This document shows positions 1-64,000 of a DNA stretch of 64,000 nt, in pieces. This DNA comes from Candidatus Wallbacteria bacterium (lineage in GTDB: Bacteria > Muiribacteriota > JAQTZZ01), in NCBI GenBank assembly GCA_028687545.1, contig JAQTZZ010000001.1, positions 170,378 to 234,377 of the forward strand. Direction: 5' to 3'. A program made the translations under genes and the position numbers. The notes under the pieces are model-generated. The model searched no databases. It was not told the DNA's origin and was given only the letters and a program-made list of their open reading frames with translations. Each line of letters opens with the position of its first letter. Within the stretch, counting starts at the first letter, position 1.

Positions 1-978
1 CAATATTTTTTCGGTATCAACAGCTTCTGTGTTGATCAGATTTTTCTCATAACGCTTGGTTTTCAGAAAATTCTGGAGATAACCGGATATTTCAGAGGTC
101 TTGAAATCGAATGTGCTGGAAAGGGAATCATGATTATCGGATTGTAGATTTTGTTTTTTCAGGACCGAGGAGGCTCCGGTGATATTGAGGCTGCTTAATG
201 ATTTCAGGACTTCAGCTGCCTTTTCCTTGGTTTTCGGGTCGAGTGATTTCAAGGCGAGTTCGAGAAGAGGAAGGGAACTTTCTCCAAAATATCCGGCGGT
301 CACGACTGCAGCTTCCACAAGTTCGGGATCGCGGTGCTTGATCATGCCTTCCAGAAGCTCCAGCACATGAGTCTGGCCGAAAAATTTGAGAAAATTCAAG
401 ACTGGCTGATGCAGAGATTCCTCATCATCGATCAGAAACAGGATCAGTATTTCGTAAGCTTCGCGTGATGCGAATCCGCCGAGAATTTCGATAATCTGGC
501 GCTTTACGGCTTTGGAGGGGTGTTTGACGAACTGACGGTAGAACTGAACATCGCTCTGGATGGAGAAGCGGGAAAGCACATGCAGCAGCCGGCAGATCAG
601 TTTTTCCGATCGCTCGGTTTTCAACTGTTTTTTGATCAGCGGGTAAAATTCCAGATTGAGATGCTCAGCCAGTGAATCTAAAGCTTTAAGTTTTTCGTCA
701 TCTGTTCCTGACTCGATGAAGATTCTGATTTTCTCATCACTCAGATACTCAACGGTCTTCTTCGCCGGTGTCAACTTGGGCTCGATCTGAAAAATACCTT
801 GCTGGGCGAGAAAGCGGAGACCTGGAGATTCGTCTCCTGCAGCGATTTTTTTCAAATACGGGAGTGCCTGACTGTCGGACTTTTTCACCAGCAGCATGAT
901 GGCATTTTTTCTGGTCTCTTCCAGAGGGCTGTCCAGGTCGAACAGAATTTCTTCGAAGTTCATTTCCAAGGGCGACAT
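1..978 (-). CDS. HEAT-repeat protein (3' end outside window)
   Basis: This open frame starts at ATG 978 and runs off the left edge after 326 codons, so the C-terminus is missing. The translation is a series of helical pairs with the leucine, alanine and proline spacing of HEAT or PBS-lyase repeats. Examples are the stretches around LVKKSDSQALPYLKKIA near residues 30-46 and LLEGMIKHRDPELVEAAVVT near residues 215-235. It has no signal peptide, so a cytoplasmic scaffold is likely. The extreme N-terminus is MSPLEMNFEEILFDLDSP; a start at Met6 is also possible. No enzymatic motif is visible. It is divergent from adenine deaminase across 124 bases. Function is unknown beyond protein binding inferred from the fold. 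Confidence 0.7.
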   Translation of the reverse strand, partial: MSPLEMNFEEILFDLDSPLEETRKNAIMLLVKKSDSQALPYLKKIAAGDESPGLRFLAQQGIFQIEPKLTPAKKTVEYLSDEKIRIFIESGTDDEKLKALDSLAEHLNLEFYPLIKKQLKTERSEKLICRLLHVLSRFSIQSDVQFYRQFVKHPSKAVKRQIIEILGGFASREAYEILILFLIDDEESLHQPVLNFLKFFGQTHVLELLEGMIKHRDPELVEAAVVTAGYFGESSLPLLELALKSLDPKTKEKAAEVLKSLSSLNITGASSVLKKQNLQSDNHDSLSSTFDFKTSEISGYLQNFLKTKRYEKNLINTEAVDTEKIL

Positions 979-1102
979 AAGTAAAATTCTACAATGAATC
1001 AGGCTCGATATCAAAAGAAAGATGTATGGCATGTGGATGACAGAGGACCGGTCAATGTGATAAAATAGCGATAGCTTCTAATTTGTGCTCAAGGTGGATT
1101 AA

Positions 1103-2842
1103 ATGCCTGAAAATCTGGATAAGCTCAAAAAGATCATCGGAGTCGCTCTAGGCGAAATCGAGGGTGACTTGATCCTCAAGAATGGGATCGTGTTCAACAC
1201 TATTTCCGGAGAGATATATACAGCCGACATTATAGTTGCCGACGACATCATCGCCGGGGTGGGGAGTTACGACAATGCCGCCAAAGTGATTGACGTCAAG
1301 GGAAAGTTCGTGTTGCCGGGGCTGATAGACGGGCATGTGCACGTGGAAAGCTCAATGCTCGGGCTGGGCGAATTCTCCAGAGCCCTTATTTCGCATGGAG
1401 TAACGACAGTAATCGCCGATCCTCATGAATTCACGAATATCTTTGGTAAGGAAGGGATCAGGTATTTTCTGAAGGAATCGGAAAAAATACCTCTCAATTT
1501 CTACCTGATGATTCCTTCCTGCATACCTCCAACTTCCCTGGAAACAGCTGCAGCGATGATCACTGCCGATGAATATCCTGAATTGATGGCTGACCCGAGA
1601 GTGCTCGGGCTGGCCGAGATGATGAATTTTCCCGGGGTTATCCGCCGGGATGAAGCTGTGCTCAAAAAGCTCCTCTGCACCGGTGGAAAACTGATCGACG
1701 GCCACGCCCCGAAACTTTCAGGCCGGGAACTTTGCGCTTACATCTCCGGAGGGGTAACTTCTGAACACGAATGTGTGAGCACCAAGGAAGCGCAGGAGAA
1801 ATTAAGGCTCGGGATGTACATAATGTTGAGGGAAGGATCTGCTACAAAAAATCTGCACGACCTGCTGCCGCTTGTCAACAAATTCAACAGTCAGCGCTGT
1901 TTCCTCGCTACTGACGACCTGCATCCTGATGATATCCAGGATGGACACATCGACCAGCTGGTGCGCACGATCATCAAGGAATCCGGCAATGCGATGCGGG
2001 CAGTGAGGATGGCTTCATTGAATGCGGCTGAATATTACGGACTTCGAAATCTGGGTGCGATCGCTCCCGGAAAACTGGCCGACCTGCTGGTGGTACCGGA
2101 GATGGAGTCTTTCAAACTTGAAACAGTGATCAAGTCAGGACGGGTTATCTATGAACACGGCAATTTTTTCTGGAAAAAGAGCGATACCGAAGAATATCTG
2201 AGAAAAACCTATCCTGGATTTTTTTCGTCCTTCTTGGTCAAGGATTTTTCCAGGAAACGCCTTTCGATTCCTGTGGGAACCGGGAAAATGAGAGTGATCA
2301 ATATCCTCCCGGATCAGCTCTTGACCAGCGTGTCGTACGAGGAGCCGACTGTCTCTGACGGACTGGTGCAATGCGACCTTGAACGTGATCTTCTCAAGCT
2401 CTGTGTGGTGGAACGGCACCGGGCTACAGGAAATATAGGCTTAGGATTCGTAAAGGGACTGAAATTGAAAAGAGGAGCGCTGGCGGCCTCGATCGCGCAC
2501 GACTCCCATAACATTATCGCAGCCGGTACCAATGATGAGGACATCTATCGGGCGGTCAGTCTGGTGATAGGGGCGGGAGGTGGAATCGCCATAGCCTGCG
2601 GTTCCGATTCCAAAGTGCTTTCACTTCCGATGGGTGGATTGATGTCACCTGCCGGAATCGACGAAGTGGCGGGACGCCTCAGGGAATTGAAACGGGAAGT
2701 CGCAGAATGGGGGACCGATCTCAGGGACCCGTTCATGCAGCTCTCATTCCTCGCACTGCCCGTGATTCCTGAAATCAAACTTACTGATCTCGGTCTTGTG
2801 AATGTACTGGAGCAAAGTCTGATTTCGTTATGGACCAGGTGA
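1103..2842 (+). CDS. ade: Adenine deaminase
   Basis: This 579-residue protein of the metal-dependent amidohydrolase superfamily deaminates adenine to hypoxanthine and ammonia for purine salvage. The metal-binding strand-1 motif PGLIDGHVHVESSM is at residues 72-85 (His78 and His80). It is followed by the family motif VIADPHEF near residue 105. A C-terminal region with GLGFVKGLKLKRGALAASIA near residues 440-460 is typical of the Ade family and separates it from adenosine deaminases. Full length matches the family, about 570-600 residues. The ATG is preceded by AGGTGG at good spacing. It is divergent from the HEAT-repeat gene and followed closely by a TPR gene; no pathway partner is adjacent. 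Confidence 0.95.
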   Translation: MPENLDKLKKIIGVALGEIEGDLILKNGIVFNTISGEIYTADIIVADDIIAGVGSYDNAAKVIDVKGKFVLPGLIDGHVHVESSMLGLGEFSRALISHGVTTVIADPHEFTNIFGKEGIRYFLKESEKIPLNFYLMIPSCIPPTSLETAAAMITADEYPELMADPRVLGLAEMMNFPGVIRRDEAVLKKLLCTGGKLIDGHAPKLSGRELCAYISGGVTSEHECVSTKEAQEKLRLGMYIMLREGSATKNLHDLLPLVNKFNSQRCFLATDDLHPDDIQDGHIDQLVRTIIKESGNAMRAVRMASLNAAEYYGLRNLGAIAPGKLADLLVVPEMESFKLETVIKSGRVIYEHGNFFWKKSDTEEYLRKTYPGFFSSFLVKDFSRKRLSIPVGTGKMRVINILPDQLLTSVSYEEPTVSDGLVQCDLERDLLKLCVVERHRATGNIGLGFVKGLKLKRGALAASIAHDSHNIIAAGTNDEDIYRAVSLVIGAGGGIAIACGSDSKVLSLPMGGLMSPAGIDEVAGRLRELKREVAEWGTDLRDPFMQLSFLALPVIPEIKLTDLGLVNVLEQSLISLWTR

Positions 2843-2892
2843 AATGACTGAGAGTTTTAACGACATTTTCAAATCAATTGCGAGGTGAAAAT

Positions 2893-4017
2893 TTGAAAAG
2901 AGGAATTGTTTTAATTGCGTTTCTGTTCTGTACATCCCTTTTTGCCGAAAACGTGGCTGAGACTACTGTCAAGGCCAAGGAATATCTGGACAAGGGAAAT
3001 CTTGAAAATGCCATCACTTTATACAAGCTGGCTCTGAAATCGGGCCCGACAGCTTCCGAAGAAATCGAACTGGATAAGGCTCTTGCTGATTGCTACGAGG
3101 ACCTGACCAGAAAGTCACCCGAATACTGCTTTTACTATTGGGACACTTACCTGTCGAAGCTGAAAAAAGACGATCTTGGAGAAGCCTTGAATGACCTGTA
3201 TGCACGCTGGGGCGAAGAAAAACCGGTCCAGGTGCTGGAACTTTTTGATAAATACCTGCCGCTAGCCCGGGAAGGCGATCTGTCGTATGATGAATTTCTT
3301 TACAAACTGGCTGAATTGAACGTCAGATTGAAGAAACCTGAGGAAGCGGAGCGGCTCTGGCAGGAAATTGTGAAATATTACAGCAACAGCGATCTGAAGA
3401 AGCAGGTCCTGAAGCACCTGTACGAGAGTGCAGTGAACCGCAAGGACTACCCGGAGGCGATTTCCTATCTCGAAAAACTTCCGCAGACAGCCGTGAATCT
3501 GATTCAATTGGGAGACATCTATTACGGCGACCAGGATTATTATCAGGCAATCGGTTTTTATCAGAAAGCGCTGGCTGAGGGCCCGGACGATGAGACCCAG
3601 ACAACGGTTTTACGGAAGCTTTACGAGATCGCCATCAAGCTCGGAAATTTTGACCGTGCGCTTACACTGCTTGCCGACCTGAGCAAAAGTTCTCCTGACG
3701 ACAAATCCGAATTCGCTTTGAATGAGGCCAGGATCTGGTTTAGGGGTAAGAATTCATTCATACCCTCGAAAGACAATACCTATCTGAACACCTACGAGAA
3801 TTACAGGAAAGCTGAAAAGCTTTACCTGAATGTCAAGGATTCAGCCAAGGAACACCCTGAACTGGCGAGAAAAGCCTGTCTGGAGCTGGCCGATCTTTAT
3901 CTGGCCACCTTTGATAACAAAAGGGCTAGAGAGCAGCTTGACTTCATCCTGAAGGAATGGAAGGAATCGGCTGAAGCGGAGATAGCGGCGGAGATGCTCA
4001 AGACTCTTAAAGAATAG
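2893..4017 (+). CDS. Secreted tetratricopeptide-repeat protein
   Basis: The preferred start is TTG at 2893, because AGGTGA lies six bases upstream; an in-frame TTG at 2878 would add five residues but lacks a ribosome site. The 374-residue product opens with a signal peptide (KRGIVLIAFLFCTSLFA, cleavage before ENV). The rest is helical TPR-type repeats, for instance AKEYLDKGNLENAITLYKLA near residue 30 and IYYGDQDYYQAIGFYQKALA near residue 210. No catalytic motif is seen. It is probably periplasmic. The next gene starts nine bases after its stop and also contains TPRs, so the two are probably co-transcribed. The role is not known; TPRs of this kind commonly mediate protein-protein contacts. 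Confidence 0.75.
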   Translation: MKRGIVLIAFLFCTSLFAENVAETTVKAKEYLDKGNLENAITLYKLALKSGPTASEEIELDKALADCYEDLTRKSPEYCFYYWDTYLSKLKKDDLGEALNDLYARWGEEKPVQVLELFDKYLPLAREGDLSYDEFLYKLAELNVRLKKPEEAERLWQEIVKYYSNSDLKKQVLKHLYESAVNRKDYPEAISYLEKLPQTAVNLIQLGDIYYGDQDYYQAIGFYQKALAEGPDDETQTTVLRKLYEIAIKLGNFDRALTLLADLSKSSPDDKSEFALNEARIWFRGKNSFIPSKDNTYLNTYENYRKAEKLYLNVKDSAKEHPELARKACLELADLYLATFDNKRAREQLDFILKEWKESAEAEIAAEMLKTLKE

Positions 4018-4026
4018 GCTCCTTGA

Positions 4027-5778
4027 ATGAAGGAGCGATTCCTGGTTTTTTGCCTGGGCGTGATGTCCGCGTTCCTTCTGCTGGAATCTGCGATCAGAGT
4101 CTGTGCTCTGTTTCAGGAATCGATGCGTCCCGTTTCATTTCAGAAAAAATCCGGGGTGGTGATCCTGTGCGCCGGTGATTCATTCACATACGGTTATGGT
4201 CTTCCCGGGGGGCAGGACTATCCTTCACAACTCGAAGCGCTGCTCTCTTCGGGCGGAGACGGCTATCGGGTGCTGAATCTGGGACGGAATGGCGGAACAT
4301 CCTGGATGCTTGCAGATAAGATTGAGGGATACATTGATTCTTATGTGCCTGACCTTGCCATAATCATGATCGGAAGAGCCAACAGGAATCAGCTGGTCCA
4401 CCCTGGGGAAGGTTCATGGATAATCAAACTTTTTTCCCGTTCCAGAAGCCTGCAGTTTCTGCATCTGCTGTTCTCAGATATCCGGGAGAGAAAACCTGGC
4501 CTTCTGGCAGCGGTCAGGGCCGGATGGGACAGATTCAATTTTTTCAGTCTCAAATCGACCGGAAACCTTGAAGCGCCGGCTGCCTTTTCCGGACCTTCAG
4601 TTTGTTCGATCGATTTCCCACGATTTACTGGTGAAGTCTGGGAGCAGGCGAAAAAAAAAGATCTCTCAGCACTGGAAGCCAGGCTTTCGGAAAAGCCCTG
4701 GCCAGATACCGAGGAAATTTTAGCCTGCGGTGTATCCTATCTGCTGTCCGGTGACTTTGACAAGGCCTATGCTTTGTTCGACCGGGCAGCTGAAACCAGG
4801 GGGAAATACTATTTTTTCAGCGTTTATAGAGGAGTATGCAGGCTGCTCGAATTTAAGATCAATGCAGCAGCCGACCAGTTCCGGGAAGCTCTTGCCATGG
4901 AACCGGAGGACACTGGAGCCATGATCGGGTTCGGATGCACTTTGCTGCTGAAACAGCAGCGGGAAGAGGCACGTCTCTGGTTTGAAAGGGTCAGGAAGAT
5001 TGATCCTGGAAACGGCTGGGCATACAATTTTCTGGGCAGGTGCTGCCTGGACGCACGGGATCTTGAAAACGCCCGCAGCTTTTATCTGGAAGGCATCAGG
5101 AGAGAGCCTGAACTTACCATGAATTATACCGCTCTTGGAGAACTGTACAGCCATGAAAGAAAATTTGCCGAGGCTCAGCAGATACTTACCGAGGCTTTAC
5201 GCAGGGGGATTGTTCTGAACTGGGAAAAGAGCAGAGCCCTTCTTGTGCTGGGACTGTGTGAGTGCACACTCAATCCCCGGGAAGGTGCTGAAAAAGCCCG
5301 GGAGTTTTTAATGGAATCCATCCGCTGCGATCAAAAAAATCATGTGGCTCTCACTTATCTAATCAGTCTTGCCGGCGGGAAAGCGGAAGTTTTAGAGAGC
5401 ATGATCGATTCGTTTGAAAAATCCGGTCATGGCGATGCAGCTTTTTTTCTGCGCCATCAGGAAAATGCTCTTCCGCTGTCCGAAGTTGTCTGGAAGCAGC
5501 TGCGGGCAGATCTGGAGAAGATCGTCGAATCCTGCAGGAGTAAAGGCGTGAAATTGATTTTCATGAATTATCCGAATGAAGAGAATCCTGTTTTAAAGGA
5601 TGTCGCTTTGGAGCAGTCTGTTCCTTTCGTCGATCTGCTCGATGCCTTCAATAAATTGTGGGATACAGGAGAAAAAAGCTGGGATTATTTTCTGCCTGAC
5701 CTTCACTGCGGCGAACAGGGTAACCGCAAGATCGCGGAAGTGCTGAAACCGGTAGTGCTGGAAGTGCTGGCAAAATGA
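4027..5778 (+). CDS. Membrane-anchored SGNH hydrolase with internal TPR array
   Basis: This 583-residue protein has one N-terminal hydrophobic anchor (residues 5-28). A GDSL/SGNH block I follows (CAGDSFTYGYGLP, Ser52), then a TPR-type array near residues 230-440. The C-terminus carries the block V Asp-x-His pair (DLHCGEQGNRKIAEVL, Asp558 and His560). The TPRs are therefore inserted inside the hydrolase fold rather than added at an end. SGNH enzymes are esterases or acyl-transfer/deacetylation enzymes often acting on exported glycans; the substrate here cannot be told. The last four bases overlap the start of the next gene (ATGA), indicating translational coupling to the radical SAM protein. 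Confidence 0.75.
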   Translation: MKERFLVFCLGVMSAFLLLESAIRVCALFQESMRPVSFQKKSGVVILCAGDSFTYGYGLPGGQDYPSQLEALLSSGGDGYRVLNLGRNGGTSWMLADKIEGYIDSYVPDLAIIMIGRANRNQLVHPGEGSWIIKLFSRSRSLQFLHLLFSDIRERKPGLLAAVRAGWDRFNFFSLKSTGNLEAPAAFSGPSVCSIDFPRFTGEVWEQAKKKDLSALEARLSEKPWPDTEEILACGVSYLLSGDFDKAYALFDRAAETRGKYYFFSVYRGVCRLLEFKINAAADQFREALAMEPEDTGAMIGFGCTLLLKQQREEARLWFERVRKIDPGNGWAYNFLGRCCLDARDLENARSFYLEGIRREPELTMNYTALGELYSHERKFAEAQQILTEALRRGIVLNWEKSRALLVLGLCECTLNPREGAEKAREFLMESIRCDQKNHVALTYLISLAGGKAEVLESMIDSFEKSGHGDAAFFLRHQENALPLSEVVWKQLRADLEKIVESCRSKGVKLIFMNYPNEENPVLKDVALEQSVPFVDLLDAFNKLWDTGEKSWDYFLPDLHCGEQGNRKIAEVLKPVVLEVLAK

Positions 5779-6779
5779 GACCGGATTCTCCGGATTTTCT
5801 GTATGTTCACCGCTCGCTTGAACCCGAAGCCAGGCTTCGGGATTTCCTGCACGGGCTTGAATTTTATCAAGATGAAACAGAGCTTTTTCCGGGAGTTCCA
5901 CGAGCAGTATCCAGGAAGAATTCTTTTCTTAAGCCTTATGTTTACGGTACAGGAGTAATCGATCGCAGGCAGCATGTCCTGAGAATTTCCCAGGCCTGTC
6001 CTTGTGACTGTCTGTATTGTTACATCAAAGCCGTTTATCCAGACACCCCTCCCTATTTTTTTTACAATCTGAGTGATCTGTATCATGAAATCCATGAGCT
6101 GACAGCGATTGAACAGTCACCGTATCTGAACGCGGGTGAAAATGCTGATTCCTTCGCCTTTGACGGCCAATCCTGCCTGAGCCTGCTGCTTTCGCAGATT
6201 GCCATGGATTTTCCGCAGATCACCCTGGAATTGAGGACAAAGATACCTTCAAGGGTGAATCCTGGTTTCCTGAAGCAGAAAGCGCCGGCCAACATGCTGA
6301 TTGCAGTTTCCCTGAATCCTGAAGAAATCATCGGAGAATATGAATCAGGGACAGATCTGCTGGATTCCAGAATCAGTGGTTTGAAAGATATATCAAGAGC
6401 CGGTTACAGGATCGCAATCCGCCTTGACCCGATGGTCTATTCCGCTGATTTTGAGAAGAACTATGGAAAACTCCTGGAAAAATTGAAGGGAGAATTCAGT
6501 GCCGGCTGTTTCAGCAATATTCAGCTCGGCTGTCTGAGATTCACGAAAGAACAATCCAGATTGTTGCGAGCTACGGGATTCGGAGTTCGGGGTACAGGAC
6601 AATCTGCTATTGCAAGTGAACTGCTTGCCGAGGAGATGATCTTATCCACTGACGGGCATTGGCGGTATTTCGTCGAAATCCGGAAGAAAATGTATAAGTT
6701 CATGCTGGACGGATTGAAACATTTCGATTGCCCCAAAAGCCTCAGCAATGAAACGGCAAAATGTCAAAGCACGTTATAG
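5775..6779 (+). CDS. Spore photoproduct lyase-family radical SAM protein
   Basis: This 334-residue radical SAM protein carries a CxxxCxxC cluster, CPCDCLYC, with Cys75, Cys79 and Cys82 and an additional Cys77. The surrounding text (the LRISQACPCDCLYCYI stretch and the AIRLDPMVY segment near residue 215) is the pattern I associate with spore photoproduct lyase (SplB) and its non-spore relatives. These use a 4Fe-4S cluster and S-adenosylmethionine to make a 5'-deoxyadenosyl radical; the characterised member repairs the thymine dimer of spores. Nothing else here suggests sporulation, so the substrate is open. The start overlaps the SGNH gene by four bases. It converges on the minus-strand cluster, with a small hairpin between them. 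Confidence 0.7.
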   Translation: MRPDSPDFLYVHRSLEPEARLRDFLHGLEFYQDETELFPGVPRAVSRKNSFLKPYVYGTGVIDRRQHVLRISQACPCDCLYCYIKAVYPDTPPYFFYNLSDLYHEIHELTAIEQSPYLNAGENADSFAFDGQSCLSLLLSQIAMDFPQITLELRTKIPSRVNPGFLKQKAPANMLIAVSLNPEEIIGEYESGTDLLDSRISGLKDISRAGYRIAIRLDPMVYSADFEKNYGKLLEKLKGEFSAGCFSNIQLGCLRFTKEQSRLLRATGFGVRGTGQSAIASELLAEEMILSTDGHWRYFVEIRKKMYKFMLDGLKHFDCPKSLSNETAKCQSTL

Positions 6780-6797
6780 AGACGTGCCAGGTCTCTA
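6777..6797. terminator. Small hairpin between convergent genes
   Basis: A seven-base-pair perfect stem, TAGAGAC/GTCTCTA, with loop GTGCCAG sits at the junction of two convergent genes and contains the stop codon of the upstream radical SAM gene. The stem sequence matches the outer part of the long hairpin at 23341-23399, so it may be a shortened copy of the same dispersed repeat. No strong U-tract follows, so a terminator role is only plausible. Confidence 0.4.
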
Positions 6798-7925
6798 TGA
6801 TTCGATGATTTCTATATTCGCCCTCGGTACGACTCTAACCGATCCATCAGGATGCTCGACCTCAACCACACGGACCATTGTCTCAGATTCGAGCTTCATA
6901 AGGGTCACTGGCAGTGATTTTACTTTGACTACAGCCCCGAAATCAGGTTCGCGGATGATGCGGACGAGTTTTCCGGGTGTCAGTCCTACATCTTTCCTGA
7001 TTTCAGCTTCCTTGATTTTATCTTCTTCGATATTTTTCAGTGGGATGATGATTTCCGGTCTGATGACTCCGGCACGGATCTGAGTGGCTCCGTTAATTGA
7101 GGCCTGCTTTCCATTGTGCTTGGAAAGGAGGTCGTAAGTTTTCTTGGCCATGTTGATCTTTCCAAATCCCTCGGTCAGGATCATGGTCAGTCCCATTTCT
7201 TCGGAACCGGTGATGGCCACGCCAATGTCGTAACCCAGGAAATCCCTCAGATCTTTGGCGTCGATACCTCCTACAATGATGCCTTTTACCCCTGTGTCAA
7301 CTGCTTTTTTCAAGGCATCGGCTACTATGAACGAACCGCCCACTATGATCTTTCCCGCGTGTTCAGGAAGGATTTCACGCGCCACGATCTCGTCTTCCAA
7401 ACCCCTGGAGATCATTGAAATTTCTCCCACGACCTCGCCTCCGATGCCGAAAACACCTTGAACAAAGGCGGCCTGCAGCTTGATAGTTACACCTACATCC
7501 TTGTGGATTTCCTCCACGATTCCGTCGACATAGGCGTGGACTTCTACGGGTATTGGTGGTTCGCGCAGCACTACCTGTCCGGTGATACTGGAAATGTTTT
7601 CCACTGTGCCGGAGACCGGAGACTGACAGGATGATTTGAAATAGCCGAAAAAGCCCTTACTCTGGGCGAGCATCTGACCTTTGGAAATTATGTCGCCTTC
7701 ACGGGCCAGCATGCATGATCCAAGCTCTGCCGGAGTGATGGCCAGTTTATTCACAACATTGATCAGTTCCACATTGCCTGGCAGATTGGTGGCAGCCACA
7801 ACATCAGAAGCTTTGACCTTGTCGCCTATTTTGACTTTGATTTCACCCTTCAGAGGGAGAACACGCTCTTTATGGACAATCTGCCGCTCGCTGACTTTCA
7901 ATCCTGGTACATATGCCTGACCCAT
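6795..7925 (-). CDS. Barrel-sandwich (biotinyl/lipoyl-like) protein of the GlmL/DUF6754 cluster
   Basis: This 376-residue soluble protein has no signal peptide or membrane span. The N-terminal third is full of the glycine- and valine-rich turns of barrel-sandwich hybrid folds (VKIGDKVKASDVVA near residue 30, CMLAREGDIISKGQMLAQSKG near residues 70-90, SPVSGTVENISSITGQVV near residues 101-118). The order resembles the RnfC N-terminus, but no ESMK- or DKA-type lysine site and no Fe-S cysteines are obvious. The C-terminus has small beta modules with repeated Val-Lys-Val turns and ends in a HPDGSVRVVPRANIEII strand pair. It is the last gene of the minus-strand cluster, separated from glmL-like by an octamer-repeat hairpin. 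It could be a scaffold or cofactor carrier; function unknown. Confidence 0.55.
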   Translation of the reverse strand: MGQAYVPGLKVSERQIVHKERVLPLKGEIKVKIGDKVKASDVVAATNLPGNVELINVVNKLAITPAELGSCMLAREGDIISKGQMLAQSKGFFGYFKSSCQSPVSGTVENISSITGQVVLREPPIPVEVHAYVDGIVEEIHKDVGVTIKLQAAFVQGVFGIGGEVVGEISMISRGLEDEIVAREILPEHAGKIIVGGSFIVADALKKAVDTGVKGIIVGGIDAKDLRDFLGYDIGVAITGSEEMGLTMILTEGFGKINMAKKTYDLLSKHNGKQASINGATQIRAGVIRPEIIIPLKNIEEDKIKEAEIRKDVGLTPGKLVRIIREPDFGAVVKVKSLPVTLMKLESETMVRVVEVEHPDGSVRVVPRANIEIIES

Positions 7926-7967
7926 TTTTCCTCCTTGACGATATCAATTAATGACTTTCTTGTGCTT

Positions 7968-8063
7968 GGAAGTTTGTATGTTGGTATGTTTGTAAGTTAG
8001 TAGGTTCTCAGACAATCCTTTCCCAACATACCAACCTATAAACATGCAAACTTACCAACTTCC
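7968..8063. repeat. Octamer-repeat hairpin, copy 1
   Basis: Two arms of about 39 bases (7968-8006 and 8025-8063) are each made of imperfect eight-base units with consensus NGTTNGTA (for example TGTTGGTA, TGTTTGTA, AGTTAGTA). They are arranged head to head around an 18-base spacer. Both arms begin at their outer ends with GGAAGTT. Because the units repeat in register, the arms can pair in several alignments. The element lies between two genes of the same operon. Related arrays occur at 19898-19990, 35098-35136 and, as a short remnant, at 47142-47155. Confidence 0.75.
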
Positions 8064-8092
8064 TGCAGTTTTCATTCGATTTTCACCGTTGA

Positions 8093-9892
8093 CTAGTAGT
8101 TTGGATACGCATTCATGCTGCTCAACCAGCGCTGCATTTTTGCCACGCGTTCGCTCTTGTTTTCAGGAAGCTTGAATGGTCTGCGTCCTCTGGTATCGAA
8201 AATGATACCTACTACGCCTCCGTAAAGTGTATCTTCAATCGAAATCCCGGGACCTGCACCCAGGTCAAGATTTTTAGCCGGTTTTGCATAGAGTTTGGCA
8301 ACCTGCCCGACACCCAGAGGGTAAACCCTGATATCACCGAAAGTCAGTTCATCCTGAATCACCTTGCCGTCAGGCATGCTGATTTTGAATTCCAGGCATT
8401 TTTTACCGTCTTTTTCAGCACCGATGGGAGCAACGCAGGTGCCCAGATAGATCAGGCAGTCTTTTTCAAAGACCTGGGCAGCAGCTTCAGGATGGAAATT
8501 TGTCAGCACTCCCAGCTGAGGCATCATGAAAATAGAATCCACTGTGAGCTGTGTGACTCCTTCAGGCAGGAAGGCATCGATCATCATGATCGCAGCCTGG
8601 TGCCGCCGCGGAGAGTGGGACAGCACGCCGCCGCTGCCGATGATCATGTTCAGGGTAGTCATGTTGACCAGCGAGGAGTCGCTGGACTGGGAGAAGATGT
8701 CACTCATAGTGCGCTCTTTCTGAACACCTTTCAGGCTGACTGCCATTTCCTTGTGCTGAATCAGCGAAAGTCTCAGCGCCTCCCTGGCTACAGCCTGTTC
8801 GAAAATCAGTTCTTCCATGAGCTGCGGAATTGAGGTTGGCCTGATCATCTTGTTCTTGACCCGGTTCATCAGATCCTTCTCATTCATGTCGAACGGTATC
8901 CAGCGCATTACATTATCCAGTCCGGCTTCGGAAACTGTGTTGGAAATGCTGTAGCTCATGCCGAAGTTGGCTGAAACAGTGCGGTTGTATATTCCCTGAA
9001 AAACAGAAAAAACGTCTGTTGTCGCACCGCCAATGTCCACGCCGAGGATCTGTATCTTCTTCTCTCTGGCGATGCGCTGCATGATGGTGCCTACTGCGCC
9101 GGGTGTTGGTTCGATTTCATAATCAGTCATTGCCATCAGTTGCTTGTATCCAGGTGCCTGCTGCATTACATGCTCCAAAAACTGGTCATGGATCAGATGT
9201 CTGGCAGGCAGCAGATTTTCACGCTCCAACACCGGGCGGAGATTGTCTGTAACGGTCAGGGCGACTTTTTTACTGATCAGTTCCTTGACCAATTCGCGGG
9301 CATCCTTGTTCCCTGCATAGATTACCGGTAGCTGGAAGGTGATCCCGAATCTTGGTTTAGGGTCGGCTGCAGCAAGGATCTGGGCGATTTCCACCACGTG
9401 CTTAGTGGTGCCTCCGTCGATGCCTCCGGAAAACAGGATCATATCCGGCCGGAGTTTGCGGATGCGCTCAATCTTCTGATGGGGCAGCCTGCCGTCGTTG
9501 CTGGCAATGGTATCCATGACTATGGCGCCAGCGCCTAGTGCGGCGCGTGCAGCCGATTCAGCGCTCATGGCCTTGACTACGCCTGCCACCATCATCTGCA
9601 GTCCGCCTCCGGCGCTGCTGGTGGAAATATAAATATCGAATCCATCACTGCCCTTTTTGGGTTTCAACAAGGTGTCCCCGTCCGTGAACTTCCGCCCCAC
9701 GATTTCTTCCAGCTCGTTGATGGCGTTAAAAACACCCTTGGTGACGTCTTCTACAGGAGCTTCAACCGTTGTCGGAGCTTCACCTCTCGCGATCAGGCGG
9801 AATTCCTCGCCCTGCTGTTCGATCAGGATTGCTTTGGTGGTAGTGCTGCCACAGTCAGTGGCAACGATAGTCCTGATGTCCTCTTTTTTCAT
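8093..9892 (-). CDS. GlmL/MutL-family actin-fold ATPase
   Basis: This 599-residue protein has the two phosphate loops of the ASKHA (actin/Hsp70/sugar kinase) fold: ATDCGSTTTKAILIE at residues 10-24 and LGVDIGGATTDVFSVF near residue 310. It also has an FSGGIDGGTTKHV adenosine-type glycine loop near residue 155. This is the arrangement of GlmL (MutL), annotated as a glutamate-mutase accessory or reactivation protein. No glutamate mutase subunit (GlmS or GlmE) is nearby. Its neighbours are membrane proteins, including a DUF6754-like one. I infer it is the cytoplasmic ATPase of that membrane cluster rather than a B12-enzyme chaperone. AAGGAG lies six bases before the ATG. Confidence 0.8.
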   Translation of the reverse strand: MKKEDIRTIVATDCGSTTTKAILIEQQGEEFRLIARGEAPTTVEAPVEDVTKGVFNAINELEEIVGRKFTDGDTLLKPKKGSDGFDIYISTSSAGGGLQMMVAGVVKAMSAESAARAALGAGAIVMDTIASNDGRLPHQKIERIRKLRPDMILFSGGIDGGTTKHVVEIAQILAAADPKPRFGITFQLPVIYAGNKDARELVKELISKKVALTVTDNLRPVLERENLLPARHLIHDQFLEHVMQQAPGYKQLMAMTDYEIEPTPGAVGTIMQRIAREKKIQILGVDIGGATTDVFSVFQGIYNRTVSANFGMSYSISNTVSEAGLDNVMRWIPFDMNEKDLMNRVKNKMIRPTSIPQLMEELIFEQAVAREALRLSLIQHKEMAVSLKGVQKERTMSDIFSQSSDSSLVNMTTLNMIIGSGGVLSHSPRRHQAAIMMIDAFLPEGVTQLTVDSIFMMPQLGVLTNFHPEAAAQVFEKDCLIYLGTCVAPIGAEKDGKKCLEFKISMPDGKVIQDELTFGDIRVYPLGVGQVAKLYAKPAKNLDLGAGPGISIEDTLYGGVVGIIFDTRGRRPFKLPENKSERVAKMQRWLSSMNAYPNY

Positions 9893-9956
9893 AAAAACTC
9901 CTTAGGAGGATTTTTGGTAAAAAACAGATGAATTTTATCAGAAAACCAGTGGTTTT

Positions 9957-10250
9957 TCAAATTTTCTCCCCGGCTTCCCTTTTACGGGTGATGTCTTCCA
10001 GAGTCTGGATCAGCTGTTCGATGCTTTCCCGATCTTCCAGGATCTGCTGGAATCTCTTGTAATCCTTGATGTCCAGAAAAAGAGACACCAGCGGCTCCGC
10101 ACCCAGCATCATCTGGGAGCTGATGAAATTCAAGGGTTTCATTGATTCCAGGAAGAAAATCAGCGGGGCTTCCAGCCTCCTCCTGACAACTTTCCTGGCA
10201 TATTTTTCCAGAAGTTCATGGTCTTCAGCACTCAGAATGTGATTATCCAT
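9957..10250 (-). CDS. Small soluble protein of the DUF6754/GlmL cluster
   Basis: This 97-residue, mainly helical, charged protein (MDNHILSAEDHELLEKYARK at the start, ending in TLEDITRKREAGEKI) has no signal peptide, membrane span or known motif. Two segments look amphipathic and are separated by a more hydrophobic stretch, FLESMKPLNFISSQMMLGAEPLVSLFLDI, given here only by its position near residues 33-62. Its start lies three bases after the stop of the 137-residue gene upstream, so it depends on coupling within the operon. I do not recognise a family. Confidence 0.6.
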   Translation of the reverse strand: MDNHILSAEDHELLEKYARKVVRRRLEAPLIFFLESMKPLNFISSQMMLGAEPLVSLFLDIKDYKRFQQILEDRESIEQLIQTLEDITRKREAGEKI

Positions 10251-10253
10251 GCT

Positions 10254-10667
10254 TTATTTTTTCCCGTCCTGAACTGTACCCGTTTTCTGCCTGGCGAAAG
10301 CCAGAATTTCAATTTTCTTTTCCGCTTTGGAGGGCAGGAACAGGCCTCGAAAATTGTCCAGTCTGGAAGGTTTCGCGAACGGGCTCAGGAAAACTCCGTT
10401 CCTGCAGTCCAGGACACGCTGAAAATCGCTCCATTTGCGGGTTGAGGTTACTCCGAGGTGAGTGATTGTGATACCTGAATCTTCCATCAGGTATTCTGTG
10501 GGAAAGAAAAAGCCATGCAGAGACATAAAAAAAAGGAGGGCGGCCAGTGCCACCCATCCAATATTCTCACCAATCAGGAATAACCCGGCAAGGAAGGCCA
10601 GGATGATCAGCAGAATCGTAGCCAGTCTTTTCCTGTCCTCAACCAGCGGGTGTACTCTCCAATTCAT
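10254..10667 (-). CDS. Small membrane protein with two transmembrane segments, possible PH-like domain
   Basis: This 137-residue protein starts with a basic N-terminus (MNWRVHPLVEDRKRL). Two adjacent hydrophobic helices follow (residues 17-33 and 38-53), then a mostly beta-strand cytoplasmic part with SGITITHLGVTSTRKWSDFQ near residues 63-82. A double helix hairpin followed by a beta domain with a conserved W-S-D-F turn is the layout of bacterial PH-like (bPH) membrane proteins; this is my inference from shape. The gene sits one base downstream of the preceding stop codon in the same operon. Confidence 0.6.
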   Translation of the reverse strand: MNWRVHPLVEDRKRLATILLIILAFLAGLFLIGENIGWVALAALLFFMSLHGFFFPTEYLMEDSGITITHLGVTSTRKWSDFQRVLDCRNGVFLSPFAKPSRLDNFRGLFLPSKAEKKIEILAFARQKTGTVQDGKK

Positions 10668-10668
10668 G

Positions 10669-11304
10669 TCAGGAAATCACATGCAGCCATCGCTCCATCA
10701 GGAACTGCATTCGGCCGATCAGAAGCGAGATACGGGCCATCACTGTGTTCCCGAATGATCCTCCCAGCATGATCATCAGAAAGCAGATACCTACAAAAGA
10801 CACGTTTTTATAGATGCCTTTGTGCTCCACTGAAAAGAAGAAATAAAAGAGCGATGTGAGCACTCCGGCAATCAGGATCAGATTCTGGAGGTTGGTGATA
10901 AAATCACCGCCCATGATCGGTTTCAGGGTATCGTAAATCTGAGCCATGATATCTGTCTGGACTGAAGCGGTGATGGCGAGTCCGGATCCAAGACCGACAA
11001 TGTATGCCATCGGCCAGCGCGAAAGCCAGGCAAAATCCTTGTTCAGCCTGGCTACCATCATTAACCCCAGAATGCCTGGAATCAGATACCACCAGTTGTG
11101 TTCCGCTAGTTTGTCCACAAGATTGGGTTTCACCTGATTGAAATATGTGATGGTCAGGAGATAGCCGTTAGCCACACCGATGAAAATATATTCAGCCAGC
11201 CGGTATACGATGTTGTCCTTATAGAGGAAGCTGAAGATAGCTAGCGTGAGCAGGGCTCCGATCCAGACTCCGGCGGTTTCGTTATAGAAAATTCCATGTT
11301 CCAT
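10669..11304 (-). CDS. Polytopic membrane protein of the DUF6754/GlmL cluster
   Basis: This 211-residue protein has about six hydrophobic segments (for example VWIGALLTLAIFSFLY near residue 11 and LILIAGVLTSLFYFFFSV near residue 140). A short hydrophilic loop YDTLKPIMGGDFITNLQN precedes the fourth or fifth helix. No transporter signature is visible. An AGGGGG ribosome site overlaps the stop of the upstream gene, and the start codon follows it after a few bases. It probably forms part of a membrane complex with the neighbouring genes. No family recognised. Confidence 0.65.
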   Translation of the reverse strand: MEHGIFYNETAGVWIGALLTLAIFSFLYKDNIVYRLAEYIFIGVANGYLLTITYFNQVKPNLVDKLAEHNWWYLIPGILGLMMVARLNKDFAWLSRWPMAYIVGLGSGLAITASVQTDIMAQIYDTLKPIMGGDFITNLQNLILIAGVLTSLFYFFFSVEHKGIYKNVSFVGICFLMIMLGGSFGNTVMARISLLIGRMQFLMERWLHVIS

Positions 11305-11312
11305 GTTGCCCC

Positions 11313-12134
11313 CTATTTCTTTCCGTATTTTTCGGTCAGGTAAATGACATTGCCAAGGATGATGAATCCGATGATCACCAGATGCGACATGGACTGGGCG
11401 TCCATTCCCCTGATTCCCTTGCCTGGTGCTCCGACCATTTTTTCATATTCAGCTGCCCCTGCCAGTCCGTTGATCAGACCCTTGAACTGACCTGAGCTGT
11501 AATACGGATAGAATTCTGTGGCTGAGACTGCGGTGCAGCCAGTGATCACATCAACGTGGTATTTTGTGCCGCCATACGCAACCCAGACAACTCCTCCGGA
11601 AGAACCTGCAGACAGGGAGATGACCAAACCGAAGGAGGAATAGTTCTTGACGTCCTGCAGAATCGGAAGTTCCCTGATATCGGTTCCAGCCTGGTCCTTA
11701 GGAAAGGCAATCGTGAAATCAGAACCGATGGAGTTTACGACCACTAAACCGCCGGCCTTGTACCCAACATTCACATAATCAGTTCCATATGTGAGTGTTG
11801 GATAATCCTTCTTGATTTCGCCGAAGGCTTTATTCATTTCAGCCGGGCCCTGAGGCCAGAGGCCGGTCATCACAACCCTCAGCTTTTTCTGGAAGCAGTG
11901 GCGCAGTATGGCTATATTCATCGGAAACAATTCAGCTTCGCTGCCAGGGTCATAGTCAGCTGAAAAAAGCACTCTTGATCCGGGAGGGAGGTTGTCCACT
12001 GCCTGGAATGCCCTTCTGGTCTCTTCTGTGATTACGATCGGCAGGCCGATCGGATTGAGCATCGGAATGATCACAGAGAGAGCTACACAGAGATAAATGA
12101 TTCTTTTATCCAGATTTTTTATTTTTTCCCACAT
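11313..12134 (-). CDS. Membrane-anchored protein with DUF6754-like partner domain
   Basis: I place the start at ATG 12134, which follows GGAGGTGGAG at correct spacing and lies one base after the upstream stop; a longer frame to 12218 has no ribosome site. The 273-residue product has an N-terminal transmembrane helix (IIYLCVALSVIIPMLNPI), a globular alpha/beta domain of about 200 residues and a C-terminal helix (LVIIGFIILGNVIYLT). The globular part includes PPGSRVLFSADYDPGSEAEL near residue 47, a LRVVMTGLWPQGP strand, and GCTAVSATEFYPYYSSGQFKG near residues 200-220. With both ends membrane-embedded, this domain is probably held close to the membrane. Function unknown. Confidence 0.65.
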   Translation of the reverse strand: MWEKIKNLDKRIIYLCVALSVIIPMLNPIGLPIVITEETRRAFQAVDNLPPGSRVLFSADYDPGSEAELFPMNIAILRHCFQKKLRVVMTGLWPQGPAEMNKAFGEIKKDYPTLTYGTDYVNVGYKAGGLVVVNSIGSDFTIAFPKDQAGTDIRELPILQDVKNYSSFGLVISLSAGSSGGVVWVAYGGTKYHVDVITGCTAVSATEFYPYYSSGQFKGLINGLAGAAEYEKMVGAPGKGIRGMDAQSMSHLVIIGFIILGNVIYLTEKYGKK

Positions 12135-12135
12135 G

Positions 12136-12759
12136 TTAGTCTCCACCTCCCAGATATGCTCTTTCCAGTCCGAAAATAATCTTGATCGACATGGAGACTG
12201 CACCGATGGCGACTCCAATTGTGATCGCCCTCATAGCGCCTGTGGCGAAGTAATTCATGATCCAGGACTGGACTGTCGGGAACTGGTCCCAGATCGCTGA
12301 TCCGATCGGCACACGTCCCAGCATCACGAAAAATCCGGCGATCATCATCAGCGTGGCTTCCTTGGTCTTGATGCGGAAAGCCCTGAAAGAAGCGGAAGAT
12401 ACATAGAAGGCCAGCAGGGAGAACATGGTGGCCTGCAGCGGATTATAAATGAAATTGTAGACAAAACTGAAGTTCGTCGTGCCGTCCATATCTGCCTTGT
12501 CCAGAAAACCCACGATCGAGGTGAAAAAGAAGAAAAAGATCAGAACGACCGACAAGCCCCAGTTTTTTCCCTGGCGGTAGACATTGGAAGAATGCACCAT
12601 CAGGAGATTCAAGATGGCTACGAGCAGAGCGAAGGCCGCAATGACCAGGTATCCGCGCTGGCCTGCGTCGCTGATATCTGAAAGAGCTGGGGCAAAGAAC
12701 GCGATGACGAAAAATATCCCGGTGCAAAAGGTAATCAGCAATGGTATGTTTCTTTTCAT
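12136..12759 (-). CDS. Polytopic membrane protein of the DUF6754/GlmL cluster
   Basis: This 207-residue protein has about six transmembrane helices, beginning with a signal-anchor-like helix (MKRNIPLLITFCTGIFFVIA). A very hydrophobic helix VVLIFFFFFTSIVGFL lies near residue 72. It ends in a short cytoplasmic tail, LERAYLGGGD. The purine-rich codons of that tail also form the ribosome site of the next gene, so the two are coupled. It has no recognised transporter motif. It starts nine bases after the DUF6754-like gene. Confidence 0.65.
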   Translation of the reverse strand: MKRNIPLLITFCTGIFFVIAFFAPALSDISDAGQRGYLVIAAFALLVAILNLLMVHSSNVYRQGKNWGLSVVLIFFFFFTSIVGFLDKADMDGTTNFSFVYNFIYNPLQATMFSLLAFYVSSASFRAFRIKTKEATLMMIAGFFVMLGRVPIGSAIWDQFPTVQSWIMNYFATGAMRAITIGVAIGAVSMSIKIIFGLERAYLGGGD

Positions 12760-12768
12760 CAGGCCTCC

Positions 12769-13938
12769 TTAATTTTTGACCTGGAACAGGTCCTTGAAAA
12801 AATCGAACCATGGGGTGCCGGTAAATTTAGCGATAGAAGTCATGATCACTCCGATGACGATCGAGATCATGACTATCAGTTTCCCTGCGTCCTGACCTTT
12901 GAGGCTGCCGAGTTGCATCGGTTCTCTGGAGAAGTAGGCGGAGGCTGCGTATAACTCTTCTCCTATGATCGTATAGTCGCAGGCTGCGACGAAAAAGGGC
13001 AGCTGGGATGGCATTGTGGTTCCGGCAATCTGAATGGCCTTGATCGAGTTTCCGGTCTCTGCCAGAACAAGCGATTCGGCGTAGAAGGTTCCCAGGTAAA
13101 AAATAGTGGCCGGTTTTTCACGTATCATTTTGCCGCAGACTCCGGCTGCATAGCTGAACTGGTCATTAGCTATATAACGGACACAATCTTCTTTATAGGT
13201 ATCCGGACGCCCTACCTTTAGGTGGGCTTCCTTGATCACTTCCTTGGCTGTGGAGAAGACGATGGGTCCGGCGACAGGGACTGTGATTTCAGTATCATAT
13301 TCCGCGGTTTTCTTGGCAATATGCCCCAGAATCGAGATGGCTGCAATCGTAGGAAGGTCGTCCATGTCGTAAATGCCAGGCACGAACATCACCTCGCGTC
13401 CCATTTCAGTGGCGCGACCCACTGCCTCATCAATGGCCGAGAGACCGGCGATCGGCCGAACATAGAGATCCTGGCCCTTCAAGGCTGAAGTGATGTAGAA
13501 ACCAACAAAACCGGCGATTACCAGCAGGGCTACCAGGAGATTGCCTAGTTCCGGGTTGAACATGCGGTGTTTTTTCTGATAGTCATTCGTGAAGTCGGCT
13601 GACAGCTGGGTGACGATTTCGGCTTCAACTGAGCCTTTCTGAAGATAGGTCTTGATCTGTCCCTCGATCTGTTCGAGATTCCAGTCTTTTACTCCGTTGC
13701 TTTCCAGGGACTTGATCACAAGATTCTTGACTTTGTCGATGGCGAACTGAGTGACTGGAGCCGCGGCTGCTGGAGCATTCACCGCCGCTTCCACTGGGGC
13801 AGCAGTTGAAGTTTCGACAGATGCCGCAGTTGTAATGGCGGCTTCCTGTGTGGCTGCGGCCGGAGGCGCTTCCTCAGCCAGAAGCATGCACCCTGTGAAG
13901 AAGATCATCATCAACAGTAGCAGCTTTTCCTTTTTCAT
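12769..13938 (-). CDS. DUF6754-like membrane protein, first gene of cluster
   Basis: This 389-residue protein has a signal sequence (LLLLMMIFFTGCMLLAEEA, with a possible lipobox FTGC) and an Ala/Pro/Thr-rich linker to about residue 65. A charged helical region and a transmembrane helix near residue 140 (LLVALLVIAGFVGFYI) follow. Next is a domain of about 200 residues beginning RPIAGLSAIDEAVGRATEMG, and finally a second membrane helix (GKLIVMISIVIGVIMTS). The RPI-x-A-x-EAVGRA-EMGR opening and the later GTFYAESLVLAE segment are what I associate with DUF6754. The protein family has no assigned function that I know. AAGGAG precedes the ATG at eight bases. It leads the eight-gene cluster. Confidence 0.7.
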   Translation of the reverse strand: MKKEKLLLLMMIFFTGCMLLAEEAPPAAATQEAAITTAASVETSTAAPVEAAVNAPAAAAPVTQFAIDKVKNLVIKSLESNGVKDWNLEQIEGQIKTYLQKGSVEAEIVTQLSADFTNDYQKKHRMFNPELGNLLVALLVIAGFVGFYITSALKGQDLYVRPIAGLSAIDEAVGRATEMGREVMFVPGIYDMDDLPTIAAISILGHIAKKTAEYDTEITVPVAGPIVFSTAKEVIKEAHLKVGRPDTYKEDCVRYIANDQFSYAAGVCGKMIREKPATIFYLGTFYAESLVLAETGNSIKAIQIAGTTMPSQLPFFVAACDYTIIGEELYAASAYFSREPMQLGSLKGQDAGKLIVMISIVIGVIMTSIAKFTGTPWFDFFKDLFQVKN

Positions 13939-14019
13939 TTATGACTCCTTTTGTAAAAAGATCTGAAAAAAAACAGAATCCCCTCCCTAAGCTATATTGT
14001 TTTTCTATTCCCATTTCAC

Positions 14020-14047
14020 ATTATCTACAGGCAGACATTGATCTCAA
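14020..14047 (-). promoter_or_regulatory. Possible sigma-70 promoter of the DUF6754/GlmL cluster
   Basis: On the minus strand TTGAGA (14042-14047) is followed after 16 bases by GATAAT (14020-14025), about 80 bases upstream of the DUF6754-like start codon. The boxes are near consensus and spacing is acceptable. The 215-base gap 13939-14153 contains no gene that I can support. Confidence 0.35.
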
Positions 14048-14153
14048 GTTACATTTTCCTGCAGATGGATTTAGGATTATTTTAATCAGGGAGGTTTTTA
14101 AAGTCAAAGGGAAATTTATTTTTCGGGATTCTCTAAGATTTGTGCCATTCCGG

Positions 14154-14522
14154 TCACTGACCGAGCTGGATCGCGGCATCCTGGGCAAAGACCCTGATAT
14201 TGTTTTTCATGATGTTCACTGAATAAACGACAGCCGTGCCACTTTCACTGACCATCACAGACGCATTGACCGAAGTGTCCCCTGTGAGTTGAATTTCTGC
14301 CGGTTTACCCTTCAGACAGACAATTTTTGGGGAGGCGTAAGTTTCGTTTGTATAAATGTCTTTGATGGTCAGAGCGCAGAAGTAGTTGCCTGATTTGTAA
14401 GGTTGGATTTCCCATCTCACACTGTACTGATTATCCGAATAATTTTTTCCGATCGCTCCACTCAGCAGGCAGACCGAGAACAGCATGATCAAGATGCTGG
14501 AGAAGAGAAATGATTTTTTCAT
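14154..14522 (-). CDS. Small secreted protein of unknown function
   Basis: The start is ATG 14522, which follows GGGAGGAACT directly; an upstream ATG at 14549 lacks a ribosome site. The 122-residue product has a typical signal peptide (MKKSFLFSSILIMLFSVCLLSGA). It is followed by a compact beta-rich domain with SVRWEIQPYKSGNYFCALTI near residue 36 and ASVMVSESGTAVVYSVNIMK near residue 87. The alternating pattern suggests a small immunoglobulin-like or beta-sandwich fold. No catalytic residues can be proposed. It lies upstream of, and in the same direction as, the DUF6754 cluster, but is separated from it by 215 bases. Confidence 0.6.
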   Translation of the reverse strand: MKKSFLFSSILIMLFSVCLLSGAIGKNYSDNQYSVRWEIQPYKSGNYFCALTIKDIYTNETYASPKIVCLKGKPAEIQLTGDTSVNASVMVSESGTAVVYSVNIMKNNIRVFAQDAAIQLGQ

Positions 14523-14838
14523 AGTTCCTCCCAATAGTATTTGTTTCATACTCTTTCGACTGGATCAGAAAAAAGGTGAGACGGAAGTAGTAACAGATTT
14601 GCGGAAATTGGTTACTGATTCTTATTGAGCTTTTACCTGGCCAAAGAAGCATTGAAAACTGCGAAATCGGCCAGTAGAATGGAATTCGTTGGACAGTTAA
14701 AGATCATCGGAGACTGTTGTCAGCCTGAGGGCGACAGCACGAAGGATGATTACAGCGTCAGATCCCCAAAGTGGGATTATTGATTGCAGATCAATAAGTG
14801 GACTCAACACTCAAACCGTTTTGGAGTAAAATGTTTTC
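14523..14838. other. Intergenic region between divergent genes
   Basis: These 316 bases separate the minus-strand secreted protein gene from the plus-strand membrane spermidine-synthase-like gene. I see no gene here. Around 14713-14755 there is a segment reading GCCTGAGGGCGACAGCACG that resembles a repeat widely dispersed in environmental genomes. The plus-strand gene has only a distant GGAG ahead of its ATG, so its exact control is unclear. Confidence 0.4.
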
Positions 14839-17130
14839 ATGAACGATCTGAAATACAGCCTCATCCATTCTTTGATCCCATCCCAGGCCGCATTCGTGTC
14901 CGGCATGACAGGCATCATCTGTCAGATCTTACTTCTGAGGGAACTCCTGGTGCTTTTTTCAGGGAATGAATTCGCCATCGGCTTTATCCTGGGCTCCTGG
15001 GTACTATGGGAAGCGGCCGGATCTTTGCTGGCAGGGAATCTTCTTGACAAGGTGGACGGAAGAAAAGCCTATTCTGTCTGCAATCTTCTTTTCCTGATCA
15101 GCTTTTTTGTAAACATTATGCTGATCAGAGATTTCAAGGTGCTGACAGGGACCGGAATGGGGGTGATCGAAAGCCTGACAGCTTCAGTGCTGCTGCTATT
15201 TCCGTCCGGGATCTCTCACGGAGCCCTTCTGGTGTTGGCAATCCGCTTGTTCGATGGAACAGGAGCAGCCGGATCCGGATTCGGCAGAGCATATTTTTTT
15301 GAAACCATGGGAACGATTGCCGGTGGAATTCTGGGCTCCTATTTTCTGCTTCCCGGAGTCATGAGTTTCTCAATCGCAGCAGTCTGCCTCTGCGCAGGTA
15401 TCTTGTCCACTCTTCCGCTGCTCAAAGGGCGGACATTTTTCCTGGCCTTGCTGGTTCTTCTAGTACTCTCGATTTTCTCAGGGCCGGGTTTACAGAAACT
15501 GAATCAATTTACCCTCAGCAGGCAGTGGAAAAAAGAACCTGCTTACTATGGCAACAGTTTTTATCAGAACATCGCAGTAATCAAAGAAGAAGAGCAGTAT
15601 ACGTTTTTTACGGATGGAATCCCCAGGCTGACCCTGCCGCCTGCAGAAATAGAGGCAATGGAAGATTTCGTGCACTTTCCCATGCTGTCACAGGACAACC
15701 CTGAAGCAGTGCTTGTGCTTGGCAATGGAATAGGAGGAGTTTTACGGGAAGTGGAAAAATATTCCTCTGTCAGGAGGATAGACTGCCTGGAGCCTGACCC
15801 GACTTTTCTCGCGACTGTCTGTGATTTTTCGCGAAGGGCAGGCCTTTCCGAACTTGCCGATCCCAGAGTCACCGTGTTTCCTGAGGACGGCCGCTTTTTT
15901 GTGCAGCACAGCCTGAACGGAAAATCCGCGGCTTTTCCGGACAGGAGATACGACGTTATTCTGATGGGAATTCCAGCGCCTGACACGCTGCAGTCAAACC
16001 GTTTCTTCACTGCGGAATTTTTCGGAAACGCCGGACAATTGCTCGGAGACGGGGGGGTTTTTGTTTGCTCGCTCCCCGGTTCCCTGGCATATTACGGGCC
16101 TGAGCTCAGAAAATTAAATGCAGTGGTGCTGCATGCGCTGGAGCGGTCCTTCAGGCAGGTGGTTGTGCTTCCTGGTTATCAGAATCTCTTCCTGTGTTTT
16201 AATGCTTCCGTGGTTTTTCCGACTCCGGAGGGGCTGGCAGAAAGGCTTTCCGGATCCGGTATTTCCACGCTGGCGTTCAACAGGTATTCAATAGCTTCCC
16301 GGATGAGGAATGAATACCGGGACTGGTTTTACTCGGCCATGGCCGATCCTGCCGGATACAACAGCGACCGGAAGCCCATTGCGGTGTTTTATGATCTGGC
16401 CTATCGCAGCCAGATTTACGATTACAGGCTGAGCTGGATTTTCGGGGTACTTTCGCAGCCGGGATGGGCGATTGCACTGTTTCTGGCTGCTTGTCTGATC
16501 TCTGGCCTGACCGGAAAGATAAAACCCGCTGTGGCTTTCAGCCTTGGCAGCACAGGCTTTTCAGGGATGCTTTTTCAGCTTCTGCTTCTGTTCGGGTTCC
16601 AGGCGGCCTGGGGTGTCGTTTTTTACGAAACAGGGCTCTTCACTGCCTGCCTGATGGGAGGGATCGCCCTGGGTACATTCCTGACCAGCCGTTCGCTGGA
16701 GCGTGACTCAGGGAAGGGGTTTTTCGGATTTTCTGATCGACAGGCTCTCCTGGGGCTGGAGATCATTTTCTTCGTTTTTTTTCTTAGCCAGTCCCTTGTC
16801 TTCGGATTCATTGACCCTTTCTTGAGCGGTTCCGTGTCAATACACTGCTTCTTTCTGCTGCCCCTCTTTTTCACCGGAGTAATCATGGGCATGGAATTTC
16901 TCCTCTGCAATCGGATCTGCCTGAAGTCATCTCAGGCCGGTCAGGGGAGGGCAGCCGGCCTGATTTTTGCTTCAGACCTTTTCGGTGGTTTCCTGGGCGG
17001 AGTCATGAGCGGTTTTTTTATCCAGGCAGCTCTTGGCTGGCCTGCCATCTGTCTGATGCTGGCTGCCCTGAAGCTGGTCAGCCTGTATTGGCTGACTGTG
17101 GCATTTCAAAAAAAAATATTTGAGATATAA
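14839..17130 (+). CDS. Polytopic membrane protein with spermidine synthase-like domain
   Basis: This 763-residue protein starts with about six transmembrane helices (residues 14-215). A cytoplasmic Rossmann methyltransferase-type domain (about 225-520) resembles spermidine synthase. It closes with about seven further helices (530-760). The nucleotide-binding loop is VLVLGNGIGGVLREVEKYSS near residue 295, followed by the acidic strand end DCLEPDPTF. A second conserved strand YDVILMGIPAPDT is near residue 370; in true SpeE the corresponding position is usually D-L-I-I-x-D-x-x-D-P, so the polyamine-site aspartates look altered (LMGIPAP). This agrees with a membrane relative rather than a working spermidine synthase. 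The substrate is unknown. Confidence 0.75.
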   Translation: MNDLKYSLIHSLIPSQAAFVSGMTGIICQILLLRELLVLFSGNEFAIGFILGSWVLWEAAGSLLAGNLLDKVDGRKAYSVCNLLFLISFFVNIMLIRDFKVLTGTGMGVIESLTASVLLLFPSGISHGALLVLAIRLFDGTGAAGSGFGRAYFFETMGTIAGGILGSYFLLPGVMSFSIAAVCLCAGILSTLPLLKGRTFFLALLVLLVLSIFSGPGLQKLNQFTLSRQWKKEPAYYGNSFYQNIAVIKEEEQYTFFTDGIPRLTLPPAEIEAMEDFVHFPMLSQDNPEAVLVLGNGIGGVLREVEKYSSVRRIDCLEPDPTFLATVCDFSRRAGLSELADPRVTVFPEDGRFFVQHSLNGKSAAFPDRRYDVILMGIPAPDTLQSNRFFTAEFFGNAGQLLGDGGVFVCSLPGSLAYYGPELRKLNAVVLHALERSFRQVVVLPGYQNLFLCFNASVVFPTPEGLAERLSGSGISTLAFNRYSIASRMRNEYRDWFYSAMADPAGYNSDRKPIAVFYDLAYRSQIYDYRLSWIFGVLSQPGWAIALFLAACLISGLTGKIKPAVAFSLGSTGFSGMLFQLLLLFGFQAAWGVVFYETGLFTACLMGGIALGTFLTSRSLERDSGKGFFGFSDRQALLGLEIIFFVFFLSQSLVFGFIDPFLSGSVSIHCFFLLPLFFTGVIMGMEFLLCNRICLKSSQAGQGRAAGLIFASDLFGGFLGGVMSGFFIQAALGWPAICLMLAALKLVSLYWLTVAFQKKIFEI

Positions 17131-17162
17131 TAAGAAAAAAATACCTCTTTTAAGGTGTGAAG

Positions 17163-18308
17163 ATGAGACTCGCCTTTTTCTTTATTTTAATCAACGCAGT
17201 TTTTGATTTACCAGGTGGAATTCCGCTGGCCTGGGCTGAATCTGGTTTTAAGGCCGAACATCTGAATCACGTCACAGTCGAGGCGTCTGCACCGGGATAC
17301 AAGGAAGCGCTTTATTACTCGATGCTTGACACCAAAGAGCGGACCGTCCAGTGCAGGCTCTGCCCTAAAAAATGCACGGTCGCCGAGGGAGCCCAGGGTT
17401 TCTGCAGGGCCAGGGAGAACAGGGACGGCAAGCTTTATTCGCTTGGTTATGGCTTTCCCTGCGCAGTGCATGTCGACCCGATTGAAAAGAAGCCATTTTT
17501 CCAGGTGATGCCAAAGACGCTCTCGTTTTCGCTGGCTGCTGCCGGCTGTAATTTTCGCTGCCAGAACTGCCAGAACTGGCAGATCTCACAGATTTCTCCA
17601 AAAGAATCCCAGAATCTGAAACTGTCTCCTGAGGAAATAATCAAGCTTGCCGGAGAAAAAGAATGCCGCAGCGTGGCTTTCACCTACACCGAACCCATGA
17701 TCTTTTATGAATACATGCTGGATATCTGCAGGCTGGCGAAAAAGGCGGGTCTGCATACAGTCTGCCACAGCAACGGCTCCATCAACCCCGAACCGCTGCG
17801 GGAACTGTGCCCTGTTCTGGATGCGGCCAATATAGACCTGAAGGGCTTCAACCGGGATTTTTATCGCAATAACTGCGGCGGGGAACTGGATGATGTGCTC
17901 TCCACGCTCTTAGTACTGCACGAGCAGAAGGTCTGGATCGAGATCACCAATCTGGTGATACCGGGCATGAACGACGACCTGGAGCTGATCCGGAAAATGT
18001 GCGAATGGATCAGGGATAATCTCGGCACAGATGTGCCGCTGCATTTTTCCAGGTTTTATCCCTGCTATCGGCTGACCTCAATGACACCGACACCGGTGAG
18101 CACGCTCACTAAAGCCCGCGGGATAGCGAAAAAGGCCGGGCTGAAATTCGTCTATATCGGCAATGTACCGGGAAACGAAGCGGAAAATACAATCTGTCCC
18201 AAATGTGGGAAAATACTGATCAAGCGGGCCGGATACGAGATCCTGGAAATGAACATCGAGGAGGGAAAATGCAAATACTGCAAGGAAAAAATTCCTGGCA
18301 TCTGGTAA
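17163..18308 (+). CDS. AmmeMemoRadiSam system radical SAM enzyme, with export signal
   Basis: The start is ATG 17163, with AAGGTG six bases upstream; a GTG at 17157 would add two residues. The 381-residue protein belongs to the radical SAM family paired with AMMECR1 and Memo proteins. Its cluster cysteines are GCNFRCQNC (Cys129, Cys133, Cys136). An upstream Cys set (CRLCPKKC, then GFC) lies at residues 64-81, and there is a C-terminal CPKCGK and CKYCKEK zinc-ribbon-like pair. Unusually, the N-terminus is a hydrophobic signal-like segment (MRLAFFFILINAVFDLPGG, then LAWAESG). A radical SAM enzyme outside the cytoplasm would be remarkable; the segment could instead be an uncleaved anchor. It overlaps the next gene by 40 bases. 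Confidence 0.85.
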   Translation: MRLAFFFILINAVFDLPGGIPLAWAESGFKAEHLNHVTVEASAPGYKEALYYSMLDTKERTVQCRLCPKKCTVAEGAQGFCRARENRDGKLYSLGYGFPCAVHVDPIEKKPFFQVMPKTLSFSLAAAGCNFRCQNCQNWQISQISPKESQNLKLSPEEIIKLAGEKECRSVAFTYTEPMIFYEYMLDICRLAKKAGLHTVCHSNGSINPEPLRELCPVLDAANIDLKGFNRDFYRNNCGGELDDVLSTLLVLHEQKVWIEITNLVIPGMNDDLELIRKMCEWIRDNLGTDVPLHFSRFYPCYRLTSMTPTPVSTLTKARGIAKKAGLKFVYIGNVPGNEAENTICPKCGKILIKRAGYEILEMNIEEGKCKYCKEKIPGIW

Positions 18309-19855
18309 ATAGTCTCTTTCTTTTATCTGCACTGTATCTATTCTGCTGCGGTTGTTCGGCTGAGGACATACCTGGCAGGACGGTGCAGCAGCCGGCAGTG
18401 GCCGGGGCATTCTATCCTGCTGCAAAAGGCGAACTGGATTCAATGGTGCAGGGATTCCTGGAAAAAGCGAAATCCGATTGCCCGGCCGTGACTGGCGAGA
18501 TTTTCGGACTGATTTCTCCTCACGCCGGCTATATCTATTCAGGCCCTGTGGCAGCTTATGGATATTCCGCAGTGGCAGGAATGAAATTTACCCGCGTGAT
18601 TGTGATGGCCCCCACCCATTATGTTCTGTCCAGATGGATCGCCACGATCAGTCCTGAGGCCTTTGCTACGCCGCTCGGAGAAATTCCAGTCGACCGGGAA
18701 TTGGTGAATCGCCTGACCAGTGAAGTGAGACTGGTGAAAGTAGATCCCCAATCCTTTGCAAAAGAACATTCCCTGGAAGCGCAACTGCCTTTTCTGCAGA
18801 AAGTACTGGGCAATTTCAAGCTGGTTCCGCTGGTTTTCGGAGCAGTGGACATCCGGGAGTGCGATGAGATTGCCCGAAAACTGGCCGATATCCTGCAGGA
18901 GGAACCGGGTAAAACCTTGATCGTGGCTTCCTCTGACATGTCCCATTATTTGACGGCTGATCAGGGAAACGCCATGGACAAGCTGGCGCTGGATCTGACC
19001 GTGAAGCTCGACGCCGATAAACTCTGGGCTTCGATGAGTAAGGAAGAATGCCAGTACTGCGGCGCTTCAGATGTTGTGACCATGCTCCTGATCGCGAAAA
19101 AGCTGGGGGCTTCAGTTAAGGTCCTCAAGTACGGCGATTCCGGAGATGCGACTGGAGACAAGCGCAAAGTGGTGGGATACGGATCAGTGGCGTTTTATCA
19201 GGAAAGTCCGGTTTTACCTGTCTCAGGTTCAAGCCTGAAGGCCAGGGCAGATACTGTTGAAACAGCAAAAAGGATTCAAAACAATACCAAGGAGGTGTCG
19301 GTAGACATGCTTTCAGAAAACGAACGGAAGAAACTTCTGAAAATGGCTCGTGAGACCCTGGAAAGTTATATCAGGGACAAGAAAGTCCCTAAATTCGAGG
19401 TCACTGAGGAAGTGCTGACGCGGAAATGCGGAGTTTTCGTGACTCTGAAGAAGCAGGGTGAACTGCGCGGCTGCATCGGCTATCTGGTAGGTGTAAAACC
19501 TCTCAACGAAGCGGTGGTGGACATGGCGATCAACAGTTCCACCAGGGACCCGCGATTTTCTCCTGTGATGCCGGATGAACTTTCCGAGATCACGATCGAA
19601 ATCTCGGTGATGACCCCGCTCGTGAAAGTTCTCGACGTGAACGAGATCGAAGTGGGAAAACACGGCCTGGTAATCAAACGCGGCTGGAATTCCGGCCTGC
19701 TGCTTCCTCAGGTCGCGCCCGAATGGGGCTGGAACCGCGAGCAGTTCCTGCAGCACACCTGCAGCAAAGCCGGCCTGCCGACAGACGCCTGGAAACAACC
19801 CGGGACTGAAATCCAGTCATTTACCGCCCAGGTCTTCTCAGAGGACAAGCCGTAG
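18269..19855 (+). CDS. Fused Memo-AMMECR1 protein (AmmeMemoRadiSam systems B and A) with signal peptide
   Basis: ATG 18269 is chosen because GAGGAGGG precedes it; the longer frame from 18203 has no ribosome site. The 528-residue protein begins with a hydrophobic signal segment ending in a cysteine cluster (LYLFCCGCSAED), possibly a lipoprotein site at Cys29. Residues of about 38-320 are a Memo domain with the histidine motifs SPHAGYIYSGP, APTHYVLS and SSDMSHYL. Residues of about 350-520 are an AMMECR1 domain with GELRGCIGYLVG and STRDPRFSPV. Both are uncharacterised partners of the radical SAM enzyme encoded just upstream; Memo resembles class III extradiol dioxygenases. Fusion plus export signals place the whole set at the membrane or periplasm. 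Confidence 0.9.
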   Translation: MQILQGKNSWHLVNSLFLLSALYLFCCGCSAEDIPGRTVQQPAVAGAFYPAAKGELDSMVQGFLEKAKSDCPAVTGEIFGLISPHAGYIYSGPVAAYGYSAVAGMKFTRVIVMAPTHYVLSRWIATISPEAFATPLGEIPVDRELVNRLTSEVRLVKVDPQSFAKEHSLEAQLPFLQKVLGNFKLVPLVFGAVDIRECDEIARKLADILQEEPGKTLIVASSDMSHYLTADQGNAMDKLALDLTVKLDADKLWASMSKEECQYCGASDVVTMLLIAKKLGASVKVLKYGDSGDATGDKRKVVGYGSVAFYQESPVLPVSGSSLKARADTVETAKRIQNNTKEVSVDMLSENERKKLLKMARETLESYIRDKKVPKFEVTEEVLTRKCGVFVTLKKQGELRGCIGYLVGVKPLNEAVVDMAINSSTRDPRFSPVMPDELSEITIEISVMTPLVKVLDVNEIEVGKHGLVIKRGWNSGLLLPQVAPEWGWNREQFLQHTCSKAGLPTDAWKQPGTEIQSFTAQVFSEDKP

Positions 19856-19897
19856 CGGAAATAGATTGTATTCAATGAACAGCTTGTTTACCTCAAG

Positions 19898-19990
19898 AAG
19901 TTGGTAGGTTAGTATGTTGGTAAGTTTATAAGTTTCGGAATACTTAATTCCTTAACTTGCAAACTTACCCTCTTATAAATTTACAAACCC
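19898..19990. repeat. Octamer-repeat hairpin, copy 2
   Basis: The left arm reads in eight-base units (GGTTAGTA, TGTTGGTA, AGTTTATA). The right arm is the inverted equivalent (AACTTGCAAACTTACC, then TTATAAATTTACAAACC), around a spacer near 19937-19952. The flanking CAAGAAGTTGGTA also opens copy 3. It lies between the Memo-AMMECR1 gene and the tig promoter. Confidence 0.7.
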
Positions 19991-20032
19991 ATTTTATTTT
20001 AGCCCATATGATTACTTGTTTTCCCTGGTCGA

Positions 20033-20069
20033 TCAGCTGTTGACAGCTGTACAGTGGTCGGATTATATT
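20033..20069 (+). promoter_or_regulatory. Promoter of tig-clpP-clpX with palindrome over the -35 box
   Basis: TTGACA at 20040-20045 is followed by TATATT at 20064-20069 (18 bases apart; TTATAT one base earlier gives 17), an almost consensus sigma-70 promoter about 70 bases before the trigger factor start. The -35 box lies inside a 16-base palindrome, CAGCTGTTGACAGCTG, followed by a second small palindrome CTGTACAG. Such symmetry over a -35 box is a good candidate operator. No CIRCE-type element is seen. A weak CCGC/GCGG stem followed by a T-rich run occurs in the leader at about 20077-20104 and could attenuate. Confidence 0.6.
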
Positions 20070-20136
20070 AGTTTAACCGCCCAGCGCGGGTATTTTTATT
20101 TTTTGTGCGTTTTACAATTTATCGCGGGAGGAATAA

Positions 20137-21468
20137 ATGGAAATCAGGGAAAAAGAACGCAATGACAAGCTCGGCAAGATCGTGTGGGAACTCTCCGCAG
20201 GGAAAGAAGAGATTGGAAAAGGAATCGACAAGTCCTATCATGAGGCCCAGAAATATGCCCAGATACCGGGATTCAGGAAGGGCAAGGTTCCACGCAGAAT
20301 CCTGGAAGCCAAGGTCGGCAAGGACTATTTTTTTGACGAAGTGAAAAAAGAACTGGTAGAGCAAGGACTGAAAGAGCTGAGCGAGAAAAAAATCCAGCAT
20401 CTCGCCGAAGACCTCAACATCGTAACAGCTACCACAGACGAAATAAAATTCGAAATCATCACCTATGATGTACCGCAGATTACTGCTCTGGATTATAAAC
20501 ACATCAAGGCAGACCGGGAAAGGGTCAATGTGGCCGACTCTGTGGTCGAAGACACTATCGAGACAATGCGCAAGCGAATGGCTGTGGTCAAGAATATAGA
20601 CGACAGGCCCGCCGAAAACGGCGACATTGCTGTAATCGATTTCGAGGGTTTCGTTGACGGGAAAAAATTCTCGGGCGGGTCAGGGAACAACTCTCAGGTC
20701 AAACTGGGTTCCCACCAGATGCTGCCTGAACTGGAATCAGGGATAGTAGGCATGAAACCAACCGAATCCCGCGAGATTCCTGTTACCTTCCCGGCAGATT
20801 ACAAAGCGAAGAAACTCGCCGGTCAACCTGCGGTTTTCAAGGTCACACTGCGTGAACTGAAGCAGGAAGTGCTGCCTGAGAAAGACAACGAACTGGCCAA
20901 AGACCTCAATTACGGCAGCATGGATGAAATGCGGCAGAAGGTCAGAGAACGCTATCAACAGATGAAGACTGAGGAAGTAGACAGCGCCGCCGCCTCCACG
21001 ATCATCAAGACCATCGCCGAACGCATCAGGATCGAAGCGCCACGGCTGCTGGTAGAAGAAGAAATCGACAGGCTGGTGGAGGTTTTTGAAGAGAACGTGA
21101 AGCACAGTTACCGCGATTTCAAACTGGATTCTTACCTCAAGGAAACCAAGCAGGAACTGGAGAAGTTCCGGGAAAACTACAAAGTCCAGGCTGAGAACAA
21201 CGTTAAAGGGCAGCTCGTGATCCAGGGAGTGATCAGGGCCGAAAATGTTACCATCTCCGAAGAAGAACTCAAGGAGAAGGCGAAGAAAGTTGTCCAGGGC
21301 ATGGGACTTTCCGAGGAGTACGCTGAGAAATATTTTCAAAACAAGAAGCAGCGCAATGCCCTGGAGTCGGATCTCAAAGTTGAGCGGGCCATCAGAATTC
21401 TGATCGATTCAGCCGATATTACAGAAGTGGACAAACTTCCGGAAACGGAAAAAGAAGCCGAAGCATAG
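20137..21468 (+). CDS. tig: Trigger factor, ribosome-associated chaperone
   Basis: This 443-residue protein binds the ribosome exit site and shelters nascent chains, with peptidyl-prolyl isomerase activity. The ribosome-binding signature [10 protein letters not shown] is near residues 46-55. The FKBP-type domain spans about residues 165-245 ([16 protein letters not shown], then [18 protein letters not shown]). A long helical C-terminal chaperone domain follows. Length matches the family. GGGAGG precedes the ATG. It is followed after eight bases by clpP and then clpX, the classic order, so folding and proteolysis genes share one promoter. Confidence 0.95.
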
Positions 21469-21476
21469 GAGGACCG

Positions 21477-22085
21477 ATGCTAGTTCCAATTGTAATCGAG
21501 CAGTCTGCCCGCGGGGAACGCGCGTACGACATTTACTCCCGCCTGCTAAAGGACCGGATCATTTTCCTGGGCGGGGAAGTCGAGGACTACGTAGCCAACT
21601 TGATCATCGCCCAGCTTCTGTTTCTGGAAGCCGAAGATCCCCAGAAGGATATTTTTTTCTATATCAACAGCCCGGGCGGGTCAGTCACAGCAGGACTCGG
21701 GATTTACGACACGATGCGCTATGTGAAGCCGGACGTGGCGACTATCTGCATCGGTCAGGCGGCCTCCATGGGAGCAATTCTGCTCGCCGGCGGCTCGAAG
21801 GGCAAGCGCTATTCCCTGCGCAACAGCCGGATCATGATTCATCAGCCGCTTGGAGGAGCATACGGCCAGGCTACAGATATCGAGATCAGGGCCAGGGAAA
21901 TTCTCAGGTTGAAAGAGCGGATCAATGAGATCCTGACTTTTCACACCGGGCAGAACGCCAAGAAAATAGCCAAAGATGTGGACCGCGACTTTTTCATGTC
22001 TGCCGACGAAGCCATGGAATATGGCCTGATCGATAAAATTCTGGATAAATCCACCCGCGAACCCGGGGAAAAGAAAGATGTTTAA
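21477..22085 (+). CDS. clpP: ATP-dependent Clp protease proteolytic subunit
   Basis: This 202-residue serine peptidase forms the barrel of the Clp protease. The catalytic triad is visible: Ser97 in [14 protein letters not shown], His122 in [10 protein letters not shown] and Asp171 in [12 protein letters not shown]. The N-terminus ([21 protein letters not shown]) is that of mature ClpP with almost no propeptide. The last eight bases overlap the start of clpX, giving tight coupling. AGGAGG-type ribosome site (TAGGAGGACCG) precedes the ATG. Confidence 0.97.
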
Positions 22086-23319
22086 CCGCAAGCAGATCCG
22101 CTGCTCATTCTGCCACAAGGCCGAAGAGGAAGTCCAGAAGATCATCTGGGGTCCGGACAATGTTTTCATCTGCGATGAATGTGTTAAGACCTGCCAGGGT
22201 ATCATTGAAAAGGGAGAGATGGAGAAGTTCGAGGAGCAGAGGGAAAAAGAGCTCCCCACTCCCAAGGAGATTTTCGCGGAACTGGACCGCTATGTAGTGG
22301 GGCAGGACCGGACAAAGAAGCGGCTTTCAGTAGCAGTTTATAACCATTACAAAAGAGTATTCCTCTCGGAAAAATTCCGTGAGTATACACCGAGCAAAAG
22401 TAACATTCTTCTGATCGGGCCGACAGGCTGCGGTAAAACCCTGTTCGCCCAGATCCTGGCGAAGATCCTCAATGTACCGCTTGCCCTCACCGATGCCACG
22501 CCTCTTACCGAAGCCGGATATGTAGGCGAGGATGTGGAGAATATACTGCTCAGGCTGCTGCAGGTTTCAGGCTTTGACCTGAAGCTCGCCGAAAAGGGTA
22601 TCATTTATATCGATGAAGTGGACAAGATCGCCAAGACCACTCAGAATGTGTCGATCACCAGGGATGTTTCCGGTGAGGGAGTACAGCAGGCTCTTCTGAC
22701 CATCCTGGAAGGCAAAATGGCCAATGTCCCTCCGGCAGGAGGCCGCAAGCACCCGCAGCAGGAATTCATCCAGATGAACACTCAGCATATCCTGTTTATC
22801 TGCGGCGGTGCTTTTGTCGGTCTGGACGGCATCATTCAGCGGAGATTGACCAAGAATCCGATCGGATTCGCGACAGAGGTGAAGGTGCGTTCCAGATCCA
22901 AACAGGATGACATCCTGAGCGAAGTGATCCCCGAAGACCTGATCAAATTCGGATTTATCCCTGAATTCGTGGGCAGACTGCCTGTGCTTTCAACCCTGCA
23001 TCCGCTCAAAGAGGATCATCTTGTGCGCATCCTGACAGAACCCAAGGATGCCATGCTCAAGCAATATGAATATTTTTTCAAGCTGGAGGGCGTGGAACTG
23101 GAAGTGGAACCCAAAGCCGTCAACGCCATCGCCAAGAAGGCCATGGAATTGAAAACAGGCGCCCGCGGCCTGAAAGCGATCATCGAAGAAATGATGATGG
23201 ATGTAATGTTCGAGCTGCCTTCGCTGACAGATGTTAAAAAGGTGCTGGTGACCGAGGAAACTGTTGCCGATGCTTCAAAATTCGTGATCGAAAGCAAGGC
23301 CCAGAAGGCCACAGCGTAA
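22078..23319 (+). CDS. clpX: ATP-dependent Clp protease ATP-binding subunit ClpX
   Basis: This 413-residue AAA+ unfoldase feeds substrates to ClpP. The N-terminal zinc-binding domain has Cys9, Cys12, Cys32 and Cys35 (CSFC and CDEC). Walker A is GPTGCGKT near residue 118, the pore-loop motif is GYVGEDVE near residue 147, and Walker B is [10 protein letters not shown] near residue 178. The family motif [13 protein letters not shown] is present near residue 223, and an IGF loop that docks on ClpP is visible (NPIGFAT near residue 260). The gene begins eight bases inside clpP. It ends just before a long hairpin that separates it from a convergent gene. Confidence 0.97.
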
Positions 23320-23340
23320 ATAAAAATTAATATTTCCCTT

Positions 23341-23399
23341 GTAGAGACGCGCCATTGTTGAGGTGCGCTCTGTGCGCCTTTACAATGGCGCGTCTCTAC
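23341..23399. terminator. Long perfect hairpin after clpX, dispersed-repeat type
   Basis: An 18-base-pair perfect stem (GTAGAGACGCGCCATTGT on the left, its exact complement on the right) encloses an inner arm built from AGGTGCGC and GCGCCTT. A run of T follows on the plus strand. It lies between the convergent clpX and SGNH-like genes, so it can serve as a terminator for both. The stem belongs to a type of GTAGAGACGCG-based repeat that is common in many unrelated genomes; a reduced relative lies at 6777-6797. Confidence 0.75.
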
Positions 23400-23402
23400 T
23401 TT

Positions 23403-24389
23403 TTATAGATCGTTCGCGATCATCTCCGTGAATTTTTTTGCGCCAGCAGCATTCAGGTGATCTGCGTCGGAAAAATCGTCGTCTGAAAAGGCTTCTGAAT
23501 TTGAATAGTCCAGATGTTTTATAGATTGACAATACCCGAGGCTTCTATAAAATTTGGCTTTCACATCTTCAGGGAAATATTTACGATAATAACTGCTGTA
23601 TGGTGGTGTGACCAGTAGAAGCTTCACTCCTGATTTTCTGCACAGCGCTGCGGCAGCTTCGAGATTGGCGAGATTGTCAAGGATTACAGCAGAATCGTAA
23701 TTGACCGACATGTGAGTCTCCACTTTCTTGAGTGCATCATTGTCCAGCACCTTTGGAGGATGATGCAGATTCAGATAGAGGAAGCCGTCTGGAGTGACCG
23801 TGTAATTACGTGGGTCAATGGCACGGGCATCATCGACCCGACCGGATTCGATACTGAAACCGGAATTTTTTTTCAAGAGATCTGGCAGTAAAGATTTTCT
23901 GTGAGTTAAAAACTGCGAATAGTAAAAGAAAGTCTTGTAACCCTGTTTTTCAGGCAGAATACCCCATTCCCTGTAATAATTGAGCGTATAGGACCTGACT
24001 TTTTTTGCTTCGTCGAATCCAAGTGAAAACCAGTCCACGCCTATGATCACTGCCGACAGTTTCTTCATCCTGCCCAGTGTTGATTCCAGAATTTTCAGGT
24101 CATAATAATGATCCTGGGACTTGAACGAGAGGTTGAAGGCGGGCTTAGCGAGAAATTCCGGGTTGATGGCGCGTTCCATGTGTGAAGAACCCAGGAACAG
24201 CGTTTCGATCGTTGCCATGGAGGCCCTAAAACCAGCGGCTTTCTTGCCATAAGTTGCATCCGCAGTGTAGATACTTCTGGCCAGGATTTCCAATAGCATG
24301 AACAAAACTGCGGTTCCAAGGCAAAAGAGGGCACACTTTCTTGCAAAAAGCAGTTTTTCAGAACTGGAAGTAGATAAACAGCTGTTCAT
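23403..24389 (-). CDS. SGNH/DltD-like membrane-anchored protein of acylation cluster
   Basis: This 328-residue protein has an N-terminal membrane anchor (residues 17-40) and an SGNH-like block I, LFLGSSHMERAINPEFL, near residue 64. The C-terminal Asp-x-x-His stretch SDADHLNAAGAKKFTEMI contains the third block. The GSSH form is that of DltD/AlgX-type proteins, which work with MBOAT acyltransferases to place acyl groups on exported polymers. The start overlaps the end of the MBOAT gene by 32 bases and has GGGGTG just ahead. I infer it is the extracytoplasmic acyl-transfer partner of that MBOAT. Confidence 0.7.
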   Translation of the reverse strand: MNSCLSTSSSEKLLFARKCALFCLGTAVLFMLLEILARSIYTADATYGKKAAGFRASMATIETLFLGSSHMERAINPEFLAKPAFNLSFKSQDHYYDLKILESTLGRMKKLSAVIIGVDWFSLGFDEAKKVRSYTLNYYREWGILPEKQGYKTFFYYSQFLTHRKSLLPDLLKKNSGFSIESGRVDDARAIDPRNYTVTPDGFLYLNLHHPPKVLDNDALKKVETHMSVNYDSAVILDNLANLEAAAALCRKSGVKLLLVTPPYSSYYRKYFPEDVKAKFYRSLGYCQSIKHLDYSNSEAFSDDDFSDADHLNAAGAKKFTEMIANDL

Positions 24390-25809
24390 CCATCACCCCA
24401 TAGCTTACGATTGCAAAAAGCAGGAAGTAGCAGAACGTCCACCTGCACCATGCTTTCCAGGTGCCGTAAAATTCACCGAGTTCCTTCTCTGCCTGCCTGC
24501 GTTCCAAGACCAGCACGAAACAAATCATGGCAAGGACAAGAAAAAAATCCCAGTTCCCGAAATTATAGCGGTTGAAGCCGAGCAGGACTCTCCTGGCATC
24601 GTCAGGCAGCAGAAACATGGTCCTGATGATATGGAAGGCATCACCCGGGCTGCCGGTCCTGAAAAAGATCAGGGAAAAAGTCCAGTAACAGAAGGTCAGG
24701 GTTTTCGACAGGAGGGAATAAATCCTTGCGCCGATCAGTTTGGATATCTTCCTTCCTTTCTTCCGGAACAGCATTTCAAACGAAAGGGCCAGTCCCTGCA
24801 GCAGGCCGAAAATCAGGAAATTCCAGCCTCCTCCATGCCAGATCCCGCAGAGTGCGAATGTGATCAGCAGGGCAAGGGAAATCCCTGGAGTTCCTAAACC
24901 ACGCAACCTGACAGCGAGAGGGGTATAGAGATAATCGAAAAACCAGGAGGAGAGCGTGACATGCCAGCGCCGCCAGAATTCGGAGATTGAAGCCGAGAAA
25001 TAGGGGAGCCTGAAATTCACTGCCAGGCTGATGCCCAGCACTCTGGCGGCACCACGGGCCATATCCGTATAGCCGGACAGGTCGCAGTAAAGCTGGAAGG
25101 CATATAAAATCGCAGCCAGGATGAAGACAGGACCTGAAAATGTTTCCGGGGTATCGAAGTAATAAGACACAAAAAGAGAGATCCTGTCTGCCACCACCAC
25201 TTTTTTAAAAAGCCCCCAGGACATGAGAAGGATCCCGTGGCAGGCATTTTTACAGGAAAAATCCGGGGACGAAACAAGCTGTGGAATCAGAGCCTGGGCT
25301 CTCCCGATCGGGCCTGAAAGCAGCTGTGGGAAGAAAGAGACAAAGAGGGCGAAAATGCCGAAATGCCGCTCTGCCCTGATTTTTCCCCTGTAAACGTCCA
25401 GCAGGTATCCGAGAGCCTGGAAGGTGTAAAAAGAGAGGCCGACAGGCATTATCAGGCTCAGAGCGTGTTCAGGCACCGGTATGCCATCCAGAGTCCACCA
25501 TAGCCATGAGTCGAGATCTGAGAAAATGTCGTATTTGAACAAGCTGAGGATACCAAGATTTACGGTCAGACAAGAGAAAAGGGCCGCCTTTCTGCGGATC
25601 TCCGGACTGGGCGGCTCGATGGCCAGTGCTGCATTGTAAACGCTGATAGTTGATGCGAGAAGCAGCAGGGCATAGATCGGATTCCAGCACATGTAGAAGA
25701 AATAGCTGGCTGAAAGGAGCAGTTTCCATCTGTGGCGGGCAGGAAGCAGATAATTCAGGATCACTGCAGCCGGAAAAAAGAGCAGAAACTGGAACGAGTT
25801 GAAGGCCAT
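24358..25809 (-). CDS. MBOAT-family O-acyltransferase (AlgI/DltB-like)
   Basis: This 483-residue polytopic membrane protein has the AlgI layout: an N-terminal SFQFLLFFPAAVILNYLLP segment, then MPVGLSFYTFQALGYLLDVY near residue 121. The conserved FWRRWHVTLSSWFFDYLYTPL (His283) and GIWHGGGWNFLIFG (catalytic His325) follow. Members move an acyl group across the membrane to a wall or exopolysaccharide substrate. Here the start overlaps the ACP stop by one base (TGATG), so ACP is probably the acyl donor, as in dlt systems. The SGNH-like gene follows. Substrate and acyl chain are unknown. Confidence 0.92.
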   Translation of the reverse strand: MAFNSFQFLLFFPAAVILNYLLPARHRWKLLLSASYFFYMCWNPIYALLLLASTISVYNAALAIEPPSPEIRRKAALFSCLTVNLGILSLFKYDIFSDLDSWLWWTLDGIPVPEHALSLIMPVGLSFYTFQALGYLLDVYRGKIRAERHFGIFALFVSFFPQLLSGPIGRAQALIPQLVSSPDFSCKNACHGILLMSWGLFKKVVVADRISLFVSYYFDTPETFSGPVFILAAILYAFQLYCDLSGYTDMARGAARVLGISLAVNFRLPYFSASISEFWRRWHVTLSSWFFDYLYTPLAVRLRGLGTPGISLALLITFALCGIWHGGGWNFLIFGLLQGLALSFEMLFRKKGRKISKLIGARIYSLLSKTLTFCYWTFSLIFFRTGSPGDAFHIIRTMFLLPDDARRVLLGFNRYNFGNWDFFLVLAMICFVLVLERRQAEKELGEFYGTWKAWCRWTFCYFLLFAIVSYGVMDEQLFIYFQF

Positions 25810-26051
25810 CAGCGCAGCTTTCCTTTGATCAGGCCGCAGATCTGTCCGATATTCTGGAACGAGTAGATTTCCTCGGTTGTGAATCTGATCCCGAATTCGC
25901 GCTCCAGAGCGTTGATCAGCTGAAAATGGCTCAGCGAATCCCAGCCTTCAATATCTTTCGCGGTCGTTCCGTCGGTCAGAATGATCCGTTCGTCATCCAG
26001 CACATCGCGGAAAATGGCTGTGACTCTTGAGAGAAGTTCCGGGTGTGTCAT
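25809..26051 (-). CDS. Acyl carrier protein for MBOAT system
   Basis: This 80-residue protein is of acyl carrier type. The phosphopantetheine attachment site is GWDSLSHF with Ser39, followed by ELEREFGIRFTTEEIYSFQ-type helix III residues. It is shorter in acidic content than a fatty-acid-synthesis ACP and resembles the dedicated carriers next to acyltransferases. It is directly coupled to the MBOAT gene (TGATG), and starts 12 bases after the DJ-1-like gene ends. No adenylating ligase of DltA type is in the cluster, so the loading enzyme must be elsewhere or the chain must come from another carrier. Confidence 0.85.
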   Translation of the reverse strand: MTHPELLSRVTAIFRDVLDDERIILTDGTTAKDIEGWDSLSHFQLINALEREFGIRFTTEEIYSFQNIGQICGLIKGKLR

Positions 26052-26063
26052 CTGATAATACTA

Positions 26064-26891
26064 TCAGAAATCCGGGAGGCAGTCATCGTAAAGGACCCCA
26101 TTTTCATCCGGCGGAATCAGTTCCTGAATCAGAATGCGCATAAGCTGGGTGACTGAAGCCGGATTCTGCCCTGTGATCAACTTGCGGTCAGACACGACAT
26201 TCGGGTCCCAGGGCGAGGCTGCCTGATAGGAAAATCCGCAGGATTTGAGTTTTTTTTCTACTGACAGAGGAAAATCCGCCATGTCGATCAGGGAAGCCTC
26301 GCGGTCTGAAAAACCGGTCACTCTGTACCCCCTGAATAGAAGCAGGCCTTTGGCGTCCAGAACATTGCACAGGCAGACGGCGGCCTGGCTGATCGCGGCC
26401 ACAGGCTTGCCTTTTCCGTGAAAATCAGAAATGATTCCAGGCAGGGTTTTATCATTGGCAAGGTCCCAGAGCGATCCGCAGCCTCCAGCTATGTAAAGTG
26501 CGTCATAATCGTCGGGATTCAGGCTGGAAAGCGGCAGGCTCACTTCCATGCTTTTTCTGTATTTCTCGATGACAGGGGTTAGATAATGACTGGTGACTTC
26601 AGACACGAAGGAAGTGTCATAGCTTTTCTGGTCGCAGGTAAATGATCCGCCTGTGGGAGAGGCGATTTCGAATCCCAGGCCTGCGTGCCTATACATGCGC
26701 AGCGGTTCCAGCAGCTCGGAAGCCCAGAGCCCTGTTTCGACACCGCGCCCCGGGATTTCAGAGACATTGGAGACAACCACCAGGATTTTGGCGATTATAT
26801 TTTTTTTTGCCTGGCTGGACCAGTACAGCCTGCCGGCCGTGAAAAGTGCTGCGAGTAACAGTACAGCCAGTGCAGCTGTTTTTTTGTTCAT
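26064..26891 (-). CDS. Membrane-anchored DJ-1/PfpI-family protein with altered catalytic residues
   Basis: This 275-residue protein has an N-terminal hydrophobic anchor (AALAVLLLAALFTAGRLYW). The rest is a type 1 glutamine amidotransferase-like fold of the Hsp31/PfpI kind: ETGLWASELLEP at residues 52-63, AGGCGSLWDL at 135-144 and KPVAAISQAAVCL at 162-174. In the active family these last two read GGHGxMWDL and AVCHGPAAL. Here the histidine place holds Cys138 and the nucleophile place holds Ser168. The protein is therefore either inactive or uses rearranged chemistry. It lies in the acylation operon, two bases after the SGNH gene. Confidence 0.75.
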   Translation of the reverse strand: MNKKTAALAVLLLAALFTAGRLYWSSQAKKNIIAKILVVVSNVSEIPGRGVETGLWASELLEPLRMYRHAGLGFEIASPTGGSFTCDQKSYDTSFVSEVTSHYLTPVIEKYRKSMEVSLPLSSLNPDDYDALYIAGGCGSLWDLANDKTLPGIISDFHGKGKPVAAISQAAVCLCNVLDAKGLLLFRGYRVTGFSDREASLIDMADFPLSVEKKLKSCGFSYQAASPWDPNVVSDRKLITGQNPASVTQLMRILIQELIPPDENGVLYDDCLPDF

Positions 26892-26893
26892 CC

Positions 26894-28054
26894 CTAATCC
26901 TGTCCGGCTCTTTTGCTGAAGTAATCAAACAGCCTGTCTGCTACGAGCCTGTGTCCTTCCTCATTCCAATGGATATCCATTGGTATGAAGTACCGCTTAA
27001 AAGTGGATTCACTCTCTTCTATCGTCCCGTTTTCTTTGACAAACAGAGGGAACAGGTCCAGAAAATTCACGCTCCGCTCAGAGCACCAGTTCTTCCAGAA
27101 AACAACCTGGATCGAATTCAGGTCTTGATGGAAGATCTGGTCGGGCCAGGGATAGACGACTACTGTAAGTCTGATCCCCTTTTCCGCGAGAATTGCGCGC
27201 AATTTATCCATGTAATCGCTCATGCTCTGCAGGCCGTTTTTTCCATACTCCCTGTACTTTTCCGGATCAATGGTCCAGAGGCAGCGCTCCATGCCTAAAG
27301 CATAGCGGTATTTCAATTCCGCCTGGGCTGAAATCCTGCGCAGGCATCCTTGAGCGATCTTTTCTCCGGCAGCAGAGCAGATAGAAAAAAGCGCGCTTCT
27401 TTCGTTCAGAAAGTAGAGAAGGCGGAACGCCTTTTTTTTGTCTGTCACATTGAGCCTGCCGTCAAGTTCATAGGAGCACGCCTCATCCCAGACATCCGAC
27501 AGGTCCAGAAAAACCACCACTTCGTCAAAGGCCAGGCCGGTTTCTTCAATCAGATATTTGATTTTCCTCCAGTAAATGATCGGTGAATATGAGACTACAG
27601 CTGCGTTCAGCACTTCGATTTCACGGCTTTTCAAGTGCTCCCCGAGCAGCCCGCAAAAAGTTTTATCATAATCCACTCCGATGCCTTCTGTGAACGAATC
27701 ACCGATGAAGAGGACCCTGTTTCCTTTTTTCAGTGGAACATCCCGGCATTCGGAATCCTTGAAGCCGAGCGAGTCAGTGCGGAGGTGATACTGCCTGCCT
27801 GCCCAAGCCACAGGCCAGACGTCTGCGTTTTTTTTCAGGTCATGATGATAAACAGGGGATTGGATCCTGAAAGATTTTTCCAGCTCTTTTCTCTTGACCC
27901 GCTCTGCAAAGGGATAACCGAATTGTTTTTCATATGCCGCGGAAAAAAGCAGGTCGCAGCCGATGACGCTCAGGAAAACCGCCAAAAAAAACCTGAATTT
28001 CCGGTAAAATGCGGGAATCTGATTTTTCATTTCAACCATTTTCAGAAAAAGCAT
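26894..28054 (-). CDS. SGNH/GDSL hydrolase, membrane anchored
   Basis: The frame is open upstream to 28273, but the sensible starts are ATG 28054, 28039 or 28030, just before a membrane anchor (YRKFRFFLAVFLSVIGCDLLF). None has a strong ribosome site; I use 28054 (386 residues). Block I is RVLFIGDSFTEGIGVDYDKT. The C-terminal block is FIPMDIHWNEEGHRLVADRL with the Asp-x-His pair. It is of the same general type as the AlgX/DltD-like and MBOAT-associated SGNH proteins and heads the five-gene minus-strand acylation cluster. It is divergent from a VOC gene 42 bases away. Confidence 0.75.
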   Translation of the reverse strand: MLFLKMVEMKNQIPAFYRKFRFFLAVFLSVIGCDLLFSAAYEKQFGYPFAERVKRKELEKSFRIQSPVYHHDLKKNADVWPVAWAGRQYHLRTDSLGFKDSECRDVPLKKGNRVLFIGDSFTEGIGVDYDKTFCGLLGEHLKSREIEVLNAAVVSYSPIIYWRKIKYLIEETGLAFDEVVVFLDLSDVWDEACSYELDGRLNVTDKKKAFRLLYFLNERSALFSICSAAGEKIAQGCLRRISAQAELKYRYALGMERCLWTIDPEKYREYGKNGLQSMSDYMDKLRAILAEKGIRLTVVVYPWPDQIFHQDLNSIQVVFWKNWCSERSVNFLDLFPLFVKENGTIEESESTFKRYFIPMDIHWNEEGHRLVADRLFDYFSKRAGQD

Positions 28055-28096
28055 AACCGAATTGCTCGAAATTGTGAAATAGGTTAGTCTATAAAG

Positions 28097-28486
28097 ATGA
28101 AATTCCACCATTTCGGCATCGCAGTGAAAAGCATTGCTGAAGGCAGAGCTCTTGTCGAATCCCTGTTCGGCGCTGCCGTAAATTGTGTGATTGTCCGCGA
28201 CGCTGACGGTCTGGAACTGTGTCTGCTGACTACCGAAGGTGGTGCGACCATGGAATTGATCAGTGGAAAACAAGTCGAGAGATTCTGGAAAGATGGAGTC
28301 TATTTATATCATGCCTGCTATCAGACCGGAAATTTTGAGCAGGACCTCGAGAAACTTCAGAAAAACGGTGGAACTGTCATGAAGCAGACGCAGCATTCAG
28401 CGCTTTTCGGGAACAGGAGACTAGCCTTTGTTTTTACGGAAATCGGAATCATCGAGCTGCTGGAATCCGGCGCAGAAAAGGATTGA
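28097..28486 (+). CDS. VOC (glyoxalase-fold) family protein, epimerase-like
   Basis: This 129-residue protein of the vicinal oxygen chelate fold has two beta-alpha-beta-beta-beta units: FHHFGIAVKSIAEGRALVESLFG at the N-terminus (given only to show the His5 metal ligand, with FHHFGIAV as core) and LYHACYQTGNFEQDLEKLQ near residue 70. The tail is AFVFTEIGIIELLES with the metal-binding Glu. The pattern is close to methylmalonyl-CoA epimerase and the VOC proteins found beside acyl-carrier clusters. The position next to the MBOAT/ACP cluster, divergent by 42 bases, makes an acyl-thioester role attractive but not proven. Confidence 0.75.
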   Translation: MKFHHFGIAVKSIAEGRALVESLFGAAVNCVIVRDADGLELCLLTTEGGATMELISGKQVERFWKDGVYLYHACYQTGNFEQDLEKLQKNGGTVMKQTQHSALFGNRRLAFVFTEIGIIELLESGAEKD

Positions 28487-28489
28487 TTT

Positions 28490-29992
28490 TCAGAATTTAA
28501 CCAGTATGCTCTTCATCTTCCGAAGCAGAACTGTCCCCTTATAAGGCCCTGGTGCTCTGCGCACGTCCGAGACTTTTGCGATTGATACAGCCGCCCTGCC
28601 TGCGTTTTTCAACCTGGAGTGCTTGGCTGCTTCGCAGGCTGCATAATAGAGTTCCTCCTCGCTGATCTCCTCGTCCCTATACTTGAGCCTCAGAATGGTG
28701 TGCGCTCCTGGCGAATCCTGGGCGTGCAGGAAAATGTCGAAAGGCCGTGCCACCTGGAAAGTAAGCACTTCGCTGCCTCCGGAATTCCTGGCGATCAGCA
28801 CTTCATGCCCGCCCGGAGACTGCAGGGAAAAATAATGGGGATTGGAATTTTTTTCCACAGGTTCCGGTTTCTGTTTTTTTTCCCTGTGCAGCAGTATTTC
28901 AGTACTGGCCGCCAGTTCAGTCAGTTCCCCGAGATCCCGTGAATTCAGCAGAGATTCCCGCAGTTTCAAGAGCTCTGTGCGGGTTTCTCCGCAGGCTGCT
29001 AAAAGAGCCGACAATCTGATGAGATCCTGTTTGAGTTTTTTTGATTTGTGAAAAAAAATACCTGCATTGTCGATGACCGTGAATCTCGGATTTAGAGGAA
29101 TCAATATCTCTGAGCCGTTTTCCCAGTCTATCACAGTGACTTCTCTGAGCTTGACGTTTTTACTTTGTGAAGTCAGCAGGAGATTGCCCTTTTTTTCCCA
29201 TTCCCCATGGGTCAGGCAGGCTGAGCCGGCTTTTTCCAGATTCTGGATATTTTTTTCCAGGCCTGTGATTTTTGCAGACAGCTTTTTCAGTGCCGGCTGC
29301 CTGATCTGATCGATCAAAAAGCTGTCTGCCAGTGATGCGAATTCAGCGAAAATCCGCTGATTGACAGCAGCCGGATCTGAAACCGCATTGGCAAGAAAAG
29401 CCTGCAGATCAAGTCCTGAAGCTGAGAATTCCTCGGCCCTTTTTTTTGAGAAACCCTGAAATTTTCTGACGATTTCTTTGGTATCTGATAAAAGAGGGGT
29501 GCCTGCTGTAAATGGATCGATTTTATTCTGAGAGACGATGTTTAACTCTGCGCCGGGTGTTTCTTCGTTTTTCAGGTCTCCAAGTATCAGATTACCTTTA
29601 CTTAGAGTCAGATTGGCTTCTGCAGTTCCGAACAGGCGGGCTGTCAGGCGATAAGTTTCTATGCCTTCCCCTGAAAATTCCAGCACCATGATCCGCTCAA
29701 GGCCGGGTTGACTGGCGGCCTGAAAAACAGAGTTTGTGAGATGTTTCCGCAGCAGCATCTGGAATGCATATGGGTTCTGAGGAGATTCCAGGCTGAAATT
29801 TCCAAGTGTAATCAGATTCCATCCTGGGTACAGAGAAATGATCAATGCATCGGGCTGGGGGTAAAATTTGAACAGGAACAGAGCCTGGCTGCATTGTTTG
29901 ATTTTCTGCAGCCTGCTCCCTGCAAGACTCCGGTTGAAATGACCGGAAAGAGCTTTGAGTGCCAGACCGTCCAGAACAAAGCCTTGATTCAT
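28490..29992 (-). CDS. NFACT-family protein, RqcH-like ribosome quality control factor
   Basis: The start is ATG 29992 (AGAGG seven bases upstream); the frame continues to 30025. The 500-residue protein has the NFACT-N region (FVLDGLALKALSGHFNRSL, then SRLQKIKQCSQALFLFKFY), a helical coiled-coil middle (residues 240-370) and an NFACT-R domain at the end (HEVLIARNSGGSEVLTFQVA, then DIFLHAQDSPGAHTILRL). Family members, once called fibronectin-binding proteins, bind stalled 50S-peptidyl-tRNA and add C-terminal alanine tails for degradation. This matches the presence of ClpXP nearby. It converges on the VOC gene with four bases between. Confidence 0.85.
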   Translation of the reverse strand: MNQGFVLDGLALKALSGHFNRSLAGSRLQKIKQCSQALFLFKFYPQPDALIISLYPGWNLITLGNFSLESPQNPYAFQMLLRKHLTNSVFQAASQPGLERIMVLEFSGEGIETYRLTARLFGTAEANLTLSKGNLILGDLKNEETPGAELNIVSQNKIDPFTAGTPLLSDTKEIVRKFQGFSKKRAEEFSASGLDLQAFLANAVSDPAAVNQRIFAEFASLADSFLIDQIRQPALKKLSAKITGLEKNIQNLEKAGSACLTHGEWEKKGNLLLTSQSKNVKLREVTVIDWENGSEILIPLNPRFTVIDNAGIFFHKSKKLKQDLIRLSALLAACGETRTELLKLRESLLNSRDLGELTELAASTEILLHREKKQKPEPVEKNSNPHYFSLQSPGGHEVLIARNSGGSEVLTFQVARPFDIFLHAQDSPGAHTILRLKYRDEEISEEELYYAACEAAKHSRLKNAGRAAVSIAKVSDVRRAPGPYKGTVLLRKMKSILVKF

Positions 29993-30114
29993 GTCGCCTC
30001 TGCTTGATATGTAATCATCATACATGAAAATCCGGGCGATTTCCAGATCCTTTAGTGCCTTCCATAATTGTATTCACTAGGTAAGTAAGCTATAATTGGA
30101 ATAGGGGAGAAATT

Positions 30115-33100
30115 GTGAACAGAAATCTGAAAATATTAGCTGCATTCTGCATTCTGGCCGGTTTGACAGTCTGGATCAGCTGGAATTCCCCCCTTTTTCT
30201 GCAGACTGATTCCAGAAATACCGATCTTGCCACAGCTGCCGGCCAGTCATCCCGCAATTTCTGGATCTCAGGTTCTGAAAACACACCGGGATTTTTAAAG
30301 GACAATCAGCTGACGGTTATTCATTATAATGCAGCCCTCGATTCTTATCTGGTCTGCTGCTCCCTGCAGCCGGAGAAAATGGAAATTCTCCTGAATTCAG
30401 CCGGAATCTGTTTTGAGACAGACTGGCCTGTAGCGCTGGCGGGTGAAGCCAGTTCGCACGAATGGGTGGATGAACTGGCAGGTTTTAGTCCCGGCACAGG
30501 TGAAGCAGTGCTGGCCGCGGTTCTCGACACGGGTTATGGCGCAGGGACAGCACCTGGAAGCTATGATTTTACCAGAATGCACTCTGGTGCAGCAGACGAC
30601 AACGGTCATGGGACTGCGATCTCGACTCTGATCGAATCTTTCGGCGGAGCCCGGATCCTGCCGCTCAAAGTGCTGAACAGCGAAGGCCGGGGAATGCTTT
30701 CCTCGACGATTAACGCAATCGTGTATGCCGCTGATTCCGGATCCCGCATTATCAACCTTTCAATGGGCGGTTACCATGACAGCGTCCTGCTGGAGAGGGC
30801 AGTGGAATATGCTACCAAGCGGGGCTGTGCCGTAGTAGGGGCAGCCGGCAATGACGGTTTGAAGGCAGATTTCTTTCCGGCTGCCTGCCGGGGAGCGCTG
30901 GCTGTTTCTTCTCTCAGCCGCAGCCTCTATCTGTCCCAGTTTTCCAATTACGGAGATTATGTGGATTTCTGCGCTCCAGGAGAAGGCATTTTCAGTTCAA
31001 GCGGTGAAACCAAAATCGAATGCAGGGGAACTTCTTATGCGGCAGCTGTTTTCAGCGGACTGCTCTCGTCCCTCATGCAGAGGGGGTTTGTTTCATTTCC
31101 TTTTCCGGAAAACCTGGAAAAATTCTGCCTGGACCTGGGAGCTCCAGGCCGCGACGAGCTTTATGGTTACGGATTTCTGCAGATTCCCTCAACACCGCCT
31201 CCAGCTGTGCAGACAGGCATTACAGCCACAGGTCCGGCTGTTGTTCCTGCGGTACCTGACAGCGGATCAACGATAGTCAGGGAATACAGGCTGGATATTT
31301 CTCAACCTGAAGTTTCAGGTGAAGGCGGGCGCTTTGAAATCAGTGGGTTTGGCAGTCTGCTCAGGCCCGGCTATCCACAGCTTCCTTATCGTGTTTTTTA
31401 TTATGAAGTACCTGAGGCAGCAGAATCGATCGAAGTGTCGGCCGAACCGCTTGGAAGTTACGGTTTCATGAATGCGCAGGGAATCAGGGTTGCCGAGCGT
31501 CCGATCAGATTCGGGGAATTTCCGGCTGCTTTGCTGCCGGTCAGGTTGCCTGCTGTTTATCCGGAAGAAGCATGGAGATTTGATGGGATCAGGAACATCG
31601 GCTGGCATAAGCTGGCTGCTCTTTCCATCATGCCTCTGAGATATTTAAGCCCAGGTGGAGACCTTGAATTTACTCCTTCCTATCTGGTGCGTTTATCCTA
31701 TCGGCTGCCTGAAATCTCAAGTCAATCCCTGACTGAATTTTCCCAGAGGGACGAAAAACTGGCTTCAGAACTGATCCAGAATTACGGGGAGCTGCAGCCC
31801 CAGTTCAAAGCAGAAGGGATCAGCGGTTATCAATATCTGATTGTGACTGACGCAAGCCTGGTTCAGGCACTCGAACCGCTCTGCGAATGGAAGACCAGGA
31901 AAGGCCTTAAAGCCAGGATAGTCACCATGGGCGAAGTCAGATCAGCATATACCGGAGCCGATGACCAGGAAAAACTGCGCAACTGCCTGATCGATTATTA
32001 CAACAATGGTAACGGCATCAGATGGGTACTGCTGGCAGGCGACATCAACCTGGTCCCTGCCAGGAATTTCGCTGACCCCCACTGGGATGACGACAGCCAG
32101 GTGTTGGGGATGCTCGGCTTCCACGACAATCAGGTCCCTTCAGATTATTATTACGCCAAGCTTCTTGGAATCTGGGACGACAACGGGATCAATTCCAATG
32201 GCTGGCTGGCAGAAGTCTATGTGGGACGCCTTCCTGCCAGTGGTCTTTCAGACATGCAGACCATGGTGAACAATATCCTGAATTATGAGAAATCGCCTCC
32301 TTCCGGCACCTGGCTTAAAAGGGCGGTGCTGGCCGGGGCGTTTTCAAACCATCAAAATGCGGACTGGGCACGCACTGACGATGCCACGCAGATGGAAAAG
32401 TTTTTGAGCGACGGGCTGCTTTCTGGTCTTGACTATACGAGGGTTTATCAAGACACAGGCCTTGATCCCACTAAATTCAGCCATGAAGTCAGTTTAACAG
32501 GTCCTAATTTTCTGGACGAGATCGGCAGGGGTGAAATCTATCTCAACTGGGCTTCCCACGGCTGGGCTGACAGTGTGGTGTACAAAATCTGGACCAATGA
32601 TAATAATCATAATTCCCTGGAAGATGAAAATGAATCCAATGATCAGGTATTTTTCCGGACATCCAACATTCCAATGAATGGAGCTAAAAAGCCCCTGGTC
32701 TATTCCGATTCCTGCCTGACGGGCGCCTTTGACTGGAGCGCTGAGGACTGCCTGGGGGAGATGGTGATAAAAAAGCTGGGAGTAGGTTTCATCGGAGCCT
32801 CCCGCACCTCGTATTATGCTCCAGGCTGGGTCAAACCTGAAGACGGTGTCAGCCAGAGCCAGAATTATTATTTTGTGCGGCAGTTATTTCAGCAGCAGAG
32901 TTACAGGCCTGGAGAAGCTCTCTATATATCCAAAAATTATTATACCGCACAGTTCGACGTATCCCGTAAAGCTGTCAAGGACGACGATATCGGAGGCTAC
33001 GACAGAAAAAACCTGCATGATTTCAATCTGCTCGGAGACCCTGAGCTGCCTGTATTCACTGCTGAACCTGTCACATTCGAGGTGACCCATGCCGGCGGCT

Positions 33101-35052
33101 GCGGAATAGGGCAGCAGAATCTGACAGTGACTGTGAAAAGCGGGGCCGCTGTTTCTGGAGCTACTGTCTGCCTGTCTAAAAGCGGGGAAATCTATCTGGT
33201 CGGCACTACTGATGACTCAGGCCAGGCTTATTTCAATTTCAACGCAGTCAGTCAGGGCACGATTTTCGTCACTACCACCAGGCACAATTCGATCCCAGCC
33301 GAAACTACTGTGCTGATCGGCAACACCCCTCCGCCTGCTCCGGAACTTGACAGTCCCCAAGACAATGCGATATTCACTGTGGCAAATGCAACCCTAAAAC
33401 TGTCAAATGTGGTGGATGTCGACGGGGATGCCGTTTTGTATGAATTCTGGCTAAGCTCTGATGAAGCGTTCACTGCACACAAAATGGAATCGGGTCTTCT
33501 GACTCAGGAGTCAGGAAGCACCACTTCCTGGAGCATCTCAGGCTTACAGGACGGCGTGCAGTATTACTGGAAGGGAAGGGCTTATGACGGCAGAAGCTAT
33601 TCCGGCTGGTCACTAAGCCGCCGGATTAAATATGTGATGCACGACACGACTCCCCCTGCTGATGTATCAGGCCTCGCAGCCAGACCAACCGACTGCAAGG
33701 CATATCTTTCCTGGCAGAATCCAGGTGATGCGGATTTTTCAGGCGTGAAGATCATCCGCAAGCCGGACTCAGCTCCAGCCGGAATGGATGACGGAGAAGA
33801 GCTCTTCAGCGGGCCAGTGGACAACTTCACCAACGGAGGGCTCTCCAATGGCCGTACCTATTATTACAGGCTGTTTACCTATGATCTTTATGGGAATTAC
33901 TCTGCCGGAGTGTCGGTGGCTGTAGTACCGGTAGACAATGTCCCTCCCGAAGTACCCACGAATTTTGTTGCCGCAAGCGGAGTCGACCGAGTCAGCCTCT
34001 CCTGGGTCAATCCGGTCCGGGACTTTGAGGGCATCAAAATACTCCGTAAAACCGTGACTCCGCCCAGCGGCTACGATGACGGTGATGTCGTCTACTCCGG
34101 CTGGGGAGTTTCATACCCTGATACCGGTCTGACTGCCGGAACAATGTATTATTACATGATTTACTCGTACGATTATGCAGGCAACAAATCCACGCTCGTA
34201 AGCAGGAAGGCCGCACCCTATACCGCGATACCCTCGAAGTCGACCTCTCACTGCCATTTCTCCGGACAGCTTCCCGGAGGCTGCATCGGCGACACCCTCT
34301 TCGCTAAAGACAGAGACAACATCACCTGCGGTGAAACCACTCTGACAGCTGACGGCAGTTACAGCATAAATGTATATGGCGATGACATCGCCACTCCCCT
34401 GGACGAAGGACCTGCCGAAGGGGAAGGCTTGAGCTTATATCTTAACGGAAGCCTGGTCAAAGGAGCTGCGAATCCTGTCTGGCATTCCGGAACCGATACC
34501 ACCTACGATATTACAGGCAGCACCAGCAGAACCCTGACCTATATGCTGGAGCGGGGCTGGAACATGCTTTCCATCAATTTTCAGCTTGAAAACAACTCCC
34601 TGGTCAATGCTCTTTCTCCAATTTCAGGCAAGTTCGACAAGGTGCTCTGCTGGACCGGCCCCTACAGCGGATACACTGTATATGACGCCCAGTTTCCGCA
34701 ATACGCCAGCCTTACCACGCTCGAACCAGGGCACGGTTACTGGATCAGGCTTACAGTCTCGAACTGCACACTGGATCTGTCCGGAGGAGCAGTGGCGACT
34801 GTGGTGAATCACCTGGAGCGGGGCTGGAACATGATCGGATATCCTGGGGAACAGAGCGTCCCTCTTGAGACAGCTCTCTCCGGCATCAGCGGCAAGTATG
34901 ATAAAGTTCTCTGCTGGTATGGTCCTTATGAAGGCTACAAGGTATATGACGTACAATATTCCCAGTTTGCCAGCCTCACCACGTTGGAACCCGGGCGCGC
35001 CTATTGGATCAGGCTTACTGAGGCCGAGGCGGACCTGACATTGGGTGACTAG
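30115..35052 (+). CDS. Giant exported protease: subtilisin (S8) fused to gingipain-type C25 peptidase
   Basis: This 1645-residue exported protein has an N-terminal signal (ILAAFCILAGLTVWISW) and a propeptide-like region to about residue 110. A subtilisin-type S8 domain carries Asp138 (AVLDTGYG), His165 (NGHGT) and Ser307 (GTSYAAA). A linker region follows, then a C25 gingipain-type caspase-like domain (about 590-960) with His815 (NWASHGW) and Cys867 (SDSCLTG). Three fibronectin-III-like domains span about 1068-1375. A carboxypeptidase-regulatory-like beta segment is next, and twin C-terminal repeats follow (from 1478 and 1567, each opening LERGWNM). Both catalytic sets look complete. Function may be extracellular protein degradation or surface-protein processing. 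Two proteases in one chain is exceptional. Confidence 0.85.
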   Translation: MNRNLKILAAFCILAGLTVWISWNSPLFLQTDSRNTDLATAAGQSSRNFWISGSENTPGFLKDNQLTVIHYNAALDSYLVCCSLQPEKMEILLNSAGICFETDWPVALAGEASSHEWVDELAGFSPGTGEAVLAAVLDTGYGAGTAPGSYDFTRMHSGAADDNGHGTAISTLIESFGGARILPLKVLNSEGRGMLSSTINAIVYAADSGSRIINLSMGGYHDSVLLERAVEYATKRGCAVVGAAGNDGLKADFFPAACRGALAVSSLSRSLYLSQFSNYGDYVDFCAPGEGIFSSSGETKIECRGTSYAAAVFSGLLSSLMQRGFVSFPFPENLEKFCLDLGAPGRDELYGYGFLQIPSTPPPAVQTGITATGPAVVPAVPDSGSTIVREYRLDISQPEVSGEGGRFEISGFGSLLRPGYPQLPYRVFYYEVPEAAESIEVSAEPLGSYGFMNAQGIRVAERPIRFGEFPAALLPVRLPAVYPEEAWRFDGIRNIGWHKLAALSIMPLRYLSPGGDLEFTPSYLVRLSYRLPEISSQSLTEFSQRDEKLASELIQNYGELQPQFKAEGISGYQYLIVTDASLVQALEPLCEWKTRKGLKARIVTMGEVRSAYTGADDQEKLRNCLIDYYNNGNGIRWVLLAGDINLVPARNFADPHWDDDSQVLGMLGFHDNQVPSDYYYAKLLGIWDDNGINSNGWLAEVYVGRLPASGLSDMQTMVNNILNYEKSPPSGTWLKRAVLAGAFSNHQNADWARTDDATQMEKFLSDGLLSGLDYTRVYQDTGLDPTKFSHEVSLTGPNFLDEIGRGEIYLNWASHGWADSVVYKIWTNDNNHNSLEDENESNDQVFFRTSNIPMNGAKKPLVYSDSCLTGAFDWSAEDCLGEMVIKKLGVGFIGASRTSYYAPGWVKPEDGVSQSQNYYFVRQLFQQQSYRPGEALYISKNYYTAQFDVSRKAVKDDDIGGYDRKNLHDFNLLGDPELPVFTAEPVTFEVTHAGGCGIGQQNLTVTVKSGAAVSGATVCLSKSGEIYLVGTTDDSGQAYFNFNAVSQGTIFVTTTRHNSIPAETTVLIGNTPPPAPELDSPQDNAIFTVANATLKLSNVVDVDGDAVLYEFWLSSDEAFTAHKMESGLLTQESGSTTSWSISGLQDGVQYYWKGRAYDGRSYSGWSLSRRIKYVMHDTTPPADVSGLAARPTDCKAYLSWQNPGDADFSGVKIIRKPDSAPAGMDDGEELFSGPVDNFTNGGLSNGRTYYYRLFTYDLYGNYSAGVSVAVVPVDNVPPEVPTNFVAASGVDRVSLSWVNPVRDFEGIKILRKTVTPPSGYDDGDVVYSGWGVSYPDTGLTAGTMYYYMIYSYDYAGNKSTLVSRKAAPYTAIPSKSTSHCHFSGQLPGGCIGDTLFAKDRDNITCGETTLTADGSYSINVYGDDIATPLDEGPAEGEGLSLYLNGSLVKGAANPVWHSGTDTTYDITGSTSRTLTYMLERGWNMLSINFQLENNSLVNALSPISGKFDKVLCWTGPYSGYTVYDAQFPQYASLTTLEPGHGYWIRLTVSNCTLDLSGGAVATVVNHLERGWNMIGYPGEQSVPLETALSGISGKYDKVLCWYGPYEGYKVYDVQYSQFASLTTLEPGRAYWIRLTEAEADLTLGD
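34546..35049 (+). repeat. Twin C-terminal repeats in protease gene
   Basis: The end of the protease gene holds two copies of a module of about 75 residues (residues 1478-1552 and 1567-1642). Each runs LERGWNM, then SGK[FY]DKVLCW, GPY[SE]GY, and SLTTLEPG..YWIRLT. At the DNA level both copies share the string for LERGWNM and the segment GCCAGCCT, suggesting a recent internal duplication. The position suggests a cell-surface or matrix anchoring module, an inference from placement only. Confidence 0.75.
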
Positions 35053-35162
35053 TACCTTGTAAACGATGTTTCATGTAATGGCATGTTCGATGCAAGAAGT
35101 TGGTAAGTTAGTAGGTTTGTAAGTTTGTATGTAGGGAAACATTGTTTACAGTCTACTAGTGG
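35047..35162. repeat. Octamer array framed by 25-base inverted repeats, copy 3
   Basis: A run of NGTTNGTA units (35098-35136: AGTTGGTA, AGTTAGTA, GGTTTGTA, AGTTTGTA) lies between the convergent protease and lipoprotein genes. It is enclosed by inverted repeats about 25 bases long: ACTAGTACCTTGTAAACG with ATGTTTC on the left (35048-35072), and its complement with few mismatches on the right (about 35137-35161). The left arm overlaps the stop codon of the protease gene. This copy has a single octamer arm, unlike copies 1 and 2. Confidence 0.65.
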
Positions 35163-35165
35163 TCT

Positions 35166-38100
35166 CTAATTCCCTGTGAAATATTCCAGGTCCCTTACCT
35201 CTCCGGGAGGAGTGATCTCGATGTCTCTGAATGACGTCTGGCCAAGTTCGGGATAAACCGGGGCTGGGACTGGAGAAGATATCCGGATGCCGTTGATGTA
35301 AAACAGCATTGCTTCACCCGGTACTCCACCGTTCAGGTTGCAGCTATAGATGCCGTTAGCTCCAACCGAGGAGATGCCTAGTATGGTCCCTGATGCGTTG
35401 TACACGGCAATTTTAGTATCGAATCCTGCCGGTTGCCCGCTGATGCGGGCAGTTCCCTGAATTCCTTCATTGCCTGCTGCGGGACTGGTGTCCGGAATTG
35501 CGACCTCTAAGGAAGTGTGGCTGTAATTTCCGAGATTATCGTATGCGAACAGGAATATGCAGCAGGTGCTCCCTGCCACTTCATTAGTGATGAGGCATGG
35601 CTGATACATACCTTCGGCAGGGTTATTAAAGGTTTTTTTGGGAACGTCGACACCCGGGACCGGAGCTGTGGCACTGGTTTTGAGATAGATTTCAATTTTG
35701 GTCATATCATGCCTGTTTAATTCAGGGATCGGATTCCTGAAGGACAGAGTGAAAGAAGATGTCCCAAAAGGCCGGGCTTCGATAGTGTCTGTAAATGTCG
35801 GGGCCAGATTATCATAAATTACATGAAGAGTTTTGAAGTTTCTGCTGAAGTTTCCGGCCAGATCCCTTGATTTGAACTGGAAGGTATTATCATCCGGCTG
35901 CAGGCTGACCGGGCCATAAGTCCAGCTGGTATTTAGGCCAGCCGCGCAGACCGGGGTCTGGATGCCTTCGCGGTAGATCTCGCAGCCTGCATCTCTGATG
36001 CCTTGAAAGGTGATTGAACTGGAATTGATACGTGAGGAAGTGATCGAAGGAGTCGTGACAATCGTATCAGCAGGAGGGATTGTGTCTACGAAATACCTGT
36101 AAGAGGTATTTGCTGCCATCTGATTGGAAGTGAGATCCTGTCCCCCTGAAATCGACAGGATTTCAAAAGTGTTGTCATTGCCGCTGCCATCGATGATGAT
36201 CAGCCCGGACCAGATTTTTCCGGAGTAATTCACCTGCTGGTCTACGGCATGGCTCCCAAGTGTAACCGCCAGAGGGGTGCTCGACATGTCTTCGCTGAAT
36301 GTGATGGTGAATGTATAGGTGGCCTGCATGAGGTAAGTCACTTCATTGGTTGTGACAGGTCCGCTTTGATTGGTTGTGACTGCCACATTGGCTACTATCG
36401 GCAAAGCATCTCCCAGGAAAGAAAAACATCCCGCTGATGGAGAGATCGTGCTTTGAGTTGAAAGATCATGGACATTGTTTATCTGAAGGTTGTAAGTAAC
36501 ACTGCTCTGAGACTGGGTTGAAAGTAGAAATGTCTTGCACGTCGCATCGGAATCATCGCGGGACACACTGGTCACGCTCAGGCCGCTGATGGAATAGTTG
36601 GCAGGATTCAAAGCGTCATACTGGTCCAGCGGACTCGAATTGACCGGAGTCATGGAATAGACAATTCTGACCGTATTGTTGGAAGCAGCGGCTGCGTTCA
36701 ACAAGGCCAGGCCTGCGGAGCCGTCGTAGCTGTGGGAATAGAGGGGCATTGCGTTACCCAGCAGGTCGCGGATGTTCCGGATTGTCATGATGTAGCTGAT
36801 TGTCTGCTGAACCGCAGTGGTAAGAATTACGGTTTTCGCTTCCTGAGTATCCTGAAGATTAGCCGAAGATATGGCAAGACTTGTTCCGGACGGACCGGTG
36901 ATGAGATAGTTGGCTGGATTGGAGGCGTCCTGAGCATTGACTCGCTCGTCGAAAACAATGCGCACGCTGACCGGGGAGACAGCCATCACGCTTTGGATCT
37001 GCGGCGGACGCGGGGTAGCGGTAAACACGTTCTGGTAGTATTTGACCAGACCGCTCCTGCATCCGACTTTAAGAGTCAGTTTATAGGTGGTTTCCTGGGT
37101 GATGGGGGTGGCGTTATTGTATAGCAGTGGATATACAATTTTATCGTTCCAGTTATGAACCTTGTCTTCTGAAATCAGGGTAATCGGTTCGAGCGAATTC
37201 CCGGCAGTCAGCAGCACTTTGAAATTCCTGTCCAGGCTGTCTGACACTGACTGCTGGAGATTGTTTACTGTGAGAGTCAGGCTGTCGTTTTTTTCGAAGT
37301 AATTCGAACTGCCTTCGCTGTTGGTAAGAGTGTAGAAATTGCCAAGCAGACTGACATCGGAATAGCGGAAGGTTTTCGTGACTGACTTGGTTTTGAGCAC
37401 TCCTGCCAGATAATACTTGGCGACAAGTGCCAGGGTGAAATCCCCATCATTGTAAATGTCAAGAGGAGCATTAAAATCCATGCTGAAGGATTGTCCGGCA
37501 AAACTCGCGTTCACTCTCACGATGTTGCCGATGCTCACAGCACTTCCGGTTGTGTTTGAAATGCTGTTGATTACAGGAGCAGCAGGATCTGAGGCAAGTT
37601 CGACATTAGGGAGTGTCTGGGAGCAGGTGCTGTTCCCAGGAGAGATTGTTGCATAGAGTGCGACTGAAGTATTGGAAGCAGGTCTGACCAGGATATCGAA
37701 TGAGCAGGAACTGCAATTCCGGATAGGGACGAGGCTGTCCGTGGTGTCGTCGATGGCTGTAACCAGGACTTTCAGGTTCCCTGCCTGCAGGTTGGGAACA
37801 TCAAAGCAATCTGTGACTTCAGCTGTATCAAAAGTGTGAGAAAATACTTGAACTGCACCTGAGGAACTGTCTCTGGAGAATCCGGTGGCTTTATCGATCA
37901 GGACCATTTTAAGGGTGGCAATTTTGGCGTTTTTGGCAGACGCTCTGGCAGTTACATTCAGGCGAAGGGTGCTGTTCTGGTCGAAATCACGGGTTTCCTG
38001 GCTGCTCCCATTGAGACAGGAGACTATGGCTAGATAGGGCGGATTGTAATATTGGGGGTGGTATTCATTCAGCATCAGGTCCGCGGTCTGCCTGATGCTG

Positions 38101-38726
38101 TCGAAATACGAAGGTGTGGGAGAATTGTTCAGAAGGGTATTCAGAAGGGCGGTTTGAGTTCCAGCGTCCGACTGGATGACAGTGGCTGCCGCTTTGGACA
38201 GATCATAGGTGCCGACAAAGTTGAATTGCTCGTCAAACATTTCTGCGAAAGAAGCCGGATTCGGCAGGTCGAGCTGAATTTTCTGCAGGCTGCCTGCTGC
38301 GACCCCTTTCACCAGTGTAAGATTGATCTGCTTATCAGGTGAGGATTCAGGATAGGTGAGCAGAGTCAATGCCACTCTCTGGCCGGTGGTGAATTCCAGC
38401 GGGAAATAAAGATTCTTATTACTGGCCGGAAGCACCATGCCCATGTATTTTCCTCCAGGCAGGTCAGTCAGGCAGAAACCTCCCTGACTATCGGTAGTGG
38501 TAGCGAAAGAACAGGATGGATTGAAGAGGATTACTGTGGACTGGGAATAGCTGCTCGCATGTTCCGGAGCGAAGCTGCCCCCGGAAAGTGCAGGCCCCGG
38601 GATTGCACCTAGCAGGAAGCCGATCGGAGGTCCGGGTTCCTCGGACAGTCCGCCGCCCATGCAGCCATGAAACAGAGTCAGGAGTAAAAATATGAAAACG
38701 CACAGGAGAAGGATGATTTTTGACAT
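35166..38726 (-). CDS. Giant multidomain surface lipoprotein, Ig-like
   Basis: The start is ATG 38726, preceded by GAGGA at four bases. The 1186-residue product has a signal (SKIILLLCVFIFLLLTLFHG) ending in a lipobox-like FHGC with Cys22, so it is probably a lipoprotein. The body is beta-rich and repetitive. It contains Big-type or Ig-like strands such as MAVSPVSVRIVFDERVNAQDA (near residue 590, conveying a bacterial Ig motif with V-R-I-x-F-D). Asp/Asn-rich loops and repeated TPPxxTV-type segments follow, and a carboxypeptidase-regulatory-like domain at the end (GIQGTARISGQPAG). No enzyme site is apparent. It is convergent with the giant protease and may be its substrate or neighbour at the surface; that is inference. 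Confidence 0.7.
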   Translation of the reverse strand: MSKIILLLCVFIFLLLTLFHGCMGGGLSEEPGPPIGFLLGAIPGPALSGGSFAPEHASSYSQSTVILFNPSCSFATTTDSQGGFCLTDLPGGKYMGMVLPASNKNLYFPLEFTTGQRVALTLLTYPESSPDKQINLTLVKGVAAGSLQKIQLDLPNPASFAEMFDEQFNFVGTYDLSKAAATVIQSDAGTQTALLNTLLNNSPTPSYFDSIRQTADLMLNEYHPQYYNPPYLAIVSCLNGSSQETRDFDQNSTLRLNVTARASAKNAKIATLKMVLIDKATGFSRDSSSGAVQVFSHTFDTAEVTDCFDVPNLQAGNLKVLVTAIDDTTDSLVPIRNCSSCSFDILVRPASNTSVALYATISPGNSTCSQTLPNVELASDPAAPVINSISNTTGSAVSIGNIVRVNASFAGQSFSMDFNAPLDIYNDGDFTLALVAKYYLAGVLKTKSVTKTFRYSDVSLLGNFYTLTNSEGSSNYFEKNDSLTLTVNNLQQSVSDSLDRNFKVLLTAGNSLEPITLISEDKVHNWNDKIVYPLLYNNATPITQETTYKLTLKVGCRSGLVKYYQNVFTATPRPPQIQSVMAVSPVSVRIVFDERVNAQDASNPANYLITGPSGTSLAISSANLQDTQEAKTVILTTAVQQTISYIMTIRNIRDLLGNAMPLYSHSYDGSAGLALLNAAAASNNTVRIVYSMTPVNSSPLDQYDALNPANYSISGLSVTSVSRDDSDATCKTFLLSTQSQSSVTYNLQINNVHDLSTQSTISPSAGCFSFLGDALPIVANVAVTTNQSGPVTTNEVTYLMQATYTFTITFSEDMSSTPLAVTLGSHAVDQQVNYSGKIWSGLIIIDGSGNDNTFEILSISGGQDLTSNQMAANTSYRYFVDTIPPADTIVTTPSITSSRINSSSITFQGIRDAGCEIYREGIQTPVCAAGLNTSWTYGPVSLQPDDNTFQFKSRDLAGNFSRNFKTLHVIYDNLAPTFTDTIEARPFGTSSFTLSFRNPIPELNRHDMTKIEIYLKTSATAPVPGVDVPKKTFNNPAEGMYQPCLITNEVAGSTCCIFLFAYDNLGNYSHTSLEVAIPDTSPAAGNEGIQGTARISGQPAGFDTKIAVYNASGTILGISSVGANGIYSCNLNGGVPGEAMLFYINGIRISSPVPAPVYPELGQTSFRDIEITPPGEVRDLEYFTGN

Positions 38727-38820
38727 CAAATCCTCTGTAGGAAATAGTAGTGAGCGATATTATAACAGGAAGGTCCAGTGATGACAAAGCCTATGACTGC
38801 GGAAAACCTGATCATCCGGT

Positions 38821-40884
38821 TCAGAAATCATACTGCCTCATGATCGGCTTGATCTTTTTTTTATCATAGTCATACATGAGTTTCGTCGACTTGTCCTGCT
38901 CGCCTTTCATGAACACTTCGAACCAGACGTCTTTGTCCTTGGTGTTATAGGTAACTTTGGAGTCGAAGCAGTGCAGGTCATAATTCAGGTCATAGTTCAG
39001 CGAAGTGAATGTCGCAGTAGTATAGTCGTATCTTGTGCCGACTGAGAGATGCGCTTTAGGAGTCAGCGGTTTCACCTTGAAATCAACGTTCCCGTTCAGA
39101 TCCTTCATCTTGTTTGTCTGCGAGTCGTAACTTGTGGAAAGTGTCAGCCCGAAACGCAGAAAATCGTCTTTTGGTTTCAAAGAGAACTGGGAATAAATGT
39201 CGGTCATGTGCAGATCGAGGTTTGGAATCTGATCCAGGCGTGAATTACCGAGATCATAGTCGGTTTTCAGATAAATGCTCCATGAGTTATTGCAGTTTGT
39301 GGGACCGTTCAGCCTGAAATCCGAATAAGCTCCTCCGAATTTCTTGGTGTCGAAATCGTAGGAAGTGGAAAAAAGCTTGAGACTGTAACGGTCCTGATTG
39401 AAATCAAAGCCGAAGAACAGCGACTCTCTCCCGGTTTCATTGTCGAATCTGAAAGGCGATTCTGATCCGTTCACTGTCTTTTTGTCATAGCGGAAGGAGC
39501 TTCTGAATCCATTCAGGTCCTGATCGAGCTGCAGGCGTAAATCTCCTACCTGCATCAGATCCTCGGTGGAGTAGTAGTTCAGCAGCCAGTCTTCATTGAC
39601 TCTCAGAGTGAATGGGAATTTCTTTCCCCCTTTCAGCGGGTCAAAGCTGAGCGAGTTCCGGAGAGCGTATTTGTTCCCTTCGAAAGGGTTCATGCCTGTC
39701 TGATGATAAGAAGCCAGCAGCAGGTCCTGATTCATGCTGGTGGAAAACAGTTTGAACTTCTGGCCTGGCAGAGTCAGATCCGCTTCCGGTTTCTTCTTCA
39801 GCATCGAATAATAATCATCACCCTTGTATTTTTCTCCGTCCAGGTCCTTGCGGTCGTTGTATCGGAGATTGAGGCCGAGATTCTGCTTCATGACAGGCAG
39901 TGTCCCGTGCATGTCGCTGTTGATCGTGAGCTCCTGGTTCGCATAGTCGTTCCAGTATTTCAGGGAAGAAAAGGCGAGCTGGAGATTTCCGGAATCAGAA
40001 CCCTGCCTGGTCTGGTAATTTAGATTCAGATGTTTGTCTTTCTGATGGCTCTTGTCGTCGTTGTCGAAGCCGTAACTATAATTCAGGCTGTTGTCCGGAT
40101 TGAGTGTCAGGTTTTCCGACACAGAGAAACTGGGTCCTCTGCGTTGATAATAACTAAGGTTGGCGTTGCCGTTGCGGTTTTCGTTGACCGTATAAGGGAA
40201 ATAGATTTTTCCATAGGTGCCGTTATACCTGGAATAGCCGAATTTCTGCTTGAAAAGCTTGGGTTTGTCCTTGAGGTCCGTATACTGACGCTTCTGGCTC
40301 TTGATCAGCTTGCCTTTGAAATAGACATTCATGTCATTGATTTCCATGTGATCACCGTATTTGATGGAAATCTGACTGGCAGTGATTTTATAATCAGGGT
40401 CGGTGAGGTCGCAGGTGGTGAGAGTAAGATTTTTGGCTTCCATGTAGCTGGGAGAAAAATTCAGGGTTTCAGCGCTGATGATCTGGTCTCCCCGGAAAAC
40501 CATAGCCTGCTTCAGATAACCTTCACCGGTTTTCAGGTCATAGAAAATGAATTCCCCGGTATTTTTTTCCTCACCCTGCCAGAAAACAACGTCCCCATAG
40601 GCGAACAATTTGTTCTCTTTGATGTTGGCCTGGATCGTCTGGGCATTGATGTTCATGTCGGCGTTGAAGGCCTGAGCCGAGCCCTTGACGATCACATCAT
40701 TGGTTCTTGTGCCGTATTCCAGGTAATCGCCGATGATCACGATTTTTTTATTGGTAAGCGCGTCCGATGCGGCAGACAAGTTCGAGATAATGGCGACTGT
40801 GAGCAGAATCAGCAGAAATCGAAAACTGTCAGAAGTTTTCGAGTCCGAAACCTTCGTGCAGCAGGAGCACGACCTTTTCGACAT
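38821..40884 (-). CDS. LptD/OstA-like outer-membrane LPS-assembly protein
   Basis: The 687-residue product has an N-terminal signal (FRFLLILLTVAIISNLSAA). An OstA/LptA-like N-domain follows (KIVIIGDYLEYGTRTNDVIVKG; NAQTIQANIKENKLFAYGDV). From about residue 250 there is a long beta-barrel part dense in Asn, Asp, Tyr and alternating hydrophobics. It transports or assembles lipopolysaccharide in the outer membrane, supporting a diderm cell. The start is uncertain: ATG 40884 lies inside the 3' end of lysC (56-base overlap), and no ribosome site is visible there. The N-terminal CCT-cysteine segment in front of the signal is unusual. It is the last gene of the gcv-thr-lys operon. Confidence 0.75.
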   Translation of the reverse strand: MSKRSCSCCTKVSDSKTSDSFRFLLILLTVAIISNLSAASDALTNKKIVIIGDYLEYGTRTNDVIVKGSAQAFNADMNINAQTIQANIKENKLFAYGDVVFWQGEEKNTGEFIFYDLKTGEGYLKQAMVFRGDQIISAETLNFSPSYMEAKNLTLTTCDLTDPDYKITASQISIKYGDHMEINDMNVYFKGKLIKSQKRQYTDLKDKPKLFKQKFGYSRYNGTYGKIYFPYTVNENRNGNANLSYYQRRGPSFSVSENLTLNPDNSLNYSYGFDNDDKSHQKDKHLNLNYQTRQGSDSGNLQLAFSSLKYWNDYANQELTINSDMHGTLPVMKQNLGLNLRYNDRKDLDGEKYKGDDYYSMLKKKPEADLTLPGQKFKLFSTSMNQDLLLASYHQTGMNPFEGNKYALRNSLSFDPLKGGKKFPFTLRVNEDWLLNYYSTEDLMQVGDLRLQLDQDLNGFRSSFRYDKKTVNGSESPFRFDNETGRESLFFGFDFNQDRYSLKLFSTSYDFDTKKFGGAYSDFRLNGPTNCNNSWSIYLKTDYDLGNSRLDQIPNLDLHMTDIYSQFSLKPKDDFLRFGLTLSTSYDSQTNKMKDLNGNVDFKVKPLTPKAHLSVGTRYDYTTATFTSLNYDLNYDLHCFDSKVTYNTKDKDVWFEVFMKGEQDKSTKLMYDYDKKKIKPIMRQYDF

Positions 40885-42043
40885 CCGCGGCATTAACAAC
40901 AATTGTGACCTTGATTTCCGAGGTACTTACCATATAAATCGGTATTTTCCTCTCAGAAAGAAGACTCATGATCCGGAAAATCACACCGGATTTCTCCCTG
41001 AGACCGGAGCCGACGATGGAAACAGTGCCCACTTCCACGTCCCAGATGATCTTTTCATAAAGGTCTGCAAGAGTTTCAAGCACTTTGACAGCTGAAACGA
41101 TCTTGTCACGCTTGACCAGAAAAACCAGGTTTTCCAGGCCATCGTATGTGATATTGTCCATCAGGAATTCGATGTTGATGCCGGATTTTTCGATTTCGGA
41201 GAGAATTTTGAGGCTGGAGTTGCTTTTCTGATCAAGTCCCAGCACCGAGATTTTGGCTTCCTGCTTGCTGTAAGTTATTCCCTTTATCCTGTTGTCTTCC
41301 ATTTCGCTGCCTTTTGAAATCAAGGTACCCTCCCCTTCCTCGAATGTGGAACGCCGGTAGATTCTGATGCCATGGTTTTTGGCAAGGTCCAGAGCCCTGA
41401 AATTGATGACTTTGGCGCCTGCGGCAGAAAGTTCATACATTTCTTCATAGCTGATCTCCCGAAGCAGCCTGGCTTTGGGAACGATCCTCGGGTCAGCGGT
41501 ATAGACACCGAGCACGTCGGTGCAGAGGACGCATTCCCGGGCATCCAGGGCATGCGCGATCGCAACGGCCGTAGTATCCGAACCTCCCCGGCCGAGGGTG
41601 GTGATGTTTCTGTTCCGGTCTATGCCCTGAAATCCGGTGATCACCGGTGTCACTCCTTCATTGAGAAGCTGCCTGACGGATTCGGTATTTTCAATCGTCT
41701 TGATATGCGCGTTGCCGAAGTTGCTGTCAGTCAGTAGGCCCAGCTGGAATGCGCTCAGGGAAACAGATTTTACGGAAATTCCGCCTAAAACGGCGGACAG
41801 AATCGCAGCCGAGATATTCTCTCCGCATGAGAGCAGGGCGTCAAGTTCGCGCGGCGCGGGAACCGGGTAGTAAGACCTGGCTGTTTTGATCAGTTCATCA
41901 GTAGTATTGCCTTGGGCAGATACTACTACCAGGATCTTTTCGCCGCTGTCCTTGATTTTTTTGATTTTCTCCGCCACGCGCATCACGCGGTCAGGGTCAG
42001 AGAGAGAACTGCCTCCGAACTTGTAAATTACGATCCCGCTCAT
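40829..42043 (-). CDS. lysC: Aspartate kinase
   Basis: This 404-residue enzyme phosphorylates aspartate in the first step of the lysine, threonine and methionine pathway. The kinase signature KFGGSSLSDPDRVM is at residues 8-21. The aspartate site ITTLGRGGSDTTAVAIAHAL is near residue 148. Two ACT domains follow (KISVLGLDQ near residue 260 and VSIVGSGLREKSGVIFRIMSLL near 345), the usual feedback site. Length matches the family. The start overlaps thrB by four bases (ATGA). Its 3' end overlaps lptD. Confidence 0.95.
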   Translation of the reverse strand: MSGIVIYKFGGSSLSDPDRVMRVAEKIKKIKDSGEKILVVVSAQGNTTDELIKTARSYYPVPAPRELDALLSCGENISAAILSAVLGGISVKSVSLSAFQLGLLTDSNFGNAHIKTIENTESVRQLLNEGVTPVITGFQGIDRNRNITTLGRGGSDTTAVAIAHALDARECVLCTDVLGVYTADPRIVPKARLLREISYEEMYELSAAGAKVINFRALDLAKNHGIRIYRRSTFEEGEGTLISKGSEMEDNRIKGITYSKQEAKISVLGLDQKSNSSLKILSEIEKSGINIEFLMDNITYDGLENLVFLVKRDKIVSAVKVLETLADLYEKIIWDVEVGTVSIVGSGLREKSGVIFRIMSLLSERKIPIYMVSTSEIKVTIVVNAADVEKVVLLLHEGFGLENF

Positions 42044-42951
42044 ATGGCCGTGATGCCCCTCGTGGAAACAGGCACATCGATCACGCTCACTTTGATCTGA
42101 TGCTGCTTGAGAAGCCTGGTGATCTTTTTGATCTGTTCCTGGTAGCAGTGGTCGCGGTCAAAGAAACAGACGAAGGACGGTCCGTCGTTGCAGAAGCTGA
42201 CTCCATAAGTGTCAGGGGCGGTGGAAAGGGAGAGGAATACTTCTCTGATGCCGGGAAAGCAGGACATGCGATGCGAGTTTACCAGCTGGTCCGCGAAGGC
42301 CAGTTTCAACACTTCAGTCCGCTTGCACATCATGCCCAGCGCGAGAAGGGTGGCATGTGAAATATTGAAATTGGCATTTTCCAGACTCACTTTCTTGGGA
42401 ATGCTTTTCCTGACTGCCTGTGGATTGAAAGTGGGAACTTCAGGTACGAAGACCACAGGTTTCATCTGCTCCGGGAGAGGAAAACTGGTGTAGATTTCCG
42501 CATAGCGCTCCACGATCGCAAAATTACCCAGAAAGGCGGCTGCGACATTACTGGCGCTTCCTACTTTCCGGGCGGCCATGCTGATCAGTTTTTCCACTTC
42601 AAACGGTTGCCTGAGCAGCTGATTGGCTCCGAAGATTCCGGCGGCCACAGCCCCGGAAAAGCTGCCCAGCCCTTTGCCGATGGGAATGTTGTTTTCCAGC
42701 CTGATCTCGAGTCCGGACAGGGATTCCCCGCATTTTTCAAACACCAGATCCGCAGCTTTGTAAACGACGCTGGCTGCGTCCTTGGGGAGAAATTCGGCAC
42801 CCTGGCCTGTGATTTCCACCTTCAGACCCATGGGGATGATTTTCATCTCCACATAATTGTAATGGGCAAGCGCCAGGCCAAAGGTATCGTATCCGGGCCC
42901 GAGGTTTCCGCAGAGGGTTGGAACTTCTAATCTGACTGAGCCTGAAATCAT
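42040..42951 (-). CDS. thrB: Homoserine kinase
   Basis: This 303-residue GHMP kinase converts homoserine to O-phosphohomoserine for threonine. The opening VRLEVPTLCGNLGPGYDTFGLAL and the phosphate loop ENNIPIGKGLGSFSGAVAAGI (residues near 82-102) are typical; the loop reads GSFSG where many members have GSSAA. The C-terminal GVSFCNDGPSFVCFF is the third GHMP motif. It overlaps gcvPB by four bases upstream and lysC by four downstream. No threonine synthase or homoserine dehydrogenase is seen in the window. Confidence 0.93.
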   Translation of the reverse strand: MISGSVRLEVPTLCGNLGPGYDTFGLALAHYNYVEMKIIPMGLKVEITGQGAEFLPKDAASVVYKAADLVFEKCGESLSGLEIRLENNIPIGKGLGSFSGAVAAGIFGANQLLRQPFEVEKLISMAARKVGSASNVAAAFLGNFAIVERYAEIYTSFPLPEQMKPVVFVPEVPTFNPQAVRKSIPKKVSLENANFNISHATLLALGMMCKRTEVLKLAFADQLVNSHRMSCFPGIREVFLSLSTAPDTYGVSFCNDGPSFVCFFDRDHCYQEQIKKITRLLKQHQIKVSVIDVPVSTRGITAI

Positions 42952-44381
42952 GTGCAGCCATACCGCAGCTCAGGTTTTCTGGCTGCAGTGACTTCATCCA
43001 GCCGCCTTACAGGAGTGGTCACAGGGGCGTTCTTGAGAAGGTCGGGAGAGCTGTCGGCTTCAGTCCGGATTTTTTTCATGATTTCAGCGAACAGATCCAG
43101 ATTTTCCCGGCTCTCTGTTTCAGTGGGTTCCACCATGATGGCTTCTTTCACGATCAGCGGGAAATAGATAGTCGGGGCGTGGCAGCCATAATCCAGAAGA
43201 CGTTTGGCAATGTCCAGAGTGTGGATGCCATTGGGAAGATTTGCTCCTGACAGCACGAATTCGTGCATGCAGTGCTGAGAAAATTCGCGTTTGTAATATG
43301 CTTCCAGTTTTTTCAGCAGGTAGTTGGCATTGAGCACTGCGGTCTCAGAGGCTTCCTTGAGACCGGCCGCTCCAAGCATGCGGATGTAGGTGTAGGATTT
43401 TACCATCACCAGGAAGTTACCCCAGAATCCCATCATCTTACCGATCGAGTGGGGCAGGCTGAAATCCAGGAAGTACTTTCCGTCTTTTTTTCCGGCTACA
43501 GGCACAGGGAGAAAGTCTTTGAGTTTTTCCGCCACTCCGACCGGTCCGGAACCTGGTCCTCCTCCGCCGTGTGGAGCGCCGAAGGTTTTGTGCAGATTGA
43601 GGTGCACAATGTCGAATCCCATGTCATAGGGGCGGCATTTTCCCATCACTGCATTGAGATTGGCTCCGTCGTAATGCACCAGGCCGTTCTGTTGATGGAT
43701 GATTGAGGCGATTTCCATGATGTTTCCATCGAAAAGACCAAGGGTGTTGGGATTCGTGATCATCAGTCCGGCAGTGTTTTCGTTTACTGCGGCCCGCAGC
43801 CCAGCCAGATCCACCCATCCTCTTTCATCTGATTTCACTTCTACTACCTTGAATCCGGCCATGGCTACGCTGGCCGGATTAGTGCCATGGGCTGAGTCAG
43901 GAATGATGATTTCATTTTTATGCAGGTTTTTATTCACCTGATGGTATTTCTTGATAATCAGGAGACCGGTCAGTTCTCCTGAAGCCCCGGCTGCCGGCTG
44001 CAGGGAACAGGCTTTCATGCCTGTGATTTCCTTGAGATATTCCTGCAGTTCGAAGATTATCTGCAGGACTCCCTGAGATGCATGGGCAGGGACCAGAGGA
44101 TGCAGACAGGCGAACTCCGGAAGCGAGGATGTCTTTTCGTTGAGTTTCGGATTGTATTTCATGGTACAGGAACCCAGCGGGTAGAAGCCGCTGTCCACCC
44201 CGAAATTCAAGGAAGACAGGCGCGTGAAATGGCGCACAGCTTCGACTTCAGAAACTTCAGGAATCGGGATGCCGTTCCGTTTCATCCCTTTGGACAGTTC
44301 TGCAGCTTTCCCTGCAGATTTCGGAAATCTCAGCGCCCGTTTTCCGGTCTGATGATATGCATGAATCAGTTTTTCCTTCAT
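42948..44381 (-). CDS. gcvPB: Glycine dehydrogenase (decarboxylating), subunit 2
   Basis: This 477-residue PLP enzyme is the C-terminal half of P-protein. Lys265 in LNLHKTFGAPHGGGGPGSGP is the Schiff-base lysine. The glycine-rich loop and PCSMKYNP-type signature (GSCTMKYNPKLNE at residues 70-82) are present. With GcvPA it decarboxylates glycine and passes the aminomethyl group to GcvH. Start and stop overlap neighbours by four bases on both sides, so the gene is fully coupled. Confidence 0.96.
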   Translation of the reverse strand: MKEKLIHAYHQTGKRALRFPKSAGKAAELSKGMKRNGIPIPEVSEVEAVRHFTRLSSLNFGVDSGFYPLGSCTMKYNPKLNEKTSSLPEFACLHPLVPAHASQGVLQIIFELQEYLKEITGMKACSLQPAAGASGELTGLLIIKKYHQVNKNLHKNEIIIPDSAHGTNPASVAMAGFKVVEVKSDERGWVDLAGLRAAVNENTAGLMITNPNTLGLFDGNIMEIASIIHQQNGLVHYDGANLNAVMGKCRPYDMGFDIVHLNLHKTFGAPHGGGGPGSGPVGVAEKLKDFLPVPVAGKKDGKYFLDFSLPHSIGKMMGFWGNFLVMVKSYTYIRMLGAAGLKEASETAVLNANYLLKKLEAYYKREFSQHCMHEFVLSGANLPNGIHTLDIAKRLLDYGCHAPTIYFPLIVKEAIMVEPTETESRENLDLFAEIMKKIRTEADSSPDLLKNAPVTTPVRRLDEVTAARKPELRYGCT

Positions 44382-45727
44382 TTTTTTTCTCCAAAGGCCG
44401 ACAGAGCCTGGACCAAAGCGTCCATTTCCCGGACAGTCCGCTTTTCCGTGGCAGCGATCAACAGGCCGAGCCTGTCTTCAGGTTTGAATCTGGAGAGAGG
44501 CACTCCGCAGAGCAGATTGTGAGAGGAAAACAGCTCGTCGAAAATCTCGGCTGCCGGCTTGGGGCAGTCGATCAGGAATTCCTTGTAGAATTCCCCGCTG
44601 TAACGCAGTGAAAAGCCAGGGATCTTACTGATCTTCCCGGCCAGGTAATGGGCATTACCTGAACTTGTTTCTGCCGATTCCGCGAGCCCTGCCGCACCTG
44701 CGAGCGAGAGGTAGATGGTAGCCCGGAGGGCACAGAGCGCTTGATTGGAGCAGATGTTGGAAGTGGCCTTTTCACGCTTGATATGCTGCTCCCTGGCCTG
44801 CAGGGTGAGCACGAAGCCTTCCTTCCCGTCCCTGTCCAGGGCCTTGCCGACAAGCCTGCCAGGCATTTTTCTCATCAGCGTTTTATCCACTGCGAAGAAT
44901 CCTGCATAGGGTCCGCCGAAGCTCAGTGGAATCCCGAGCGGCTGGCAGTCACCAACGCAGGCCGCTGCCCCATATGAGCCCGGCGCTGTGAGCAAGCCGA
45001 GCGAATTGGGGTCTGCACTTACAATCAGCAATGCCTTGTCTTTTACCACTGCTGAAATTTCAGGGCCGTTTTCCACGATCCCGAAAAAATTAGGATTCTG
45101 CAGCAGCAGACAGGCTGTATCAGGGATAAGTTTCCCTGCCAGGTCTTTGAGGTCGATTCTGCCGGATTTATCTGATTTAACTGGATGGAGAACGATCTCC
45201 AGGCAGGAAAGATAGGTTTTGAGCACTTCCAGGTAACAGGGGTGCAGTGAATCGGGATAAAGCACGGTTTTCTTCCCGGTCTGGCGGGTGCAGAGCAGCG
45301 CGGCCTCGGCCAGTGCGGTAGGGCCGTCATACATGGAGGCATTGGCCACTTCCATGCCTGTCAGCGAGCAGATCAGGCTCTGAAACTCGAAGATCGCCTG
45401 CAGGGTGCCCTGCGAAACTTCGGGTTGATATGGAGTGTACGCGGTATAGAATTCTCCCCTGGATGTAAGCGCGTCGATGGCGCTTGGTACATAATGGTCG
45501 TAAGCGCCTGCTCCCATGAAACAGGGTGCTTCTGCAGCTTTCCGATTTTTGATCGCTAGATCCTGCACCAGGCTCAAGGTTTCCTGTTCGGTCAGGCCAG
45601 TCAGGAAGTCGAATTTCTTTAATCTGATTTTCTCAGGGATCGCGGAGAACAGCTCGTCCACTGATTTCACTCCGATCTCCCTGAGCATTTCCTTTCTGTC
45701 GTCGGCTGTCAGGGGGATATATGGCAT
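44378..45727 (-). CDS. gcvPA: Glycine dehydrogenase (decarboxylating), subunit 1
   Basis: This 449-residue subunit is the N-terminal half of split P-protein, as in anaerobes and Gram-positives. The opening MPYIPLTADDRKEMLREIG and the motifs FMGAGAYDHYVPSAIDAL and TPYQPEVSQGTLQAIFEFQ (residues about 72-115) are diagnostic. It starts on the stop codon base of gcvH. Together with GcvPB it forms the active tetramer. Confidence 0.96.
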   Translation of the reverse strand: MPYIPLTADDRKEMLREIGVKSVDELFSAIPEKIRLKKFDFLTGLTEQETLSLVQDLAIKNRKAAEAPCFMGAGAYDHYVPSAIDALTSRGEFYTAYTPYQPEVSQGTLQAIFEFQSLICSLTGMEVANASMYDGPTALAEAALLCTRQTGKKTVLYPDSLHPCYLEVLKTYLSCLEIVLHPVKSDKSGRIDLKDLAGKLIPDTACLLLQNPNFFGIVENGPEISAVVKDKALLIVSADPNSLGLLTAPGSYGAAACVGDCQPLGIPLSFGGPYAGFFAVDKTLMRKMPGRLVGKALDRDGKEGFVLTLQAREQHIKREKATSNICSNQALCALRATIYLSLAGAAGLAESAETSSGNAHYLAGKISKIPGFSLRYSGEFYKEFLIDCPKPAAEIFDELFSSHNLLCGVPLSRFKPEDRLGLLIAATEKRTVREMDALVQALSAFGEKK

Positions 45728-46107
45728 TAATGAGCCCCCTCTGCCGCAGTCTTCTCATAATCACCGGCAGAGAGCAGGGAATCCAGTTCCTTCTGGTTGG
45801 AAAGTTTCAGTTTCACCAGCCAGCCGTCATTTTGCGGGCTCTGGTTGACAGTCTCAGGGGCATCGGCCAGGCTTGAATTGACTTCGATCACTTCGCCTGA
45901 AGCAGGGGAAAAAAAATCAGAAGAAGCCTTGACTGACTCGATCATTCCGAGCGTCTCGCCCTGCTTTACTTTTTTACCTTTCTGGGGAAGTTCCACATAG
46001 ACGATGTCGCCGAGTTCGTGCTGCGCGAAATCAGTCAGTCCAACTGTGCCTGTGTCACCTTTCAGGCTGATCCATTCGTGGGTTTTGGTGAATTTTATCT
46101 GGTCCAT
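45727..46107 (-). CDS. gcvH: Glycine cleavage system H protein
   Basis: This 126-residue lipoyl carrier shuttles the aminomethyl group between P- and T-proteins. The lipoylation lysine is Lys60 in LGMIESVKASSDFFSPASGEV, given by the core ESVKA. The N-terminus KFTKTHEWISLKGD is standard. A GCAGGAGG site lies directly ahead of the ATG. This is the first gene of the six-gene operon. The 134 bases upstream (46108-46241) show no glycine riboswitch core. No gcvT occurs in the window. Confidence 0.96.
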   Translation of the reverse strand: MDQIKFTKTHEWISLKGDTGTVGLTDFAQHELGDIVYVELPQKGKKVKQGETLGMIESVKASSDFFSPASGEVIEVNSSLADAPETVNQSPQNDGWLVKLKLSNQKELDSLLSAGDYEKTAAEGAH

Positions 46108-46241
46108 GAGTCCTCCTGCTGAAATGATTTAAATTAATTTTACAACCGGAGTGGGAAATTCACAAGGGGCACTTTTAAAACTCATTTTGGGTCTGAAAAT
46201 GAATTTTCTGCAAGTCAAACCGGATCAGGTCCGGACAGGAA

Positions 46242-46907
46242 TTATTTGTGCGTCTCAATATATTCGTCAAGCTCTTGATGCCACTGATCAGGCTCAAATG
46301 TCCTGGGAACAGTTTCCTCACTGAACAGTAAATCCACCAGATAGCGTGGCCGCCTGTCGCCCACGAACATGGATTTCACGCAGGATACGCAATATACGAT
46401 CACATCATATTCAGGCATTTCAGCGGCTTTTTTCTTCATCTGCATAACGACCTGATCTGTGGGAATGCTTCCAAAGAAGCTGTCGCCGCAGCAGGTACTG
46501 TTTGATTTTGTTTTCTTCGGCTCGACCAGTGAAATGTTCATTTTTTCGGCCAGTTTTCTGACTGCCGTATGAATCCTTGCCTGATCCCGGGCAGGGCAGG
46601 CGTCGAGTATGGTCATTTTCCGGCCCTTATAATCGGGCAACTGCATGATTTCATTTTCCGCGAACACTTCCCAGAGCGAGATATTGGCGGTATCAGGGTA
46701 ATTCTCCCGGAATCTCCGGTCGCAGCCTGGACAGGTATTGATGAGTTCAGTTCCGGGTGGAACAGGAGGAACATGTTTGCAGCAGGAGAGCAATTTTTCA
46801 ATTTTACCGAATTTCTTCTGCAGAGAGAGATGGACTTTTTCCGCAAGTGCAGGCTTGTAGAGCATTAAAGCGCAGCCTGGTGCGAAGAGTTTTTTCATGG
46901 GTTTCAA
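46242..46907 (-). CDS. CCG-domain (heterodisulfide reductase-like) Fe-S protein
   Basis: This 221-residue protein has cysteine groups of the CCG type: FAPGCALMLYKPALAE at the start, LLSCCKHVPPV near residue 41, NTCPGCDRRF near 59, then STCCGDSFFG near 137 and VYCVSCVKSM near 172. Two CCG-like sites are typical of HdrB-type and related redox proteins that bind a non-cubane 4Fe-4S cluster. It stands alone between gcvH and a 62-residue gene, with no electron-transfer partner beside it, though rnf genes lie just beyond. A second possible start is Met4. Confidence 0.75.
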   Translation of the reverse strand: MKPMKKLFAPGCALMLYKPALAEKVHLSLQKKFGKIEKLLSCCKHVPPVPPGTELINTCPGCDRRFRENYPDTANISLWEVFAENEIMQLPDYKGRKMTILDACPARDQARIHTAVRKLAEKMNISLVEPKKTKSNSTCCGDSFFGSIPTDQVVMQMKKKAAEMPEYDVIVYCVSCVKSMFVGDRRPRYLVDLLFSEETVPRTFEPDQWHQELDEYIETHK

Positions 46908-46935
46908 ATCCGTCTTTTCAGGATCTCGTAGTTTG

Positions 46936-47124
46936 TTAATTAAAGATGCGGGATCTGTGGACTGCCTTGATTTTACCTGACTTTATTTCACTCAGCCTTT
47001 TCCGGATTTCTTTCTTCTCACCGGATAGCAGCAAGAGAAGCATCTCCCTGTCGCTGCCATCGAGTTTCAAAATGCTCTCAGCAATATCCTCAACCGAGAG
47101 TTTAACTGAAAGTGTAACGCTCAT
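46936..47124 (-). CDS. Small helical protein of unknown function, possible antitoxin
   Basis: This 62-residue protein begins MSVTLSVKLSVEDIAESILK and continues with charged, leucine-rich helices (GEKKEIRKRLSEIKSGKIK). CCGGAGG lies ahead of the ATG, good support for expression. It has a beta-strand plus helices outline similar to small ribbon-helix-helix or antitoxin-type proteins, but no toxin gene is next to it. Family not assigned. Confidence 0.5.
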   Translation of the reverse strand: MSVTLSVKLSVEDIAESILKLDGSDREMLLLLLSGEKKEIRKRLSEIKSGKIKAVHRSRIFN

Positions 47125-47141
47125 TTTTCCTCCGGAAATCT

Positions 47142-47155
47142 CAACTTACCAACTT
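47142..47155. repeat. Short octamer-repeat remnant, copy 4
   Basis: The plus strand reads CAACTTACCAACTT, which on the minus strand is AAGTTGGTAAGTTG, the same opening as copies 1-3. It sits just upstream of the 62-residue gene. A fragment of the NGTTNGTA family. Confidence 0.5.
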
Positions 47156-47290
47156 TAAGGATAGCTCTGAAAATGCGAAAAGGCAATTGAATAAAGGTGA
47201 TTTCAGCCACCCCGCATCGGCAGCGGCTGCGTATACGTTTATTAGGCCACTTCCGGCCTGTATACTCCGCAATCGGAATTGTAATTATAA

Positions 47291-47872
47291 TCACTCGGGA
47301 ATCATGCCGGAAAAGCCCAGAAAAGCCGTTGCCATCAGCATGGCCACGATCAGGGCGATCGGGATGCCCTGCAGCGATTCAGGGACGTCCGACAGTTCCA
47401 GCCGCTCCCTGATCCCTGCCATCAGCACCAAGGCCAGGGTGAAACCGAGCGCTGCGCCGACTCCTGAGACGACTCCTTGAACGAAATTATAATTTTTCTG
47501 GATGTTGAGGATGGAAACTCCGAGCACTGCGCAGTTCGTGCTGATCAGCGGCAGATAGATTCCCAGTGCCTGATACAGGGCAGGGACGTATTTCTGCAGG
47601 AACAGTTCCACAAACTGGACCAGGGCTGCGATGGTGAGGATGAAGCTCAATGTCTGCAGGTATTCAAGCTTGAGCGGAATCAGCATGTAACGCTGGATCA
47701 GCCAGGTGATGGCAGCAGCCAGGCCCATTACAAAGGTCACGGCGCTGCCCATGCCTACCGCTGTTTCGAGCTTCTTGCTGCAGCCCAGGAACGGGCAGAT
47801 CCCCAGGATCCGTGACAGCACAAAGTTGTTGACCAGGATCGTGGCGATCAGGATGTAGCCGAGTTCATGCAT
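47291..47872 (-). CDS. rnfA: Rnf electron-transport complex subunit A
   Basis: This 193-residue polytopic subunit has six hydrophobic helices. The conserved opening is YILIATILVNNFVLSRILGICPFLGCS, with Cys-containing IGICPFLGC-like region near residue 22. The second signature TNCAVLGVSILN lies near residue 112. RnfA and RnfE are paralogues that bind a membrane Fe-S cluster. It is the last of the five rnf genes in this direction. RnfB, which normally follows, is absent. Confidence 0.93.
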   Translation of the reverse strand: MHELGYILIATILVNNFVLSRILGICPFLGCSKKLETAVGMGSAVTFVMGLAAAITWLIQRYMLIPLKLEYLQTLSFILTIAALVQFVELFLQKYVPALYQALGIYLPLISTNCAVLGVSILNIQKNYNFVQGVVSGVGAALGFTLALVLMAGIRERLELSDVPESLQGIPIALIVAMLMATAFLGFSGMIPE

Positions 47873-48468
47873 CAGACGCTCCCTTCGCTTTTCCGGGAGA
47901 TCCGGTTGAACAGCCAGAGTGACAGAGCCATAGTCAGGAATCCTCCTGGCGGCAGGATCATCATCAGAGCCGGTTCAAAGCGTGGACCGAACAAGAGTAT
48001 CCCGAAAATTGTGCCGTTACCCAGAATTTCCCTGACAGAGCCAAGCAGCAGCAGAGCCAGGGTAAAACCGATGCCCATTCCCAGAGCGTCCAGCAGGGAA
48101 GGGCCTGGGCCGTATTTATAAGCAAAGACCTCGGCGCGGGCAATGATGATGCAGTTGACTACTATCAGAGGGATGAAGATTCCCAGAGCTTTATGCAGAT
48201 CCGGAGTATAGGCGGCCATGATCAGATCAACCACTGTCACGAAAGTTGAGATGACTACGATGAAAATCGGAATCCTGACCTTATCTGGAATCACGCCCCT
48301 GAGCAGAGAAATAATCAGATTCGATCCGATCAGCACGAAGGTGGTGGCTGCTCCCATGCCAAGGGCGTTGACAGCAGAGGTCGTCACTGCCAGAGTCGGG
48401 CACATTCCAAGCACCAGCCTGAAAGTCGGGTTGTCTTCGAAGATACCCCTGGAAAGTGGATTGCTCAT
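47872..48468 (-). CDS. rnfE: Rnf electron-transport complex subunit E
   Basis: This 198-residue polytopic paralogue of RnfA has the signature RLVLGMCPTLAVTTSAVNALGMG (core LGMCPTLAV) and the matching NCIIIARAEVFAYK near residue 118. Together with RnfA it forms the membrane core that passes electrons. It overlaps rnfG upstream by four bases and abuts rnfA. Confidence 0.93.
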   Translation of the reverse strand: MSNPLSRGIFEDNPTFRLVLGMCPTLAVTTSAVNALGMGAATTFVLIGSNLIISLLRGVIPDKVRIPIFIVVISTFVTVVDLIMAAYTPDLHKALGIFIPLIVVNCIIIARAEVFAYKYGPGPSLLDALGMGIGFTLALLLLGSVREILGNGTIFGILLFGPRFEPALMMILPPGGFLTMALSLWLFNRISRKSEGSV

Positions 48469-49589
48469 TTGGACACCCCCTGTCCGGCGAAGAAGAAATC
48501 CTTCATTTCCATGAATTCGTTCATTTTCAGCCTCAGGTCGTCTGTGACAGCCCTGGAGGAGATTGTGGCAGCAGTGATCGCGTCTACTTTGCCGTCAGGG
48601 TTGTCTCTGTTCAAAAATAAATCCGGGAGGGAGAGACCTTTAAACTGCTCCTGAAACCAGGGCTTCTGATAATCCATGGCCAGGTTATTGTATTTCCCGG
48701 AGATTTTATGGCAGATCAGCGGATTGATTTCATTGATCCTGGAACCAAGACCTGGAGTTTCGCTGTGTGAGAGTATCTTAAGGCCAAGTACTGTGCCGTT
48801 GATGCTGAAGGCTGCCAGAAAACCGATCCTGCCCCCATAACCTTTCGGGTTGCAGCTGGTTACCACACCCAGTGCGCGAGCCCCGAGTTTTCCCACAAAG
48901 AAGGTGCTGGTGTCAGGGCTTTGCAGGTTTTTCTTGTCAGTCCTGCAATCAGTAAACAGCACTTCCTGCGACAGACCTTCAAAGTTCCTTCCCTGATAAT
49001 CCAGGAATTCAACTCTCCTGTCTTTGGAATAAATGAAGTGGACAGGAAGTTTCTCGTCCAGGGTTTCCAGCACATTGGCAGTATTCAGCAGGTAAAAATT
49101 TCTGATGAACCAGGTTTTATTTTTATCTGCCTTGTCGGTCACCGGAATCCTGACCACCACGAACCTGTCAAAAGTCAGATTTTTCTGGAGAGCGGACTTG
49201 ATCAGGGTCAGCAGGTAATTTACATTTTCTTTGGGGTCCCCGGCCGGGAGTTTGCGCTCGTCGTTCACCCGGCGCAGCAATTCAGCGCCTTCAGCTTCCG
49301 GAACCTGGTATTTGTCAGGAACGCTGGTGTCGATGTCCCCTTTGATCACGTGATCAGCGACTGTATAGCTGACTGATCCGCCGCTTTCCCTGTGAACAGA
49401 GTATTTTCCGTCAGGAATGTCGATCAGATCGATACTGCCTGAGAGCAGCAGTTCGCGCCGCGAGTCGTCTTCTGCAGCAGCCAGTCTGGCAGAAATCACC
49501 GGAGCTGTAAGATTGTTCACATAGCAGAGGGTTCCGGCCGAGGCAACGCAGAACAGTGTCAGGATCAATGTGATTCTGATCACAATCAT
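48465..49589 (-). CDS. rnfG: Rnf electron-transport complex subunit G, unusually long
   Basis: This 374-residue membrane-anchored flavoprotein has an N-terminal helix (RITLILTLFCVASAGTLCYV) and a C-terminal FMN_bind domain with KILSHSETPGLGSRIN. The flavin attachment motif DAITAATISSRAV contains the threonine that binds FMN. Typical RnfG is about 200-250 residues; here about 120 extra residues lie between the anchor and the FMN domain (SVHRESGGSVSYTVADHVI to YSKDRRVEFLDYQG), similar in size to NqrC. It overlaps rnfD by four bases. Confidence 0.85.
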   Translation of the reverse strand: MIVIRITLILTLFCVASAGTLCYVNNLTAPVISARLAAAEDDSRRELLLSGSIDLIDIPDGKYSVHRESGGSVSYTVADHVIKGDIDTSVPDKYQVPEAEGAELLRRVNDERKLPAGDPKENVNYLLTLIKSALQKNLTFDRFVVVRIPVTDKADKNKTWFIRNFYLLNTANVLETLDEKLPVHFIYSKDRRVEFLDYQGRNFEGLSQEVLFTDCRTDKKNLQSPDTSTFFVGKLGARALGVVTSCNPKGYGGRIGFLAAFSINGTVLGLKILSHSETPGLGSRINEINPLICHKISGKYNNLAMDYQKPWFQEQFKGLSLPDLFLNRDNPDGKVDAITAATISSRAVTDDLRLKMNEFMEMKDFFFAGQGVSK

Positions 49590-50545
49590 TTCCCAGCCTC
49601 CAGTCGCCTCTTCGCAGTGAATCTGTCAATCAGGGGAGTGACCGCATTCATGAGCAGGATGGAATAGCAGACACCTTCAGGATATCCGCCGTATTTTCTG
49701 ATCACAACTGTGAGGATGCCTGCACCCAGCCCGAAAATAATTTTGCCCTTTCCAGTAAGAGGCGTGGTGACCGGATCTGTAGCCATGAAAAAAGCTCCCA
49801 GGATCAGCCCTCCGGCCAGCAGATGGAACATGGGATGGCCGGTAAAAAAACCGTTTTCCCCTAGCACCCAGGACAGCAGAGCAACTGTCCCGAGATAGGA
49901 GGCCGGCGTCTGCCAGCCGATGTGCCCTCGGAGCAGAAGATAGCATGCCCCGAGCAGCAGGGCCAGGGCAGAGGTTTCTCCAACACAGCCGCCCACGCTG
50001 CCCAGGAAAAGATCGATCTGGGACGTGTACTGTCCGGTTTTGGCAAGGGCAAGAGGCGTGGCGCCGGTCACCGCATCTGTAAGGCTGAGCCAGTCATGCG
50101 AATACAATCCGGCCGGTTGAGCCCAGGTAGTCATATATGCCGGCCAGGAGGCCATCAGAAAGGCTCTGCCGATCAGGGCGGGATTGAAGATGTTGTGACC
50201 CAGGCCGCCGAAAAACTGCTTGGTTACCAAAATTGCGACTATGCTTCCCGTCCCGGCAGCCCACCAGGGGGTCTGCGGGGGAAGCACCAGGGCCAGCAGC
50301 AGGCCGGTAACCGCAGCGGAAAGGTCGGAAACTGTAATCCTGAAGCCGCAGGCATTCTGGTACAGCCACTCTACTGCGACACAGGTAATGACACAGGTCG
50401 CGATCAGGAGCAGCGATTTCAGGCCGAAAAAGTAGATCCCGGCGAGCGCTGCCGGCAGCAGGGCGAACAGCACATCCAGCATGATGCTCTGGATAGAGTG
50501 TTCGGCTCTGATGTGAGGTGCGCTGGAAATCGTAAGTTTCGGCAT
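49586..50545 (-). CDS. rnfD: Rnf electron-transport complex subunit D
   Basis: This 319-residue membrane flavoprotein has the covalent FMN site TDAVTGATPLALAK (threonine in SGAT-like T-G-A-T) and about eight to ten helices. RSXXXXRS-like opening HIRAEHSIQSIMLDVLFALLPA is conserved. It lies between rnfC and rnfG in the standard order. The start codon is directly next to the rnfC stop. Confidence 0.93.
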   Translation of the reverse strand: MPKLTISSAPHIRAEHSIQSIMLDVLFALLPAALAGIYFFGLKSLLLIATCVITCVAVEWLYQNACGFRITVSDLSAAVTGLLLALVLPPQTPWWAAGTGSIVAILVTKQFFGGLGHNIFNPALIGRAFLMASWPAYMTTWAQPAGLYSHDWLSLTDAVTGATPLALAKTGQYTSQIDLFLGSVGGCVGETSALALLLGACYLLLRGHIGWQTPASYLGTVALLSWVLGENGFFTGHPMFHLLAGGLILGAFFMATDPVTTPLTGKGKIIFGLGAGILTVVIRKYGGYPEGVCYSILLMNAVTPLIDRFTAKRRLEAGK

Positions 50546-51883
50546 CTATGCTCCGGATTTATTTTGTTGGTGCTGTTCTTTCAGCAGATGGTATTTAGCC
50601 AGCTTGATGTAATGCGTGAGAGGGATTTTCGCAGGGCAGACGAAGCTGCAGCAGCCGCATTCCTTGCAGTCCAGCAGGCCGTATTCCCGGCATTCGGTAA
50701 ACCGGTCTTTACGGGAGAGGGCTGCAATGGTCACAGGCAGGAGCAGCGTCGGGCAGGATCTGATGCACCTGCCGCAGCGGATGCAATTACCCCATTCCGT
50801 GTCTGCACTGAAATTGCTGCCTTGCAGTAGAATTCCGCAGGTGCCCTTGATGACCGGCGCGTCCAGTGTGGGCTGCGAAATGCCCATCAGAGGCCCTCCG
50901 CAAATCACCTTGCCGGTTCTGCCTAAGTCAGCTTCGCAGAATTCCAGCAGCCTGGAGATCTGGGTTCCAAGCGGGACAAGGTAATTTCCAGGTTTTCTGA
51001 CTGCCGCTCCTGTGACTGTAACTACCCTGGAAATAAGAGGAATGTTCCTGGCCACGCCATGGAAAAGAGCGGCTGCTGTTCCCACGTTCTGGACGACTAT
51101 CCCGATGTCCAGGGGCAGCCCTCCGGAAGGCACTTCGCGCCCGGTCAGGCTGTAGATGAGCTGCGATTCAGAACCCTGGGGATATTTCACAGGTAAAAGA
51201 ACCGGTTTGATCCCTGAAAGTCCTTTGATCCTGATGCCGGATACCAGAGCTTCATAGCACTCGCGCTTGTTCTCTTCAATCCCGATCAGGCAGTTTTCCA
51301 GCCCCAGGATTGTCAGCAGGATTCTGATTCCCTGCAGGATTTCCTCGGACTGCTCCAGCATCAGGCGATGATCTGCTGTCAGGAAGGGCTCGCATTCTGC
51401 GCCGTTTATCAAAAGCAGATCTATCTTTTTTTCAGGAGGCGGGGAAAGTTTGACATGGGCAGGAAAGGCGGCTCCGCCCAGACCGGCGATTCCAGCTTCC
51501 TTCACGAATTGGATCAGCTCATGAACCGAGAGTTGCTCCCAATTCCGCTGCAGGCCAAATTCTTTTACCGCCTGATCCCTGCCGTCGGTCTTGATCACGA
51601 TTGCTGGAGAACGTTTTCCCTGCGGGTGCGGGGAATTTTCTACAGCAGTCACTTCGCCTGAAGAAGAGGCATGCACAGGCAGGGACACGAAGCCGTCAGC
51701 ATCGCCTATGACCTGCCCCTTTAAGACGGTTTCCCCGACCTTCACTTTGCACTTGGCCGGGTTTCCAATATGCTGGGAAAGCGGAATGATCAGCTTGTCC
51801 GGAAGCGGGATCTTTTCGATCTTTCTATCTCTGGTCTGACCTTTGCAGTCGTCCGGGTGAATCCCTCCGGGAAAGGAAGGCAT
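50546..51883 (-). CDS. rnfC: Rnf electron-transport complex subunit C
   Basis: I place the start at ATG 51883, because AGAGGT lies seven bases before it; ATG 51889 is only one base from that site. The 445-residue NADH-binding subunit has the FPGGIHPDD opening, an RnfC barrel-sandwich N-terminus (LPVHASSSGEVTAVENSPH), and a GGAAFPAHVK nucleotide/FMN loop near residue 135. Two 4Fe-4S clusters are at CIRCGRCIRSCP and CKECGCCSFVCP near the end. It connects NADH oxidation or reduction with the membrane core. It heads the rnf operon. Confidence 0.95.
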   Translation of the reverse strand: MPSFPGGIHPDDCKGQTRDRKIEKIPLPDKLIIPLSQHIGNPAKCKVKVGETVLKGQVIGDADGFVSLPVHASSSGEVTAVENSPHPQGKRSPAIVIKTDGRDQAVKEFGLQRNWEQLSVHELIQFVKEAGIAGLGGAAFPAHVKLSPPPEKKIDLLLINGAECEPFLTADHRLMLEQSEEILQGIRILLTILGLENCLIGIEENKRECYEALVSGIRIKGLSGIKPVLLPVKYPQGSESQLIYSLTGREVPSGGLPLDIGIVVQNVGTAAALFHGVARNIPLISRVVTVTGAAVRKPGNYLVPLGTQISRLLEFCEADLGRTGKVICGGPLMGISQPTLDAPVIKGTCGILLQGSNFSADTEWGNCIRCGRCIRSCPTLLLPVTIAALSRKDRFTECREYGLLDCKECGCCSFVCPAKIPLTHYIKLAKYHLLKEQHQQNKSGA

Positions 51884-51889
51884 TGGCAT

Positions 51890-52258
51890 TACCTCTGGAA
51901 ATATATTTCAAATTACAGTATTTGCTGTCTATTCAGTATAGTGGAATGCAGAAAAATGTCAAACTACTCTGCCATTCTTTCATTGATCTTGCTTTCGATA
52001 TTCCAGTTTGAAGATTGAGTTCTCAGATCGACTTGTCCCAGATCCCTGAAACCGGTTCTGATCTTGTTTATGTCGATTTTTTCAACTGAATATTTTTTAG
52101 TCATAAATAGATGCACCTGTTCAGTATTTGGTCAGAAATAATCGGGAAAAAAATTGAAATCGGCTGAACATGCAGGTAATATTTCTGGAACGGAACTTGC
52201 TTAATATAAAGAAATTTTTAAAAACGACTGAATAACGGTTGTTAATTCGGGAGGAAAA
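51890..52258. other. Intergenic region between divergent rnfC and DUF4912 gene
   Basis: About 370 AT-rich bases lie between the divergent rnf operon and the DUF4912-GH57 operon. No gene is supportable. It carries a sigma-54-like box near its right end (52186-52201). The stretch 51999-52110 has no clear hairpin or other signal. Confidence 0.5.
52186..52201 (+). promoter_or_regulatory. Sigma-54-like promoter upstream of DUF4912-GH57
   Basis: TGGAACG, four bases, then TTGCT matches the -24/-12 consensus TGGCACR-N4-TTGCW at all but one position (A for C). It lies about 57 bases before the DUF4912 start codon. No bacterial enhancer-binding regulator is seen adjacent, so this rests on sequence alone. 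Confidence 0.4.
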
Positions 52259-53143
52259 ATGGAATTCAAAGATGACTTCAAACCAATGGGAAGTTCTGGA
52301 CAACCCAAGGATGAAAAAGCTTCACAACAGCTTTATCCGGGCGAGAGACTGCCTAAGGATTATGGAAAGACTAAAATGGTGCTGATGGTGGTGGATCCGC
52401 TCTGGCTTCATACCTATTGGCTTGTCACACCTCAGAAGATCGCCGAACTGGTGAAACTTGTCGGCGAAGCGATTTTCAACGCCTCACGCTTTGTGATCAG
52501 GGTCTATGATGTGACTGATGTGGACTTCAACGGCGAGAATGCCCACAGTTATTTCGACATGGGTGTTTCACTGCAGGCCCGCAACTGGTATTTCAACTGC
52601 GGCAATCCTGACCGTAACTACCTCGCAGACCTCGGCCTGATCACTCCTGAAGGCAAGTTCGTGCTGATCGCCCGCAGTAACACCATCCGCGCTCCCCGCA
52701 ACACGATCTCCGAACAGGTGGACGACCGCTGGATATCCATAGAGCAGGACTACGCCAAAATGTACCAGCTCTCAGGCGGCGAACAGATCGGCAGAAGCTC
52801 TTTCGACATCAAAGAGATCATTGCCAGGCGGTTTCAGGAGGAATTGTCCTCAGGCTCAGTCTCGAGCTTTTCGAGCGGTTCAGTGACCGGTCTGCAGAAA
52901 CCCCCTTCCGAGAAAAGCGACTTCTGGCTAAAGGTGGAGACAGAGCTGATTGTTTACGGTGCCACTGAACCCGATGCAGACCTCAGCGTCAAAGGAATGC
53001 CGATCAAACTGAGGCCGGACGGTACTTTCACACTCAGATTCGCTCTGCCTGACGGAGAGCAGGTGATACCAGTGGAAGCGACCTCAGCCAGCAAGAAGCA
53101 TCACCGCGTGATCACCCCTGTGGTGAACAAGGTGACAAGATAA
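52259..53143 (+). CDS. DUF4912-domain protein
   Basis: This 294-residue protein lies upstream of GH57. It contains the DUF4912 pattern: MVLMVVDPLWLHTYW near residue 38, FVIRVYDVTDVDF near 80, and HSYFDMGVSLQARNWYFNCG near 96-115, then YLADLGLITPEGKFVLIARS. The C-terminus repeats a carbohydrate-module-like strand set (LRPDGTFTLRFALPDGEQVIPVEA). The protein is known to cluster with GH57 enzymes; the function is not defined. GGGAGG precedes the ATG. Confidence 0.85.
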   Translation: MEFKDDFKPMGSSGQPKDEKASQQLYPGERLPKDYGKTKMVLMVVDPLWLHTYWLVTPQKIAELVKLVGEAIFNASRFVIRVYDVTDVDFNGENAHSYFDMGVSLQARNWYFNCGNPDRNYLADLGLITPEGKFVLIARSNTIRAPRNTISEQVDDRWISIEQDYAKMYQLSGGEQIGRSSFDIKEIIARRFQEELSSGSVSSFSSGSVTGLQKPPSEKSDFWLKVETELIVYGATEPDADLSVKGMPIKLRPDGTFTLRFALPDGEQVIPVEATSASKKHHRVITPVVNKVTR

Positions 53144-53184
53144 ATTAGAAGGTAGATTCTGATATAAGCAACTAAGGAGATAAA

Positions 53185-54774
53185 ATGGCAATCACTGGCG
53201 CAAAAGGATATCTGGCGATGGTTCTGCATGCTCACCTGCCCTTTGTGCGGCATCCCGAGCATCCGCGATTTATGGAAGAAGACTGGCTTTTCGAGGCCAT
53301 CACAGAAACTTACATCCCGCTTATCGATGCCTATGAAAGAATGATCCAGGACGGCGTGGATTTCCGCATCACCATGTCCTGCACGCCACCATTGATGTGC
53401 ATGCTCAGCGACGAACTGCTGCAGTACCGCTACATTGAGCACCTGACGAGGCTGATCGAACTGGCGGAGAAGGAAGTGATCCGCACCAAGTTTGAACCAG
53501 TCTTCAACGAGCTGGCTGAAATGTATCTGCGCAGGTTCAAGCTCTGCTACCAGATTTTTGTGGAACATTACGACAGGAATCTCCTGAATGCTTTCAAAAA
53601 ATTCCAGGACTTAGGGAAGCTGGAAGTGATCACCTGCACAGGTACGCACGGATTCTTCCCCTTGCTGCTCAATCAGAAAGCCAAGGATGCCTTGCTCTCA
53701 GTCGCTGTGCAGACTTATGAGAAGCATATGGGAAGGAAACCCCGAGGGATCTGGCTTGCTGAATGCGGCTTTCAGCCCGGCGACGAGGAACTCCTTAAGA
53801 AGCACGGTATCCGCTATTTCTTCGTGGACACGCACGGCATACTTTATGGAACACCTCGCCCGAAATACGGCGTATTCGCCCCTGTCTACACCCCGTGCGG
53901 AGTGGCCGCCTTCGGCCGGGACGTGGAATCCTCGAAATCAGTCTGGTCCGCCGAAGAAGGCTATCCGGGCGATTACAATTACCGTGAATTCTACCGTGAC
54001 ATCGGCTGGGACCTGGAACTGGATTATGTGAAACCATACATACACGGCAATATCCGCACCAACACAGGAATCAAATATTACAAGATCACCGGACGCACTG
54101 CGCTGAAAGAGCCTTACAATGAGAAGAAGGCAATGGAGATGGCAGGAAGCCACGCCGCCAACTTCATGTTCAACCGCGACAAGCAGGTCGAGTACCTGCA
54201 CGATTACATGGGGCACAAACCGATCATCATCTCCCCATACGATGCAGAGCTGTTCGGGCACTGGTGGTACGAAGGCCCGAATTTCATCGAATTCCTGCTG
54301 CGCAAAATCCATCAAGCCAGTCAAGCCATGAAAACGATCACTCCTTCGGAATACCTTGACGAGAATCCGCAGAATCAGGTGGTCACTCCCTGCCATTCAA
54401 GCTGGGGCTACAAAGGCTACAGCGAGGTCTGGCTCAACGGCAGCAACCACTGGATCTACCCGCACCTGCATGAAGCGGCGGACCGGATGATTGAGCTTGC
54501 CAACAGATTCAAGCAGGAGTCAGGGCTGCGCAAGAGGGCTCTGAATCAGGCTGCCCGCGAACTGATGCTTGCACAGAGCAGCGACTGGGCCTTTATCATG
54601 AAAACCAATACGACGGTACCATATGCTGTAAAACGCACTGAAGAGCATGTGGAAAACTTCAACCGCCTGTATGGGATGATCATCAGGAATGAGATTGACC
54701 TCAAGTACCTGGAAGATCTGTCATACAGGAACAACATTTTCCCTGATATTGACTTCAGAATTTATTGCGATTAA
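53185..54774 (+). CDS. GH57 1,4-alpha-glucan branching enzyme-like protein
   Basis: This 529-residue enzyme has the GH57 motifs in order: HAHLPFVRHPEH at residues 15-26, GIWLAECGFQPGD at 188-200 with the nucleophile Glu193, and ISPYDAELFGHWWYEG at 349-364 with the acid/base Asp353. A DUF1957-type C-terminal domain carries the helical bundle and SSWGYKGYSEVWLNG. This is the glycogen-branching subgroup of GH57. It probably works on storage alpha-glucan in the cytoplasm. DUF4912 lies upstream in the same direction; an AAGGAG site precedes the ATG. Confidence 0.9.
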   Translation: MAITGAKGYLAMVLHAHLPFVRHPEHPRFMEEDWLFEAITETYIPLIDAYERMIQDGVDFRITMSCTPPLMCMLSDELLQYRYIEHLTRLIELAEKEVIRTKFEPVFNELAEMYLRRFKLCYQIFVEHYDRNLLNAFKKFQDLGKLEVITCTGTHGFFPLLLNQKAKDALLSVAVQTYEKHMGRKPRGIWLAECGFQPGDEELLKKHGIRYFFVDTHGILYGTPRPKYGVFAPVYTPCGVAAFGRDVESSKSVWSAEEGYPGDYNYREFYRDIGWDLELDYVKPYIHGNIRTNTGIKYYKITGRTALKEPYNEKKAMEMAGSHAANFMFNRDKQVEYLHDYMGHKPIIISPYDAELFGHWWYEGPNFIEFLLRKIHQASQAMKTITPSEYLDENPQNQVVTPCHSSWGYKGYSEVWLNGSNHWIYPHLHEAADRMIELANRFKQESGLRKRALNQAARELMLAQSSDWAFIMKTNTTVPYAVKRTEEHVENFNRLYGMIIRNEIDLKYLEDLSYRNNIFPDIDFRIYCD

Positions 54775-54784
54775 ACTGAACGGC

Positions 54785-54928
54785 ATGTTTGAAAATTACA
54801 AGAAATACGGAATCATCCTGGGATTTTTCTTTTTCGTCCATTATTACCTGATCCTGAAGGTTTTTCCTTTGGCTTTGAAGAGATTCGTGAGAATCCTGGA
54901 CAGATTCATGGCAAAGAAGGAACAGTGA
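54785..54928 (+). CDS. 47-residue membrane peptide between GH57 and response regulator
   Basis: The product opens MFENYKKYGIILGFFFFVHYY and ends VRILDRFMAKKEQ. One hydrophobic helix (residues 8-26) is followed by a basic helix. The start lies 10 bases after the GH57 stop; the last four bases overlap the GTG of the response regulator. The ribosome site is weak, so translation would need coupling. Short membrane proteins of this type are easily missed. Low certainty. Confidence 0.45.
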   Translation: MFENYKKYGIILGFFFFVHYYLILKVFPLALKRFVRILDRFMAKKEQ

Positions 54929-55344
54929 ATCTTCAGACCGCAGGTGATTTTGACGGATTGAAAAAGAACGGCGAGAAATTCCGCTTTCTGATAGTGGATG
55001 ATTCCCCTTTTATACTCAGGCAAATGGAGCGCTTCCTGGAAGAGATCCATTGTGAAGTGGCGGGTACTGCGTCCAACGGAGCTGAAGCCATCAAGGCCTA
55101 TCTCAAGGTCAAGCCTGATGTTGTGACCATGGATGTCACAATGCCTGAAATGGATGGAATGGAAGCGCTGGCAGAACTGCTCAAGCTTGACCCCAAAGCT
55201 AGAGTGATCATGGTTTCAGCCCACGGAAATGAAAACGTTGTGCGCGAATCCATCACCCGTGGTGCCACCCATTTTATTCTCAAGCCCCTGACTCTATCCA
55301 AAATCAGGGAAACACTGGTCCCGATCCTCGAAAAAATCGCCTGA
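54925..55344 (+). CDS. CheY-like single-domain response regulator
   Basis: This 139-residue protein starts at GTG 54925 (overlap with the peptide ahead) and consists of one receiver domain after a short N-terminal extension. Asp25 and Asp26 form the acidic pocket, Asp70 in VVTMDVTMPEMDGMEAL is the phosphorylation site, and Ser98 in MVSAHG and the Lys in LKPLT complete the active site. No output domain exists, as in CheY-type signalling or allosteric regulators. No histidine kinase is in the window. Confidence 0.92.
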   Translation: MNLQTAGDFDGLKKNGEKFRFLIVDDSPFILRQMERFLEEIHCEVAGTASNGAEAIKAYLKVKPDVVTMDVTMPEMDGMEALAELLKLDPKARVIMVSAHGNENVVRESITRGATHFILKPLTLSKIRETLVPILEKIA

Positions 55345-55386
55345 ACCCCGAATCTGCTCCAGATGGTACCGTGGTTTAGAGGTATC

Positions 55387-55415
55387 TTGACATCAATCCT
55401 GTAGTTGATTAAAAT
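55387..55415 (+). promoter_or_regulatory. Promoter of tRNA-Gln/tRNA-Glu unit
   Basis: TTGACA (55387-55392), a 17-base spacer and TAAAAT (55410-55415) form a near-consensus sigma-70 promoter ending 11 bases ahead of tRNA-Gln. It gives one transcript for both tRNAs. Confidence 0.75.
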
Positions 55416-55426
55416 TTCTTCCACGC

Positions 55427-55500
55427 TGGGGTATTGTCTAATGGTAGGACGACAGACTCTGGATCTGTTTGTGGTGGTTCGAGCCCATCTACCCCAGCCA
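55427..55500 (+). tRNA. tRNA-Gln (anticodon CTG)
   Basis: The acceptor stem TGGGGTA/TACCCCA, D-arm with AATGGTA, anticodon stem ACAGA/TCTGT around loop CTCTGGA (anticodon CTG), T-arm with GGTTCGAGCC and encoded CCA are present. Opening with T rather than G at position 1 is normal for tRNA-Gln. It is followed nine bases later by tRNA-Glu. Confidence 0.95.
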
Positions 55501-55509
55501 ACTATCTCT

Positions 55510-55585
55510 GGCCCCATCGTCTAGTGGCCCAGGACAGCGGCCTCTCACGCCGCAAACAGGGGTTCGATCCCCCTTGGGGCTACCA
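55510..55585 (+). tRNA. tRNA-Glu (anticodon CTC), attachment site of island
   Basis: Acceptor GGCCCCA pairs with TGGGGCT (a G-T pair at the end), D-arm contains CTAGTGGCCCAGGAC, anticodon stem GCGGC/GCCGC encloses CTCTCAC (anticodon CTC), T-arm is AGGGG TTCGATC CCCCT, then discriminator A and encoded CCA. The recombinase reading frame on the other strand runs into this gene and stops inside it at 55545. That is the arrangement left by site-specific integration at a tRNA 3' end. The tRNA remains intact. Confidence 0.95.
55545..55585. mobile_element. attL-like junction at tRNA-Glu 3' end
   Basis: The junction between chromosome and island lies within or at the end of tRNA-Glu, judged from the recombinase frame extending across it and the change to AT-rich sequence just right of it. 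The matching attR copy of the tRNA 3' end is not seen up to 64000, so the island end lies beyond the window. The exact crossover bases cannot be given without attR. Confidence 0.6.
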
Positions 55586-57047
55586 CATGTTTTTGGTAGA
55601 ATTTTTTGAGCTGTATTCTGTTGAACAGTAACAGGGTTTTATGGGTTCGAAGTCCACTTTCCCCATAGCTCGCACCTTCAGGCAGAATTAGTCTCTGTAT
55701 TGCTGTTTTTATTGATGGTTGAGCATTATTCCAAAGTTTCGAACAATTTTTTAAGATCCCCCGGATAAAATTCAAACATCCATTCAAGTCAAATGTATCA
55801 TCTACTACTATTTTAGTATCGTTTTTTAGATTGTAAATTTTCTCGATTGTATCACTATATAGCGTTTTATAGGTATCAGGATCAATTGTTCCGCTCATCA
55901 GCAGTTCCAATATTTTCTTTTTCTTCTCTTCCAGTACTGTAATCTGTTTCTTTATCTTCACAATTGTTAAATTAGTCATATTGTGGCTTTTGTTGTGGGT
56001 TTTGTTTGCAAGGTCTTCATAGAGTTCGAACAGTGTATCGTTTGGCTCGTTTTTATCGAGAAATTCCATGAACATTTTCTCAAGCTCTTCTTTCCTGATT
56101 CTGTAGCTGCAGCCTTTTGTACGGCAGTGATAATATGGATACAATTTGCCCAGTTTTCCCCTTGAATATGATCCAGTCAAATTGCATTTACATTTCGGGC
56201 ATTTGAAGGTGGTTTTCAATGGGAAATGGCTCCCAATATCCCCCTTGGGAGCAAAATCGAGCTGTGGGCCTTTTAACAGGCTCTGGACGCTATAAAATGT
56301 ATCTTTGGAGATCAATGGTTTGTGTATCCCTTCAATCTCTTGTGGGAACCATGAAATTTTGATGATTCCGGCATACAGAGGGTTGGTCAGTATCCGATAA
56401 ATTAGGTTCTTTGACAACTTTATGAAGCCCTTTTGATGTAATGTCTCAGCAATTTCAGTCTTTGTGTATATTCCCATCTCTGCCATCCTGTAAGCCTCAA
56501 TAACAAACTTGCATTCTTCGTTAGGAATTATTATGGGCCTGTGGTGTTCATCGAGTGAATTTGTATATCCTGTTGGAGCCATCCAGCACCATCTGCCCTC
56601 TAAAACAGCCTCTTTCATACCTCCGACTGTCCTCTCTCTTCGCTGGTCATTGTCAAATTGAGCTATAGCTGCAATCATGTTCTTGGTTAGCTTTCCAGCA
56701 GGAGAGTCATCAGCCTGTTCTGTAACAGACTCCACATCTATCCCGAACTTGCTAAATAGTGTAATGAGTGCAGTATAATCAACCATGTTTCTGGCCAACC
56801 GGTCTAACTTATACACTATGACTACTTTTGCTTTCGAGGGGTTACTTGAAATGAAGTCCAAGAGCAGTTTAAGCTGAGTTCTGTCTATCGTCTTTGCACT
56901 CTCCCCCTCTTCCCGGAACTGCCTGATAACTTCGTAACCACATCTCTTTGCATATTCTATGCATGCCTTCTCCTGGATGTCTAAGCTATAACCTAGCTCT
57001 GCTTGCTCTTTGGTGGATACGCGACAGTAAATGATTGAATTTTTCAT
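55545..57047 (-). CDS. Large serine recombinase, integrase of the island
   Basis: This 500-residue serine recombinase has a resolvase domain with the nucleophile Ser11 in [15 protein letters not shown], a KLDRLARN-type helix E near residue 82, and a Recombinase domain (GYTNSLDEHHRPIIIPNEE near residue 160). A zinc ribbon is formed by CPKCKC and CRTKGC near residues 280-315, followed by a coiled-coil helix to about 430. The last residues, VAPRGIEPLFAA, are encoded by the tRNA-Glu 3' half on the opposite strand, so the real C-terminus is defined by the attachment junction. It would cut and rejoin the att sites to insert or release the element. Confidence 0.9.
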   Translation of the reverse strand: MKNSIIYCRVSTKEQAELGYSLDIQEKACIEYAKRCGYEVIRQFREEGESAKTIDRTQLKLLLDFISSNPSKAKVVIVYKLDRLARNMVDYTALITLFSKFGIDVESVTEQADDSPAGKLTKNMIAAIAQFDNDQRRERTVGGMKEAVLEGRWCWMAPTGYTNSLDEHHRPIIIPNEECKFVIEAYRMAEMGIYTKTEIAETLHQKGFIKLSKNLIYRILTNPLYAGIIKISWFPQEIEGIHKPLISKDTFYSVQSLLKGPQLDFAPKGDIGSHFPLKTTFKCPKCKCNLTGSYSRGKLGKLYPYYHCRTKGCSYRIRKEELEKMFMEFLDKNEPNDTLFELYEDLANKTHNKSHNMTNLTIVKIKKQITVLEEKKKKILELLMSGTIDPDTYKTLYSDTIEKIYNLKNDTKIVVDDTFDLNGCLNFIRGILKNCSKLWNNAQPSIKTAIQRLILPEGASYGESGLRTHKTLLLFNRIQLKKFYQKHVVAPRGIEPLFAA

Positions 57048-57061
57048 TATAATGTTAGAGA

Positions 57062-57655
57062 TTAATTATTGAAAATCTTTTCAACCAATCTGTAAACAGT
57101 ACTCCCATAGGTATGCGGCCAGTCAATGCAAGGTGGATTATCTTTTGCTTTGGCTCTAGATATAGCATTTATTATATTTTCTTCCGTGAATATCTTTGCT
57201 GGTGAAGCTTTACCACAGTCAGGAATATACTTACTCAATCGTTCTCTACAATCACGAACTGATGAAACACCTGCTCCATCTTCAAAGTGAAGCAGTTGCC
57301 AATACTCAAAGTTTGGATTACTTAGTGCAAAACCGTAGTTTACTTTAGTTTTGGCCCATGCAACAAGCGGCTTTAATTGTTCGTCAGTCCATCGGTCTTT
57401 GTCAATCACAAGCCAGGCCTCATCAGTTTTACGCAGAGATTCAATTTTTAAATACTCCTTGAGCCTATTAAGAACTCGCGGAGGTGCACTATTATGCTCA
57501 TTTTTAAGACACTTGATCTTTACAATCAGTTCCCCCCGATTGAAACGGTTGAAATACATCGGCTCAGTCTTTTCGCCTTCTGAAGCAATCACAAATAATT
57601 TCTTATACCTTCTTTCTCCAAGTTTTCTCTGAAATCTACCCTTTTGTTTCATCAC
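57062..57655 (-). CDS. rloB: RloB/AbiLii-family defence protein
   Basis: This 197-residue protein matches the RloB pattern: FVIASEGEKTEPMYFNRFN near residue 21, a TOPRIM-like acidic set (AWLVIDKDRWTDEQL near residue 80) and FALSNPNFEYWQLLHFED near residue 110. In known abortive-infection systems (AbiL) this gene pairs with an RloA-type ATPase. It starts nine bases after the RloA-like gene ends, so the two are co-transcribed. It is probably the nuclease-type effector, an inference from the TOPRIM-like motifs. Confidence 0.8.
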   Translation of the reverse strand: MMKQKGRFQRKLGERRYKKLFVIASEGEKTEPMYFNRFNRGELIVKIKCLKNEHNSAPPRVLNRLKEYLKIESLRKTDEAWLVIDKDRWTDEQLKPLVAWAKTKVNYGFALSNPNFEYWQLLHFEDGAGVSSVRDCRERLSKYIPDCGKASPAKIFTEENIINAISRAKAKDNPPCIDWPHTYGSTVYRLVEKIFNN

Positions 57656-57664
57656 ATTCCTCGA

Positions 57665-58975
57665 CTATCCTGCATTGTTATCGCTGATATCAATTCTTGG
57701 TACTCCACCAAGCCGTCCCTGGAGATAGCTTTTACGAATGTCTTTGTCATATCTTACGTCTTTGAATTCACTGAAAGAAAACAATTTTGATGACCCATCA
57801 GCACTTCTTTCTGTAACCCACATTTCGTCTCTGCGCATCAAAGTCTGATCCATCAGCTGAAGATCGTGAGTAGTAAAAAGGAGTTGTGCTCTACTATCTG
57901 GAGTGCAAAATCCTAAATACTGCTCGATCAAATCTCTTGTTACAAGCGAATGTAAGCTTCGGTCAAGCTCATCGATTATAAAAACCCCTTTGCTATTATG
58001 CCTACAGATGTCCAGAAAGCCTGGAAGTAGGTCTATTAATCTCCTCGAACCATCAGACTCATCAACCAAATCAAATTTGACATCACTTCCACTCTGGTTA
58101 CGGTGATAGGCCACGAGTTTACTTACAGTGACATTTGTTCCATCATTTTTTACCAGAAGGCGATCTCCAAGGGGTTCAATGCATACAGTGGTCGATTTAC
58201 CGATTGGAACACTCTCCAATATTTTTGATCTTAATCCCTCTGGAAAGGGAATACTTTCAATTTTAATTTCTTCGGTACCCACATGATTAATACCTGTATC
58301 CAATCTATTTAACAATAAATTAAAATCTGTATAAAGGGGATTCGTTCTATCGGATACATGGTCGAAAGGCTGAAATATTGAATCTGGTGAAGCCAAAGTT
58401 AAATTCTTAAACCAATTAAAAACTGGTTTATAATTCTCGACTTTCTGTAATACCGAATTGGTAAGGAAAAGCTGATTTTTTCTGGTCCCTTTAAATGCAT
58501 AGTTCAGGTGGTCATTTTTTTCTAATTCTTTATTGGGCATTAGAGAGTCAAGCTGTCTGTGAAAAAGCACTTTCTCACCAGACCCTGTGACAAGTAACAG
58601 CTTCTCTTCCTGGACCGCTTCTCGCGACACTGCAAATTCATATACATAGACAGTATCATCAGTCAGAATTTCAAAGGTGAATCGAACCGGTTTGGCCAAA
58701 TTCTCATTATCGAGTAGATAAGGACGTATCCAAATTGGCATATCTAATCCACTGCCATAAAGGACAAAGTTTTTAGAAAATTCCAGGGCTTTATAAAAAC
58801 TGCTTTTTCCGGAAGCGTTGCCGCCATAAAGAGCTGCAATAGGTAGTATCCTTGTTCTGTATTTGTTAAGTTTAGGTACTCTTTCGCCGTGCTGGCGTTC
58901 GCTGGTGGCAATCATTGACAGCGTACTACGGTCTCTGAAAGACATCCAATTTTCTACTGAAAATTTGAGTAGCAT
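57665..58975 (-). CDS. rloA: RloA/AbiLi-family ATPase
   Basis: This 436-residue protein is of the SMC/OLD-like ATPase type. Walker A is YGGNASGKSSF at residues 50-60, with the family opening FSVENWMSFRDRSTLSMIA. The signature-type loop DESDGSRRLIDLLPGFLD and Walker B FIIDELDRSLHSLVTRDLI lie near residues 310-350, then LLFTTHDLQLMD with the switch His. It is the sensor or motor partner of RloB. The arrangement recalls phage abortive infection system AbiL. No other defence gene is in the same operon. Confidence 0.85.
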   Translation of the reverse strand: MLLKFSVENWMSFRDRSTLSMIATSERQHGERVPKLNKYRTRILPIAALYGGNASGKSSFYKALEFSKNFVLYGSGLDMPIWIRPYLLDNENLAKPVRFTFEILTDDTVYVYEFAVSREAVQEEKLLLVTGSGEKVLFHRQLDSLMPNKELEKNDHLNYAFKGTRKNQLFLTNSVLQKVENYKPVFNWFKNLTLASPDSIFQPFDHVSDRTNPLYTDFNLLLNRLDTGINHVGTEEIKIESIPFPEGLRSKILESVPIGKSTTVCIEPLGDRLLVKNDGTNVTVSKLVAYHRNQSGSDVKFDLVDESDGSRRLIDLLPGFLDICRHNSKGVFIIDELDRSLHSLVTRDLIEQYLGFCTPDSRAQLLFTTHDLQLMDQTLMRRDEMWVTERSADGSSKLFSFSEFKDVRYDKDIRKSYLQGRLGGVPRIDISDNNAG

Positions 58976-59174
58976 TGGTTACCCCGAATGAGAATTTATC
59001 TCATTATACGTACTAATTATTTCGAAATACAACTAAAATTACAATTCAAGATTAATTTGTGTCATTCTATCCTGAAATATGTTCTTTAATCATTTTGAAA
59101 AGAAGTTTTATAAATCAGGATAAATTGTTTGATCTTACAACCTTGATATTGAGGATCTGGGATAAAATCTCTTC
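58976..59174. other. AT-rich gap upstream of RloA gene
   Basis: About 200 AT-rich bases with no gene. A promoter for rloA-rloB on the minus strand must be here, but I cannot choose a single good pair of boxes. The right border abuts the HsdR remnant. Confidence 0.35.
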
Positions 59175-59473
59175 TCACTCCTCCACCCAATGATCTGCCA
59201 TCACCTCAGCCTGCTTCAGTACCGTCACCACCGCCTTCTGCTGCTTATCCGGCGGATATCCATGCTTGTTCAGTGTCCGCTTCACAATGACCATGAGCTT
59301 AGCTCTTGCACTCTCCTTAATCGTCCAGTCTATGGTTGTATTCTTGCGGACCTTGTCAGCTATCTCTTTGGCAATGGTTTTCAGTATCTCATCCCCCAGG
59401 ATCTTCACAGCGCTGTCATTGGTCTCCAGTGCTGAATAGAAGGCGAATTCATCCTTGGTCAGTTTCAGTCCTG
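59175..59473 (-). pseudogene. HsdR C-terminal remnant (type I restriction)
   Basis: The frame ending at 59175 gives [20 protein letters not shown], then [19 protein letters not shown], a match in pattern to the last part of type I restriction HsdR (typical ...[15 protein letters not shown]...VRKNVTIDWTVRESVRAKLR...KYGYPPDKQ...). The motor and nuclease domains are missing. At its upstream end (about 59473) it is joined to the first codons of a recombinase. It is a decayed restriction gene. The remaining 77-residue stretch from an internal GTG at 59408 could still be translated, but is most likely inactive. Confidence 0.75.
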
Positions 59474-59536
59474 GCTGTAACCAAGCTCTGCTTGCTCTTT
59501 GGTGGATACGTGGCAGTAAATAATGGAGTTTTTCAT
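59465..59536 (-). pseudogene. 5' remnant of a second serine recombinase
   Basis: From ATG 59536 the frame reads [20 protein letters not shown], then S-Q-D and a stop. It matches the N-terminus of the intact recombinase at 57047 except for an Arg9-to-His change and several silent base changes, then breaks off. After the break the sequence is HsdR. The second copy is therefore a cousin, not a recent duplicate. The two remnants form a deletion scar. Confidence 0.8.
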
Positions 59537-59621
59537 TTCGTTATACCTCGATAAGTTCCCACGCACATACCATTAAAGTAAATTCGATTTGGCTATAGCC
59601 GTCAAGCTGAATTTTATCTAC

Positions 59622-61112
59622 CTAATCCCTCTTTAAATCCAGTTTGTTTTCTTTCAACCAGAAGAAGTGAATAGCTACAAAGCGCCATACAGCATCAACA
59701 AGATTGCGAAATACTTCGATTAAATAATCATTTTCTGCTGAGCCCAATGATTTTAAAGTTCCACTGAGATTTCCAATCACTTCCATTTCAATAAAATGAT
59801 CAGAAGTTTTTTTTGAGTTTACTAATTCCATCAAAAGGGTATTAATAATAGGTGTCACATTCCCCTGACATTCCAAAAGAGTTTTTGCAGCGAGATGAAC
59901 TGAGTCGATCATTGGGTCGAGTTTGAAATTACTTTCTGAAACATACCTGTATTGCTCAACAGCAGAAATAATAGGAGCGATACTTTCCAAACGCTTAAAC
60001 GGTTCTACTTTGTTGTCGCTGAGGATTCTGCTAATTCCTAGGAACCTTTCTCCATTGGTAAAAAATTTGTCTGCTAGATTTGAATTTTCCGCTAAATCGG
60101 CTCCAGTTAGAAGCGTTCCTAGACATAGTTGAAAAATTTGACGTCCATACGAAAGAAGAGATTGATACTCTCGCCAGTCTTTAGTTTTACTTGATTCTTT
60201 GACTATAAACTTTAATACCTGAGAATCCCCTGCATGCACAATTTGTGAACGAGTATCATAGAATTGCCTTGCCCAGTCCTGCAGCCTTGGAATTCTTCCT
60301 AGAAGTAATGATATCGTGTCAACAAAACGATCAGTTTTTTCACTTGACGGCAAGGCTAACATCGATTCAAAAGCTATTGAGAGATCTACAATCGCAGCTG
60401 CATGGGTGTTGGCCTCACTGTTTGCGGCATTAAACCACTGCAGGGCATTGAAAACACGTTCCGAGGTGTTAGTTTTTTCTTTAGTCAGGAGTTCATAAAG
60501 TAATCGATAATCGCATCTGATACTTTTCGCAATACCAACGGTGGCGCACAAATTCTGTGAATTATTTAGAGATGGATTAGGTATCGGCCCATATAAGCGT
60601 GAGCCTCTTGAAACCCAAAAGGGATGTTTGAAATTATACATGCCTGCATATCCATCAATTTCACCGCGTTCATCAGCAATTAATTCTGATGATTTCTGAA
60701 CTTCTTCTACATGATCATGTGGGCTAACTAGACTCTTGGATATTTTCCCGGGTGAAAAAACTGCCATACTTGCGGTTTCCGGGGCCAGGAAGATATCCCC
60801 AAACTCATGTCGAGGGCTTGCATAGATGTATGCTACAAAGGCTTGAATGTTTTTTAGCTTTTCAAAATGATCCCTCGGATGGTCCATGTCTATGTAGGGT
60901 ATAAAAGCGTAAGATGCTGCTTTAATTTGAAGGTTATCTTTTAAAAACAGCATGTTAACAATTTCGTCCACCAATACTTTTTGTTCAGCGGTTAACCCAT
61001 TTGTATCATCTGTAGAACTAAACAAAATTTTCCCAATGGTGACTGGTTTTTTTGTTTTCAAAAATGGAAATACTGCTAAACTAAATTTTTGGTTTTGATT
61101 GTGCATTTTCAT
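59622..61112 (-). CDS. HEPN-motif protein (ApeA-like), putative defence RNase
   Basis: This 496-residue protein has no membrane span. A HEPN-type active motif, R-x4-H, is at Arg288-His293 (YDTRSQIVHAGDS), preceded by helices with DLSIAFESMLAL and SLLLGRIPRLQDWARQFYD. This is the pattern of Apea-like HEPN domains, which are often toxic RNases in phage defence. The N-terminal 200 residues (LAVFPFLKTKKPVTIG...) have no match I can name. The C-terminal 200 residues are helical. It starts 16 bases downstream of the next gene's stop, in the same direction, so the pair is likely co-expressed. Confidence 0.6.
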   Translation of the reverse strand: MKMHNQNQKFSLAVFPFLKTKKPVTIGKILFSSTDDTNGLTAEQKVLVDEIVNMLFLKDNLQIKAASYAFIPYIDMDHPRDHFEKLKNIQAFVAYIYASPRHEFGDIFLAPETASMAVFSPGKISKSLVSPHDHVEEVQKSSELIADERGEIDGYAGMYNFKHPFWVSRGSRLYGPIPNPSLNNSQNLCATVGIAKSIRCDYRLLYELLTKEKTNTSERVFNALQWFNAANSEANTHAAAIVDLSIAFESMLALPSSEKTDRFVDTISLLLGRIPRLQDWARQFYDTRSQIVHAGDSQVLKFIVKESSKTKDWREYQSLLSYGRQIFQLCLGTLLTGADLAENSNLADKFFTNGERFLGISRILSDNKVEPFKRLESIAPIISAVEQYRYVSESNFKLDPMIDSVHLAAKTLLECQGNVTPIINTLLMELVNSKKTSDHFIEMEVIGNLSGTLKSLGSAENDYLIEVFRNLVDAVWRFVAIHFFWLKENKLDLKRD

Positions 61113-61128
61113 TTTCTTTCATGTGTTT

Positions 61129-62295
61129 TCATTGCTGGCGCGAAGGATTTCGTTTCTTAATCTGAAGTGACTCTTCTTCGGGAACAAAGATTTCATGAAA
61201 ACCATCGTGAAGGTTTTTTCCCATCTTCATTACGAGCTCAGATATCTTTAGTGCAGTTTCCTTACTTTCCCTGATCACTTGTTTGGGGCGAACGGAAGTA
61301 TCCCCACTAGCTTGAATGTATTTATCATCAACTTCACCGCCGTTATGTTCATAAATATGGCGTCTATGAAACATGAGAATTGCGAAATCTTTATCGCTCT
61401 GATTGAACCCTTTAAACAAATCGATATCGAAATTGTCTTGAAGATCTTTAACACATGACCCTAATTTATGAAACAATCTTTTCTCCCAGTCCTTCCGACG
61501 TCTGGATGTCATGGGAATACGCCCTGCCAGTTGTTTCCCGATCTGACGTGCATAACTGTCAAACGCGGATATAGCATCCTTGACATAATCTTCGTATCGA
61601 ACTGTCGTGGTGATTCTTTCGCGAATTGATTTGATGTCTTTTTCAAGCTCATCCAGTCCATTATGCGTGCCACAACAGCAACAATAACCATATCGACCTA
61701 AAATGTCGTTACTCTCGTTGCAAGCGGAACAACAGAATTTGTTTTGCTGACTCTCCTCAGCGTAATAAAACTCTGGCTTCTCTCCTCCTTTACCAACAGC
61801 GTCGGCTACTTTGTCCATGTCAATAACATATTCTCCATCTTGTTCTGATAGCATTGCCTGCTCAATAAGCATACAGCAGGATTCAACAAATTTAAGCTGC
61901 CCTACCGCAAGAAATTCGTGACTTTCAGCCTGAAAGCCACAGTATGGGCACGTCATTTTCCACTTAGTAGGAGTGCTTGCTGATCTCCAATACTTTTTGC
62001 ATTTTTGACATTGATGGCCAAACATTCCGAGGCTATCTGAAGCAATATAGATAGTCAGACAACCTTTGCAAGGAGGAGGGTTACACGGAGTACCAATATA
62101 ACCGGATTGGATTGTTCCAACTGGAATACCTTCGGGTAGGGCATAAATAGCAAACAACGATGCAGCGGTCGGTCTACAATGACTGTAGCCTATTTGATAC
62201 TGACGCCGTCCATTTTCAGCAGTTTTTGCATATATTGTAAATTTGCCACCACAATGGCCAATTTCTTGAAAATCTGTGCTGTACTTAGGCATCAT
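61129..62295 (-). CDS. Zinc-ribbon and HEPN-like protein, likely partner
   Basis: This 388-residue protein has several CxxC-type knuckles in the first half: Cys76/Cys79 (PPPCKGC), Cys96/Cys99 (CQKC), Cys116/Cys119 (CPYC), Cys189/Cys192 (CSAC), then the run CCCCG at 205-209. The C-terminal third has R-x4-H (RHIYEHNGGEVDDKY, Arg312 and His317) after a helix of FNQSDKDFAILMFHR. This is the HEPN pattern seen in some cell-defence proteins. The two adjacent R-x4-H proteins in one operon suggest a paired or complex system. I know no named family for it. Confidence 0.55.
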   Translation of the reverse strand: MMPKYSTDFQEIGHCGGKFTIYAKTAENGRRQYQIGYSHCRPTAASLFAIYALPEGIPVGTIQSGYIGTPCNPPPCKGCLTIYIASDSLGMFGHQCQKCKKYWRSASTPTKWKMTCPYCGFQAESHEFLAVGQLKFVESCCMLIEQAMLSEQDGEYVIDMDKVADAVGKGGEKPEFYYAEESQQNKFCCSACNESNDILGRYGYCCCCGTHNGLDELEKDIKSIRERITTTVRYEDYVKDAISAFDSYARQIGKQLAGRIPMTSRRRKDWEKRLFHKLGSCVKDLQDNFDIDLFKGFNQSDKDFAILMFHRRHIYEHNGGEVDDKYIQASGDTSVRPKQVIRESKETALKISELVMKMGKNLHDGFHEIFVPEEESLQIKKRNPSRQQ

Positions 62296-62298
62296 ATA

Positions 62299-62511
62299 AT
62301 GTTCCTATTCATACATCCCCAGACTTTACTCATTACTTACTGCTTTTTTCCTGGGTTTCTTCTTTACAGGCACTGCTGTATGCTAGCCGATCTCTTCAAG
62401 TTCAAGGCGAGCAGGCGGCGAAAAGCTCTTTTTTCGATGTTGGGCTCTTTGCTATTTTACCATTTTATTGCTTATTTTCAAGGTATTGGAGAGCTCACTG
62501 TGCATGGTTAA
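62299..62511 (+). CDS. Possible 70-residue membrane protein overlapping the GYF_2 gene
   Basis: From ATG 62299 the frame reads MFLFIHPQTLLITYCFFPGF, then a basic patch KFKASRRRKALF and a second hydrophobic helix to TVHG. Two membrane segments flank the basic loop. It overlaps the next gene by eight bases in another frame. No ribosome site is visible ahead, so this is uncertain, but its end-to-start overlap with the GYF_2 gene and its composition support a real gene. Confidence 0.4.
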   Translation: MFLFIHPQTLLITYCFFPGFLLYRHCCMLADLFKFKASRRRKALFSMLGSLLFYHFIAYFQGIGELTVHG

Positions 62512-63502
62512 GAGCAGAGAATTGATTGGAAGGTACTACCCTGGATTTGGGTATGAATATGAAATTGGGTTTATCTGGTTGACTGACATACGATTTTACT
62601 GCAATATATACACAATTGTTTGTTATAGGTTAAGTCCTATGAAATTTCTCGAAAAACTTCTTATTTCCTTAGGTGTCCCAATTTTTATAATGAACCTCTT
62701 AAGTGGCCTCATTGCAGGGATTTGGTTAATGACTTTGGGAAATTGGAAGTTAATCATTGTTGGCTTTGTTCTTCTTTGTACTTCACACTTTATTTTATCG
62801 TTTTTAATGCTACCCTGTATGCTATTTCTACCGATTGGATCTAAACTACTTATGAAGAATAATCCAATTGGTTATTTCTTTGGGTTTCTATATCAAGTTT
62901 ATATTAATTTTCTCATAGTCGGAACTTGTGCATTGGCATTTAATTTTTGCATTAGTTTTTATCATGGTTCAAGTTTGTTTGGGATAATCCCTTATTTACT
63001 CTGGTCTTGGGGAATGGCTCTAGGTCCCTGGCAATTTTTTTTGTACAAAGAGCAAGATAACGATTTTTCATTAATCACTGTGTCATGCGCTTCAATATTG
63101 TATATGTTGTTCCTTGTAAGTATTTTCCTTGGACAAAAATTCGTTTCACCAGTTATTTTATTATCAATTTTCGTGCAGATGTTCATTTTGCCAGTAGTAA
63201 ATGTGTTTATTGCAATTAAGATGCAACAGGGGATACCTAACAATTCAGATAATTCCGTGGAAAGCAGCATCTATCTAGTCTCCGATGATAAATCTGAATT
63301 AAAACAAATAAAGTATTGGTTTTATGTTGACTCAGGGCAACGAAAGGGTCCAATTGTTGAAGATGAGTTGATAAAGCTATTTGTATCTGGCACATTATCG
63401 GGAAGTACTCTTGTGTGGACTGATGGTCTCTTGGAATGGCAGGAGGCACGCACTGTAGAAATTCTGATACCGGCAGAATACTCTCCACCACCTTTACCAT
63501 AG
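62504..63502 (+). CDS. Polytopic membrane protein with C-terminal GYF_2 domain
   Basis: Start ATG 62504 is preceded by GGAGAG at about ten bases; a TTG at 62468 would lengthen it by twelve residues. The 332-residue product has an N-terminal soluble segment, about six transmembrane helices (from residue 50 to about 245), and a C-terminal GYF_2 domain: WFYVDSGQRKGPIVEDELIK, then GTLSGSTLVWTDGLLEWQEA. It ends PPPLP, proline-rich as in other GYF_2 proteins. GYF_2 domains bind proline-rich peptides. The role in the island is not known. Confidence 0.7.
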   Translation: MVKSRELIGRYYPGFGYEYEIGFIWLTDIRFYCNIYTIVCYRLSPMKFLEKLLISLGVPIFIMNLLSGLIAGIWLMTLGNWKLIIVGFVLLCTSHFILSFLMLPCMLFLPIGSKLLMKNNPIGYFFGFLYQVYINFLIVGTCALAFNFCISFYHGSSLFGIIPYLLWSWGMALGPWQFFLYKEQDNDFSLITVSCASILYMLFLVSIFLGQKFVSPVILLSIFVQMFILPVVNVFIAIKMQQGIPNNSDNSVESSIYLVSDDKSELKQIKYWFYVDSGQRKGPIVEDELIKLFVSGTLSGSTLVWTDGLLEWQEARTVEILIPAEYSPPPLP

Positions 63503-63977
63503 GACTGCTTCTATGGGAACATTTTTTAATCCTTCTTGATCTGATCATAAATCATTTTTAGAATTTCCTGATTTCACTAATGCTTGATAACAGATGTCCA
63601 TGAATACTATTTTCCAAAATTAGATTTTATGCTCGCTATTTTCTGGATATCGTTTACGGGGTCTACAAGTATGAGCACAAAGGAGTCTTATCGAATCGGA
63701 AAATTTTCTTCCGACTTAATTAGGATTTCAGACTACTAATTTTATTCCGCTCGGCATGCTCCCTGGATCGAAAATTTGACCAAGGCTGAAAGATTGGGTA
63801 TGGGGACGGGCAAAGCTTGCTCAAAACTCACTATATTGAGTATGGAGTAATTGAATATTCATAGAAAATGATGGATAAAATCCCCGGAAGTGGTGTAAAA
63901 AAAGCAGTCTGAAAATATAATAGCCATCGGAAACTCCAAAATTTCCACGACCAAGTTTCAATAAAGGAGCAAACCGA
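63503..63977. other. Non-coding AT-rich stretch with possible insertion-sequence end
   Basis: No gene is visible in these 475 bases. A small hairpin TCGGAA/TTCCGA occurs near 63696. Near 63877-63903 the string CCCCGGAAGTGGTGTAAAAA resembles the terminal inverted repeat type of IS256-family elements, and lies about 80 bases before a start codon. Without the right end the identification is weak. Confidence 0.35.
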
Positions 63978-64000
63978 TGGCCAAAAAAACTATAGCGTTG
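63978..64000 (+). CDS. Start of a gene cut by the window edge, possible transposase
   Basis: ATG 63978 follows AAAGGAG at a good distance and opens MAKKTIAL before the window ends. The preceding IS256-like end motif makes a transposase likely but unproven. Only eight codons are visible. Confidence 0.4.

Follow-up and report, generated by a model that had tools for sequence, protein, structure and literature searches.

An eight-gene unit combining a DUF6754 membrane protein and a GlmL/MutL-type actin-fold ATPase: a conserved arrangement and a possible inner-membrane machine

The described systems closest to the eight genes considered here (g1 to g8) are found among the GlmL/MutL proteins, the hydantoinase/oxoprolinase A and BadF-type activators, the Rnf/Nqr complexes and the DUF6754 family. 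Like the GlmL/MutL proteins (PF13941; NF040745, NF040744, TIGR01319), the g7 protein spans the whole MutL profile and keeps the ATP loops; unlike them, it is some 120 residues longer, falls below all three curated cut-offs and is linked or fused to g8, and the source genome encodes no PF06368 mutase. The hydantoinase/oxoprolinase A and BadF-type activators share with g7 the actin-fold ATPase class, and g7 scores 24.7 bits against the Hydantoinase_A cut-off of 22.9, but this match spans only 48 residues; neither hydantoinase B nor a dehydratase was detected among the eight proteins and the five flanking ones scanned. With Rnf/Nqr the locus has in common the barrel-sandwich part of g8 and a membrane-bound, multi-gene make-up. 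Past that part, however, g8 is unlike RnfC, and an ATPase is in place instead; with a g8-RnfC alignment of 79 columns, membership in Rnf/Nqr is out beyond one common domain. As to DUF6754 (PF20539), g1 is a clear member (384 versus 27 bits), while Pfam describes a domain of unknown function only; the family counts at least 7,999 proteins and is named nowhere in those parts of the literature that the search covered. The first-pass annotation could match no described system to the gene set, and none turned up in the family libraries or in the literature within the same coverage. An anti-phage defence system was considered and rejected, PADLOC returning only two weak matches (14 and 15.4 bits, E 0.0033 each).

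The window, by which we mean the whole 64-kb stretch of DNA analysed, carries the unit in the following layout.

g1, 12769-13938, minus strand: DUF6754 protein of 389 aa (Pfam PF20539, 384 bits)
g1 parts, from AlphaFold2 and charge bias: signal-like helix, extracytoplasmic stretch, membrane helix 129-153, predicted cytosolic alpha/beta domain about 163-338, membrane helix 340-373
g2, 12136-12759, minus strand: polytopic membrane protein of 207 aa, from its open reading frame and hydropathy
g3, 11313-12134 (ATG at 12134), minus strand: 273 aa, with a membrane helix, a predicted extracytoplasmic alpha/beta domain 37-234 and a membrane helix
g4, 10669-11304, minus strand: polytopic membrane protein of 211 aa, from its open reading frame
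g5, 10254-10667, minus strand: 137 aa, two membrane helices and a soluble tail, from its open reading frame and hydropathy
g6, 9957-10250, minus strand: small soluble protein of 97 aa, from its open reading frame
g7, 8093-9892, minus strand: putative GlmL/MutL-type actin-fold ATPase of 599 aa, with about 120 extra C-terminal aa
Dispersed palindromic repeat, 7955-8080, no strand assigned: between g7 and g8, no part of the machine
g8, 6795-7925, minus strand: 376 aa, with a barrel-sandwich part (like the N-terminal part of RnfC/NqrA), a middle domain and a C-terminal KOW-like end

All eight minus-strand genes annotated in the first pass are there, and the spacings read from the sequence, from g1 to g8, are 9, 1, 8, 1, 3, 64, and 167 bases. 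The tight packing described earlier, broken by a single repeat insertion, needs amending in part: the repeat does lie in the 167-base gap between g7 and g8, but with the ATG start of g3 no genes overlap, and there is a second larger gap, of 64 bases, between g6 and g7. The repeat has 52 matches in the source genome, its own copy included, and in 23 of the 26 relatives that have g7 and g8 on the same contig, the matches to the two genes are 14-53 bases apart.

Multiple lines of evidence show that this arrangement recurs. In the 79 g1 loci gathered, g2 is present in 74, g3 in 70-71 and g4 in 69, while the g5 family is found in 11 and the g6 family in 19, the latter often directly before g7. Where at least 3.2 kb remained downstream, 83 of 88 g1 genes have g2, g3, and g4 after them in that sequence and on the same strand, a count that scores the first L046 cassette as a miss although it is in order there. 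The position of the ATPase gene is more variable: in the same 79 loci, g7 precedes g1 in 15 (16 with the fused protein of L054), follows it in 6 and lies with it on mixed strands in 10; in 4 further loci g8 is present without g7, and in 43 the fetched flank has neither g7 nor g8, so the engine (g7 with g8) and the membrane modules often lie apart on the chromosome. Within the phylum of the source genome, 28 of 39 genomes possess g1, g7, and g8, one possesses only g1, one only g7 and g8, and nine none of them, so that presence or absence is concordant in 37 of 39 (Fisher 4.6e-7, uncorrected for kinship). There, g7 lies 2.9-3.8 kb downstream of g1 on the same strand in 23 of the 24 genomes with both on one contig, and g8 starts no more than 300 bases after g7 in 26 of 27. 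Elsewhere, 46 of 49 g1-bearing genomes give a strong g7 match, and the other three have g7 pieces at contig or gap edges. The eight genes thus are a conserved, co-occurring set whose arrangement is beyond chance, and the proposal that they form one recurring unit is borne out by both gene order and concordance. A unit without a name or an assigned function is carried by 15 of the 16 good genomes of this phylum, and also by genomes named for many other, mostly uncultured phyla, a spread that reflects the names given to genomes, some of the bins looking mislabelled.

The ATPase assignment depends on profiles and motifs. The g7 protein matches MutL PF13941 at 417.3 bits (cut-off 27) over residues 9-479, and it scores 229.7 bits against NCBIfam GlmL NF040745 (cut-off 475), 220.3 against NF040744 (cut-off 600) and 174 against TIGR01319, the GlmL family protein model (cut-off 204). 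Its motifs ATDCGSTTTK and VDIGGATTD, which we take to be the phosphate loops, and GSGGVLSH, presumably the adenosine loop of the ASKHA fold, are largely conserved in 30 sequences and mark g7 as a putative actin-fold (ASKHA) ATPase, in agreement with the earlier description of a GlmL-type ATPase with complete phosphate loops. The absence of a mutase subunit, noted earlier for the locus, extends to the entire source genome (97% complete), in which the glutamate mutase E subunit PF06368 was not found.

As to g8, it scores 25.1 bits against RnfC_N (cut-off 25.6; 28.7 bits with frame neighbours included) and 22.8 against NQRA_N, just under the cut-off, and its homolog in G054 reaches 27.7 bits against RnfC_N; the hhalign match to RnfC (probability 52.5) is confined to the N-terminal barrel-sandwich part, and the C-terminal end gives weak NusG/SPT5 matches. 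A true RnfC is encoded within the same window. No invariant or nearly invariant lysine is present among 16 g8 sequences, and docking therefore fits better than a covalent carrier; of the two roles first suggested for this protein, carrier or docking part, a lipoyl or biotin carrier is thus unlikely and docking is retained. Because g7 and g8 also exist as a single polypeptide, in two separate protein types of 870 aa (L054), 967 aa (L153), and 993 aa (L149), a link between the two is supported; the g8 profile used was built without the fused L054 protein.

Copy numbers suggest how the parts may be combined. The 49 other genomes contain 164 DUF6754 matches, from 1 to 7 per genome, versus 40 g7 matches of at least 900 bits in 38 of the same genomes, with two such matches in each of G056 and G082; a second, distant g7 type occurs in several of the genomes examined. 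In a quick tree (SH-aLRT), all 12 of the third cassette copies fall into one clade (support 100), and 10 of the 12 second copies into another (support 99); the tandem g1-g4 cassettes are old paralogues. Since DUF6754 copies are so numerous while g7 is mostly single, and since the cassettes are old, it is probable that one engine works for a single membrane module or for several. A single DUF6754 copy is present in 25 of the 29 DUF6754-bearing genomes of the phylum, including the source genome, with its one g1 and one g7, and several modules are therefore not a universal rule.

Two of the membrane proteins were modelled with AlphaFold2 (g1: pLDDT 87.2, pTM 0.73; g3: pLDDT 96.2, pTM 0.91), and the alignments used cover diverse subsets (59 sequences for g1, 78 for g3, 30 for g2, 29 for g4, 16 for g8, and 8 for g7). 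The alpha/beta domain of g1 is predicted to be in the cytosol and that of g3 outside, with positive charge on the outer flanks of both g3 helices. The view of g1 as a two-helix, DUF6754-like protein stands as to family and membrane helices, but a further, signal-like first helix is present. Its 47 invariant columns all lie from residue 155 on, in the cytosolic part and the next helix, versus only 9 such columns in g3. The conserved g1 residues were expected at the strand C-ends, as for a pocket, and this is not borne out by the count at the ligand edge of the sheet (25 versus 22.8 expected, no clustering); in g3 there is a mild excess (12 versus 7 expected, p 0.016). The g2 protein has about six membrane helices (hydropathy gives five, and a sixth near 107-125 was judged by eye), both ends are likely inside, and one relative has an insertion of FG-GAP repeats in what is predicted to be an outer loop. 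Both g2 and g4 possess conserved charged residues, g1 relatives carry variable outer parts, including FN3 domains and, in L152, about 690 residues ahead of the domain, and the soluble tail of g5 is presumably PH-like. Pfam holds no family for g3, and g4 has none above cut-off in Pfam or NCBIfam; no homology was seen between g1 and g3 (hhalign 5.8%) or between g2 and g4 (0.2%). Among the matches listed, Foldseek gave no strong match for either g1 (best E 1.6e-3) or g3 (best E 2.7e-4, TM 0.28), and profiles found no credible solved relative for g2, g3, g4, g7, g8 or the g1 domain, the exception being FN3 in g1 relatives.

We tentatively favour the view, at somewhat less than an even chance, that the eight genes specify an inner-membrane machine driven by ATP: a single g7 in the cytosol, working with g8 as its docking protein, would power one to several g1-g4 modules. 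The role first suggested for the ATPase, that of driving or gating a membrane complex, would be of this kind. In such a machine, g7 would open and close with ATP, g8 would link g7 to g1, g2, and g4 on their cytosolic sides, and the stroke would move or process a substrate selected by the outer domains, which are much more variable. A broader proposal, which we hold with more doubt, is that this is a new class of envelope machine in many uncultured phyla, with one actin-fold ATPase and a barrel-sandwich clutch driving interchangeable four-protein cassettes, each with its own outer client, much as a single motor may serve several gearboxes. We know of no precedent for an ATPase of the actin-fold class driving membrane transport; if the proposal is true, this class is added to the known membrane-acting engines, and a large family of unknown function becomes a defined complex open to expression and test.

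The main rival to an envelope machine, possible although somewhat improbable, is a reactivase: g7 would be an activator through which ATP reloads or repairs a membrane-bound g1-g4 enzyme, the Rossmann-like domains, two in number, would be binding sites for nucleotide cofactors, and several paralogous enzymes would share a single activator. The annotation of GlmL as a mutase accessory points this way, but neither Pfam nor NCBIfam holds an enzyme family for g1-g4, no operon neighbour is common to all lineages, the fold matches are middling and common folds are no proof of function, and the g3 domain is predicted to lie outside the membrane, where nucleotide cofactors are rare. The same GlmL annotation, along with the many genomes in which g7 is unlinked to g1, could suggest a g7 serving a B12-dependent mutase, with the membrane genes as a separate unit adjoining by chance. 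This reading is disfavoured and, in our estimate, most improbable, given the lack of PF06368 in the source genome, g7 scores below the cut-offs of all three GlmL models, the tracking of g1 by g7 in presence and absence, and the g7-g8 fusions.

It is also very unlikely that the unit is a redox-driven ion pump, a distant relative of Rnf/Nqr with g8 as its RnfC/NqrA-like input subunit. The RnfC_N and NQRA_N scores, especially that of the G054 protein, and the two polytopic proteins in the set are consistent with such a pump, but the likeness ends with the barrel-sandwich part, the window already has its own RnfC, and the ATPase would be left without a place. A signalling or scaffold complex, which we consider unlikely, would have g7 as an ATP-dependent membrane recruiter, for which FtsA and PilM are the comparison, and g1-g4 as an envelope sensor, with no substrate moved; the variable outer parts of g1 would suit a sensor, as would the bactofilin, SLBB, Wzz and ExbB-like genes near some of the loci. 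However, a sensor would not need two polytopic proteins that keep conserved charged residues, and the neighbours vary.

As to these neighbours, 118 loci yielded 216 proteins, which fall into 136 clusters; no operon partner is common to all lineages, and the most frequent, glycine dehydrogenase P, occurs at 10 loci. The neighbours vary by lineage and point to no substrate. ExbB-like genes are in the fetched flanks of 13 of the 79 loci, a count made without a control, and among the handful of neighbours scanned, Pfam recognizes ExbB, ExbD, and TonB at L007 only. Likewise, one gene each for bactofilin, SLBB, and Wzz proteins is found nearby in some lineages.

The eight minus-strand genes that the first-pass annotation had described as a cluster are confirmed from the window sequence, spaced, from g1 to g8, by 9, 1, 8, 1, 3, 64, and 167 bases. 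The genes and their surroundings are as follows:

4027–5778: 583-residue protein with a GDSL-lipase domain and tetratricopeptide repeats
5775–6779: spore photoproduct lyase family protein (40.1 versus a cut-off of 27 bits), convergent with g8
6795–13938, minus strand: g1 (DUF6754, PF20539), g2 and g4 (polytopic membrane proteins), g3 (membrane protein with a predicted outer alpha/beta domain), g5 (two-helix membrane protein), g6 (small soluble protein), g7 (GlmL/MutL-type actin-fold ATPase, PF13941), g8 (barrel-sandwich protein)
7955–8080: one copy of a dispersed palindromic repeat, between g7 and g8
14154–14549, minus strand: small protein with a signal-like start and a sub-threshold match alone, directly upstream of g1
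14839–18308: spermine-synthase-domain protein, then a radical-SAM gene

Pfam cut-offs are far exceeded by g1 (DUF6754) and g7 (MutL-type ATPase) and almost attained by g8 (RnfC_N, the RnfC N-terminal domain), and no family scored above cut-off for g2–g6 in the Pfam and NCBIfam profile scans. Within the 167-base gap between g7 and g8 sits a repeat that matches 52 places genome-wide, this one counted among them; since 23 of 26 relatives show the matches to these genes 14–53 bases apart, it was probably inserted late.

As to recurrence, an alignment of the window g1 and 23 relatives was searched against a named-genome collection; at least 586 stretches matched, at least 573 of them encoding a g1 relative, and the best 80 were kept, resulting in 79 loci. 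Phmmer scans detected g1 in 79 of these, g2 in 74, g3 in 70, and g4 in 69, along with g5 in 11, g6 in 19, and g7 and g8 in 32 each. The proposed recurrence in order is borne out for the g1–g4 cassette: counting the 88 g1 genes whose stretch continues for 3.2 kb or more past the gene, g2, g3, and g4 follow in order and on the same strand in 83. The five misses are L016, L030, L061, and L073, together with the first of the cassettes in L046, which the phmmer scan puts in order. Among the 79 loci, g7 is found upstream of g1 in 15, plus the fused L054, downstream in 6, and on mixed strands in 10, while g8 occurs without g7 in 4, and 43 have neither gene within the fetched flank. In the window's phylum (Muiribacteriota), 24 genomes carry g1 and g7 on one contig, and in 23 of them g7 is downstream by 2.9–3.8 kb; g8 comes at most 300 bases after g7 in 26 of 27. 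Genes that are rearranged yet co-located look like a working unit, and we consider the eight-gene unit firmly shown. Two loci are placed in the tree away from their titles: L060 (“Methylomirabilis”) groups with Riflebacteria and has neighbours common to them, and L065 (“Armatimonadetes”) stands among Cloacimonadota. Proteins matching g1 number at least 7,999, those matching g8 at least 7,999, and those matching g3 2,088.

Co-presence was assessed in 39 genomes of the phylum, with a g7 clade threshold of at least 400 bits (other GlmL proteins reach at most 151). Each of g1, the g7 clade, and g8 is present in 29; all three are present in 28 and none in 9, the exceptions being G021, with g1 only, and G006, with g7 and g8 only (Fisher's exact test, 4.6e-7, uncorrected for kinship). 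Fusions also join g7 and g8. One example is L054 (Neomarinimicrobiota by title), where they form one 870-residue protein; a second, distant type having both parts is found in L153 (967 residues) and L149 (993 residues), and in the L153 genome the contig of the fused gene also carries a g1–g4 cassette, its g1 being 950 residues long.

The copy numbers of g7 and of the cassette were compared through a whole-genome g7 search for 50 of the 79 loci (49 genomes), the other 29 comprising 28 with g7 in the locus and L042, with g8 only. A g7 match of at least 900 bits was found in 38 of the 49 genomes and one above 500 in 8 more; weaker pieces in the remaining three are located at contig starts (G045), next to a run of N (G060), and, as a 31-residue piece with g6 and g5 beyond, at a contig start (G063). 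DUF6754 matches total 164, 1–7 per genome, with two or more in 40 of the 49. In a quick tree built from 115 g1 domains, three-copy loci have all their third copies in one clade (12 of 12, SH-aLRT 100), most of their second copies in another (10 of 12, SH-aLRT 99), and 10 of 12 first copies in a third (SH-aLRT 89). As the copies sort by position, the side-by-side cassettes are, judged by this tree, old paralogues, g7 staying mostly single. One engine (g7) would thus probably serve one to several modules (g1–g4 cassettes). Counting against multiple modules, 25 of the 29 phylum genomes carrying DUF6754, the window's included, have a single one; counting against a single engine, a full g7 gene occurs twice in two genomes, and a second, distant g7 type in several. 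Some metagenome-assembled records titled “chromosome” contain 100-base N runs (L201, L202, L203); in G050, g7 is in two pieces beside or near N runs, at distant places, and in L014, which comes from a further record of this kind, it is split into two pieces, one on each strand.

No searched library (Pfam, NCBIfam, PADLOC) holds a similar system, and nothing on this unit was found among open-licence PMC papers, in agreement with the earlier failure to match a described system; on these grounds we call it categorically new. The most likely reading, held tentatively, is that the unit would encode an ATP-driven envelope machine. Its cytosolic side is strict and its outer side loose, as seen from the conservation counts: all 47 invariant columns of g1 (59 sequences) are at residue 155 or later, g3 has 9 invariant columns among 78 sequences, and 263 positions of g7 show conservation of 90% or more across 30 sequences. 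The outer part of g1 is FN3-like in some relatives and different in others. Such a pattern would be expected for a shared engine docking inside, with clients differing outside; it would also be expected from a cytosolic active site. Ranked second, and rather doubtful, is g7 as the reactivase of a membrane enzyme. Conserved residues are mildly concentrated at strand C-ends in g3 (12 versus 7 expected, p 0.016) and not so in the g1 domain (25 versus 22.8 expected). In a g2 relative (L031:14716–16491), a predicted outer loop holds an insertion of five stretches of FG-GAP_3 repeats.

The noted lack of a mutase was followed up across the whole genome, where a profile search confined to PF06368 (glutamate-mutase E subunit) gave no match. 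Given this, and with g7 scoring below the cut-off of each of the three GlmL models, g7 as a helper of a glutamate mutase is rejected. A second, ordinary GlmL (441 aa) is encoded on another contig (L200:9661–10986), and visual inspection of the ORFs in the surrounding 12 kb revealed no mutase.

Same-strand neighbours of 118 loci formed 136 clusters, none a universal ninth gene. In 10 loci, 5 of them within the set of 79 and 5 outside it, a glycine dehydrogenase P gene lies ahead of g5 or g6, an assignment checked with Pfam for two; such genes stand directly before g5 or g6 in L144, L007, and L028 (Fermentibacteria, WOR-3). Next after g7 in L144 come a PlsX-type gene and another that we take to be fabH-like. 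A protein of 249–273 residues, of unknown nature, follows g7 in 7 loci, and ExbB-like genes flank 13 of the 79. One gene each was confirmed for Wzz, SLBB, bactofilin, and PlsX-type, each in a single locus. We draw no substrate from these neighbours.

The barrel-sandwich part of g8 resembles the N-termini of RnfC and NqrA, a likeness that, in profile comparison against six RnfC proteins, goes no further than this part. Of the roles proposed for g8, carrier or docking part, that of a covalent lipoyl or biotin carrier appears unlikely, since no invariant or nearly invariant lysine occurs among 16 sequences. The C-terminal end looks like a KOW domain and has weak matches to NusG and SPT5 (E 0.043 and 0.26), and NusG is the source name for 2 of 120 listed relatives. 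The window also contains:

49586–51889: true RnfC gene (RnfC_N, 130.6 bits), then a gene that we take to be RnfD-like

Given these two genes, a separate Rnf complex is likely encoded in this genome.
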